Positions 1 through 64,000 of a stretch of DNA of 64,000 nt are shown one piece after another. Numbering within the stretch: position 1 is the stretch's first letter; every line of letters starts with the position of its first letter. The stretch comes from Haliclystus octoradiatus (lineage: Eukaryota > Cnidaria > Staurozoa > Stauromedusae > Haliclystidae): contig OU744452.1 in the NCBI GenBank assembly GCA_916610825.1, positions 4,375,543 to 4,439,542 on the forward strand, read 5' to 3'. Below the pieces are notes generated by a model. It had not been told where the DNA came from, did not search any database, and was given only the letters and a program-made list of their open reading frames with translations. The position numbers and the translations under genes were made by a program.

Positions 1-953
1 AAAATTGGCACATTACCGTCGTTTTTGATGTAATCCGGAGTTTCTAGAACGGAATTGTCTGCTTGGACCATCAACAGGATGTGCTTTTCTAGTTTTCTAC
101 AGAAATATTTTGAGACTTTACTCAAAGCTACTCGAGACATGTATAGCTTTTCAGAATCTGTACATCAATTTTATATGAGACAGCATAACACATGAAACCA
201 GAGGAGAATTCTGTAATTGAAATACGTATCCTTATGTAAAAGATAATAGAAATATTTGATCTTGTATAATTTATAACTCCATTTTCTAAAACTTTCATCT
301 ATCTATCATACATTAAGGGATAAATCTTATACAGTTTGAAAAGTTCTGTTTTCGACATTTTCTTACAATATTTCTACAAAATATTCTCCGTTTATAGAAG
401 GATTGGAAATCAATTAGCAACGAAATTATTTATATCGTCAGTCTGTTTATAAAACAGTCAATTTTCCATTTATGAAAGCAGAGAGGCAAATCATTATTCT
501 CTGCTCAAATATCGACCAGCGAAACTCCAACTTTCTTGCGTGTGTTTAATCAATAAACATTCCATTAAGAAAGGGGACGTTGCTTTTCATCAACTTACTG
601 AAACCTGTAAAACAACAGAACCAGTTCAATCTTAGCATAGTCCATCTTAGGAATTCTCAAACTTTAACTGATACAGAACACCTGTAACTTGTGTTTACAA
701 GGGCGACCTAATGATATAAAATCAGTTTCAGACAGATTAATTATCCTTCTATCTGAGGTGGATGATCGCTGTACCCGGAAGCTGTTCTCCATTGTTATAT
801 GTTCTTCATCATAGTTTATTTAGAAATACCTGATTAGTGCATTAACTGATAACAGCACTGTATTAAGACACTGAATGACTAATCAATGTATATACTGCTT
901 TAAGAGGCTAAAGTAATATGCATGTAAACGAGTATTAAGACTTGAAAGAGCTA
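1..953. other. 3' flank of the potassium-channel gene, no gene seen
   Basis: AT-rich DNA downstream of the Kv stop codon. I see no coding exon, RNA gene or clear repeat. Its right part probably holds the 3' UTR of the channel gene. Confidence 0.5.
815..820 (-). other. candidate polyadenylation signal (AATAAA on minus strand)
   Basis: TTTATT on the plus strand reads AATAAA on the minus strand, about 400 nt past the channel stop codon. It is a plausible poly(A) signal, but the motif is common in AT-rich DNA and no transcript evidence is available. Confidence 0.25.
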
Positions 954-1031
954 GCCTGCGTCACAGACTAAAACAATTCAAGAAATGTTGCTAATTAACG
1001 TTCTCGAAATGTTTTGGTCTGTGACGCAGGC
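954..1031. mobile_element. short palindromic MITE with TA target duplication
   Basis: The ends are near-perfect inverted repeats (GCCTGCGTCACAGAC and its complement) flanked by TA on both sides (952-953 and 1032-1033). The same terminal motif bounds a longer element at 36616-36993, so this looks like an internally deleted member of one MITE family. TA duplication suggests Tc1/mariner-type mobilisation. Confidence 0.7.
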
Positions 1032-1217
1032 TAGAAGGAGCTAAACTTTATATAGCATACGTAGAAGCGAGACAAAGAGGCTTACACCTGTACACATAAT
1101 ACATTTACTTAAATTCCTTAATATCCAACTCTAAGTATACGTTATATATATTAAAATTCAAAGAGATCAGCTTTAGTATCAATAGCATAAAATGTACCTT
1201 TATCCGTTGGTAATCGT

Positions 1218-11271
<10,054 letters not shown>

Positions 11272-13017
11272 AGTTCAAATTTTCTAATCGCTAAAATTCG
11301 CTGTTTAATTGTATATATGCATTAAAATCGCAATGTATTAGTTAATGCGTTAGATGATATAACCCATACCATTATATATGTCGACTTCTTCTTCTTGAAA
11401 GAATAGTATAATATGAATATATGATGAAATATTCCTGTTACTACAAGAAATTACAACGAATAAAAGTAACAAATGCAGGTGACCTCTATACTTTATCCAT
11501 GTAAGTCCACAATGTTTTAAGTAATAGCAGTAAACTTCACAAATAATACCAAAAATCTTCAAAATTAAACACCAACCAACTTACACAGTTCAATAAGATG
11601 AAATCTGTTGTAAATTCAATCTGAAACAAATCGAGCACTTGGAGATTTTTAATTTGACTAACAATAATCGTTTGGAATGGAACTGAAGCGAATGTATTTC
11701 ACAAATAGCAAGGAGCAGGTGAAATGGGAGGTTGTACTTTAAAATAAACAAAACAATAGAATAGAAACCATTTCTCTTCCTTTTCTTAACTCGTTCTTTT
11801 TGCGTACTAGAGATACCGCGATTATTGAACGTTAATGGCAATCATAAAAAATATCAACTGTATATCAATAATTTCTTGTAGTATAATTCCATTTATATAA
11901 TACCATTTGTATAGCTGTCTGTTATAAATGTCAAACGAACAAAATGCACAATCGTTATAAGATGAATTCTTCGTGTGCTTAATTTTCTTGCGTCAATAAA
12001 TCTACCTTACAATTACAATGCTTCTCCTTGGCAACTGAGCAGTTTGTCATATCAGCGCATGCGTGATATTTCAGCAGCTGTATGCTTTAGCAGGTGCATT
12101 TTTGGTGTGTCCACCACAAATTTATGTAAATGAACCATTTACCCAATATACTCACAGGAAAGCAGACCGAGCAGGATACAGAAGCATTATAGGAAAGCTG
12201 AAAGTTGCAAATGGTTGACATGGTGACAGTGTCAAGTTCAATCAATATGTCGTTGTCGTAGTAACAAGGATAAAGATGGCAGATGGATTCAAAAAACCAT
12301 CTGTTTGCATTTCTGACGCTTTATCTTTCCTTAATGCTGGAATAAAATAATTTATTCAAACCAACTCAAAGAGTCTTTGCAAAGAGTCAACAAATATTTC
12401 AACATACAAGCCACATTTTCAACAAAAATAGTAGATAAATATACAAATAAACGCAATCAACAGGGTATTTATGAATTATGATTAACAAACGAATGAGTAC
12501 CATTATGTACATAAGCAGTCATTTGTAAATGAAAAATTGCCTTGTTCAGAATGCTGATTAAAAAAAGTCTAAAATGGACATACCATCTGGGATCTTGTAA
12601 AATGACATCACCTTCCCACACAGAAGACATCATTTTAGAAGAATACATTTTAGGTCTAGATATTCATATATGTGACTTTGTTATCTTTTTCAAAATAATA
12701 GTGAATGAAAAGGAAAGATGACTGTTGATAATGTTAATCAGTTTAAAATTGTTAGAAAACGGTTTTACTGAAACAGATCAATATTAACACTGCCTTGTCT
12801 ACCATCTGTTGTTGTTTAACAAAAAAGCTTCATTTTTCATTTTTTATCAGACTTATCAGCAGGGCAACATAACTCATGTTCAAGAAAAATGTTCCTAATT
12901 CTTTTTAATAAAAATGAAATTCTTTTTAAACTGTTCTCATATTTGACATTTTTCACTGAGCTAGAAAATGAAATTTCTTCGACAGCAAAGGGCATTATTT
13001 TTTAAAAAATAATAACA
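11272..13017. other. upstream region of the Kv gene
   Basis: Non-coding between the divergent genes. It should contain the channel promoter, but I cannot place a TATA box or start site. A GCGCATGCG palindrome near 12056 resembles an NRF-1 site; this is only suggestive. Confidence 0.4.
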
Positions 13018-13808
13018 CACATGCAACAAACACTAAACCATAAAAATGTTATGAAAGTGTTGTGAAAACACCGTGAAAATGTAAAATCTGAAAAGAACAA
13101 ATTTTGTAGGCCATGAAAAAGTTACAAAACCATGAAAACTTCCACATTCACAATATTAAAATGTGAATTTCATGCCAAGAAAATGTCATGAAAACCCCCT
13201 GGAACTTCATGCTTTTATCATGGTTTTGCTCCTAGAATAGCTGGTTGTTTTGTTCTTATTAAGATGATTTGTGATGACCCGGAGATGACTTAAATAAAGC
13301 ACTATATATTATTTCCATATCAATATGTGCCTAATTTTTAATTATTCTTTAAGACACATTGTATGCCCACGAAAAAGATTAAGACAATTTGATCAGTATG
13401 CAATCAAATACTATAATGAAAACAACACCGGTACATAATAAAATTAATTAGTTAAAGGACTCAATAAATCTCCATACATAATCCATTATTAAAATCCCGA
13501 TTAAAATCCCACATAAGTTTATGAGTAATATCCGTATACGTAAAAAGATTGAAAGTTTAGACAATATCCCAAACTTTAGGGCTTACGCTTCATTCAAGAT
13601 GCATGACATGCAACTACTGACGCCATTGCGACTTCACGGCATTTTCAAGGTCTTTTTACAATTTAATATCATGAATATGGATGTTAATCATGGTTTTCAA
13701 ACTTATTCGTGGCTTAAAAAAGTTGTGGTTTTTACCTTTTTACATTTTCATGGTGTTTTCACAATTACACTTTCATGACATTCTCATGGTTTTGTTGTTG
13801 GTAGTGCC
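13018..13808. mobile_element. foldback element with about 160-bp inverted arms
   Basis: The arm at about 13018-13200 (ACCATAAAAATGTTATGAAAG, then GTGAAAACACCGTGAAAATG) recurs inverted at about 13630-13808. The arms enclose about 430 bp without coding potential. They are themselves rich in short CATGAAAA-type repeats. Likely a non-autonomous foldback DNA transposon; target duplication not resolved. Confidence 0.65.
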
Positions 13809-14489
13809 GGTTGTTGCAGTGAGATCGAAATTGACTTGGACTTGATCTATTTATATATGCACTCAGGATATGCACTAGATATACGAGGATGAACAGAAAT
13901 ATACCCGTCCCCTTTATTTTAGTACCGTTTTGGTATCATATACATGCTGGCAATTTGGTGAATCAATTTTCAAATTATATGTACTACCTGCTGTGAACTG
14001 CCCAAACGCTCTGCTGTAAGTGTCCATAATGGTATTTTAAATCCTTCTGTAACAAAAAACTATTGGAATACTATATATATATATATATATACTATATATA
14101 TATATATATTCTATTATATTAAACAATAATGTGTCTAGTGCAATGTAACGGTATGATTTCCAGAAAGAAAAGCTAAGAAGTAGGGCTTTGGCAACTCCCA
14201 GTCTATATTTACAAGAATTTTGTTAGAATATAACTGTACTACTTTCATTAAGAGTTGTCTTAATGGAGATAATCAGCAGCATGGATCTGTTCTATACATT
14301 ATATACATTATAGTTTCTTTTATTGGACCTGAAAAGTTAAAGAAAAACAATGAGTAGGTACATATAGTCACAACTATAATACAGTCAAATGGGGATAGCA
14401 TTTGGGCCACACAGGTATATGGTAAGGAACTGAAATTGGTACAGCTGTAGAAACAACACAGAAACTATAGAAAGGATTGTTACTGGTTT
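13809..14489. other. intergenic, no gene seen
   Basis: AT-rich spacer containing two (TA)n stretches at about 14071-14109. No coding similarity. Confidence 0.5.
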
Positions 14490-15054
14490 CCAATGTTGAA
14501 AATAATACTAATACGACATAGCTTCGCATTCTTTTATGATTTTACAAAAGCTACTTTATTTAATACCTTCTTTGCAAGTGTTCACACGAAGGACAACAAT
14601 GATTTGCCTTCATTTCCAAGAATAATCAGTGATGAAACCTCGTTTTGTTTTACAGAGTTTTCATTTGATAGAGTTTACGATGCCCTTGAAGACCTTCCAA
14701 CATCATCATCTAGATCGCCTAACGGTTATCCTGAATTTTTTTTTATATCTGTTGCACAAGAGATTGCGGCCTTTTGCCTTATTTGTATGTAATTTTCTTG
14801 AAAAGTGGCATATACGGCTAACAATTCGGAAACTTGCAATAATTAATCCAATATTTAAGAAAAGTAGCTCTTCTAATCGCACCAATTACAGACCGATTTT
14901 CCTTACTTGCATTATGTGTAAAGTAATGGAGTCAATTATTGTTCAAGACATGGTGTCGTATTTATTTAAGTTCAATTTAATTTTAAAAAAGCAGTACGGC
15001 TTTCTTGCCAAAAGATCAACAACTGCTCAATTGGTAGTAGCAATTAACCAATGG
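14490..15054 (+). mobile_element. LINE fragment: reverse-transcriptase N-terminal part
   Basis: Two overlapping frames joined by a frameshift near 14770-14800 read as the segment before and into the RT domain of a CR1/jockey-type non-LTR retrotransposon. The first holds LFNTFFASVHTKDN and a conserved pre-RT block; the second holds LAIINPIFKKSSSSNRTNYRPI, then QYGFLAKRSTTAQL. The catalytic YADD/FADD part is missing. A SINE is inserted at the right end. This is a dead 5'- and 3'-truncated copy in the spacer between the two host genes. The exact LINE clade is uncertain. Confidence 0.82.
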
Positions 15055-15431
15055 TGTAAAAAGAAAGTAATGTAGACGCTGTCACCCTACCGAAGGCACC
15101 CGTACCACTCCTCTATTTCTAGATGAATGGCTTTTTTCGTTGAGAGCAATGATTTTAAACGCTCTTTGTTGATCTCAGCCGCGACACTGCAGATCAATTT
15201 CAACAGATTTCATGGCAGATAGGTCTTGATTGTGCTACTACTTAAATACACCGCAGCTACTCACAATGCAGTTCCCTCTGGACCATTCCATCCGCCATCC
15301 TCAGATGGTACTCACTTGATGTGTCAGATAAAGTCAAGGCTGAGTTGACCTTTGGGGGATTTGAACCACTGTCGATCAGATATTATCCGATCTGAAGTTC
15401 GGTTGCCCTGCCATCTGAGCTAATCCTCCTT
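15055..15431 (-). mobile_element. tRNA-derived SINE with perfect target-site duplication
   Basis: On the minus strand the element opens with a tRNA-like head: A box TAGCTCAGATGG and B box GGTTCAAATCC, spaced as in a tRNA. A unique body and a T-rich tail (TTACTTTCTTTTTACA) follow. TTAACCAATGG is duplicated exactly at 15044-15054 and 15432-15442, so the borders are well defined at 377 bp. It sits inside the LINE fragment. The body near the tail recurs at about 43990-44100, showing a dispersed family. Pol III transcription is expected from the boxes, and mobilisation by a LINE in trans is inferred. Confidence 0.85.
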
Positions 15432-15442
15432 TTAACCAATGG

Positions 15443-16601
15443 CGTGAGTCTCAAATAAGCGTAATAATGTCAAAACTGCTCAAAAAGAAATAATGTCGGA
15501 GGAATGAGCTCCAACGGCTAAGTCAATAATTCTCAAGGTATTGCCGAGTCACTGACCTAACGTGTAATTAAGATAAATGGAAAAATAGATATAAAAAATC
15601 TTTCCATTTATTAGTTGGCAGTTTAAATGACAATTTTAAAATTGATTTTGACAGGATCATCGTTCCGACATGCTATACAATGAGCGGCAAGTTGCTGCCG
15701 ATGCGATAGCACCTGTTAGGCATTAGTTTTAATGTGCTAATAATAGTGAATCTCGACTAAAGTGGAGGCTCAAAAAACCGCAGAAAGTGGTGTTTAAGAC
15801 CCTCTTTGAGTACGTTTTAATAGAGTCTTTCTGTAAATAGGGAGTCCATATATTAGTGGCCGATTCCAAATCGTTCGATCATTACTGCATAAGCTATTAT
15901 AAGAGAAGACGCAGCCGGGTGCCTCGATGGTTTGAGGACAATGAAACAAATGCGATATTTGCGACATTTGCCAGATCTGATGATAATCTAGCTGTATTCT
16001 ATTGCATTGGGTTTATTGTTACCAAAAGAAAAATAATTTACCTTTCGAGTGCTGAACCTTTTATTTAATAATTTTAACATACTTTTATTTGCAATTTGTA
16101 CATCATTTATCAAAGTTTTTTCAAGCTAAAAAATTGATCTGCCCACAGATGGTTTAATGGTTATCTTTAATTATGCTCTTAATTATTGAGTCATGGGAAC
16201 AGTGGGGGGGAGTGTGTGGGGTGCTTTCACTTGATTACCTAGATTTGATGTTTGTAGGTAGCGGAATAAGCAGCATTTCCAAAACAAATATCATATGAAA
16301 ACTTAACAACCAGCTAATAGCGCTATATAGTCGGCCGGTTATATACTATCTGTTGTAAATCAAATATTGCATTTATAGTTATTTCATTTATGATAATGAA
16401 ATAATTATATTTCTTATACATGTTTGTGCAATATGACTTTTTGGAGGAGAAATCATCATATCACTTTGAGCCTGGGCACCGCCCCTTCCCCTACGCGAAT
16501 CAAAACAATCACGTGTTTTCATCGTCACTTCAAAATGGCAGCCGTTGGTTGATGTTGCAAACGTTGATAATCTCGACAGCGCTTGACTTGGATTTGGTAA
16601 A
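15443..16601. other. spacer and glycogen synthase upstream region
   Basis: No recognisable coding sequence. An open frame at 15856-16068 is unlike any family I know and is probably chance or residual transposon. The last 200 bp upstream of 16602 should contain the GYS promoter and 5' UTR; it is locally less AT-rich and contains a CACGTG at 16510-16515. Confidence 0.4.
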
Positions 16602-16695
16602 ATGGCATACATGGACCGTAGATCAAGATCCCCTGCACCAGAAACTATTGATTCAAAGTTTGTATTTGAAATTGCATGGGAAGTTGCTAACAAGG
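16602..16695 (+). CDS. GYS: GYS exon 1 (start codon)
   Basis: The ATG at 16602 opens a frame reading through RRSRSPAPE to [12 protein letters not shown], then donor GTAAGC at 16696. It ends one base into the Val codon of NKVGG, which exactly fits exon 2 starting at 39679. A second in-frame ATG occurs at codon 4. Confidence 0.9.
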
Positions 16696-19600
16696 GTAAG
16701 CAGGAATGCAGGAATGGTAATATTATTCTGGATTTAGCGACTTAGCGTAGCCCGTAGGCTAGTAGGCCCATCGTTTTCAAGCCCATCCAACTGGCCTTGA
16801 TGAAGTGATTATCCAAATTGCTTTTGAATGTTGTAGTTCGCCGTGCTTCTAGGTTATATAACTATAATTGTGCTCAAATCAATTAATAATAACAACCTAA
16901 TCAAATCATAATGTTATTATTTAGGTCTAGGCCTATTCAGATTTCAGTAAGACATTCCTGTGTTGTTTACCAGGCAAGCGACGCTCGACGCGGGCAACGT
17001 GACGTAATATCACTCCACTCAAATTTGATTCTGTTTACTTCGTGGTCTCTACTGATGCCAATGCCAGTATATTCTTTATAATGCCGTTCGAGTCCCTTCA
17101 GAAGTTGTTTTCTTACAATATGTCAGTGTTCTTAATTTAGAATTAAGTAGGCCTAGTATTAGTAGAGAGTTTCAGATTTCTTGAACAACGACGTTAGAGA
17201 CATGCGCAGCGCGTGTGAACGGTTCAAGGCCATTCTATCATCGTCGTGAACGGTGCAAATACAATATATTTTATTATCATTATTTTCAGTAAAAGTTTCT
17301 TCGAAAAACATTTCAAGATAAAGGATAGCGACAAAAAATAAACAGACTTAGGTTTAAACAACGTTTTGCAATAGCTTAATTGCATCTTCAGGTTAAAAGG
17401 AATAACATATAAAATTACAAAGTATTTATAGTAAATATTTACGTGATTATAAAATTGGGTAGAAAACAATACAACAAAGATAATATATTATTTACTTAGG
17501 TAGAGTTATACAAATAGCCTAGACCAGACGGAATCCTTCTGAGTGTTGAGGATCGGACTTAGCTCTTTGATTGATAGCATTTCATGAATTAAACAATCAA
17601 ACTTATTGGTGCACTTCCTCAGTACAGAAATAAGATGTCCTGAATTTTTGACATTTTTATTGTGAGTTTGTAAGTGTAAACCGACTGCCGACCCACAATG
17701 TTCGTCAATACGTTGATGTAGATGCCGGCGAGTAAAGCCGACATAACTCGCATCGCACCAGTCACACTGGAATAGAAAAACAACGCATTGACGAGACAGT
17801 AAAGCCGGCCTCGGTTCACGCACACGAACATCGTCAATTATTTTTCTAGATTTAAAAACTGGTCGAAAGCTCTGTCCGACTTCTACACTCAGAGTTTTCA
17901 ATTGTCGCCGTAGTGAATTGGCTGAAACCTGGTCTTTGTAAGGCAAAACAATGTTAATTGCATCTCTTTTGTTGTGGGTTATTTTGTCTAATTCTACATT
18001 ATTAGGTAAATTAAACTTAGAAATACAAAAACTAATTAAGGAAATAGGATATTTAAGTTTTAAAAATATGTTTTTGATAGTAATACATTCAGAATCAAAT
18101 AAATAATCATTAGATGATAAACGGCGTGCTTGATCAAGCATCGTTAATAGCAGCCCCCGTTTGTATTTCGTGTCCACATGACTATTATAATGCAACAATA
18201 GCCCATTGTCAGTGGGTTTGCGGTAAACCGAAGTTTCAATACTACAATTAGTTCTTTTTAGTAATATACCGATAAATGGTATCTGATTTCTATCTTCTAT
18301 TTCAAGAGTGAAATTTAATTCTGAATTATCATTCAATAATTTGAGAAAGCTATTAGCACTTTCAATACTAGGCATAACTGCTATGGTGTCATCAACATAA
18401 CGACGATAATAATTTGGTAATAAATCCTGTTCTTGTAATTTTTGTTCCAAATCACACATGAATATGTTGGCCATCAAGGGTCCAAGAGGTGATCCCATGG
18501 CAACGCCGTCAATTTGTTCAAAAAGTTCGCCTTCAAATTGAAACAATTGGTTCTTGGTTGCTAATAATAGCAACTCTGCAAGTTCACTGGGCGTTAACGA
18601 TAGCTTGTGAGTTTGATTGAACCAGTCATCTTTGAAGGCTTTTTGGACTAGTATATCTTTAGTTTTTTCAACAGGGATATTGGTAAATAATGATGACACG
18701 TCATATGATACTAATATATCAGAGTTATTAATTGTTGTAGTTTTAATTTCTTCACAAAAATCAAAAACATCATTAATAGTGTAGAGATTGCACGATAAAG
18801 GTTGCAATTTTTCATCTAACCATTTTGCAAGTCCAAAGTTATAGGTAGGCCTATTGGTAGCAGATAAAATCGGTCGCATAGTTAAAGGATTTTTATGTGT
18901 CTTTGGCAGACCATATAGTCCAGTCAATCTAGATCGAAAAAACACGGAACCCAGGACAAATTGCAACACAAGCTTTTTTTACAGATTCTAGAACAGAATT
19001 TAACGCTTAACAACATACTGAAAATCGAGAAAAATCGAGGTGGCGGAACATTACTTTATTTGCATTTGAAGTCACAAATTATTAACCCTTTCTAAAACGC
19101 CATTATGCCTCCATCTAAACGTCTGCGCACAGGCTGAGCGCGACATGTTTTCGGAAAACTGTCAAATTTTGATCGAAAGACAATACAACAAGATGGTAGA
19201 CATCGTTCGCGTATCATTCAGGTTTGCGTATGATTTTTTATGGTTTAATGGTGAAATGGTACACTTTCCTCCTAATTTTGGTACTCAAAGATATTTGATT
19301 CGAAGAAACTCTCTCACGAATTAATTCATAATGGAATTTTATCAGTTCGAAAAGTCTCCCAGTTGCAGAGGAAAACGAAGGATGACAGGCATTATCAAGG
19401 ACAAGGTTCAAAGCACAAATCTGTAGATATTCAATAGGGCCTAACACTTCTTGTATTGGCTTTCTATTTTCCAAAATCAAGGTCAGTATTTTAATTAAAA
19501 GTAAGTGAAACATATTTTTAATGAATTATATTCAATTATTCTAATGTTTGTTTGATATGTAGCATGATCATGAAATCATGATGTGAAAATAAAAACGATC

Positions 19601-22600
19601 ATAAGGAATAAGGATTCAGTTCTCAGTTGTTTGTTAAGACATAGTGGTTTAGACAGGATGCAAGACTCCCAGATATTTTGATGTAAATGCATGTACAATT
19701 GCCAATTCCTATGGGCTCTGCTGTAACAGTATTACACATGATAGCATCAATTCTGCTGAGTGATCCGAATCAGGACCAATAACATTTGTTGGCCTATTAT
19801 CTTTATTTCTGACATAGTTTGGCAGCATATTAATGCACCCCGTATAACAGTGCATACAACTGTTGGCCCCCTATATGCCATGGCAATAACGTATTTACGT
19901 ACTCAATCTGTACAATTTCACGCATAGCATAATGAAAGTTTCAAATTTAATGCATTCAAACGAAAGAGCTTTCTTGAAATTGATTCAATTCAGACCTATC
20001 TGCTTTTATATCGTATTATTAATATTTAGCTGAACATGCAAAGTTTGAACATTTGGTGAACAAGGTGTTTGCAAATAATAAAAATTTTGCATGATAAAAA
20101 TTGGAAAACAGGGTTGAAGTCTTAAAATGGGGTCTGGAGATTCACCCCCTTAAGAACTTTTTGAATTCTGGCGTCCCAAATAGGGAATTTTGCTATGATT
20201 TTATCTGAAATATTCTGTAAAACTTCATGTTTTTGTTTTTATATAACGCAAAAATCATAGATAACGCAATAACGTAGATAAGAATGCCTATTCACGATTT
20301 CACAGACAAATTTTAGGGCAATAACACATCCTGATGAGCCGTAAAAGGCCCCAACTGTTGCTCAACCCCTAATTTACAAACATTGCATGTCTGGTATCAT
20401 GCAACCTAGATATCTTTTGAGCAATTGAGGATGTTCTTGTTATCTTCTGTGGACCCCTAGACCACACATGTTAATTATCGCAACAATGGTTGAATGTCTC
20501 TTCAATCTATTTTGAATGGTTTTATTAGAAATATACATCCATTGTATTCAACATCTATATTATTTTATAATCATAGATAAAGTTTATGATGGTGAAAGTT
20601 ATGGACTCTTTGACCACACCTATTATACTACTGAGGGTGATGAGATGTAACTATAATGCCTAGGAGATGGTCTACTTGATTTATATATATATATATATAT
20701 AAGATGTACCTGTAATGCCTATGGGATGGTTTAATTGAATTATATATACATTCTATGTAACGTAGATATCATTTTATGATGTCAGAAATGTTCCTGTTAT
20801 TGGTACTGGACTCTTGGACCTCACCTATTATACTACTGAGGGTGATTAGATGTACCTGTCATGCCTATGGGATTGTCTACTCGATTTATATTTATATTCT
20901 ATACAACCTAGATAGGATTTTATGATGTCAGAAATGTTCCTGTTCTTGATGTTGGACTCTTGGACCACACCTATTATACTACTGAGGGTGATTTGATGTA
21001 TCTATAATGCATATGGGACGGTCTACTCGATTTATATATATATTCTATGCAACCTAGATAGGATTTTATGATGTCAGAAATGTTCCTGTTATTGGTACTG
21101 GACTCTTGGACCTCACCTATTATACTACTGAGGGTGATTAGATGTACCTGTCATGCCTATGGGATGGTCTACTCGATTTATATTTATATTCTATACAACC
21201 TAGATAGGATTTTATGATGTCAGAAATGTTCCTGTTCTTGATATTGGACTCTTGGACTACACCTATTATACTACTGAGGGTGATTAGATGTATCTATAAT
21301 GCATATGGGATGGTCTACTCGCTTTATATTTATATTCTATACAACCTAGATATGATTATATGATGTCCGAAATGTTCCTGTTCTTGGTATTGGACTCTTT
21401 GACCACACCTATTATTCCATTGAGGGTGATAAGATGTATCTAATATGCATATGGGATAGTCTACTCGATTTATATTTATATTCTATACAACCTAGATAGG
21501 ATTTTATGATGTCAGAAAGGTTCCTGTTCTTGATATTGGACTCTTGGACCACACCTATTATACTATTGAGGGGGTTAGATGTATCTGTGATTCCTATGGG
21601 ATGGTCTACTTAATTTATATACACGTTCTATCTAACCTAGATATGATTTTATGATGCCAGGAATGTTCCTGTTATTCGTATTGGACTCTTGGACCACACC
21701 TATTATACTACTCAGGGTGATAAGATGTATCTAATATGCATATGGAATGGTCTACTTGATTTATATATATATTCTATGCAACCTAGATAGGATTTTATGA
21801 TGTCAGAAATGTTCCTGTTCTTGATATTGGACTCTTGGACCACACCTATTATACTACTGAGGGGGTTAGATGTATCTGTGATGCCTATGGGATGGATTTA
21901 TATATACATTCTATCTAACTTAGATATGATTTTATGATGTCAGGAATGTTCCTATTATTGGTATTGGACTCTTGGACCATACCCATTCACTACTGAGGGT
22001 GATTAGACACATCCTTATTTTGTACGGGATGGTCTACTTGATTTATATATGATTTATTTTGATTTTGCCGATTTGAATAGAATTTAATATTTTAATATTT
22101 GCCTGGTAGTTAATTAATATAATCGTTAGGTACATCGATTTGCCTCTATTTGGAAGGAGTTAATGCGTGTTCTTATGCCAAGCCTCTTTTAATGCGCATT
22201 TGTTATTGATGATAGTACAGTAAAAGTTCAGTAAATTCCCTAATATAATTTTTAGCCTCGTTATGGTTTTTTCTGTTATAATGATCAACTTATGATTTTT
22301 ATTCTATAATTATATTGTGTCACTGAGTGTGTTCTTCTTGATTGCGTACATTCTCTTATTTTTTGAAATATCGCTCAGTTTTTAGCCCTAAATGACACAG
22401 CCTCGCTTTCATGCCGACCGTAACTAATTTCTATAAAATTGAGCACCTTCCGCCACTTCGATTTTTCTCGATTTTTGATATGTTGTTCAGGATAAAATTC
22501 TACCCTATATTCCATAAAAAAAGCTTGTGTTGCAATTTGTCCTTGGTCAAATTTTAGATTGACTGGACTAATATAGATGCGCCAGTCTAGAGCCGTGTGG

Positions 22601-25600
22601 GGCTATTATATCTGCGGTCGTTTTTGGTAATATTCGTTTTATTGCTTTAGTGAGAGCCTCTCCTTGGCAAGTAACGGATGGTCAACTTTTCTTGGTCGGC
22701 CCCTTTTTTTAGGACCTTCTTGAAATGGAATAAATTTGTCAGTAAGGTCTATTGATGCCTGTTTCAATAGCCTGATATAGTGATCTTTGTCCATTACGAC
22801 CACGCCATTGCTTTTATCTGGCTTGGTTATCACAATATCATCTCGCTTTTTAAGACGCTTAACCGCTTTAACGAGTTGTTTTGGGGCAGGCGGGCCTTTT
22901 CGTTTCACATAGTTCAATGCAATGGATCGAAGAGTAGAAGTAACTAATTCTTTCGACTCCGTAGTCATATCGCTATCAAGTCGCCAACAAACTTTTTCAA
23001 AGTTTGCCAATATCGTTTTAGAATCCTTATCATTATTCCCAGACGGTAATGTCTGTGGTAATGTAATTTAAATGGAAAAGCTAAGGCTGGTCAGAGTTAT
23101 GTAGAAGATTACTGCAATTTTCATGAATAATATTCATAACCTTGGAAATTATCCTGCTTAATTCTGGAACTGATCGGCCAAATGATTGTGTTAGGTCTCC
23201 AAGTCTACAAGGATATGCAAAATCTTCGAAGTGTAATACATCGCCCCTCAATACAGCCGGCGACTGTTCCATTGTAGCTAACAAACTTCTCTACTAACTT
23301 AAGAACTTGTGCCATTCATGGAATATCAACTTTCTTGAATCAAAAATTAATGATACATTCGTCTGGTGACATCAAATTTAAATCAATTAGGAGTTTCCCA
23401 ATAGGGAAAGACCAATGCTCTTTGTAGAAAAGTTTCAAAACACGAAAGTAACTCCATTTCATCAATAACATCTTTTTCATAGATCATAACAACAAGCCTT
23501 TCCTTGTCTGCACGAGTTGCCATTTTTAATGAAAGTTAATAGAATATGTTAATGCGTTGTTCTACCGTTGTTGCCTACTGCGATCTGAAATACATTTTTA
23601 CAAAAGCGGTTTTCAGCGGGCTTAACAGTTGGTGATGTGACTGGTACCGTTGTCGTTCAATAAATCCAAAACTCTCTAATAATATCATTAAGATGGTCAT
23701 AGAAATCGTACACCACCTGGGACCTCTCAACTTCAGGAGAAAAGTCAAAATGAGAAATTGCAATTCCTGAGATACCAAAACGGCTCCATATGCCAGCTAC
23801 AAATTTCTAGCTCAGCTTTTTCTTCGTAAAAATGTGATAGAAATTTTCTGTTTCAAATATTAATGCTTTGTTGTTAAAGTGTTGAATTTTGTACATCATT
23901 TCTCTGGCCTACCATAAAGGCATCTAGCTGGCCGAACAACAATACCACTCTTCAATTTTTGTCGTGCACAGGGAATATATTACGGTGCATTTTTCTTTAA
24001 AGTTTCTTAAAAATTTAACTATCATCCGTGTTTCAGTGCACAATGCAGTCAGGCAGTTATAAACAACAAGTTTTTCATCAAAAGTTGCACCATTTGGGAG
24101 AGACTTCAGTTTTAAATGAATAAGGTCTTTGAGTCGGGGATCTAGAATGCTGCAATGTTCAGAAGATTTCTGGTTTTCTGGTCTGTACACCTCTTTTTCA
24201 AGTCTTCCTTCATTATCTTGGTTGGATGGTGTTTTGCAAGTTTCGTTGGAAATTGCTGACTGTAGTTTATCTAGATAGAGTTGTGATAACTGTTCCCCCA
24301 GACAGAAGAGTCTCTGTACTTAATGCTTGCATTGACTCTTTGAATGGTTTTAACACTTCAAGATTCTCTACTACATTATGCTCTGATAGGCTCAGCTCAA
24401 GATGGGACAATGTTGATCTTATTTATGTAACAACAGCCATCGTAGCGGGGTACAACAGTAAAGCCCTTTTCAGCATTTCATACATATTATTCCATCTTGT
24501 CTTGACATCTACAATAAGCTTAAGATTTTTAACAATTTGACCGTTTTTATTTTTGATAGCTAAAATTTTTGATAGTCTTGGAGTAATTGCGTATCAAGAG
24601 ATGGTTTGGGAAAAATGACTTGCTGTGGAGCGGACTCGGCCACATAGACAATCAATAGCTGCATGCAATACAATCAAGATGATTAAAATCAGTATTTATC
24701 AAAATGGCATTTGCCCAAGCCTGCCCATTGTCTGTTGTTACACTGATCATATCATTGTCCAATTCATAATCGCCAACAACTTTCTCAATAAAATTACCAA
24801 TGTTGACTACATTTTATTGAAGCCTCTCACTTCTGTAGCTGCGAGGATTAAGGACTTCATTTTCCAGTTGTGGTCGATACAATGCCTTGTCAAAGATCTA
24901 TACAAAGTTGTATTCAAAGATGTCCATCCATCAGTAGTACAAGCTAGCCATGGTCCTGCCCGCTTCAGCTTGGCTAATTCGCTAATGATTTATTTCTTTT
25001 TTCATCATATCTGTTCATAGTTATTGTACGGAAAGTATGTCCTCCAATAATATTATAACCAGGAACTCATACATTCATCATTTGTTGAAATCCAGATCCT
25101 TCCACTATAGATCCTTCCATTTACATTATTGACACGTTTCTTACGAGGGTCGATTTACTGTGTTGCAAAATGACAATCTATAGTTCCAATAGATGATGAC
25201 AATCCAATGCTTTGAGATACAATATTTTGACTGTATTGAGCAGAATGAATATATTTCATGTGGTTAATCATTGCAGATGTTGATTTTCCAATATGGACTT
25301 TTGGAAGTGCTTGATGATGAGCTTGTTGAACTCATGTTGCCTCCTAACTATGAACTGAAAGTCTTGAATATTCTCAACAATGGGCTTACATGTACTGGAT
25401 AATCAAGCTATTTATTTTTGTACAATTTGTAAGTTTATCACCACTCATCTCCGGATATTTGTTTTGTTTTTGATTCAGCTATGTAATTACTGTATTAATT
25501 TCCTGCGCTATCTGAGATTGAATACTTTTGTTTCAGATGCTGGATCACGCTGTCATAAATTAGAAAAATTATAGTCGGTAAACAATTGTATTTACCAAGC

Positions 25601-28600
25601 AGACATTCAGCATTGACAAAGATTGCATTCTTCATTTACATTGACAAAAAAGGACTACAGATTTGTTTGAAAAATCTTTCTTTTTGGCGTAATATTTTTG
25701 ATCATTTTTATTTATTATTTTTCGAATAATGGTCTTACAATTCGAATAGTGATTTAAAAAAAACAGTTTGAATATATTAGAATAATCGCTATTCGGTTAC
25801 CATCACTAATATGAATTCATTAAATCAGAGTTCAATAATTAATAATTCTACAATATATGTATATTGTGTAAGACATGTAATCTGCTAATGTTCAATTCAA
25901 ACTTAAAGTGTACATCCCGGATATTGGGAGATTCTTTAGATAGAGAGAAATTTTTTATTCGTACATGATCTTCTTGTGTTTTTACTTTGCGAGATCATTT
26001 CTCCTTCAAAAATGCAGTCAAAGGGATGATTTTGGGATAATTTTGTGTCTCACTCTTTTTCCTCGAGCAGGAACCCATTTATTTTCAACAAGAGGGCTTA
26101 CACCGGAAAAAACACTAAACATTTTACTTATTTGTCTTTAAATAAAAAACGGCTGAACCAAATGACAATCTGATTTCGGAATTTTCAATGTTCAGCTGAA
26201 GATTTAGTGCCATATTTGATCAATAATCAAGATCCAGGTAAGGAGATATAAGCCTCTAAAGTCAAAGGTTTCTAATTTTGTATTTTCTCACTCAAGTGCT
26301 CACACGATTAACACCTCTTTACGACTTTTTCTAAGCATGGTCGGCATAGTTTAAGGGTGATGAGAACTGTAGAATTATGTTGAAGAAATAATAATAACAA
26401 CGTAGGTTGAATTGATTTGTATGGTATATTTCTTCTTATAAATAATAATATTAATTCCAAGTTGACATGTTGATAGTAGACTGTACATTAAGTTCTTATA
26501 GTTTTCATAGTTTTCATTTACTGTATTTATAGTGTTTAGATAAATGCTAGAAGCTGCTAGATCATGCATGGTGATTGTGAGTCATGCGGGGAGTCATGTA
26601 GGTTCTCCTATGTTCTAGAATGTTCTAGATGGTTCAGGAAGGTTCCTACATAACTCCCCCCGCCAGATGGCGGAGCCAGAAATAAAAATGCATGATATAG
26701 GCTAAAAATGAGAAAGATTAATGCTTTAATATATGCTAAATTGTAAATAATAAATGTATGTAAATATAAATGTAAGTAATGATGGTATAGTAGAAGCTAT
26801 TAATGAAGGTTTTAGATATGCTTATAGACTAATTGCATAACAGTTAATGAGAAAATTCATTACAATTTTGGTGCATATACCAATTTGTTTAATTGCTTTG
26901 GATTTCCAGAAAAAGAAATTTTCATACAAGTGTTATATTTGGTTTAATTTCAGTTTCTTCTATGAGCTTAGTAATCTTCAATGTTTCTTTTATAGTCATA
27001 TTTTTTGCTTGTGAGTTTGATGAATTCAGTAATTTCTTGAGTTGCTGCTTATTCTTGTGTGCTTGATTAATTCAGTATTTTCTTGAGCTGTTGCTTATTC
27101 TTGTGTGTTTGATGGATTCAGTATTTTCATGAGATGTTGCTTATTCTTGTGTGTTCAATTTTGAACTCTGTCGTGTGTTCTTGTGTGTTTCTTAGTTGTT
27201 TAGTATTCTTAGTGTGTTCATTGTGTTTCAATGTTCTTAGTTGAATATTGAATGTTTCAATATTTAAAAGTTTTATGATGTTGGAATGTCCAATGTTTAG
27301 TGTTCAATATTTATAAGTTCCAAAATGTTGGAATGTTCAATGGTTTATGTTCAGTATTTTAAAACCTTACTTTTTTAGTTCAGTCTCTTCAGTTTTGGGT
27401 AATCTAATTCCTTGTGTTCAGTTCCATTTCTTGTGTTTATTTCCATTTCTCGTGTGTAGTTCCATAGTTACACTCTTGTGTTTAGTTCCATTTCTTGTGT
27501 TTAGTTCCATTTCATGTGTTTTCTGCGTGTTTTGATTAGTTACGTAAAATGCCATTGTTCTTCAGTGTGAAAATCAATCTAGTTATACTGTTTTGATGTC
27601 GCGGTCGTGAATAAAATATTGTGTTCAATTCCATGTTGTAATAAAATACTTTCAGATTTTAAATTATGTTGTAAAAGATTATTCATAATTAGTTGTTTTT
27701 GTAATTCGACGGACCAATTGATGAGTTGTTCTTATAAATCGACGGACCAATTGATGAGAACTGTAGAATTATGTTGAAGAAATAATAATAACAACGTAGG
27801 TTGAATTGATTTGTATGGTATATTTCTTCTTATAAATAATAATATTAATTCCAAGTTGACATGTTGATAGTAGACTGTACATTAAGTTCTCATAGTTTTC
27901 ATAGTTTTCATTTACTGTATTTATAGTGTTTAGATAAATGCTAGAAGCTGCTAGATCATTAGAAGGTTCGTACAGGGTATTGAAAATAGTCACACACCTT
28001 CAATAACCAGCAGCGATAACCTGCTCAGACAAAGCAGTAAAGAGGTGTTAATCGCGTGAGTACTTGAGTGAGAAAAATCCAAAACTAAAAACTTTTGACT
28101 TTAGAGGCTTATTTATCTTTTCCTGGATCCCGGATACTGATTAAATATAGCTCAAAATCTTTAGCTGAACAGTGAAAACATCATTCCGATAGCAGATTGC
28201 CATTTGGTTCAGCCGTTTTTTATTTAGAGACAAATAAGTAAATGTTTAGTGTTTTTCCCAGTGTGAACCCTCTTGTGGAAAATAAGCGGGTTCCTGTTGG
28301 AGGAAAAAGAATGAGACACAAAATCGTAACTTTGAGTGCATTTTTGAGGGGGAAATGCCTGCGCAAAACATGTACTAATAGAAAATTTTTCTCGATCTAA
28401 AGAAGCAATCTCTCAATATCCGGGATATACACTTTAATCATAAACCCATAACAGTTAACAAAGTTTAGATGTAACTAATAGTTGCTATCAGTAATTGTGT
28501 TCAAATCACCAGCAATCATCGAGCTACTTCTTTCTTCCCTTTTCAACAACGGTTCTTCTGGAATATCTCCGCACCTAGATTGGCCCTCTTTACGACGGGA

Positions 28601-31600
28601 ACTGAAATTTTCTGTAGAGACTAGGCCAGTTTTTCTCTGAATTTGTAACACTCAATCATTATACCCAAAACTCTACAACCTACTGGATTGTCAGACTCTG
28701 CACATATCGCTTAGTTGGGACATACTTCATACGTTATTGCCTTCTCATCCTTTACAAAATCTTTTATACTGACAATTTGTTGTTTCCATTTTACAAAGTA
28801 TTCTAAGAAATTTTCTTTCAGCCAAACAAATCGTCCATCGTCTACCTTTTTGTAAGGTACGAGTCGAGAGTTTTGCTTTTTTAGATGCTCATTGCATGAC
28901 CTCACGTTACAGCAGTCAACAAAAATCATTCATAAATTTGCAGAAATTTGTGGTTCCGAGACTACTTTAAATGTCATACTGCGCTCAAGTGCTTCTGCCA
29001 TTGACTTGGATAACTCCTTGACTGCCAGATTTACTTTCATCTTAGCATAGTACGTCAAATGAATGTGTTCCAATGTTAGCTTAGGGAGCTGATGCAATCC
29101 TTGCTCAAGATCAGCAGAATAGCATCTACGTATGTTTTCCCAAAAACTATATTTGGTTCGACCAGAGCGAGAACTAAGAATATTGCCTGCAAATTTAGAA
29201 TCTATTAAATTACAAAATGGTAACCCTATTACTAACTATATTTTACATAGAATGATTAAATTGCATATAAGCTGGAATTTTAAGACACTTAGAAAGCCTA
29301 GAACTTTCTGTTGATTAGTTTCTTGTATGGGCTGGTCTCTTATGACACACCTCTTGCAAGGATTCCTTGATTTACATCAGTGTCCGACAGAAGGTTTAGC
29401 TTTCTGGAATCTTGGGAGTTTTCAACATTTTCTTCTGAATTTTTTGTTGAGGTTTGGCCTATAATCAGAAAATGATCCATTTTCTTCTGAATTTTCTCTA
29501 GCCTTCTGGGATCTATGATCCCAGGATCCCCACTTTCGTCGGACCCTGGTTTACATATGGAATACACCCTTTCATTTATTCAGCTACTTGATAATGTAAA
29601 TAACATTCAGGAATTTTGATTAGAATAATTCTATTCATGGCCTTTTTTTATTTGCATCAACATTGTACAGTAAAACACTTTCGCTGGGCCTTTAGAGACA
29701 GATGTTTATGTCATTTGGTTCTTATCGAGGAGGCCACAAACTTTACATTTTTTGCGTGCCATAACTATCAAAATGTGACAGTTTTTTGCTCTTGGCACTT
29801 GCTTGTATTTAATCAGAGATGGGGCATATTTTGGTGTGACCAAATGGAAGATTTGTACAATAGTACTTTTGCCTAATTCTACTTCCACAGGCACATCAAT
29901 TCATTCCTGCATTAGCACAAGTTTAGAATGAGTCCTTGAATTTCCCTGTCAATGTACTTTTCCCATCCAATAGATTGCATGCATCAGGTACCTTAACACC
30001 GCCGTTGACATTGATACAAATAGCGAACAAATCGTCCATCTGAATGTAAAATTTTGGAATAAGGTAAGTAGGCTCCCTGAATTCTACTATTGTGCAGTTA
30101 TCCGATATTTCTATCCTCCAATCTTTCAAATACGGATATTTTTTTCCAAAATATTTTTTCAAGTAAAAAAATTTTGGAATTTGAGATGTATTATTAGTAT
30201 CAACAACATCTTTGCGAACTAGCACTCACTCGTGGTAATTGCTTGTGTGTAACGATACCAGGTAATGAATCTAAACTCTTTACTGGCAAATCAATCGTCG
30301 GTACCAAGTCAATGTGTAAAGTCTTACGAACCCTAGGAATTCCTTCATTGTCAACGTAAGGGAAAGAATTAATAGTAGTCATTGTGCACCTCAGTTTGTA
30401 ATTTTTCAGTACTTTCACTGGAATTGACACTCTCAGTCTCAGCTCGAACCCCCTCTGATAGCGTCCGGAAATTCCAGCATCTATAATCCATTGCTTAAAT
30501 TTTTACTTTAAATAGTGTATCAGCTACTACACGTTCATGAACAGAAGAACATTGTTTGTATATTGGATCAACAAGAGTTGCAACAGTTGATGCAATCTAT
30601 GTAAAAATTTCATCAAACATGTAAATTACTTTCTTTTGTTTATCTGTGTATTATTCCATGAAACCTTTTTCTTAACTTGGGGCTTTTCTAAGCTCAAGTT
30701 TTGTTGTTTGAACCCCGGATTCATTCTTCTCAGTTTCTAAATACCTTTCTAATAGAAAAAGGATGACGTCACTAAGAAAAGCATAGTCCTTACTCATCAT
30801 TTTCGTAAATTCTTAGTATGGTTGAAGAACCCTTGTCATGTTCTCCATTAATTTCCTTTCATTGACACTCAAGGTTACGTCGCAAGTTGTGATGTCTGCA
30901 AGATAGAGTGGAACTGGCTGTTTCAATTTGATGAGATACTCAATCATGTAATATGTTGAGTTCCAACGTGTGGGTACTTTTTGGACCAGCTTGAGGACCT
31001 TCATATTCAGCCCAAGTTGAATATCTTTGAACTCAGCTGTCGCGTTGTAGGAGTGATTAAAATGTCCTACTATTTTTCTTGCCCTAGCCAGCATATCTAT
31101 TATAGCCCTTTGTGAAAGCACCGCATCACCAACAACTCATTGTAATTTATGGATGGTACAATAGAGAAGGTCAATGTGCAACAGCTCTCCACTCAATGCA
31201 ACATTTGCAGCCCCATCTCTAACAAAAATGTGGAGTTTTGATTCCGGGATATCCCATTTGGACAGCATTTCTATAGCAAGTTGCGAGATGACACTGGTGA
31301 AATTGGGTCCTTGACAATGAATTCACGTTCCAATTTGTGTTTCATTTTTGATAGTAAACATATCTTTAGATACTCTAAATGTTTATTTGAATTTTTTATC
31401 CGAGTGCAAATCGCCACGCGTTGTCCCACCATCCTGCTTTGCAAGGCAATCTTCTACATGAACCATTAACAACAATCTTATTTTGTTTCTTCCCAAGACA
31501 GAAGAAGAACAAGCAGTAATAAACATTTTATCAACATTTTCCTACGGTTTATATTTGCTAGGAGTGATCTTACCAGTTGTAAGTGACGATTTGTAGATGA

Positions 31601-34600
31601 TAGAGCCATCAATAGCACGTAAGTAGATTCCCTTTATGCGCACATAGTATGCTTATCCTTGAATGCCTTGCCGCAGTGATTTTATGGTGTTGTGCATTAT
31701 TGCCATTATTGCATTTTCTATTTGAACCATATCACCACTATATTTTCGTACAGCGTTCGTAACATTTCTGTATACGATCAACTGATCTGTCCATTTTTTT
31801 GAAAATTTTTCAGCTCTCTCAAACCTGTTTCCATCCTTTTCCGCACACAGCCCACGCTTTCCTCCTTCTTCACAATTTAAGTATCACCAAATTCAAACTT
31901 CACAGCTTCAGAAACAACCTGTAGCAACATGAATCTCCATCGCCAACCATATATAGTTATGTATTTCTACGTTCTCTTTCAATGGAACGTAAAAATATCC
32001 TACATGCTACCTTTGATTCAATGTCTCCACTGGAATCCCCATGGTTTATAGGGCATGAGTTTACATGGGAATGCAATTACTTTTTCTAGGATGCATAATC
32101 TCTATCAACATCCAACCCTGCTCAACATTCGTACAAGATTTTAGACGATACCTCGTAGTTGAAAACGTCTTCTGTCCATACTAATAATAAAAATACACTT
32201 TTTGTATGAAAATCCCCGCTTTTGCCATGTACCTTTTGCCATCTACAAAGGCAAATACATTGGCAATTTTGAAGTTTTCAAGTTCGTTTGTACTTATAGT
32301 GTTATGTTTTTCTGTCACATTTTGTAGCTGCAAGGAAGATTCTTGCATAATTTCTGTGCATCATCAACAGATACTGCTTCTAATTTCTGGATGTGCTTGT
32401 TATATGCAGATTTATTGATATGCTTATTCAAACCCACAATGCCACAACACTTATCAAGTCCAGCCTGGCCCATGCTAGAGTAAGCTAGTGCAGCAGTATG
32501 TACATTCTACATCAAACCCCCCACTGCCTCCTTTCATGCTAGTAGTGAGCTTGGTGCTGGTCTCAAGACAAGTAGTATTATTGCAGATGGTACAGACAAA
32601 ATTTAAATGTTCAGCCAATCCATCGTGTCAGAATCTAAATCTAAAACAGAATTCTTGTCCATACATACCTTCCATCCATATTTATTGAATTTATAAGCAA
32701 TGTTTTTGAAATGATAGAATTACAAACAGAGCCTTCATTTTTCTAATTGCTCAGTCCTGCTTCAACTTTAAATCACCTTGATCTTGTAGTATAGCCTTCA
32801 AATGTTGATCCAAGTAAAGAGTTCAATAACTTTTTTTACAAAATTATACTTGCCTCTGAAATTGATTTTTTCCTAATGCTATTTTGAGGATTAGCTGATT
32901 TTCTCTTTGTTGATGTCGATGCTGAAGAGGATAATGAAATTTGTTCAATCTCTAATCCATCTACACCTTTTGATTTACTTAATCCCGGAAAATCTAGCTA
33001 CATAATGAAAAGTTGCTCTTTTTCCAGTGTTAGGGCTAGCGTCTATCTGATAAAGACTTCGCCTTGCAAACTTGCAAACAAGTATTTTAGTAACAATGGT
33101 TGGTTTTCAGTTAACGGAAAACTACTTACGCTACCAGGAACAAGATCCTTTTACAGTACTGTAGTTTGCTCATGCTACTTCATGTAAACAAAAATTGCAA
33201 TAGAACGTTAGAATGTTATGCGATTCTATTTCAATGTAAACAAGGTAGTTGGTGCTTGAAGTAACGACCCAAAGAAAAAATTTCAGACATAAGTTGACAT
33301 AAAGACATGTATTTATAATTTAATTTAAAGGTATTTTATCATCGCCAGCCACAGTTACAGAACACACAGATGAGTGGGTGCAGTAACCTTGTATGATTTG
33401 CCATTGCACTTCATTTTGCAGAATATCTAATCATAAAATTTATCGTAGTTGTGTCTCAAGTCCAATATACTAATTACACACATGCTACTGTACAGAACAT
33501 AATCACTCCCAACACACATATGAGATTACCCCTGCAAAAAATAGTTAACACCTGAACTGTTTTTCTCAGGGGTAGGCTCAGACAACCACACCCACACCAG
33601 AAATTATCAAACTCGCTCCACCTAGTTCACATTTCAATGTGAGTCTGCAAGCAGGCTAAAACCAGTAAGGCACGATCTGTACAATCTTTAATTTGCCGCC
33701 CAAAAAGCCAAAGTTGGAAAAGTTTGATCGCTTTGACTGTAACCTTCCTTGTTGCATACGTCTTACATAGTATGATAGTAAGAGTAAATTGGTCATTTTA
33801 ATAGATAAAACTAGAATCTATCGACTTGCTATAGTCAAATTTCATTTGATTCTTATCCGAGCGTTGAATGTTGATACCAAATACTGGTGATTGATACAAT
33901 AATGCTGTTGTTGTTGTTGTTGTTTATTTCTTTCTTTATATTTTTGTGTGGGATTTTTGCAATGTCATCATCTTGATGTCAATGTCTGAGCAATGTCATT
34001 ATCATCTTCGGATAAATCTATGTAATGATTTCCACCGTTTGTTGTATTCTGATTGGTTGGCTGTTTTTGCTCTTTTAGTAGCACAAACGCTTTCTTCATC
34101 GTCAAACTGATCTTCCTGATTTATTTCCGGTAGGCCCCTGTTTCTGCTTTGGAGATACTTCATCATTTGATAATCGTCTCTTATTGGTTACACCCAAATC
34201 AAAGGACCCATGCTATGCCGCATTCTTTACCTTCATGAAATTGACTTAGTAACCAAGTCTTATTATGAACTAACAATGAATAGCCGGGAGAATCACCCGC
34301 ATTTTGCTCGCTTTAATTACATGGTTGAAGTCATAGTTGATCGGCTGTAAGACAAAAGTAGAAGTCAAACGAGGAGGCACAAAGTAATCAGTGTTATTGC
34401 ACTAAAGAGTATATTGTTTGGATTACCGGTATTAAATAAAATTAAATTCTGAAACAATACTTGTTACAGTTAAATAATATATAGTATAACAGCAATATTC
34501 TAATGTTTACAAGTTTTAACGATAGTCTAATTTAGTCAAGATGATAATGCTACAATGTTAACAAATAATGTAATTAAAAGCATAATTTGATTGTATTGTG

Positions 34601-37600
34601 TTTATCATTACATAAATAATATTTTCATCTGTTTCATAAGTTTGGTACCTTTTGTCACATCTACTACCGGACATGTGATTGTCCGTCCAGTTGCAGTAAC
34701 AGGGTCAATGAGGCACAATATGTTTGCAATATTGACTTTTATGATGTCAGACTCACTCGGATATACAAATGAATTTGCTGGCTCAGGTGGTGATAAGCAG
34801 CTCACCACTGCATCGTCATTATCAACATCGATCTGCGTTACATATCCAATGTACCATTGGCAGGAATACAACAAGACAAAATATCTGTGTACGTCGGTGT
34901 TAACAGTGTTTGACAGTTATCAAGGTATACGTTTCGGGCAGATTCCCTCGGACCTGAAAACAATTTTACTTCAATACATTCCTCAGAAATAGGGATAAAG
35001 CAGTAGAGACTGCACATTCCAGCAAATATTTTTGCAATTTGAAATCGTTCAAACATTTCTTTACTTTCTTTATCCTCCCTTAATCAATTTTCTTTGTGTA
35101 ATAGAAAAAATTAAGTTTTAAGCATAGTTGTCTTAGCAAATTCAAATAACTGTTGGGGTGTCATTATTTGGTCATTTAATGGACATTGGATAACGCACCA
35201 CCTACGCCATCACAGGGTCCTTTTTAATGCAAGTGGCAAAAAATGCTACTCCGCAGCCACTCTGAAGTCTGATTTATGCTAGACCAGATTATAGAAATTT
35301 TTGCAATTTTTATATTGGCCTTCACAGCCGTCAAAAAAATAAACCATAGTTGTAGGCAAATAGCCAAGAATATCTTCTACAAAATTGATCAAAGTTTGTT
35401 GATACATATGAACTGCAACGGTTTCATGCCATAGGCAATCTGAAACTGCTTTGATTTATTTGAAAGTCCACATTTTTCAATTCGTTTGCTTGTTTTTTAT
35501 AGTAGCAAACTCATGGGTGCAATGTTGCCTGATAATTATTCCAGTGAAATCCTTGAACTTCATCTTAGATTACAAAGGAATAATTCTCTTCAAAATCGCA
35601 CATCACTAAAATTTCTCCTTTCAATAAATGTTTTTTTTCGCATTTTGCAATAGGCATACTGCTTTTTGGCAATAAAAAAATGACGTTTTAAAGCAATTAG
35701 TTTTGTATAAAAATATTAAATAAAACTCACTACCGACATAACTTTTTCATTCTAAACTACAATGTTCAGTGGAAGTCCATTGCCATAATTCAAAGCTCTC
35801 CACTGCTTTATCTAAATATATTGCTTAATAAGTAATTTTAGCCCTTCTATACCCTGCCAGCTCTCACAGGAACCCAAATGACAAGGGGCATTGTCTTGGT
35901 CATCTTCTCCATGTCCTCCATTTCTAGGGCAAACAATCAATTGTATACAGTCTTTGTATTCACTTTGGTTTAACTCTTCTGAATGGTCATTTAATTGGGG
36001 ACGAGTCCTTTTAACCCGACTCCGTCTATCATTTGGATTGCGTTTTGGTGTATCACACGCATATCGCATTAGTACAACTTGCATTGGCAAGAATGTATTG
36101 CTTTGGTTGCAATTGTGCTAAAGAACGAAATTTTGACAGTTGATTTTTAATTTTAAACAATCTATATATTTCCTGTAAATTGCATAACACTAGATGCTTT
36201 TTTGGCTTTCTTTTATCCCATTTACAATGACAGAAACATAGTCTTTCTTACCAGGTATTGTTCTAGATACTTCTTCGCTGAGATAAAACTTCTCTACGAT
36301 GGAAACTGTTTCTACAGGAAACTCTCTTTCAGTTGCCTTGGGCACAGCTAAAATGTCCATTCCATCCACTTATCTTCCTGCAACATTAGTCATGTGGTTG
36401 CACCAGTAATTTTAAGACAGAAACACGCGATCTTATCCAAATTAGTCAAGAGTTGAAGCAATATAACAAGGCAGCAATACTTTCAAATCTCTATTCGATA
36501 ATCAACAAATGGATTATAAATGAACGGTTTTCTTGGTTTATCTTCACAATTTACTGGACAACAGTTTAAACAATTTGGTTGTCAATTAAATTTCATACAC
36601 TCTTATCTCAACATAGTCTGCGTTACAGACCGCAATTCTTTCACAAAAGAATAGGGTCTGTGTTATTTGCACAGTTCTCTGTCCAGCCACTCTATGAAAA
36701 CGTAGAGCGGAAGTTTCTGATCGATGCATGGTAAATCTATTTTTCTTAGATAATAAATTCATCACCTCTGTTCGATCAATTAATTGTCATAGCTACGAAG
36801 CCTAAAATGGAACTTATTGCAATCATGTCAACTGAAGTAAACAATGTAATGTGAGAATCCCAGTGAGAATCACCTTAATTTTGCATAATTATGTGACATC
36901 AATCTTATTCCGATACGAGGCCCGGACAGAGAAACCGAGCAATTGACACAGACCCTATTCTTTCGTGAATGAATCGCGGTCTGTAACGCAGGCTAATCTC
37001 AACAGAGATCACAATACAACAATGATAATTTACAGAAAACCAAAAACATAAATACAAATAAGGGCTTTGTCACTTGACGTTGTTACTTGAGTTAATAATG
37101 TGCTTTGATGCTCCAAACTCTACGAGCTGCTCAAGTTTCTGGAAGTTTCCGTGGATCTGAATCTAAAATAAAAAACAACTTACTGATATCAGAATAGCAT
37201 ATTTATGAACAATCCATTTTTAAATCTTCAAAAACTTTTTCCAACATAAAGCTAGGCCGCGAAGTCCTCAAGGTAAAGAGTTAAAAAATAAGTACAACTT
37301 ATGAAAGACCTAAATGATCGTTGATTTGTAAGGCATAACAATAGTCATAGGTGATGAATGATAATGATGATTGGAATAATTTAACATTTTAATAACAATG
37401 ACATATGCTACTGTAGACTGTAAACTGGACTACAAAATCAATATTGTTAAATGCTCTATTTCATACCTTCTCAATCTTTGAGGTCCAAAACTGCACTGCC
37501 ACCCATAAAATTGATTCCTGAGCTACTCGTTGTTGCATCTGACAGCTTATGATCTATGAATTATTGCATCTTATCTGTCAATGTATTCTGGATCCGCTTG

Positions 37601-40600
37601 AGTTAATATTCCTTGCGTACTGTTTGGATACACGGAATCGTTACTTTTGGGTGGGTGAAACACCCAAACCACTCTCTATCGATTGATTGAGACTATCCAA
37701 ATTCTTAAGGTCTTTGTTCAATTTGTTGTCGCTATACGATGATTTTTCTTGGCATATCTCCTCACTGCTAATCTCCTAGGTGCTTGCGTGATCTCAATGT
37801 TCAATCTTATCTTAAAGCTGTTTCAATTGTATCAAACCATTTCACCTATCGTAACTTCATTATAAAATTTTCTACATGCTGCAGGATCATTGCAAATGCT
37901 TCCCAATCATATTCGATTATCTCTACATGTAGTTCTTCTCCAGCCATTACAAAAAAGTAACACTTTTCAATCCCAGTACAGAACATTACACATTCGGTTT
38001 GATAATAATGGCTATGGGTTCTTTTTAATTTATATTGACCATGTCCTAACTTTTTGAGGTAAGGCGTTTTGAGGTTATCTTTAAGCCTATCTTTAAGCCT
38101 AATACTTGGTCCATTGATTGTGATTGATTCCGTTTTTCAAGATCAATATCTACACTATCTTCAAGTGTTGTATAGCTATTGTTAGTGTTGGTAGAATAAT
38201 TATTTGATATATGGCTTTCATAAAATCCAAATTTAAGAATAAAAGGACAATCCTCTGGTATTATTATTATTATCAGATTCAATTTCAAGATGTTCTTCTT
38301 GTAAAGGTATTACATGTTATTGTTCAAGGTGAAAAGATACAGGGGAAAAATTATAAACATTACAATACTTAATAGCTACCATTGTACAACTTGGAATACT
38401 ATCCAGAGTAGCATCAAGTCCAATGTTTATGCCTTTGAGAATAGCAGTATCATTGACGCTGTCAAGAGAAGCCTTGTAAAAGGTGGATTTGACTACTGAT
38501 AACGAAGTTTTCCCTTTTTTATTTTTTGAACTTCATATGACTAAGCTTCATAGGCTTAATACATTTCTTGTTCGGTCCTGGAGCCATTGCATAGGCCTTG
38601 AAGTACAAGAGTTGTCTGAAGGTAGCTCTTCAACGCTCATGTTGCAGCGTTGAATATGCTCTAGTAGGTAAACAAGACCAAGAATATGGGAACACTGGCC
38701 ATCTACCCCAGCAATACAGTGACAATTTCCTTTGGCGGATTCCTTAACAGGACTCGCAGATAGCGAAACGTCATTGTCACTTTGAACTTTTCATGTTTTG
38801 CCATCGATCTCCAGCAGCAGCCATTTATGGAACAATCAGTTCCAGTTTTAAAAAGCGTAGGTCCGCAAAAGGAATATGACCTTCTATGTAAAACTTACAT
38901 CCTTTCTGTCCTGGTCTTTGAGAATATTGAAACTTACTTACAACTGATCTCATACATATTTTTTTAAGAAACTCATTCATGATTAAAACTCCACTAAACA
39001 ACTATAACAGAAAACTCAGTGAAAATTATAAAAAAGTGTAAAACCTCTCATCACATGTATCCCACAACCCCTTGCAAGAAAAAGCTCACCCCAGTCTCCA
39101 GAAATAGACGAATTGTACTATCATAACAAATGTATATAACAATTACTCAATATTAATCTATTTCCTTTTGTAATCACAACATAGATTGTAACTCACAGTC
39201 TTTACTCAGATTCAAATACACACTTCTGTTATCAACACGTTTAATCCTTACTCTTACATGGATTTGATGTTTGGAATTGAAATAATACAATCATGTATCA
39301 TAAATTGACTAAGAACACTTTCCATTCTCAAAGAAAGAGACTTTACAACAATCTACCCTGAATATACGGTATACACAATGTGATGCAGCGCAGTATATCA
39401 TTTAACATCTACTGTACATGTGTTCCATAATTATGTCAGTCGTTGTTCACGAAATTAATAAAATATTTACCAAAGAATTCATTTAATTCAATAGAAATAC
39501 AAAATTAAATTAACTATCTAAATTATCTTTCTAAAATTGCCATAATAATAGGAAAACTATTATAGTAACTCAAAAATATCAAGTTTTGCTCTCCAACAAC
39601 CATATTTTGCTTGCCTCTCTTTCCTATTTTGTCTCTCTTATCATGTTGTATTTCATATGCTCTTTTTGTTATTTTTAGTTGGTGGCATCTACACAGTTAT
39701 CAGAACAAAGGCAGGTGTTACTGTTGATGAACTGGGAAATAATTTTTGTTTACTTGGACCATTTAATGAGAGTTGTGTCCAGACTGAAGTTGAGGTTCTT
39801 GAGCCTGAAAATCCTGCGTTCCGTCATGCCATTGCTGCAATGAGAAACCAAGGAATCAAGGTAAAATAGTTGTATTTTCAGTTGTTTTCTTCATTGTATT
39901 GAGTATTTATTCTTGAATATTTGTCAGGCAAGTGAAAGATTTGAGAATAAAATTGAAAACGTTGCAGATTATAGTGTTTTGTTTGTCGCTAATCAGTATA
40001 ATCAAGTCTAAATTATTTTCTCGGATAAACTTTATTCAAAATTAAATGCTCTTTCACCTACAAAAAATACATGCAACCATTATTTCAAAGCGACTTCTTT
40101 TGCATGCTTGAATGGTCTATGTGGCCCCCTGGTTTACCTGGCGGTGGGGAATCTTAAGTTGCGCTCCATTAGTTCTACGTATTTCAGGCTCTTTTGCTAT
40201 GACAATTTATTGATCAAACAGACATGAAGCAATAAAGCTAATTGATTCAATTGAAAAAACCTTTAATGGAAATTAATTGTTGTATAGTCAAACGTTTAGA
40301 ACGATCACCTCTATACAGCGACCACCTGTATATATTGGTCACTCTTAAAATGTCCAAAATAGTATATTTTATTTTAATAATCTCTTATGTAAAACCACCT
40401 GTATATAGTCAATATTGATAAAAAAATGTGATTTTGAGATTTTTGGGAGATGGGACTAGAAAGGCAGAAACAAGGCTTTCTCCATTCCCAACCCCATTCA
40501 ATCGGATCAGGATAATTGCTTTCTCTTGTAATCTCTGACCCCATGTGTGCGCACTTTGGTATACCATAAACGTAAAATATGTTGATGTAAGGCCGCCCTG

Positions 40601-43600
40601 GAAGGGGGATGTTATCAATAGATCTACTTCCACTCGTAAATAGTTCTTCTCTTGCTTTGTTATGCAAACTAGTGTTATTATGTATATAACAATTACAAAT
40701 CGTTGGTAAGCATTTGATATATTTCAGGATCAATTACTAGCGAAGTTCTAAATAACAGGCATAACACACCTGTACATCCGGGCAAGGAAAGCCATGCCTT
40801 CCATGCGGATTTCTTCCAATTTTTCTAGACCTTCATTTGCATGTTCTAAATAGAAGCTTATTGCAATAACAAGGACATCTGTATCAAACGTTCGCAAGAC
40901 AAATGTAGTATAACTATATTTCACGAAATCTAAGATGTGCACAAAGGCTAGAGTATCTGGCTTCTTCGTGATTACAAATACATAGGTTACTACGATTCTA
41001 TCATCAGTAAAGTCTTCTTCAAAATAACAGACAATATTGTTGAAATTATTAGTATCTAAAATGCTGTTTTACGTAATCCTTTTTTGTTAAGCGTTTCGAC
41101 CAAATTTTTGTCCGTGTGTCTTATATGTATATTTTTATTTGAAACATTGTTACTGAGCGCCCTAGAGCGCTTATTGAATGCTATAAGTTGAGCGATTGAC
41201 AGTGCAATTTTACTATTTTTTACTTCATCGTTGTCTGATGTGCCGAACATAGAGTTACCATGTAACAACGTGTTGACTAATGAAAGAAGAGAAAATGGTA
41301 TATCATCTTGCTGACAATGATCATCAAAGGAGTCATAAATGTTAATGTAGAGTGCCTTTTATGAAATTTCTAATGTGTTTTTCCACTAATTCATTGCATA
41401 AGCAAGGTCATCATGTAATCTGCATGACGTGTATATCGGTTGACACTCCCATCTGTTTTCTTACTTGATGTATAGTAATCACACGCTGAGCTTGATATCT
41501 CACAATCTTTGATGCTTTCTATCGGACGCTCTCTAAGCCGAGTTGTGTGAATTTACGGGATGTCATATGGCGGCTCAAGAAGTTCTGATAACCGTTCCTT
41601 ATATAATTTTCAATCCTCAGACATAGAGAACAGTCTGCTGCTTTCTTTGCAATGCAGGTCTCCTTCAAGATACGCTACTAAATGTAGCAATGCTTTGATT
41701 TCACATGTTTGTAGAGTTCTCCATTCAGTTGTACAGTCGTCATTTATAGCAATAGGCCTAGATCTATTATAAATGGCGATAACGCATCTGCTATAGTATT
41801 TTACTTCCATTAGAATAACTTCTCTTTCACCCGACTCACTATAGTTTAGCTATGCGATTAATGACTCCTTGTTATTTTGCACATTTAAGAAGCTTTTCCC
41901 CCAATTCTAGTTGTGTAGGCTTTTTTAAACGGCCATTGGCTAATGACTCTAGTTTTTCACAAAAAAGACATGCTGCCCTTAGTGCCCTCCAAGATTTACT
42001 ATGTTTTCTGGATTTTGGGTTTACTGGGGCCTTGTCAGTTTTAGTAGGACCGAGCGTCCCCGTCTTCTCGCTCTTTCGTTTCTTTTCTCTTTCCCGTTGT
42101 TTATAATTAAATCAATTAAAGTGCATCGCCTAATTGCCATCTAGCTTCCTTTTTTTTTCTTATGGCTGTTCATTTTACAAAACAGCACTTACAGAATGCC
42201 CTTTACTAAAATACTTACAAAAATTTGATAGATCTAACAATTTACATTTGCATTTAAACATTATTAACGAAGATGATAATGCTACATCTGCTGGAAGACT
42301 GCTAATTTGTTTGCTAAGACATCCTTTATATTAGACGTAAATAATAATAAATCTCTCTTTGAACTTACAACATAAACCAAATAAGTACACTGCTTCAAAT
42401 TTCTTGCCATCGATACATATCCTCTGTAATGTACCTCATTGCCAATTAAGGGCCTATTCAAAGGACAAATTAACCTATCTAGGTCATCACTTTGACAAAC
42501 CAAAGATTTCACGTAATCCATACTATCCATGGCATTGAAATCATTATGCAGAATAGATTTCAATATACATATGTGATTGTAAGATCCACTCTTCGAAAAT
42601 ATGATTGCATCTGTTTAGCGATCTATTTAAACTGAATGCTTTAAATACCGTACTATCCTACACTTACAAGAAAATAAATCTATCTAGTATTTAAATAGCA
42701 AGGATGGAAACACAGTGGTTTTAAAATAATAATTCATTCAATTCAAACTATAGTCGGGAAAGGAAACTTTAAAACATCGCTGCTGTACACCTTCATGTGT
42801 TTGATCATAAATATATTCATCATTATTGTTATAATATATTATTATATATTTATTACCATCTCTGGAATGAGTAACAAATGTTATCTTAGTTATTAGCATC
42901 TGATCACCGCAACGTGTGTTTCAAGCAGGACAGAAAATGTTGATTACAATTATGATGTGAACATATTATGCGCATGTGTTAAATATAAAATGTCTAAGTT
43001 AAAGTCAATATGCGAACTATAAAGAGAAAAAAAACAGCACTATTATTCTCATCTAATAATGAGTAAGCTGATTCAAGGTCAAATAAGTTTTAAAACCGAA
43101 CGTATATTTTTCACCACATTTAGAAATCGGGTAATTATTCAATCGTAATTATCGAGCTTCACAATTGATTTCCGGTTGGGGTCAAATGCTGATTAGCTTT
43201 TGTTTGGTATACATTTCTATCTGGTATCAGATTTTGCAGAAAAAAGTCATTTACTTACGGCATAGACCCCACTATTAATATTGTATTCGAATAGAATAAT
43301 GATGTTATCAAATATTTTATTGTTGTTTTGGCAATCAATTAGCGTCCTAAACCTTCATGTTCATGAACTTTTGATCAACTGAATCATAGTCTACTCAAGT
43401 ACTTTCCATAAACTGTTAATGAAATGTTTGTAAACTTGTGAATATCCATGAATATAGAAGTAATAAGTACATATTTACCATGCATAGTTATAACATGTTG
43501 GCAGTTGAAGATATTTCATTAATTATCAGCACCCATATCTGGTGAATTAAGCTACCATTCAAAGATGATGCTATAGAAAGTGCTATTTAAATCTGTACAG

Positions 43601-46600
43601 CTTCCAATGCTATGTATTAAATGTGAAGTACAACTGAATTATGGAGAATGATAAGCAAATACAAGGATAACCGATATTCAAGTGTAATCTGTGGCTGCAC
43701 ATGCTGGCATTATTGGTTTATCTATAAAACCACCGCTATAAAACCACTAAAACAAATTGGCCGATATTATCACCTACTACGGCATTTGAACACAATTGTA
43801 ATGCTGTTGCTATTGTTATTTGTTTATCTGGCTGATTTGTGTGCTGTTGATATTTTACGCTGTTTAGGTTTTCATAATTGTCACACTATTGTTTTTTATC
43901 AGGTTGTGTTTGGGAGATGGCTCATTGATGGTTACCCTGCTGTAAGTTTTTAAAGGCTTTGTGAAAAGGATAAGGATATTGTTTAGTTACTAGACTAAAA
44001 AAGAGTGTGTAACATCATTGCTCTCAGCGAAAAGAGCCACTCTTCTAGAAATAGAGGAGTGGTACTGGTGCCTTTGTTAGGGCAGTACCGCCCCAATTTA
44101 CCTCCCTGTTATTCATTCATCAATCATTTATTCCATTTCCATCTCTCGTTTTATAATTTGTAATTGGCTCAAATGCGAACATGGAAAGTCCAAAGTTTCC
44201 TCTTTCCAAATAAATTTTCCTTTGAGCCTTAATGTTACGTCAGTAGGCATATTCAATATATTTGTGTACTATGTTCAGCTTGTTCAAACAAAGAAAATAC
44301 TACTTATTGCTACCTGGAGTACTTGCTCATGAAATCAGATGTCGGTTCATGAGTTTTGAAAACTTGTCCATTACCTTGGATCCTGGTTTAGGACTACGGT
44401 GTTCATGATTTTTACATCCTTGTAATTTGATTTGATTATATTGTGTTTTAGGTTGTGCTATTTGACATAGGGTCTGGATACAAGTTTCTTGGTGATTGGC
44501 AAACTGATCTATGGAACAGCTCTCACATTGGAATACCAGATTCGGATAAAGAAAGCAGAGATGCAGTTGTTTTTGGTGGTTTAATTGCTTGGTTTTTAGC
44601 AGAGGTATACCGTAACATCTTTTCATGTAATGATTATTAATAATGGTTACTGCCTATCGTAGGCCTACTGTATGTTGATTATAGTGGACTATAAAAATAT
44701 TCTCAACCTTTTGCATATGTACATCATAAACCTATCACTTAGGACAGGATTTTTCCATGAACAATTTGTAAACATTTTTTAGTTTTCTGTTGTTGCTATG
44801 ATTGAAGTAGATTTAGATCAATCTATTCTATTTACGGTATATCTTGCTGTGAAACAAAGCAAAGTACATACAAAAACGATACAATTAATTGTATAGCATT
44901 TGCTACATTTATGATAAATGCGCCACCCCTCATTGTTGTCGCATGTTAATAACATTTTGCTGACATCAATTTTTTAACAATTTGCTAGCATCATCAATAA
45001 CAAATTTCAACCTTTGTCTGTTTTGGACTACTCTAATGCTATTAGAGTTGATTGTGTTTTTACTCTTTGTTGTTGAGTGAAAAACTTACAAGTTTGAGCA
45101 TTATGTTTGTACTTCCAAGCAGATGCTTATTTATTTACACTAGGCTAATTTGTTTTCCACCTTTTATGCATATTTCAGTTTCAACAGAAAATACCACAAG
45201 ATACCATTGTGACTGCACATTTTCACGAATGGCTCTCTGCTATTGGTCTTATATTTATCCGAACCCGAAAGCAGAACATCTCAACTATATTCACAACACA
45301 TGCAACACTTCTTGGACGATATCTTTGTGCTGGTAATGTTGATTTCTACAACAATCTTGATAAGGTATGTATATTGTACATTTCTAACTAATTCTATGCA
45401 ATTTTTATGGTGGTTTGTAATTAAGGTGTGGGCATGATTAGATTTACAGAAAATTGATTGCAGGTACAAAAGCTTTTAGTGATCCGAATCTGATCCAGTC
45501 GGAAGCAATAATTGAAAACATAATTCGATCCAATCCAAATTAAAAATTTAGGAATTAATCCACATTAACCTGAATTTATTTGCATGAAATCCAAAAACCT
45601 GGATAGTACATGGCATCAAAGAGGTGTAAACATCTGATAGACATGTATTTAGTCAATATAACTCAAAATACTACCACTTACATACTAACACTTTCAAGAT
45701 TTTCTTCAACACTTCTTCAATATACTCAATATACTATAATCTTAAAGCTGGTCTGCTGGACATTCTGTCAGACTAGACATCTTGAGTTACCACCGCTGTG
45801 ATAAAATACTAAAATTACCACATTCCGGTTCAAATGACCAGTGATATCTAAGCTGCCTATCACTGTAGACATACTTATTTATTTTGATCAAAATAACATT
45901 TAAGGAGAAAGCAAGATACATACAAGTTTTGGGTCAAATGTGGAAAATGATACATGATCAGGTCATCCCGTAATCTCTAGAAGCTTGTTTGGGAGACCTT
46001 ATATTTATAGAAAAATTAAAGTGGTATATCAGAAGTGTTTGTTTACAAATTATACATTAACATGCAGAAGTTGAATCTGAATAATTAATAATTAGTACGA
46101 TTGAAACATTAAATAAAACATAAGTTGACATGACATGGATATAGGATAGGTAGAGTACATCAAGAAAAGATCATTAGATTGTTTGTTGCAAATGTAGTAG
46201 TCAGTAATAGTACAAGTGTCATAGTATATGCTAATTAATGAGCTTTTATAATTAATAGAGAATCGATGGGGGATGTATTTATGTTAAAATCAAATTTGAA
46301 ATTATTCCATGAATGAGGAAATTTGTATGTCGGGTAGGTTTGTAAACTGGAGTTTTTGCGAAAGGTACAGCAAAGATGTTTTCTTTCCTACAATGGAATC
46401 GGTGAAAGATAAACATATTTAAAACAGGAGGTGCTTTTGAAACAATTACAGAATGGAGTACAGAAAACATTTTAGATATATGCAGATCATGAAATTGAAG
46501 AATTCCTAGTTTCTTACAAAGAGGCTCAGTGTGAGAGCGTGGTTTCACATTAACTATTAATCTAATACATTTCTTATGTAGTGTATTAAGATGTTTTGTA

Positions 46601-49600
46601 GCGGGACAATGTCCCCAAATAGCAATTGCATATTCATAATGTGGTTTAACCATTGCATTATAAATTTGTAATTTATGATTTATCGATAGAAATTTTCGTA
46701 CACGGATTAAAGAATGTATATTTTTGAGGATATTGCTTCTTAGATATTTTATATGAAAACTCCAATTTAATTTATTATCAACCATGACAGAATTTTATTG
46801 ATTTTGAGGGGGCAATAAGAGCCACAAGATTGTATTTTATGATTTATAAGATGTACTTCAAAATTTTATGGTTTTTGACTTCAAAAGAAGATATACTTTG
46901 ATTTATTTGGATTTAGAGATAAATGATTTGCACCAATTTGAAGTGTGATGTCATCAGCGAATAGGTTTACATCGAATTTTGTACAGGATGGGAGATCATT
47001 TAAGTAAATAAAGAATAGGGGTGGACCTCAAATTAGAGTTTTGCATCTCAGAGTTTTTATTACAAATTAGGCATGCATAAAACAATTGTTTCAAAGCAAG
47101 ACGGTTGAATTACAAAGTACCCGTTCTTCTCAATTAGCACAGAGTTAAAATTTAGAAATTCATTAATAAACAGGGCCCACATGTTGCAAATCGGTAAAAG
47201 TACGGTATTCAAGTGTCATATTCACATACAAATTTTTTCTTGTCAGGCACTCATTGGCAATGAGTTGTCAGTGGCATCTGGGCTATTTTTCTACATGCAC
47301 ATTTCTCAATCATGTACACAGATCTGGCACAGTTAGCCAAAAATTCATATTTTGTTAGGAAAGTTGACATTCTGATCATTGTTGCTATGGGAGAAATAGC
47401 CTCCTTTTGCTAATTGCATATTTCTGAGATCCGCAACCGATTTACATCAGCGCTAGGTATCACTTTTCCAATGATTTTATTGCCAATTTCAACACTCGAC
47501 AGAATGAAAAGCTGTACGCCAAAGCAGACTTCCTTAGTATACCGCCCTGAAAATCAACCCTGGTTATTACTGTACCAGCAGATTCAAATATGCACTTTTT
47601 TCAGTGCATTGATACATTTTTTGTTTCGTTTTGATCGATCTTTGTTTTTCTGTTTCTAATATTCAATCGGTGCTTGGGTATGTTTGGTGGGAGGTCCAGT
47701 CATCCCTGACCCTCCTCCAAGCACCTTGGAGGGTAAGGTTTGGTGCTGTCAGGTCTGCTATTGGTCAATTAGCTATTGTGTTTTGCTGCCAACCTCCCAC
47801 CAACCAAGCACTTAGGCCTAATTATTGTGATGTTAAGGATTTGAGATAAAGGGTTTAATTGTAGTTAAATGAAATTTTGCTGAGGTTAAACACTATCTTC
47901 AAATCCCGTTGCTTATTTCTTTTGTTAACTGGCACAAAGTCTACTTGTAGACAGGCAATCTGCCTTGCTGCTGAATTGAGCACATGTAACAGCATGACCC
48001 TGTTAGTTCCTACTTCCTAGGACCCTAGATTAAGCCACTTATCAGTGCAGTTCGGGACTATATCGTTCTTTCGTTGCTTCAACGCGCCACTGAATGGTTT
48101 AGAAAAGTTAATGAGGAGTTTATGCTTGTCGAGTGATTTGTTTGATCTCTGACTGTATTTATCCTATGATCTGTTATGTCAAAGCCATTCATCTCAACAA
48201 ATGATGTCTAGTTTGTATATTGACACAATTTTAATGCTGTTGCTATTGTTACTTGTTGATGTGGTTAATTTATTTGCTGCTGATATTTTACGCTGTTTAT
48301 TATTTACTTTGTCATTGAAGGACAAAATCTGAGTTTGATTGGTTAAGTACTGTAATGGAACCAGTTTAGTTTAATATACGAAAAACCATAATGTGCTAGT
48401 TTAGAAAGTAGACTTTTATGAGAACCAATATCAAATGCTTTTCGCAAATCAAGAAACAAACCGACGTGGTATATTTTGTCAGAGTTATTAAATTTGTTGT
48501 TTCAAAATTGAGAATGCAATCAGTAGTACTGTGATGCTTTCTAAAACCAAACTGAAAAATTGAGAAGAAATGTTCTTCAAAATAACTGTATAGCTGGTTG
48601 TAAACAACACATTCAAAAATTTTGAAAATTGTGGAGCAAATAGATAGGACGATAGTTTAAATAAAAATGTGGATCACCAGACTTGAAAAGTGGTAATATT
48701 TTAGCACATTTGAAAGTGTCAGGTATGTAACCAGATTGCAGTGAAATATTTATAAGGTAGATGAGAGGTGAAATCAAAGGCTCTCTGACACATTTGTTAG
48801 AGAGATTCCATCAAAACTAGTGCTTGATTTGTTTTTAAAGTTGGAGTAATATTCTCAACTGAAAAAGATGAAACATGATTTAATTTGAACTTATGTCTCA
48901 AATTTTCTGGGAGGTACTCTGAAAGTTTGTTGAAAATGAAAATTTTGCTCTAGTTGAGGACCAACATTTGCAAAAAAAGAGTTAAAATTGTTTGTAATTG
49001 TACTTTGGTCTAGAATTTTTCTTCCAGAAACAGAGAAGTAAGGAGGAAACCGATTACATTATTAACATGGCCAAGCAACTGATTAGTTACTTTCCACAAC
49101 TGCCGTAGATTCTGCTTTAATGCTTCATAAAAATGATCCCAGTCATCTTAATTTTTGCTTTTCTGATCAGCTTTTGATAAATTTTAGTATAGTTACAGTG
49201 TTTGATCTTAGAATACTGGGTTTTGCAGGTAATACATTTTTTGAATAATTTCTTTTTTGTGTGTCTTGAAATGAGCAATCCCTTTGTCACCCATGGCTGA
49301 ATCTTATGAGGTTTCTTATTCAGTTTAATGATGATTAGGGGACATGAATCATTCAAATGTTGTTGAATGTTTTTCTCAAAACAATGAAATGCTTGAGCAG
49401 GTTCAGATGGTAAGAACCAATTTTGCTCAGAAAGAAGATTTTTCAAAATGAATCATATTTTGAGGTGACGTTTTCCGATAAGTGACTGTTGAATATTGTT
49501 TTTGAAAGTTATTTATTAAAGATGCATAAGGTGCTAATGATCTGAGATTTCAGCAATTAAAATTCCAGAGCTTATTGATCCTTTGAAGTTGGTAAATATA

Positions 49601-52600
49601 TCATCAATTAATGTACATGTTTTGGTAGTAATGCGAGTTGGTTCAATGATAAGTGAAGATAGTTTGAAATCAAGCATAAAGTCATGCAATTGTGCAGATT
49701 TTGATGAGATTGAAAGGATATCTAGGTTGAAATCTCCAGCTAAAATACAGTTTTCTTCTTAAGCTGGGATAATGTCGTGTTAGGCTGAAGGAGAGCATTG
49801 TCGAGTGTTGATTTCGGAGGAATATAAATAGAGAAAAAATAGCTCCGCTACGCTCGGACTCATGGTGAATAATATAATAATTAAAATAAACGAATTGAAA
49901 TCAAATTCAATAGAATATCAAATCAATCAAATCATCATGCAAAGAAAAATCAAATCAAATCAAATTCAAAAAAGTAAATCAATCCAATCGAATGATATAA
50001 AAATCAGATCAAATAAAAAAATCAACTTCAATCAAATAAAATAAATTATAACAATATCCAAATAATATAATAATATAAAGAAAAATATATCCAAATAATA
50101 AATCAAAGAAAAAAGAAAAAAGAAAAAAATGATATGCAGACCGATGGGATTGAACCCAAGATCCCGCACGCCTAATGCAAACGCTTCACCGCTAGACCAT
50201 ACCAAGATTGAATAGGTGAAGTGATTTTCACTACTTATAATACAGGTGTGAGTTGTAAATGACGTGCGAAATTGTCTCTTCTTAAGGTGATGTCTCAGCA
50301 GAATTAAAACATTTTAATAAACCAAATAAGACCATGACGACTGGCTTAGCAGTTTGATGTAATAAATAACTTCAGAAAACAATACAAACAATAAATATAT
50401 AATACTGTCTTGTCTAAGCCCCCAACCAAATGATCAAAACACAACAATAATTATCTTCGAAGTTTCACCTCAAATAGTGATGTTACATAACGATTGAAAT
50501 CTTTCATTAACCATTTCAAATGACGAGAAGAAGAAAAAAATCATGTGTTCTACCAATGAAGAGATAATCACGATGTAAACTAATCCAGGAGTATTAGAAA
50601 AATTTCATTTAAAAATGCAATTGTAATCTCGCTAAGCTGTGAGTCGGCCATCATGGCGGGCAATGGAAAAAAAATTTTGTCAAAAAAATTTGGCTAAAAA
50701 TTTGGAATAATCACACAGCATGCCCATTGTATTTTTAACAATAAAATGGTGTTTCTTGCGCAATCGTTTTTTGTTCGTCCTTTGTTAGCACGCAAAGCAG
50801 TGTGTTGAACGTTATTTCAAAAGAACAATAGATTTAGTCAAAAATGAAATGAAATGAAATGAAATGAAAACGTTTCCACCATGACAGTATAGACTCAAGG
50901 TCACTTACGTAACCATGAGTCAAAAATAAAATTGTTGAGTCTCGGCAGCTACTAGTTCAATGTCATCAGACATGATTGACAGGTCTTCACAAACAAAGAA
51001 TGAAATGGATTGATGTATAGCAATAGCAACACCACCTCCTTGTTCTGACGAAAACCTAATTATATTGAACTTTGATTATAACAATATTCATTACGTGGAT
51101 ATAGTAATAATAATATTTAATACCTACGTAATCTAGTTAATTTAGTTATTTTGATATTAAGCTTTGTTTATTAGAAACGGTAATTACTATTATGTATATA
51201 TTTCACTTAGTATAAATTTAAATGTATTTTTGGTTTATAAGCAATATCTATAATTGTATTTATGTAATTTAACTTATTTTTCATTTATGCTAATTAGTTT
51301 ATAGTTTTCTATATATTTGGAAGTTTTGTAATGATTAAGCAGTTAGTTACTAGTCGGACAACCGAAATGTATGCTTTTTAGCCGGACAGGCACTATTGTT
51401 AATTATAATATTAAGTATATGTTTATAAAACGAATAACATCTGGTTTATTCTGTCTATGGTATCTATCTCATCAATACAGTCCTCAAATATCGTTTATAC
51501 CAAGTTTCGTGGAAACACTCCTTTCTTACTTAATCTCTCATTTATAATCAAATCATAATTGGGAATTTGAATGGATGAATTCTGCCATACTTCTTGTAAA
51601 GCAATAGGTTTGATGTCAGTGGCTACAAGCAAATCAGATAAAGGTTTATGGTTTTTCAAAAGGCTTCTGACATTTTGAGACGCCAACGACATTGTATCGT
51701 GATTTACATTAATAGGGTCGAGATAGCCTAATCCCTATGGTATCCGCATTGTCGCTTTGTTTATCAAGGTCATTACAGTCTGTCACGTTCATTGTTTATT
51801 GTCAAAAGATTGTTTACAAAATTGAAAGAAAAAACTAAATTGGATTGTGAAAATGTGGAATTGCGAAATACATGATTGTTGGGTTTCGAAATGGAAACAA
51901 AGTCTTAAAGTTAAATCAGAAGCAAAATAATATACAAAACTAAAACAAGATAGATAAATAAAACTCATCGTAAACTTACGCAAAGTCCTCCAAATTCCAT
52001 TCATTTGCAAATAGTTGGTACAAACTACAAAGTCAAGATTGATCCTACACGATCCGAAAACCTAAAATATCAACATAAAAACTGATCTGGCTGGATTGAA
52101 TTTGGACTTAGATGCGGGTCAGCGTTGCATATCTTTAATTTGTAATGCAGTATGATGTATGTGTAGTGCTCCTTCCTGTCATTTTTCAATTCAAAATAAG
52201 ATAAACAAACACTGTTAATCAATCAGTTAGTGTAGTACACAGCGAAACCTGTACATCAGAGACCCAGCTAAAATGTAGATAAAATTGACCTTTATATACA
52301 GGATTGATTCAATAAAGAAGACTATTTCAGACATGCAAGAGTGGTCACTATATACAGGTTTCCGCTGTATAGAGGTTACCGTTATATTGCATTTGACTGT
52401 AGAATATTTTATATTCATTCTATTTGTAAAGTATTTGTTTTCCAAACAGATGCTTTGCTAGTATTTTCACATTCAATTATTTTTAATGTTTTTATTCTTT
52501 TTCTTTTTCAGTTTAATGTGGACAAGGTAGGATCAAAGCGATAACTGCATCTATAGAAATATATCTGTACGCCCACGGTCATTATCAGCCAATATTCGCC

Positions 52601-55600
52601 TGGCCTTTGATCAATAACGGTTTTAGTCAAAAAGGCCAATTCTGTGATAAATAATCGTCACATGAGTTGTAATGTATTTAAATGCATCAGAAACGCAATT
52701 ATTCGTTGCTTCTTTACACGGTAAAAAAACGCCAAGCAGCAATACAGCTTTAGAATTGACTGTTGTTTGACCAATTGAATTGCTCGATTTTCATATTGAC
52801 CTGTTAGTTGTTGACTAAATTTCAATATTAATTGTTGAAGGCAGTATTTTGAGCAATTTTGTACATGTAAGCATGCTCATGATGATTTGAGTTATTTGAA
52901 TTATTTTATTAGGAAGCAGGTGATCGTGGTATATATCAGAGATACTGTATTGAACGCGCTGGTGTCCAATGTGCTCATATTTTCACAACCGTTTCACATA
53001 TCACTGCTGATGAATCAGAGCATTTACTAGGACGTGTGCCAGGTAAGTGAGACTCAACTGTAGAACTATCTGATCCAATATTTAGTTCATAAAAAATAGC
53101 TTGGGTGTATCTTGAAAGATAAACCTTATCTTGGATGTACCGTGTGAGATAAACAATATGGACAGTATCACACCTGCAAAGTTACACGTACCATTCTTGT
53201 TCTGGAAAAGAAACATTTCTCATTCATAGTGTAGGAGCCAATTTTACCTTTTTGAGAGAATCATTGAGTTTACGCATGCGCTATAATTGATTGACAGTTC
53301 TAATTTTGATATATTGTTCAATTGACACGTGTGCGTCAGTTGGAGAGAAGTGGTCGATGTAACCACAACATAATATTATCAGCACAAAGAAGAAACACGG
53401 TATGTTAATGTTTATTTGTAATTGTTTGTAAGTCATTATAATCATTATCGTGAATTGTAGTTTTAGTTATATAACCTTTTTTCATTAGCATTATTTTAGA
53501 CAATTAGAATGTATCAAGTTTTTAGATCCCTAGCCTATAAGTAATTGGTAAATTAATATTTCTTTCTTTTGAGCTGACAATGGTATAATGTATAATACCG
53601 AAAAAATTTTCAACAACCTCTATACTTGTAGTTTTTTGTCGCTATCTTTTGCTTTCAGATGATTTGCATTATTATCAATTTATCTATATCTATTATCAAG
53701 AAGTTTAAAAGCATATTGCTGGCATAACAAATTGTGTCTATTGTCTGTGTTTCTTCGTCCAATTCAAATCGTCTTGTATATCTATCAAACCTCCAACTCC
53801 GTGTAATGTAACAAAAAATCGAAACCTTAACAAATTGGCGGGTACACATAGTATTGATCAAGCATTCCCATTACTGATCTGATACTTGACATTCCAAAGC
53901 AATTATCAATTTATACCACATAGGTCTAGATTATTAATCTAACGGTGTTCAGTATCTACTTATATTAATAGTACTGTATGTTTATATATCACTATTTATC
54001 GATCTTTCTATACTTCTATATTTCTATATTTCTGTGTCTGTCCGCGACTTATGTACGTCTCACTGGCGAAATAATACAGATAATCCGTTGTCGGGAAATT
54101 GTGCAAACATTTGTGTCGAGATAACCATGTACAGAAACAAATTTGTTGTATGAAAAGTATGGGTCTGTGGCGTTGTTTTTAAATAATATACTTCATCTAA
54201 TATTTTATTTGATATCATTGTATTGAAAAATTTCATAGGCTGATAATCCAGCGGGCAGCCAAATCGAATTCAAATTGAAATCTCCAGACCAAAAAGTGAA
54301 ACTAAAAGCTGAATCAGTTTTACGTTGATTACTTTTCTCAAATTCAAAATATAAACATTTCACTTTTAAAAAGGCTATTTTAATATATAATTTGTGAGAA
54401 CAATGTTCAAATAATCTGTTTTGAAATCAACAATCTATCGCGGGGCATAAAAACAAATGAACTTGCAAGAAATTTCAAAATGACGTTGGCGTTCGACCAA
54501 TTCGAAAAAATATTCAGAGTTCGAAGAGATTATCAGTATACAGTCTAAAATTACAGAGTTCAGAATTAATCAAGGCATTGCACAAAATTATTTTTATAAT
54601 TAATTATTTAAAATAGAAATATGAATCATTTGATTATGAGCGGGCAGGCTATTATTTTCAGATTTTAATTCCATGACCAAAAATCTTTCGCTTTGAATTT
54701 AAAAGCTGCGTGTAAATGGTTTTAACAAGTGAAACTAAAAACTGAATCAGTTTTACGTTTATTACTTTTCTTAAATTCAAAATGTAAACATTTCACTTTT
54801 AAAAAGGCTATGTTAATATATGATTTGTGAGAACAATGATCAAACAGTCTGTTTTGAAATCAACAATCCTTTGCGGGGCATAAAAACAAATGAACTTGCA
54901 AGAAATTTCAAAATGACGTTGGCGTTCGACTAATTCGAAAAAATATTCAAAGTTCGAAGAGATTATCAGTATACAGTCTAAAATTACAGAGTTCAGAATT
55001 AATCAAGGCATTGCACAAAAGTATTTCTATAATTTATAATTCAATATAAAGATATGAATCATTTGGTTATGAGCAGGCAGGCTTTTATTTTCAGATTTTG
55101 CTTCTATATTGAAGAAGGAATTGTAAACATCGATGAAAAATAAAATTTCATTTTGTTGATTTGCTATAAGTATAAGACACAGTATGTTACTACAGTTTTG
55201 AGAATAAAATAGCGGTGTCTTGTTCTTATCGTTGATCAACATTTAATAAAGTTAAATTCAGGTATATCAAATTCAACAAAATTAAATTGAATTGAATGTA
55301 TGATTTGTGATAAATAATAATAATCATAATATTTTCAGCGTTCAAAGTTAGCTTTCAACTTTAAAAACAGAGAAACATAATTCAAACACATTTTTCAATA
55401 GTTAATACAGTTTGAATGAGTGTAACAAACCTTGTGTTACAAAAAAAGGCGAGACAGGTTGCATGTGATTATCGATCATAGCAAACATTATTTATTAAAA
55501 TACAACTTACCATTTTCCAAATGAGATCCAAATAAGAAAGAAAAATGAGATCCAAATAAAAACTATACAAGCGGCATATTATCTCCGAACAACATTTATA

Positions 55601-58600
55601 TACATAATAGCGGGTTCTCTGAGTTAATACACCAATCAATAATAATTTAACAACCATAACCCCGATAAGAATAAAATGTAAATTGTTTTTTATTCAAAAT
55701 AATTCTGACAAAGAAGCTGCACTGAACATTTCCACTCTATAAATCATCGCGTCCGTTTCAAGAAATTCTGAATAAATATGCATTACCGAATTTGGCAAAA
55801 TGAGTTGTTTTCGTTTTTCTATCAAAATAATTAATTTATTCATAATCGTCTAATCTTTCATTCTACATCTGTAACTTATTATAAATAGCGCGTAGAAATA
55901 TTGACAACAAGATGTAACAATATCAATATCGAATTATTATCGAATTTTATTTCATTTTAAAAGGATGTTGATGCTCCTATTCTTGAAAATTTGATAACAA
56001 GAAGCGCCATGAGGCTCATTTTTCACATCTTTTTTACTGCCATGAAAATCACAGGCCTACTTGCTGAGATTTTTAAGATCAAATAGATGTAGGTACATAT
56101 ACCATCATATGGTAATATTATGAGATGTGATATATATATTGCAATAAAGAATTGAATCCGAATCAAACGCGATCCGATCGTGTTTCCGGAGCGGATCGGA
56201 TTTGGAGTGCCTTTTCATGGATTATTTCAGATTTTGAAATTGTGACAAAGTTGTAATTTGTAATAATTAATGTGTTATAGCTATAGTAAAAAAATTGCAT
56301 TAACTTTTCAACTTATGAGTCTGCAAGGCGCTTTGGTCTGTTTTATGCCTTTAATATGCCGTTATCCATACAGTTCAGTCGACTCAATTGATGTGAAATG
56401 AATTAAATTTTTATGAAGGAAATGATTAAGATGTCTTGATTAATTGTGCATTGTTTCTATGCGTATTGTGTCTCATGTTCTAAACCAAAGTTCACTCTCC
56501 GTATTATACAGTGATATTCAGCTTAGTCAATTGTTTAATTATTAGTGATCTGAAAGTTTTAATACACAAGGTCCATTATTGACCAACACTAATTGCTAGT
56601 ATCCTTATAGTGGCATTCTATCTAGACCATTTCATCAGCTATCACATGTTTATACTGATTTTAGATAAAGATTGATTCAACCTTTGGGAATTGAAATACA
56701 TACAATCGAATGTATAGTCTACTTGCTGTTAAGAATTTATTAATTAACGTTTAATTATCCTGTTTTTTCTCATCAGATATTATTACCCCAAATGGTTTGA
56801 ATGTTATTAAATACACGTAAGTCAATGGAGATGAAAGCAAGAAAAATATTATGCCTAACCAAAATGTCACCTTATTACAAAGTAGCTTAGCTCCACAAGT
56901 CCCACTATTCTGCTACTCTTCATCTGGACCTTACCTTACCTCATCTATTTTATAAACAGAATACAATAGACCACTTGAGAAAAACGGGTGCAATTTACAT
57001 GGTACCCCGCAATGTGTGAATCATTCTTAAGGTTATTTTAATTCACAAATACGTCACAAATTATTTTCGAGTTAGAAAATAGACCAATCACCACCCAAGG
57101 TTGTACATGCTAAGCTGTGGTAGTTCATTCTGATTTTTTGTAAGGAGCACATCACTTCATTCGCTGAAAAGTTACCTGTCCCCTGTACAAACAGCTGGTG
57201 TACCGGGAGTGGAGTACCGGGGCATGTGGCACAGGTCCAATTACAAAGTGAAATCATGCATGCTTTCTTGAGAGTGTATCAGATCTTCGAAATAAAAAAT
57301 GATGATAAAATATTTCTCAAGTACTCAATATCTAATTGTTTGTTACTTATAATAAACTAGAGATGCTGTTTGACATCAAAATCACTATTGGAATATTCAT
57401 ATAGAAGATTTCTAATATTCGAACAATCCTATTGTTTACGCAAACAATGGTCGTTTTGTGTTTGCAAACAATAGAAATGAATAGCCTCATTCACAAGATA
57501 TTAGTAAACAAATATTGTTGTGACATAATTAATACTAGTGACTAAATAACAGATCTGGATTTGAATCGCAATCAGATTAACAGATTATATTTTCGATTAA
57601 GGTTTAAGAATAAGATTCAAGATTAAAGTTAGCAATAAAATATTAAGAACAATAACAATGTATTTAAAATACAAAATCCTTTCATAACAGCTATATAGCC
57701 CATCTTAATGAGCCACAGCTTGAGCACATCGCTGGGAACTGCTGCAAGAAATAAGGATATGTGACACTTTTTATTCCGTATTCTGCGTTCCTTCTTCTGC
57801 GGGCCTGACCCACCGAATTTGTTAGCTTTTGAAAACTATTTGAATAATATTTGAATAGTTGGTAACTATTTGATAAACATCTTTTTACATTCAGAAAAGT
57901 TCATGAACAGTTCATGAACATTCATGAATTTATTTGAATAGTTGCTATTTTGATTAGCATCCCTACTTTAAAGAAGTGAGTGATCCAGAAGTAACTGAAA
58001 CTATTAACCAACAAATTGTATATAGACTAATTTCCACACTCAATATAATGATGGTATATATTTGTTTGACATTTTATCGTTTTAAAAGGAAACCGTGGTG
58101 TTGAATAATATAAGGGTTTGAAACTTAGTTTTTTGTATGAATCAAAATAAGAACGACGATTTTATCTAATGAAAAAGCTACAATTTTCATGATTGTGTAC
58201 ACGCTACAAATATTAGATTTGCTGAATCTCAACTGAAAACGTACTGGAATGTGATTGAGTACTGAAACTATACTGAAATTCACCACACACTTGAAATGTA
58301 GGTTATTCTCGATCCACTGAGAAGCTACTGAAACACACCTTAAAATTTGGAAGCCACAGTCAAACTCGGTTAATATCCCCTCTTTTAATATCCCACCTTG
58401 CTTAATATCCCCACATAAAACTGATTTCTATTTTCCATTTTCCATACAAACCCTCATAATCCTACCTCACTTAATATCCCACCTCGCTTAATGTCCTGTT
58501 TTTCTTCTGTACCAGAGGGGGGATATTCAGCAAGTTTGACTGTACTGCAGCTTTTTTGTTTCATGAAAAGAGCCCAATTCAGTAGCCTATTCAGTAAGTT

Positions 58601-61600
58601 TTCAGTAGGTTGTCAGATTTTCAAAATTTATAGGACAGTACATCGAACTGTGCAATATAGCATAGACATTTCATATTAATTTCAAAAAGGTGTATAGTAA
58701 TAAACAGACGATTAATTTACCCTTTCAAATGTGTATCTTGCTCATCTGCTCGACGCGTCAACTCTAATGTTAATATAATGCCATACAGCAAGTGTAGTTT
58801 ATACAGATAATAATTGCCCAGAACGGCAATAGACAAAAGTGGAAATTAAAGGATGCAGAATAATTGGAATTAAATTAGAACAATTCATGAAACCAGAGCA
58901 ATTGTCCATGAACTGTTCATTAACTTTTCTGAATTGTTCTAAACGTAAAAAGATGTTTATCAACTATTCATGAACTTCTGAACTTGTTTTATATAATCTT
59001 TTTTACGTAAAGAGTAATCAATCTAGCCAGTTAATTGAACCTCTTGAGTCTGGAATCAGTTCTCAAAACATTTTTGCCACTTTTAATATCTATAATGTTC
59101 TTATCTCAATACAGGGCACTCCACGAATTTCAAAATCTCCATGCTATATACAAAGAGAAAATACATGATTTTGTGCGTGGACATTTTTATGGGTAAGTAT
59201 AATTTCTACTGGTTTCTAAATGTAATATTTTGTTTAACTCTGGATGCAATTATATGTTAATTTTGGTCATGCAACTGTCTTGAAATATATTAGTACAGTC
59301 AAATCTGTTATAATGGTCAGAGAACATGCCTGTCTGTATGGTCACTCTAGTAATGTCTAAAATAGTTTTTTCTATTGAATCAACCGTTTATATAATATTC
59401 ACCTGAATGTAGTGGCCAATTTATCTACCTCTCATAGCTGGCTTTTCTATACAGGTTTTGCTATAGACTATTCATTTAATTTCACGTTAGTGTGTTACTC
59501 GTATTAATCTATTGAAACTGAAGTAATCTTTGATTATAAGAATGCTTTTTAGGTTAATTGTATGTTGATTTTATTTTACAATGAAGGTACCGTAACTCAT
59601 TAAATCATAATCTTGCTTCATTCAACATCACCATGATTTGTCCAGGAATCTTGTTTCATTTAGACCCATGCCTTGAATCATGAATACAATTATTGGTTAC
59701 ATGCCTTTCCTGACTAGTGAGCATACAAGTGTAGCATAAGGGACTTACGCTAATCCACCGCTGACTGTTATGATGAGTATATTTTCATTAAAAATTGTAA
59801 TTGTAAGATGCAATTGTAATTGACTTTAGACAATATGATTTCAACCTCGACAAGACATTATACTTTTTTACGGCAGGAAGGTAAGTCTGATTTTAAAGGA
59901 TATTCTGATATGAAAATGAGATGCCCATTGTTGCTTTGTTTACTGATTATAATTCTATTAATTATTTGATCTGATATATTATCGGCTGAGTAAAAATAGC
60001 ATTGTTAAAACTCCTCTTATTGATGCGTTTGGAGTTTGACACATGGATGGTCGGAGAAATAAGATCAGGATTTGTATCAGACGTGTTAAAGATCCTGTCA
60101 CCACCCCCCAAGTACCAGTCACAATGATAACCAGTGGAAAGTTATTGGAAAGTATAATGCAAAAATAGCAAAGAAACAACATAAACAGGCAAGAGAGAGT
60201 TCCTCAAAAATCTGCTACTCTTGAAATCAGCTACAAGTACCCGGATATGTGTTACAAGTATTTTAGTGTCATGTGCATTTGAAGTGATGTATAAATATGA
60301 GCGTTTGTATAGAGAATAGAAAATAGAAATCTTTTATAACCCTTGAAAAATAGGGAACAACAACTCTTTGAAACTTAATTAACATTCTTGAACTATTAGC
60401 TCTGTTGACATTGTCTAAACTTTGTGTAAGCATTATCTATTGTCCAGATCTATTATCTGTGCTTTTTATTTTTGATAGTTACAAGGATTTTTATTAGAGT
60501 AAGCTACTGACAATGAGTTAAATAAATAATTTTATCTACTGAAATTACATTGATAACTCCATGAATCTCTAAATTCATAGAAAATGTAATTTCATATAAT
60601 AAACCAAATGGATCACAAATCTGTCAAATTGATGCAATTGTGAAGATTGAGATTTTCACTTCTTGTTTTTGTTTGAATCAATATAAATGTTTAACAATTA
60701 AGTAAAATACATATTTTTGTTATCTCTTGTATGATATTATTCTCAGATACGAATATTCTAATAAAGGTGCCGACGTTTATCTGGAATCGCTTGCAAGATT
60801 GAATTTCATGTTGAAGGTAAGAGTTTATTTGATGTTGAGAAATGAAGATGACATTGTAAGGCGTGTACTCCTCTTTACCAGATTTTTTATGCAAGCTAAA
60901 GTCAATGGGGGTTAGCACAGCTGGCAGAGAAACCAAACTTCAGATATGATCCTATCCAATTGTACAAGAATAAAATGACATAATAGCTTTGATAAGAACA
61001 ATAGCTGCCTTTCAACAGCCAGATATAGCTGACAAGGAAACTTCTAACAAGAAAATTCACAATGCAAAACATTATAAAAAGATTGTACTTACCCATAGCC
61101 CAGCTGGAGCATCACCTTCGATTGCCAATGAAGGATGTTATGCATTGGTTTTGGCGCATACAACTTTGATCTCTAGACAATAGACATGACTTAAATAGCC
61201 ATCTGACGTTGATAAGCAATAGTAGAGGCAGAAGGGCAAAGTTTAGTACGTGCAGCCAATGTGTTCCTAAAACATACCAAAGCAATGCAGTTTCATAAAC
61301 TTAATCAAGTCTCAGTCAATAGAGTAGTCGATCAGAGTCAGAGTCAGAGTCACGTAAACCTATGGTATAAAACTGGTATTTTAAAGACAATGCTTCACAG
61401 AGCGCATCGTCTTTGTTCCTCTGAAGCTGATTATAACATTGAATGTAAAGTACTTTTTAACATATTTAGTAAACTTGAGTATCTGCCCTGTGTTTTTAAT
61501 TCTATTTTAAATAAATTGCTAAGTAATTGATTTTAATTCTCCAGTTTTACCAGACAATAATATAAAATATGTTAGTATAGTTTTACCATTTAAAGATCAA

Positions 61601-63803
61601 CAATCATGCGATGAAACAAGGAAAGAACTTTACCGTTTAAATTGTAAAATAAGTGTAAATTTCGACGCTATTTTTAAAAGTAAGAAGCTCAACGACAACT
61701 TGCGTACCTGTGAGGAGAAGCCAGATTTGTTAACCCAACAATGCGTCATATATCATTTTAAATGTGGTCTGTGCGAAGCAGACTATGCCGGCTATACATG
61801 ACGGCACCTATATGAACGCATAGATGAACACAACAAAGGTAACCTTGGTACACACGTCCGTCAAGAGCACGGCATATCTACTGATGAATTTGAAAAACAT
61901 TTTAAAATCATAAAAAAGTGCAAAAATAAATTTGATTGTCTCGTGAATAAAATGCTGGCAATTCAAGAATTGAAACCAACATTAAACGTCCAAGGCGATT
62001 CCATCCGAGCCAAAGTTTTCAAATAACTGCATGTATTTCATGATACAGCATTTCCTCTAATGATTAGAAATATATCTAGGCTGGTTACCATAGTTACTGT
62101 TGTCACTGATATCAATATCATACTGTTAAACCCTTTATCTCGAATCCTTAACATCACAATAAATTTGGCCTAGGTGCTTGGTTGGTGGGAGGTTGGAAGC
62201 AAAATACAATAGCTAGTTGAGCAATAGCAGACCTGACACCACCAACCAAGCTCCAGTCACACTGCTAAGTCAGTGGAATTCCTAGTTATACTTACCTTTA
62301 TCAACCAACAAAGGGATGGGTAGGGAGGGGAAAGTAAACAATGAACAGCGTAAAATATCAGCAGCACATAAATCAACCGCTTCAACAAATACAATAGCAA
62401 CAGCATAACAATTGTGTTCATATACAAACTTGACATCATTGTTTAGATGAAAGGCTTTTACATAACAGATCATAGGCATACATGCAGTACAGATCAAACG
62501 AGCCATTCAATAAGCATAAACCCTCATCAACTTTTCTCAACCATTCAGCGGTGCGTTGAAGCAAAGAAAGAACAGTATCACCCTGAGCCGCACCGATAAT
62601 TAGCTTAATCTAGGGTCCTAGGAATAAGGAACTGACAGGGTCATGCTGTTACATGTGCTCAACTCAACACTAAGGCAGATTGGTGTCTATAAGAAGACTT
62701 TGTGCCATTTAACAGGAGAGCTTGCAGCGGGATTCAAAGATAGTGTTTAACCTCAGTAAAATTTCATTTAACTACAATAAATATTCTTCACGATGTAACT
62801 TTACCCTCAAGGGGCAAACAATTTTATGTATAAAGATATCTTCATTACTAATAAAAAAAACATTCACTTAAGAATGGCTGAAGTTAATCAGTCGAAACGT
62901 TGTGCAAACTTAGTTGTGTTGTTATTTTGTACCAAAATTATCACCAAGAAAATTCTGATAAATAATTAATAATTGTAATCAATTACTTTTTCGGCTGAAG
63001 TAATTAGTAACGTAATTACTTACTTTTGAGGAGAAGTAATTTGTAATGTAACTTATTACTTCTAAAAAGTAATTCTCACATCACTGCCCTATATAGAACC
63101 TAGAACCTGTATACCGTTTTTCCAGTGTTTTCTAAAAGTAGAATTATTACAATGATTTCCATAGACAATTGCATTATCACACTCTGTTTTTCTTTCTTTA
63201 ATTGTTTCCCTATTCTGATGCTTAAGTATCTATACTAAAACCAACGTATCATCCATTGTTTATCATTCAGTAATACAGTATGACTTTCAATTTCAATTAA
63301 TGTTTTATTTGTTTGTGCACTGGTAGCTCAGTGGTAGTGTCTGCACATAGCATGGAAAGCCGGAGTACCATTGTACTTTGTACCATGTACCGTTGTAATA
63401 ATTTGTATATGTAAATGTTTTAATTTCCCCCAATAAACAAGCACTAATGTGCTTACATAAGGACTGTAATGTGATTCTCAGTCATTGTTAACTTATGAAA
63501 TATAATTTTATTTTTATTTGATATACTTGTTTAATTAATTGTTAAATTGTGAACATTAAATGACTACCTGTTTTGTTCTGGTATATTAATTTAGCAAAAT
63601 TATCTCAATTTGAATTGATCATTTTATCATCTCTAGGCAGCAAAAACTGATGTTACAGTTGTGGCATTCATGATATTTCCTGCACGTACAAATAACTTCA
63701 ATGTTGATGCATTGAAAGGACAAGCGCTTGTCAAACAGTTGAGAGAGACAGTATCTCGAATTCAAGATAAAGTTGGCAAGAGAATGTTTGAATCTGCTAT
63801 GGG
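16602..63803 (+). CDS. GYS: glycogen synthase, first 12 coding exons (3' end beyond window)
   Basis: This is the cytosolic GT3-family enzyme that extends glycogen by transferring glucose from UDP-glucose to alpha-1,4 chains. Twelve GT-AG exons join in phase to 1205 coding nt (about 401 residues), against about 700-740 for animal enzymes. Seen in order: WEVANKVGGIYTV (N-lobe nucleotide-sugar loop), [109 protein letters not shown], and [16 protein letters not shown]. The C-lobe catalytic E-x7-E and the arginine cluster lie beyond the window. The N-terminus is short, with only about 19 residues before FVFEIAWE. It has RRSRSP in place of the usual site-2 region. Intron 1 is about 23 kb. Assignment is secure. 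Confidence 0.96.
17506..18930 (-). mobile_element. Penelope-like retroelement copy 1: RT and GIY-YIG endonuclease part
   Basis: A 487-codon open frame (18969-17506) covers most of a Penelope-like element ORF, which normally couples reverse transcriptase to a GIY-YIG nuclease. [15 protein letters not shown] is at about residues 19-33. RT motif A is [15 protein letters not shown] (Asp90), motif [16 protein letters not shown] (154-168), motif [11 protein letters not shown] (YVDD 191-194). The nuclease, about 396-487, has [20 protein letters not shown] and ends near [11 protein letters not shown]. All catalytic RT residues appear intact and no stop interrupts this half. The N-terminal half lies at 22590-23065, split off by a 3.6-kb foldback insertion, so the element is dead. 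The first 12-13 codons of the open frame come from the insertion arm. Antisense to GYS. Confidence 0.95.
18914..22576. mobile_element. foldback element with satellite core, splitting the Penelope copy
   Basis: Arms of about 130 bp are inverted copies: left about 18914-19047, right about 22446-22576. They share GGACAAATTGCAACACAAGC, AAAATCGAGAAAAATCGAG and TGGCGGAA. The core holds a tandem array of about 145-bp units (20400-22050). The open frame at 19238-19513 (minus) matches nothing I know. The arms extend into bases that also match the Penelope coding sequence (CCAGTCAATCT), so the exact insertion border is unclear. The architecture of inverted arms plus central tandem repeats resembles HINE/pearl-type non-autonomous Helentrons, but I see no diagnostic ends. 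Confidence 0.75.
20400..22050. repeat. tandem array, about ten units of about 145 bp
   Basis: Units begin near TTTATGATGTCAGAAATGTT and contain GGACTCTTGGACCACACC and CTATTATACTACTGAGGGTG. Starts recur near 20586, 20773, 20921, 21067, 21212, 21356, 21506, 21648, 21796 and 21929. Units are 85-95 percent alike by eye, and the outer ones are more degraded. Confidence 0.95.
22590..23065 (-). mobile_element. Penelope-like element copy 1: N-terminal RT part
   Basis: An open frame at 23010-22639, extended upstream in frame to about 23060, contains [20 protein letters not shown], the conserved N-terminal RT block of Penelope-like ORFs. A basic [10 protein letters not shown] stretch and [10 protein letters not shown] follow. 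A frameshift then leads to [10 protein letters not shown] near 22575-22605, the residues directly before GLPKTHK in intact elements. This fits exactly onto the C-terminal part that resumes at 18930. The stop at 22639 breaks the frame before the insertion. Confidence 0.88.
23085..23525 (-). mobile_element. PIF/Harbinger transposase N-terminal fragment
   Basis: Reading the minus strand with two frameshifts gives an opening [10 protein letters not shown], then DECIINF-FKK, GCIEALCITLRRF and [20 protein letters not shown] (frame 23284-23081). The order EFRFRK - GIEALCI-LKRFAYP - GRS.P.LS is the usual lead-in of PIF/Harbinger DDE_4 nucleases. The catalytic DDE region is absent. The fragment abuts the Penelope 5' end at about 23065, which suggests Penelope inserted into or beside it. 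Antisense to GYS. Confidence 0.8.
23920..25335 (-). mobile_element. hAT transposase remnant 2 (BED finger to LDPR motif)
   Basis: Minus-strand fragments read in hAT order. The second half of a BED finger ([19 protein letters not shown], about 25250) is followed by [15 protein letters not shown]. Next come [20 protein letters not shown] (about 24930), [29 protein letters not shown] (about 24500), and [17 protein letters not shown] (about 24120). Several stops and frameshifts separate them. The C-terminal dimerisation motif (SSERLFS type) was not found. ZBED-like hAT; antisense to GYS. Confidence 0.85.
25907..28433. mobile_element. TTAA-flanked foldback transposon with 420-bp arms
   Basis: The left arm, about 25907-26327, recurs inverted at about 28033-28433, starting AGTGTACATCCCGGATATTG and ending at GATTAACACCTCTTTACGAC. 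TTAA lies directly outside both ends (25903-25906, 28434-28437), the duplication typical of piggyBac-superfamily elements. Without the nested LTR element it would be about 0.9 kb, almost all arm. No transposase is present, so it was mobilised in trans. Arms are roughly 80-85 percent alike by eye. Confidence 0.85.
26358..27974 (-). mobile_element. short non-autonomous LTR element (TRIM-like) nested in the foldback
   Basis: Direct repeats of over 200 bp, almost identical, sit at 26358-26571 and 27752-27960. Read on the minus strand the LTR starts TGTA(G/C)GAACCTTC, carries CTATAAATAC, and ends CTCATCA. Directly inside the upstream copy is ATTGGTCCGTCG, a plausible primer-binding region. Directly inside the downstream copy is GGCGGGGGGAGT, a polypurine tract. 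GGGT flanks both ends (26355-26358, 27975-27978). The upstream LTR lacks about 70 bp found in the other. The internal 1.1 kb is T-rich, repetitive and non-coding. Confidence 0.75.
28700..30430 (-). mobile_element. P-element/THAP9-like transposase remnant
   Basis: Minus-strand frames in order. [20 protein letters not shown] and [20 protein letters not shown] (30430-29923) are followed by a CxxC-like block RAKNCHI...KKCKVC with PAKV (about 29700-29800). A diverged middle leads to [39 protein letters not shown] and [20 protein letters not shown] (29100-28711). The last three blocks match the C-terminal region of P-element-like transposases, and the first blocks fit the upstream part of the same long ORF type. 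Many stops and frameshifts. The THAP finger was not seen. Antisense to GYS; immediately right of the TTAA foldback. Confidence 0.68.
30480..31480 (-). mobile_element. hAT transposase remnant 1
   Basis: The minus strand reads [50 protein letters not shown] (31310-31130) and the open frame 31121-30813 with [21 protein letters not shown] frame with stops then runs to [20 protein letters not shown] near 30560. This is the RNase-H core of a ZBED4/6-like hAT. The first catalytic-region Asp and the TRWNS block are present; the C-terminus is lost. It is a different subfamily from the hAT at 23.9-25.3 kb, judged by sequence. Confidence 0.88.
31550..32510 (-). mobile_element. Mutator-like transposase remnant
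   Basis: Two alternating minus-strand frames give [20 protein letters not shown], then [20 protein letters not shown] (about 32230-32170). GDGDSCCYR (about 31940), [19 protein letters not shown] and a [16 protein letters not shown] block (about 31720) follow. Their order is that of the metazoan Mutator-like family with VDGTWQKRG and GDGDS acidic motifs. Heavily frameshifted. It lies directly upstream, in its own sense, of hAT remnant 1, so one may have inserted beside the other. Confidence 0.72.
32511..34604. other. GYS intron 1, mostly unassigned
   Basis: The minus strand at about 32860-33000 reads a Ser-rich, Lys-rich stretch ([20 protein letters not shown]) that may be the N-terminal part of a transposase but cannot be assigned. 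A short (GTT)n run occurs at about 33906-33925. Otherwise nothing recognisable. Confidence 0.4.
34605..36390 (-). mobile_element. uncharacterised multi-copy transposon-type gene, decayed (family A)
   Basis: Minus-strand blocks in order. [13 protein letters not shown] and [18 protein letters not shown] lie at 36390-36160. [20 protein letters not shown] is at about 35870 and a lysine-rich [10 protein letters not shown] block at about 35680. A block equivalent to an SDG.xQYKN motif is near 35340, followed by [13 protein letters not shown] at about 35250. [20 protein letters not shown] then [19 protein letters not shown] lie at 34874-34750. I recall this order from long, multi-copy proteins scattered through many invertebrate genomes. 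They are generally unnamed and look transposon-borne, with a possible RNase-H-like core. Full of stops. No biochemical function known to me. Confidence 0.6.
36616..36993. mobile_element. TA-flanked MITE, longer relative of the element at 954-1031
   Basis: Arms of about 80 bp start G(T/C)CTGCGTTACAGACCGC and continue through AAGAATAGGGTCTGTGT to TCTCTGTCC, inverted at the two ends. TA sits outside both (36614-36615, 36994-36995). The outer 15 bp match the 78-bp element at 954. The 378-bp element carries no coding sequence. Confidence 0.85.
37420..38800 (-). mobile_element. SWIM zinc finger / YqaJ-type gene remnant
   Basis: On the minus strand, [20 protein letters not shown] is followed by [15 protein letters not shown] (about 38760-38650). 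This is a SWIM-type CxC...CxH finger with the usual GLVY helix. [17 protein letters not shown] follows. Further on (about 37700-37480) are [15 protein letters not shown] and a basic block where related proteins carry the start of a YqaJ-like nuclease domain. The region between is acidic and frameshifted (38288-38046). Proteins of this layout are multi-copy in several invertebrate genomes. The SWIM finger is clear; the YqaJ part is inferred from order. Confidence 0.62.
38801..39678. other. end of GYS intron 1, nothing recognised
   Basis: AT-rich non-coding sequence up to the exon 2 acceptor. No repeat or coding similarity seen. Confidence 0.5.
39679..39860 (+). CDS. GYS: GYS exon 2
   Basis: Acceptor TTTTTAG, donor GTAAAA. 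It encodes [18 protein letters not shown] through AMRNQGIK. The first two bases complete the split Val codon from exon 1. Confidence 0.95.
40283..40412 (+). mobile_element. pogo/Tigger-like MITE, truncated copy
   Basis: Starts TATAGTCAAACGTTTAGAACG and shares the internal phrase GGTCACTCTTAAAATGTCCAAAATAGT with copies at 52232-52401 and 59292-59469. The right end is incomplete. Confidence 0.6.
40745..42110 (-). mobile_element. uncharacterised multi-copy transposon-type gene, decayed (family B)
   Basis: Minus-strand blocks in order. [20 protein letters not shown] (about 41970) resembles the first half of a Cys-rich finger. [18 protein letters not shown] (about 41790) carries the Y(H/Y)..C spacing seen in EARYHRKC-type proteins. 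[18 protein letters not shown] and [18 protein letters not shown] lie at about 41280-41160. [19 protein letters not shown] (about 40900) is a DTDVVVI-type acidic block. I recall this order from unnamed, multi-copy proteins in cnidarian, mollusc and arthropod genomes, probably transposon-encoded. Stops and frameshifts throughout. The open frame 42282-42563 (minus) could be its N-terminal extension but is not recognised. Located in GYS intron 2, antisense. Confidence 0.55.
42111..43780. other. GYS intron 2, unassigned part
   Basis: An AT-rich region with one 93-codon minus frame (42282-42563) of unknown nature. Otherwise no recognisable gene or repeat. Confidence 0.4.
43780..43872 (+). repeat. 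partial copy of dispersed repeat R
   Basis: AATGCTGTTGCTATTGTTA through GATATTTTACGCTGTTTA also occurs at 48230-48305 and inverted at 62345-62430. It ends about 30 bp upstream of GYS exon 3, just before that exon's polypyrimidine tract. Confidence 0.75.
43903..43941 (+). CDS. GYS: GYS exon 3 (39 nt)
   Basis: Acceptor TTATCAG, donor GTAAGT. Encodes [13 protein letters not shown], matching the KVYFGRWLIEG segment of animal enzymes. Confidence 0.93.
43990..44100 (+). mobile_element. 3' part of a SINE related to 15055-15431
   Basis: CATTGCTCTCAGCGAAAAGAGCC and CTAGAAATAGAGGAGTGGTA match the tail half of the spacer SINE in opposite window orientation. The tRNA-like head is missing (5'-truncated). 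Confidence 0.75.
44452..44604 (+). CDS. GYS: GYS exon 4
   Basis: Acceptor TGTTTTAG, donor GTATAC. It has 51 codons from [16 protein letters not shown] to [10 protein letters not shown]. Confidence 0.95.
45179..45364 (+). CDS. GYS: GYS exon 5
   Basis: Acceptor CATATTTCAG, donor GTATGT. It has 62 codons with [28 protein letters not shown] and [10 protein letters not shown]. Confidence 0.95.
45365..46278. other. start of GYS intron 5, nothing recognised
   Basis: AT-rich intron sequence with no coding or repeat similarity that I can support. Confidence 0.4.
47690..48310 (-). repeat. dispersed repeat R, copy inside the LINE
   Basis: About 620 bp with a second, inverted and rearranged copy at 62120-62790 and a fragment at 43780-43872. 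Recognisable phrases are GTCATGCTGTTACATGTGCTC, TTGGTTGGTGGGAGGTTGG and GATATTTTACGCTGTTTA (some on the opposite strand). It interrupts the LINE RT between the template-grip block and FADD. No coding potential; probably a non-autonomous DNA element. Confidence 0.75.
49843..50934. mobile_element. insertion in the LINE endonuclease, with tRNA-like core
   Basis: About 1.1 kb separates AAETQ from FFSLYIPP of the endonuclease. It holds AAATCAAATC-type low-complexity sequence (49880-50040), a tRNA-like segment at 50136-50206, and a short GAAAT tandem run (about 50845-50868). Probably one or two nested SINE or MITE insertions; borders approximate. Confidence 0.5.
50136..50206 (-). repeat. tRNA(Pro)-like pseudogene or SINE head
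   Basis: The minus strand has a perfect A box (TGGTCTAGCGG) and B box (GGTTCAATCCC). An anticodon stem-loop TTGCA-TTAGGCG-TGCGG has a Pro-type AGG anticodon. The acceptor ends do not pair and the T stem is defective, so it is not a functional tRNA gene. More likely a tRNA-derived SINE head. Confidence 0.6.
51061..51494. other. second insertion within the LINE endonuclease
   Basis: About 430 bp of very AT-rich sequence separates SKKG from IRFSSEQGG of the endonuclease. Contains ACTAGTCGGACAACCGAA and TAGCCGGACAGGCACTA near 51350-51395. No ends could be resolved. Confidence 0.4.
52232..52401 (-). mobile_element. pogo/Tigger-like MITE copy
   Basis: The minus strand starts TACAGTCAAATGCAATATAACG and holds GGTAACCTCTATACAGCGG and GTGACCACTCTTGCATGTC. 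It ends ACAGGTTTCGCTGTGTACTA. The family is shared with 40283 and 59292. It ends about 110 bp upstream of the 15-nt GYS microexon. Confidence 0.75.
52512..52526 (+). CDS. GYS: GYS exon 6, 15-nt microexon (FNVDK)
   Basis: A long pyrimidine tract ending TTTTTCAG precedes TTTAATGTGGACAAG and donor GTAGGA. The five residues FNVDK complete the conserved NFNVDKEAG segment between exons 5 and 7. All three exons meet in phase 0. Confidence 0.88.
52913..53042 (+). CDS. GYS: GYS exon 7
   Basis: Acceptor TTTATTAG, donor GTAAGT. Encodes [17 protein letters not shown], then [20 protein letters not shown]. Ends one base into the Asp codon of [10 protein letters not shown]. Confidence 0.95.
53043..56776. 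other. GYS intron 7
   Basis: Holds the tandem duplication described separately. Otherwise AT-rich sequence without coding similarity. Confidence 0.4.
54298..55095. repeat. tandem duplication, two copies offset by 431 bp
   Basis: GTGAAACTAAAAGCTGAATC at 54297 recurs at 54728 and similarity continues for about 370 bp. It runs through GCGGGGCATAAAAACAAATG and CAAAATGACGTTGGCGTTCG to GTTATGAGCAGGCAGGC. Copies are about 95 percent alike, so the duplication is recent relative to other features. No gene in it. Confidence 0.9.
56777..56816 (+). CDS. GYS: GYS exon 8 (40 nt)
   Basis: Acceptor TCATCAG, donor GTAAGT. Encodes [14 protein letters not shown] with split codons at both ends. Confidence 0.93.
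57840..58990. mobile_element. inverted-repeat element with about 100-bp ends
   Basis: The left end (57850-57945: AAACATCTTTTTACATTCAG, then AAAAGTTCATGAACAGTTCA) recurs inverted at 58885-58990. The interior holds a pogo-like MITE at 58359-58542. Possibly a foldback transposon; target site not resolved. Related TTCATGAA-rich sequence occurs at 63870-63985. Confidence 0.55.
58359..58542. mobile_element. pogo-like MITE with CAGTCAAACT ends
   Basis: CAGTCAAACTCGGTTAATATCC at the left and its near complement ending GTTTGACTG at the right. The middle is repeated TTAATATCCC(A/C)CCT motifs. Different interior from the other pogo-like copies. Confidence 0.7.
59115..59192 (+). CDS. GYS: GYS exon 9
   Basis: Acceptor AATACAG, donor GTAAGT. 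Encodes [20 protein letters not shown] and RGHFYG. Confidence 0.94.
59292..59469 (+). mobile_element. pogo/Tigger-like MITE copy
   Basis: TACAGTCAAATCTGTTATAATGG at the left. Contains GGTCACTCTAGTAATGTCTAAAATAG and CTATTGAATCAACCGTTTAT, the same layout as 52232-52401. It lies 100 bp downstream of GYS exon 9. Confidence 0.72.
59830..59880 (+). CDS. GYS: GYS exon 10 (51 nt)
   Basis: Acceptor GACTTTAG, donor GTAAGT. Encodes [16 protein letters not shown]. It was found by homology and phase, being too short to stand out as an open frame. Confidence 0.93.
59881..60746. other. GYS intron 10, nothing recognised
   Basis: AT-rich intron without recognisable element. Confidence 0.4.
60747..60816 (+). 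CDS. GYS: GYS exon 11
   Basis: Acceptor ATTCTCAG, donor GTAAGA. Encodes [20 protein letters not shown] then FMLK. Confidence 0.94.
61335..62025 (+). mobile_element. Penelope-like retroelement copy 2: C-terminal part
   Basis: The plus strand reads [20 protein letters not shown], then [27 protein letters not shown] and [20 protein letters not shown]. It continues with [13 protein letters not shown] and [14 protein letters not shown]. This corresponds to the end of RT and the GIY-YIG nuclease of copy 1. A TGA at about 61799 replaces the Arg of the YTxRHL motif, and there is a frameshift near 61530. 5'-truncated, as is common for Penelope-like elements. Sense with GYS, in intron 11. Clearly diverged from copy 1. 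Confidence 0.9.
62120..62790 (+). repeat. dispersed repeat R, second copy (rearranged)
   Basis: Inverse complement of most of 47690-48310. The segment CTTTATCTC(G/A)AATCCTTAACATC lies before rather than after the main body, indicating a permuted or tandemly arranged source. Confidence 0.75.
62975..63085. repeat. GTAATTACTT-type low-complexity element
   Basis: AAGTAATTAGTAACGTAATT and AGTAATTTGTAATGTAACTT repeated with variation. Similar sequences form ends of many hAT-type non-autonomous elements in animals. No clear borders here. Confidence 0.5.
63637..63803 (+). CDS. GYS: GYS exon 12
   Basis: Acceptor CATCTCTAG, donor GTATTG. Encodes [20 protein letters not shown] to RMFESAMG. Ends two bases into a codon; the next exon is outside the window. 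Confidence 0.92.
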
Positions 63804-64000
63804 GTATTGTAATGATTAATAATTGATTCTTCTATGAACTAGCTCATCTCTTCCAAATTAACCACTACCAACAAAATTCAATGATTTCATGAACAATAAG
63901 AATATTTATGAACACCTTATACACGGTTTATTAACCGTTTTTGAAAGTTTGTGAGCTGTCATGATGATTTCATGAATTCTAAAATGCCTGTTTTTATCAA

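Follow-up and report, generated by a model that had tools for sequence, protein, structure and literature searches.

A nested, partly dated stack of mobile-element insertions in the predicted first intron of a staurozoan glycogen synthase gene

Penelope-like elements with a GIY-YIG endonuclease are known, and 5' truncation, a common 3' end and opposed copies are typical of this group. Transposases of the P-element and THAP9 type have a GTP-binding insertion domain, and the internal parts of TRIM elements are generally shorter than about 1.1 kb. TRIM elements have been reported in animals, namely in bivalves (PMC6934838), an ant (PMC3532108) and Echinococcus (PMC4558846), and mammalian introns contain many fixed transposable elements, mostly without evident effect on the gene (PMC3088655).

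Here we describe intron 1 of the glycogen synthase gene (GYS) in a 64-kb window, the whole stretch of DNA that was analysed (Table 1). Like the mammalian introns of that survey (PMC3088655), this intron carries many elements, but these include Penelope-like, TTAA foldback and P-like ones. The Penelope-like element resembles known members in uniting a reverse transcriptase and GIY-YIG in one frame and in its many truncated copies, several of them opposed, but differs in being interrupted by a DNA element. The LTR element shares short LTRs, TG..CA ends and a short target-site duplication with animal TRIMs and, as in TRIMs, its internal part has no open frame of at least 100 codons; this part is, however, about 1.1 kb long and contains minisatellites. 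The P-like remnant has the GTP-binding insertion domain (PF21788) of P-element and THAP9-type transposases, but it is a short decayed piece for which ends and duplication were not found.

Table 1. Features mapped in and beside GYS intron 1 (window positions; family names as discussed in the text).
Feature	Position	Strand	Remarks
GYS exon 1, coding part from ATG	16602..16695	+	ends 1 base into Val codon
GYS intron 1 (predicted)	16696..39678	+	22,983 bp, GT..AG, phase 1
Penelope-like element, 3' part	17276..18915	-	reverse transcriptase and GIY-YIG; open frame 17506-18978
3,655-bp inverted-repeat element	18916..22570		terminal inverted repeat TAGTCCAGTCAATCTA; 3-bp duplication ATA; inside Penelope-like element
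146-bp minisatellite, 9.3 units	20702..22050		within 3,655-bp element
Penelope-like element, 5' part	22571..23067	-	frame runs on past inserted 3.66-kb element
~605-bp fragment, PIF/Harbinger-like by motif	23078..23683	-	4 of 31 other matches, 86-91%
First hAT-like remnant (by motifs)	23684..25310	-	very decayed; 23950-24056 matches elsewhere
TTAA foldback element	25907..28433		~435-bp arms; TTAA at 25903-25906 and 28434-28437
TRIM-like LTR element	26358..27974	-	in foldback loop; duplication AGGG / GGG
Full LTR, 293 bp	26358-26650	-	of TRIM-like LTR element
Second LTR	27752-27974	-	70-bp internal deletion
P-element-like transposase remnant	28731..29166	-	PF21788 TNP-like_GBD, 2.4e-8
~175-bp MITE	29378..29551		CAGKGTCCGAC ends; 8-bp duplication, 7/8 alike
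Second hAT-like remnant	30450..31272	-	3 other copies, 86-87%
Repeat stretch	31281..31614		15 other matches, 72-90%
Mutator-like remnant (by motif)	31621..32991	-	2 other copies, 73%
Repeat stretch	33209..33528		19 other matches, 71-74%
Repeated protein-coding element, remnant	34314..37858	-	SDGCAGQYKN motif; interrupted by 36404-37097
694-bp insert (~300 bp minus its MITE)	36404..37097		8-bp duplication ATGTGGTT/ATGTGCTT, 7/8 alike
382-bp MITE	36614..36995		9-bp duplication ATCTCAACA, perfect; inside 694-bp insert
SWIM/YqaJ-type gene remnant (by motif)	38119..39114	-	15 other matches, 66-86%
~130-bp repeat	39130..39259		10 other matches, 74-92%
GYS exon 2	39679..39861	+	PF05693, 1.1e-17

We propose, with a probability of about 92%, that intron 1 grew as ordinary mobile elements inserted into it repeatedly and independently, from long ago until recently. 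Elements would have entered the intron one after another, probably tolerated because they lay in sequence that is spliced out, and deletion would have been slow enough for old layers to stay beneath new ones. About three-quarters of the intron's bases fall in 17 mapped repeat stretches, each matching repeats elsewhere in the same 262-Mb genome, our comparison set; counted with three short stretches as parts of their neighbours, they represent at least 14 families, most of them of mobile DNA, surpassing the nine or more that the initial annotation had counted. Four insertions are proven by a target-site duplication together with relatives elsewhere (the 3.66-kb inverted-repeat element, 3 bp; the foldback, TTAA; the LTR element, 4 bp; and the 382-bp MITE, 9 bp), and three nests give the order of insertion. 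Several of the insertions are recent, some inside one another, and no sign of a function or special property of the intron was seen in the analysis.

Elements at most about 10% diverged make up some 38% of the intron (including the Penelope-like part at 22571-23067, which had no genome search of its own), and an older layer at 14-29% divergence persists in fragments 0.1 to 2 kb long. Since no more than 40 candidates were scored in any one search, the identities make the elements look younger than they are. Three sampled elements hold 57 private substitutions against four deletion events (17 bp) and two insertion events (11 bp), a biased sample because badly deleted elements escape recognition; a further deletion, of 70 bp, lies in the second LTR. 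The initial annotation had read the intron as an archive of many families, which is right, and as dead elements kept for a very long time with little deletion, which is half right. The surviving older layer and the few deletions agree with the second reading, but the near-identical LTR pair, the low private substitutions of the 3.66-kb element (1.1%) and the 382-bp MITE (2.9%), the young 38% and the Penelope-like matches elsewhere, of which 56 of the 65 scored are at least 94% identical, speak against it. Intron 1 is a running deposit, more than a mere graveyard, and the LTR element, the Penelope-like element and the 3.66-kb element show that their families were recently active in the genome.

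That intron 1 is instead a special refuge or hotspot, losing less DNA than other introns or being preferred as an insertion target, is improbable. Its 23 kb, mostly repeat, and the scarcity of small deletions relative to substitutions in the three sampled elements would fit such a property, but GYS intron 2 (4 kb) also contains at least three repeat families, so that intron 1 looks ordinary in this comparison of two introns of one gene, and the high-copy families, with hundreds of first-look candidates, are scattered over many contigs. Taken as serial insertion of ordinary elements, intron 1 is a nested, partly dated insertion stack in one gene, which matters for annotating the genome; it is a well-resolved but ordinary example and leaves the understanding of intron growth unchanged.

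At the sequence level the predicted intron 1 is real, as had been claimed for the join of 16695 to 39679. The donor (AAGG/GTAAGC, 16695/16696) and acceptor (TTTTTAG/TT, 39678/39679) join the two exons in frame, and the resulting peptide aligns with human GYS1 unbroken over the junction (phmmer, E 1.3e-21). A human GYS1 query placed more exons, in order, up to 63.8 kb, three short ones including exon 1 being weak singly (E 0.12-0.37), and a match at 54.9 kb was discarded as spurious. A true promoter and first exon nearer exon 2, which would leave 16.7-39.7 kb partly intergenic and make the 16.6-kb exon an alternative or old start, is a still less probable arrangement: the exon 1 peptide is weak alone (E 0.37) and the splice is predicted from sequence, but the peptide is in frame with exon 2, the GYS1 match spans the junction and the exon 1 sequence occurs only once genome-wide (one match from one candidate, itself). 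Assemblies do fail in repeat-rich DNA, but a mosaic of unrelated repeats joined by assembly artefact is very improbable, the least likely reading of all, as target-site duplications and uninterrupted copies of the host elements elsewhere are not expected from random misjoining. No tRNA genes were found in the 64-kb window; a hammerhead or other known RNA was dismissed with no Rfam match at the gathering threshold across the whole window, and the two matches in intron 1 at E up to 1 lay far below gathering scores.

The first nest consists of the Penelope-like element and the 3.66-kb element within it. The former has a reverse transcriptase domain (PF00078, 2e-9) and a borderline GIY-YIG match (PF01541, E 4.8e-4; 20.8 bits where Pfam requires 22.6); among PDB matches up to E 10, 13 of 18 were reverse transcriptases and five an unrelated synthase, and the 5' part alone gave no Pfam match. 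Elsewhere, 52 of the 65 other matches stop at query positions 1594-1659 with varying start points, and several copies form opposed pairs. The 3.66-kb element has no open frame of its own of at least 100 codons, and its 3-bp duplication was found at 18 of 20 loci (one had no match, one no right end in the fetched stretch). PIF/Harbinger elements typically duplicate 3 bp of the type TWA, and the 3.66-kb element does not fit this pattern, its duplications being of free sequence (for example CTG, CAA, GTT, AAG). When its flanks are rejoined the Penelope-like frame is unbroken, both 3-bp copies retained; the order is read from this interruption and not from dating, the two having been aged by different measures. 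The 'family A' of the initial annotation may be this element with its 146-bp minisatellite.

In the second nest, the foldback has 6.3% private substitutions; both flanking TTAA are intact in 13 of 20 copies and present in the window copy. The family of the LTR element inside it has a 293-bp LTR with TG..CA ends, and LTR pairs are 98.6-100% identical at 10 loci. A 4-bp duplication flanks all 10 LTR pairs and five of six solo LTRs (two of these five are a single duplicated insertion; 4 of 20 fetched loci were unscorable). The window pair differs once in 208 bases and once in a 13-base tail, or about 1%, placing it after the foldback. Two 208-bp repeats had been considered as the whole LTR, which the 293-bp family LTR and the internal deletion rule out; absence of a target-site duplication was likewise ruled out, the flanks being AGGG and GGG once the deletion is allowed for, one base short of the family's 4 bp. 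A PBS-like stretch (TGGTCCGTCGA) 2 bases past one LTR and a PPT-like stretch (GGCGGGGGGAGTTA) ahead of the other, both on the minus strand, suggest the minus orientation.

The third nest is threefold. The closest relatives of the outer protein-coding element are 81-84% identical (16-19% diverged), those of the 694-bp insert 83-93% (7-17%); since these ranges overlap, their order is taken from the interruption only. Two of three coding-element copies that span the insertion point are contiguous there (contig C1, 12.46 Mb; C2, 30.00 Mb), and in the third (C2, 25.83 Mb) the point is occupied by other DNA, 1.9 kb long. The 382-bp MITE, with its few private substitutions, is younger than the insert around it; it has terminal inverted repeats, and its 9-bp duplication is perfect in 15 of 20 copies, with one mismatch in four and two in one; this type of duplication suggests a Mutator-like MITE. 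The coding element found no Pfam match, and its family is recently mobile in the genome, young relatives on C8 and C2 being 99.8% and 99.6% alike across two compared stretches; as a guide to the element's ends these relatives failed, their likeness reaching the stretch limits without a boundary. Its protein has at least 497 residues, three notable stretches, VVCDFAENY and YFSDGCAGQYKN among them, and acidic residues at successive intervals of 84 and 26 (or 40) positions; no relatives were confirmed in viral or prokaryotic contigs. That it represents a cut-and-paste superfamily without a domain model, still or until recently moving, is a doubtful idea, and this protein is the one part that deserves specialist attention.

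Among the remaining pieces the earlier names fared unequally. Structure, target-site duplication or profile supports Penelope-like, TTAA foldback, TRIM-like LTR, MITE and P-like, and protein searches recovered the Penelope-like, P-like and, weakly, second hAT names. PIF/Harbinger, first hAT, Mutator-like (GTWQKRGFS) and SWIM/YqaJ (CHC..CSH) are repeated in the genome and presumed from motifs; these four were unrecovered by profile and PDB searches. The PIF/Harbinger-like fragment gave no Pfam match and three PDB matches (E 0.76-1), none a transposase; the first hAT-like remnant no Pfam match and two PDB matches (E >1), neither a transposase, with copies only of 23950-24056 (11 of 31 other matches, 71-86%). 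Neither the Mutator-like remnant nor the SWIM/YqaJ-type gene, as window piece or as a copy elsewhere, matched Pfam. The P-like remnant matches PF21788 at 2.2e-6 from the plain frame and has one other copy (72%). The second hAT name is weakly upheld by PDB matches, all four to Hermes transposase (E 0.12-0.16), Pfam giving only sub-threshold DUF7018 (E 0.034-0.092); the stretch at 31281..31614 could belong to an adjoining element. The ~175-bp MITE draws 45 of the 46 other matches of its search, in which the whole query had 3122 first-look candidates.

The first intron of the glycogen synthase gene (GYS) was delimited in a window on contig C8 (4375543-4439542) of a genome of 261,861,806 bases (33 contigs) from splice signals and protein similarity. 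Exon 1 ends at 16695 and is followed by the donor GTAAGC, while exon 2 starts at 39679 after the acceptor TTTTTAG. Joined in phase 1, the two exons give an unbroken match to human GYS1 (phmmer E 1.3e-21), exon 2 taken alone carries PF05693 (1.1e-17), and the exon 1 stretch occurs once in the genome (1/1 candidate matches). The junction, the GYS1 match and the single-copy exon 1 stretch point to a predicted intron of 22,983 bp; the splice signals and the match spanning the junction bear out the intron placed between 16695 and 39679 by the initial annotation. With a human GYS1 query, GYS exons were found in order up to 63.8 kb, three short ones (including exon 1) being weak singly (E 0.12-0.37). 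One further match to this query, at 54.9 kb, was spurious (E 1.3, with 27% identity).

Mapped repeats fill 17,279 of these 22,983 bases (75%, including 22571-23067, which had no search of its own, and the short stretch 25740-25860), and the families among them outnumber the "at least nine" first counted. Elements at most ~10% diverged from their relatives make up 8,726 bases (38%, again counting 22571-23067), and all ages are biased young because at most 40 candidates were scored per search. The initial annotation had proposed very long retention: an older layer is indeed present, but given the 38% that is little diverged, this view needs to give way to one in which insertions both old and young are stacked.

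Features of the GYS introns and their surroundings
Feature	Position	Details
ATA microsatellite	1943-2469	long, ~175 units
Voltage-gated potassium channel gene	3221-11274 (-)	upstream of GYS; Ion_trans 5.1e-38, BTB_2 3.1e-29
42-bp tandem array	3939-4355	~10 units, 98% alike
Reverse transcriptase fragment	14626-15075 (+)	between channel gene and GYS; PF00078 5.8e-5, below Pfam cut-off
GYS intron 1 (predicted)	16696-39678
Inverted-repeat element	18916-22570	3,655 bp; TIR TAGTCCAGTCAATCTA; internal 146-bp minisatellite
Harbinger-like fragment	23078-23683	4/31 other matches, 86-91%
TTAA foldback	25907-28433	~435-bp arms; TTAA at both sides
LTR element	26358-27974	in loop of foldback
Protein-coding element	34314-37858	interrupted by 694-bp insert
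694-bp insert	36404-37097	holds MITE; 8-bp duplication, 7/8 alike
MITE	36614-36995	9-bp duplication ATCTCAACA
GYS intron 2	39880-43890	at least 3 repeat families within 4 kb
Repeat	40017-40238	intron 2; 75-77%
Decayed element	pieces across 40430-43275	intron 2; relatives at 76-89%
142-bp repeat	42160-42301	intron 2; copies up to 99% identical
Second Penelope-like remnant	61348-62020	later GYS intron, sense

Four insertions are proven: the 3.66-kb inverted-repeat element, the foldback, the LTR element and the 382-bp MITE. The first, in which no open frame belonging to the element itself reaches 100 codons, is flanked by the 3-bp duplication ATA. It is nested in the Penelope-like element, whose reading frame runs through the joined flanks with both 3-bp copies retained. 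Perfect 3-bp duplications occur in 18/20 fetched relatives (one of the other two, L061, lacks it; the other, L072, lacks a right end within the fetched stretch), and the 19 complete relatives measure 3.2-4.1 kb. Private substitutions against 20 relatives each amount to 18/1580 (1.1%) in this element, 11/381 (2.9%) in the MITE and 28/445 (6.3%) in the foldback arm. Across these three, small indels comprise four deletion events (17 bp) and two insertion events (11 bp); those of the 3.66-kb element are similar to indels in two relatives and could be inherited.

Relatives of the foldback are ~940 bp long, 13/20 with TTAA intact at both sides. The LTR-element family has a 293-bp LTR (TG..CA), and among 20 fetched loci, 4 of them unscorable, a 4-bp duplication flanks 10/10 LTR pairs and 5/6 solo LTRs, two of the five being one duplicated insertion. 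The copy in the foldback is flanked by AGGG and GGG; its second LTR lacks 70 internal bases, and the pair differs at 1/208 bases, plus one in a 13-base tail. Two solo LTRs of this family (loci L030 and L031), with an identical 4-bp duplication, lie 22 kb apart on contig C1 beside near-identical frames resembling gag and pol by eye, and are a recent local duplication.

In 20 MITE relatives, the 9-bp duplication is perfect in 15, has one mismatch in 4 and two in 1. The 694-bp insert that holds the MITE is missing from two of three other spanning copies of the protein-coding element, which are contiguous at this point (C1 12.46 Mb, C2 30.00 Mb); in the third (C2 25.83 Mb), 1.9 kb of different DNA occupies the site. 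Nesting and divergence agree for the foldback with its LTR element and for the insert with its MITE. Since divergences overlap for the coding element (16-19%) and its insert (7-17%), and different measures apply to the two members of the Penelope-like nest, order was there taken from the interruption.

Relatives of the protein-coding element on C8 (L101:404-2258) and C2 differ by <0.5% across two compared stretches (598 bp at 99.8%, 240 bp at 99.6%) that together span ~3.2 kb end to end, so the element has moved recently. Searches with the C8 open frame (497 residues, L101:768-2258) found nothing in Pfam (E <=1), PHROGs (<=0.1) or PDB (E <=10); the intron composite gave DUF6601 alone in Pfam, sub-threshold (E 0.073), and no relative was confirmed among the viral or prokaryotic contigs searched. 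Acidic residues of the protein lie 84 and then 26 or 40 positions apart, which would be compatible with a DDE-type transposase but could be chance. The protein may already be in Repbase under some name.

Among the family names first proposed, profiles recovered Penelope-like (reverse transcriptase PF00078, 2e-9, with reverse transcriptases as 13/18 PDB matches; GIY-YIG PF01541, 4.8e-4, slightly under the Pfam cut-off) and P-like (PF21788, 2.4e-8). The 3' part of the Penelope-like element, taken with its flank, gave 65 other scored matches; identity is >=94% in 56 of them and never below 79%, and 52 end within 66 bases of each other. The second hAT remnant weakly matched Hermes transposases in PDB (4/4, E 0.12-0.16) and DUF7018 alone, sub-threshold, in Pfam. 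The profile and PDB searches made did not recover Harbinger-like, the first hAT (11/31 other matches, 71-86%, limited to 107 bases), Mutator-like (two copies at 73%) or SWIM/YqaJ (15 other matches scored, 66-86%); all four recur in the genome, under names presumed from sequence motifs.

All nine orientable elements (Penelope-like, Harbinger-like, two hAT-like, P-like, Mutator-like, the unmodelled protein of 34314-37858, SWIM/YqaJ and the LTR element, oriented by PBS-like and PPT-like stretches) are antisense to GYS. If the elements were independent, the two-sided probability would be 2 x 0.5^9 (~0.004), for a pattern seen post hoc in which four of nine names are unconfirmed. Counter to any rule, a different Penelope-like copy in a later intron lies in sense; its amino acid identity to the intron 1 copy is 43-49%. 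PMC3517506 and PMC1794541 describe a known antisense bias of intronic elements in human genes, and PMC3088655 reports orientation biases close to exons in human and mouse.

A whole-query search with intron 2 gave 2378 first-look candidates. Because intron 2 also holds several repeat families, nothing besides length distinguishes intron 1 on this one comparison.
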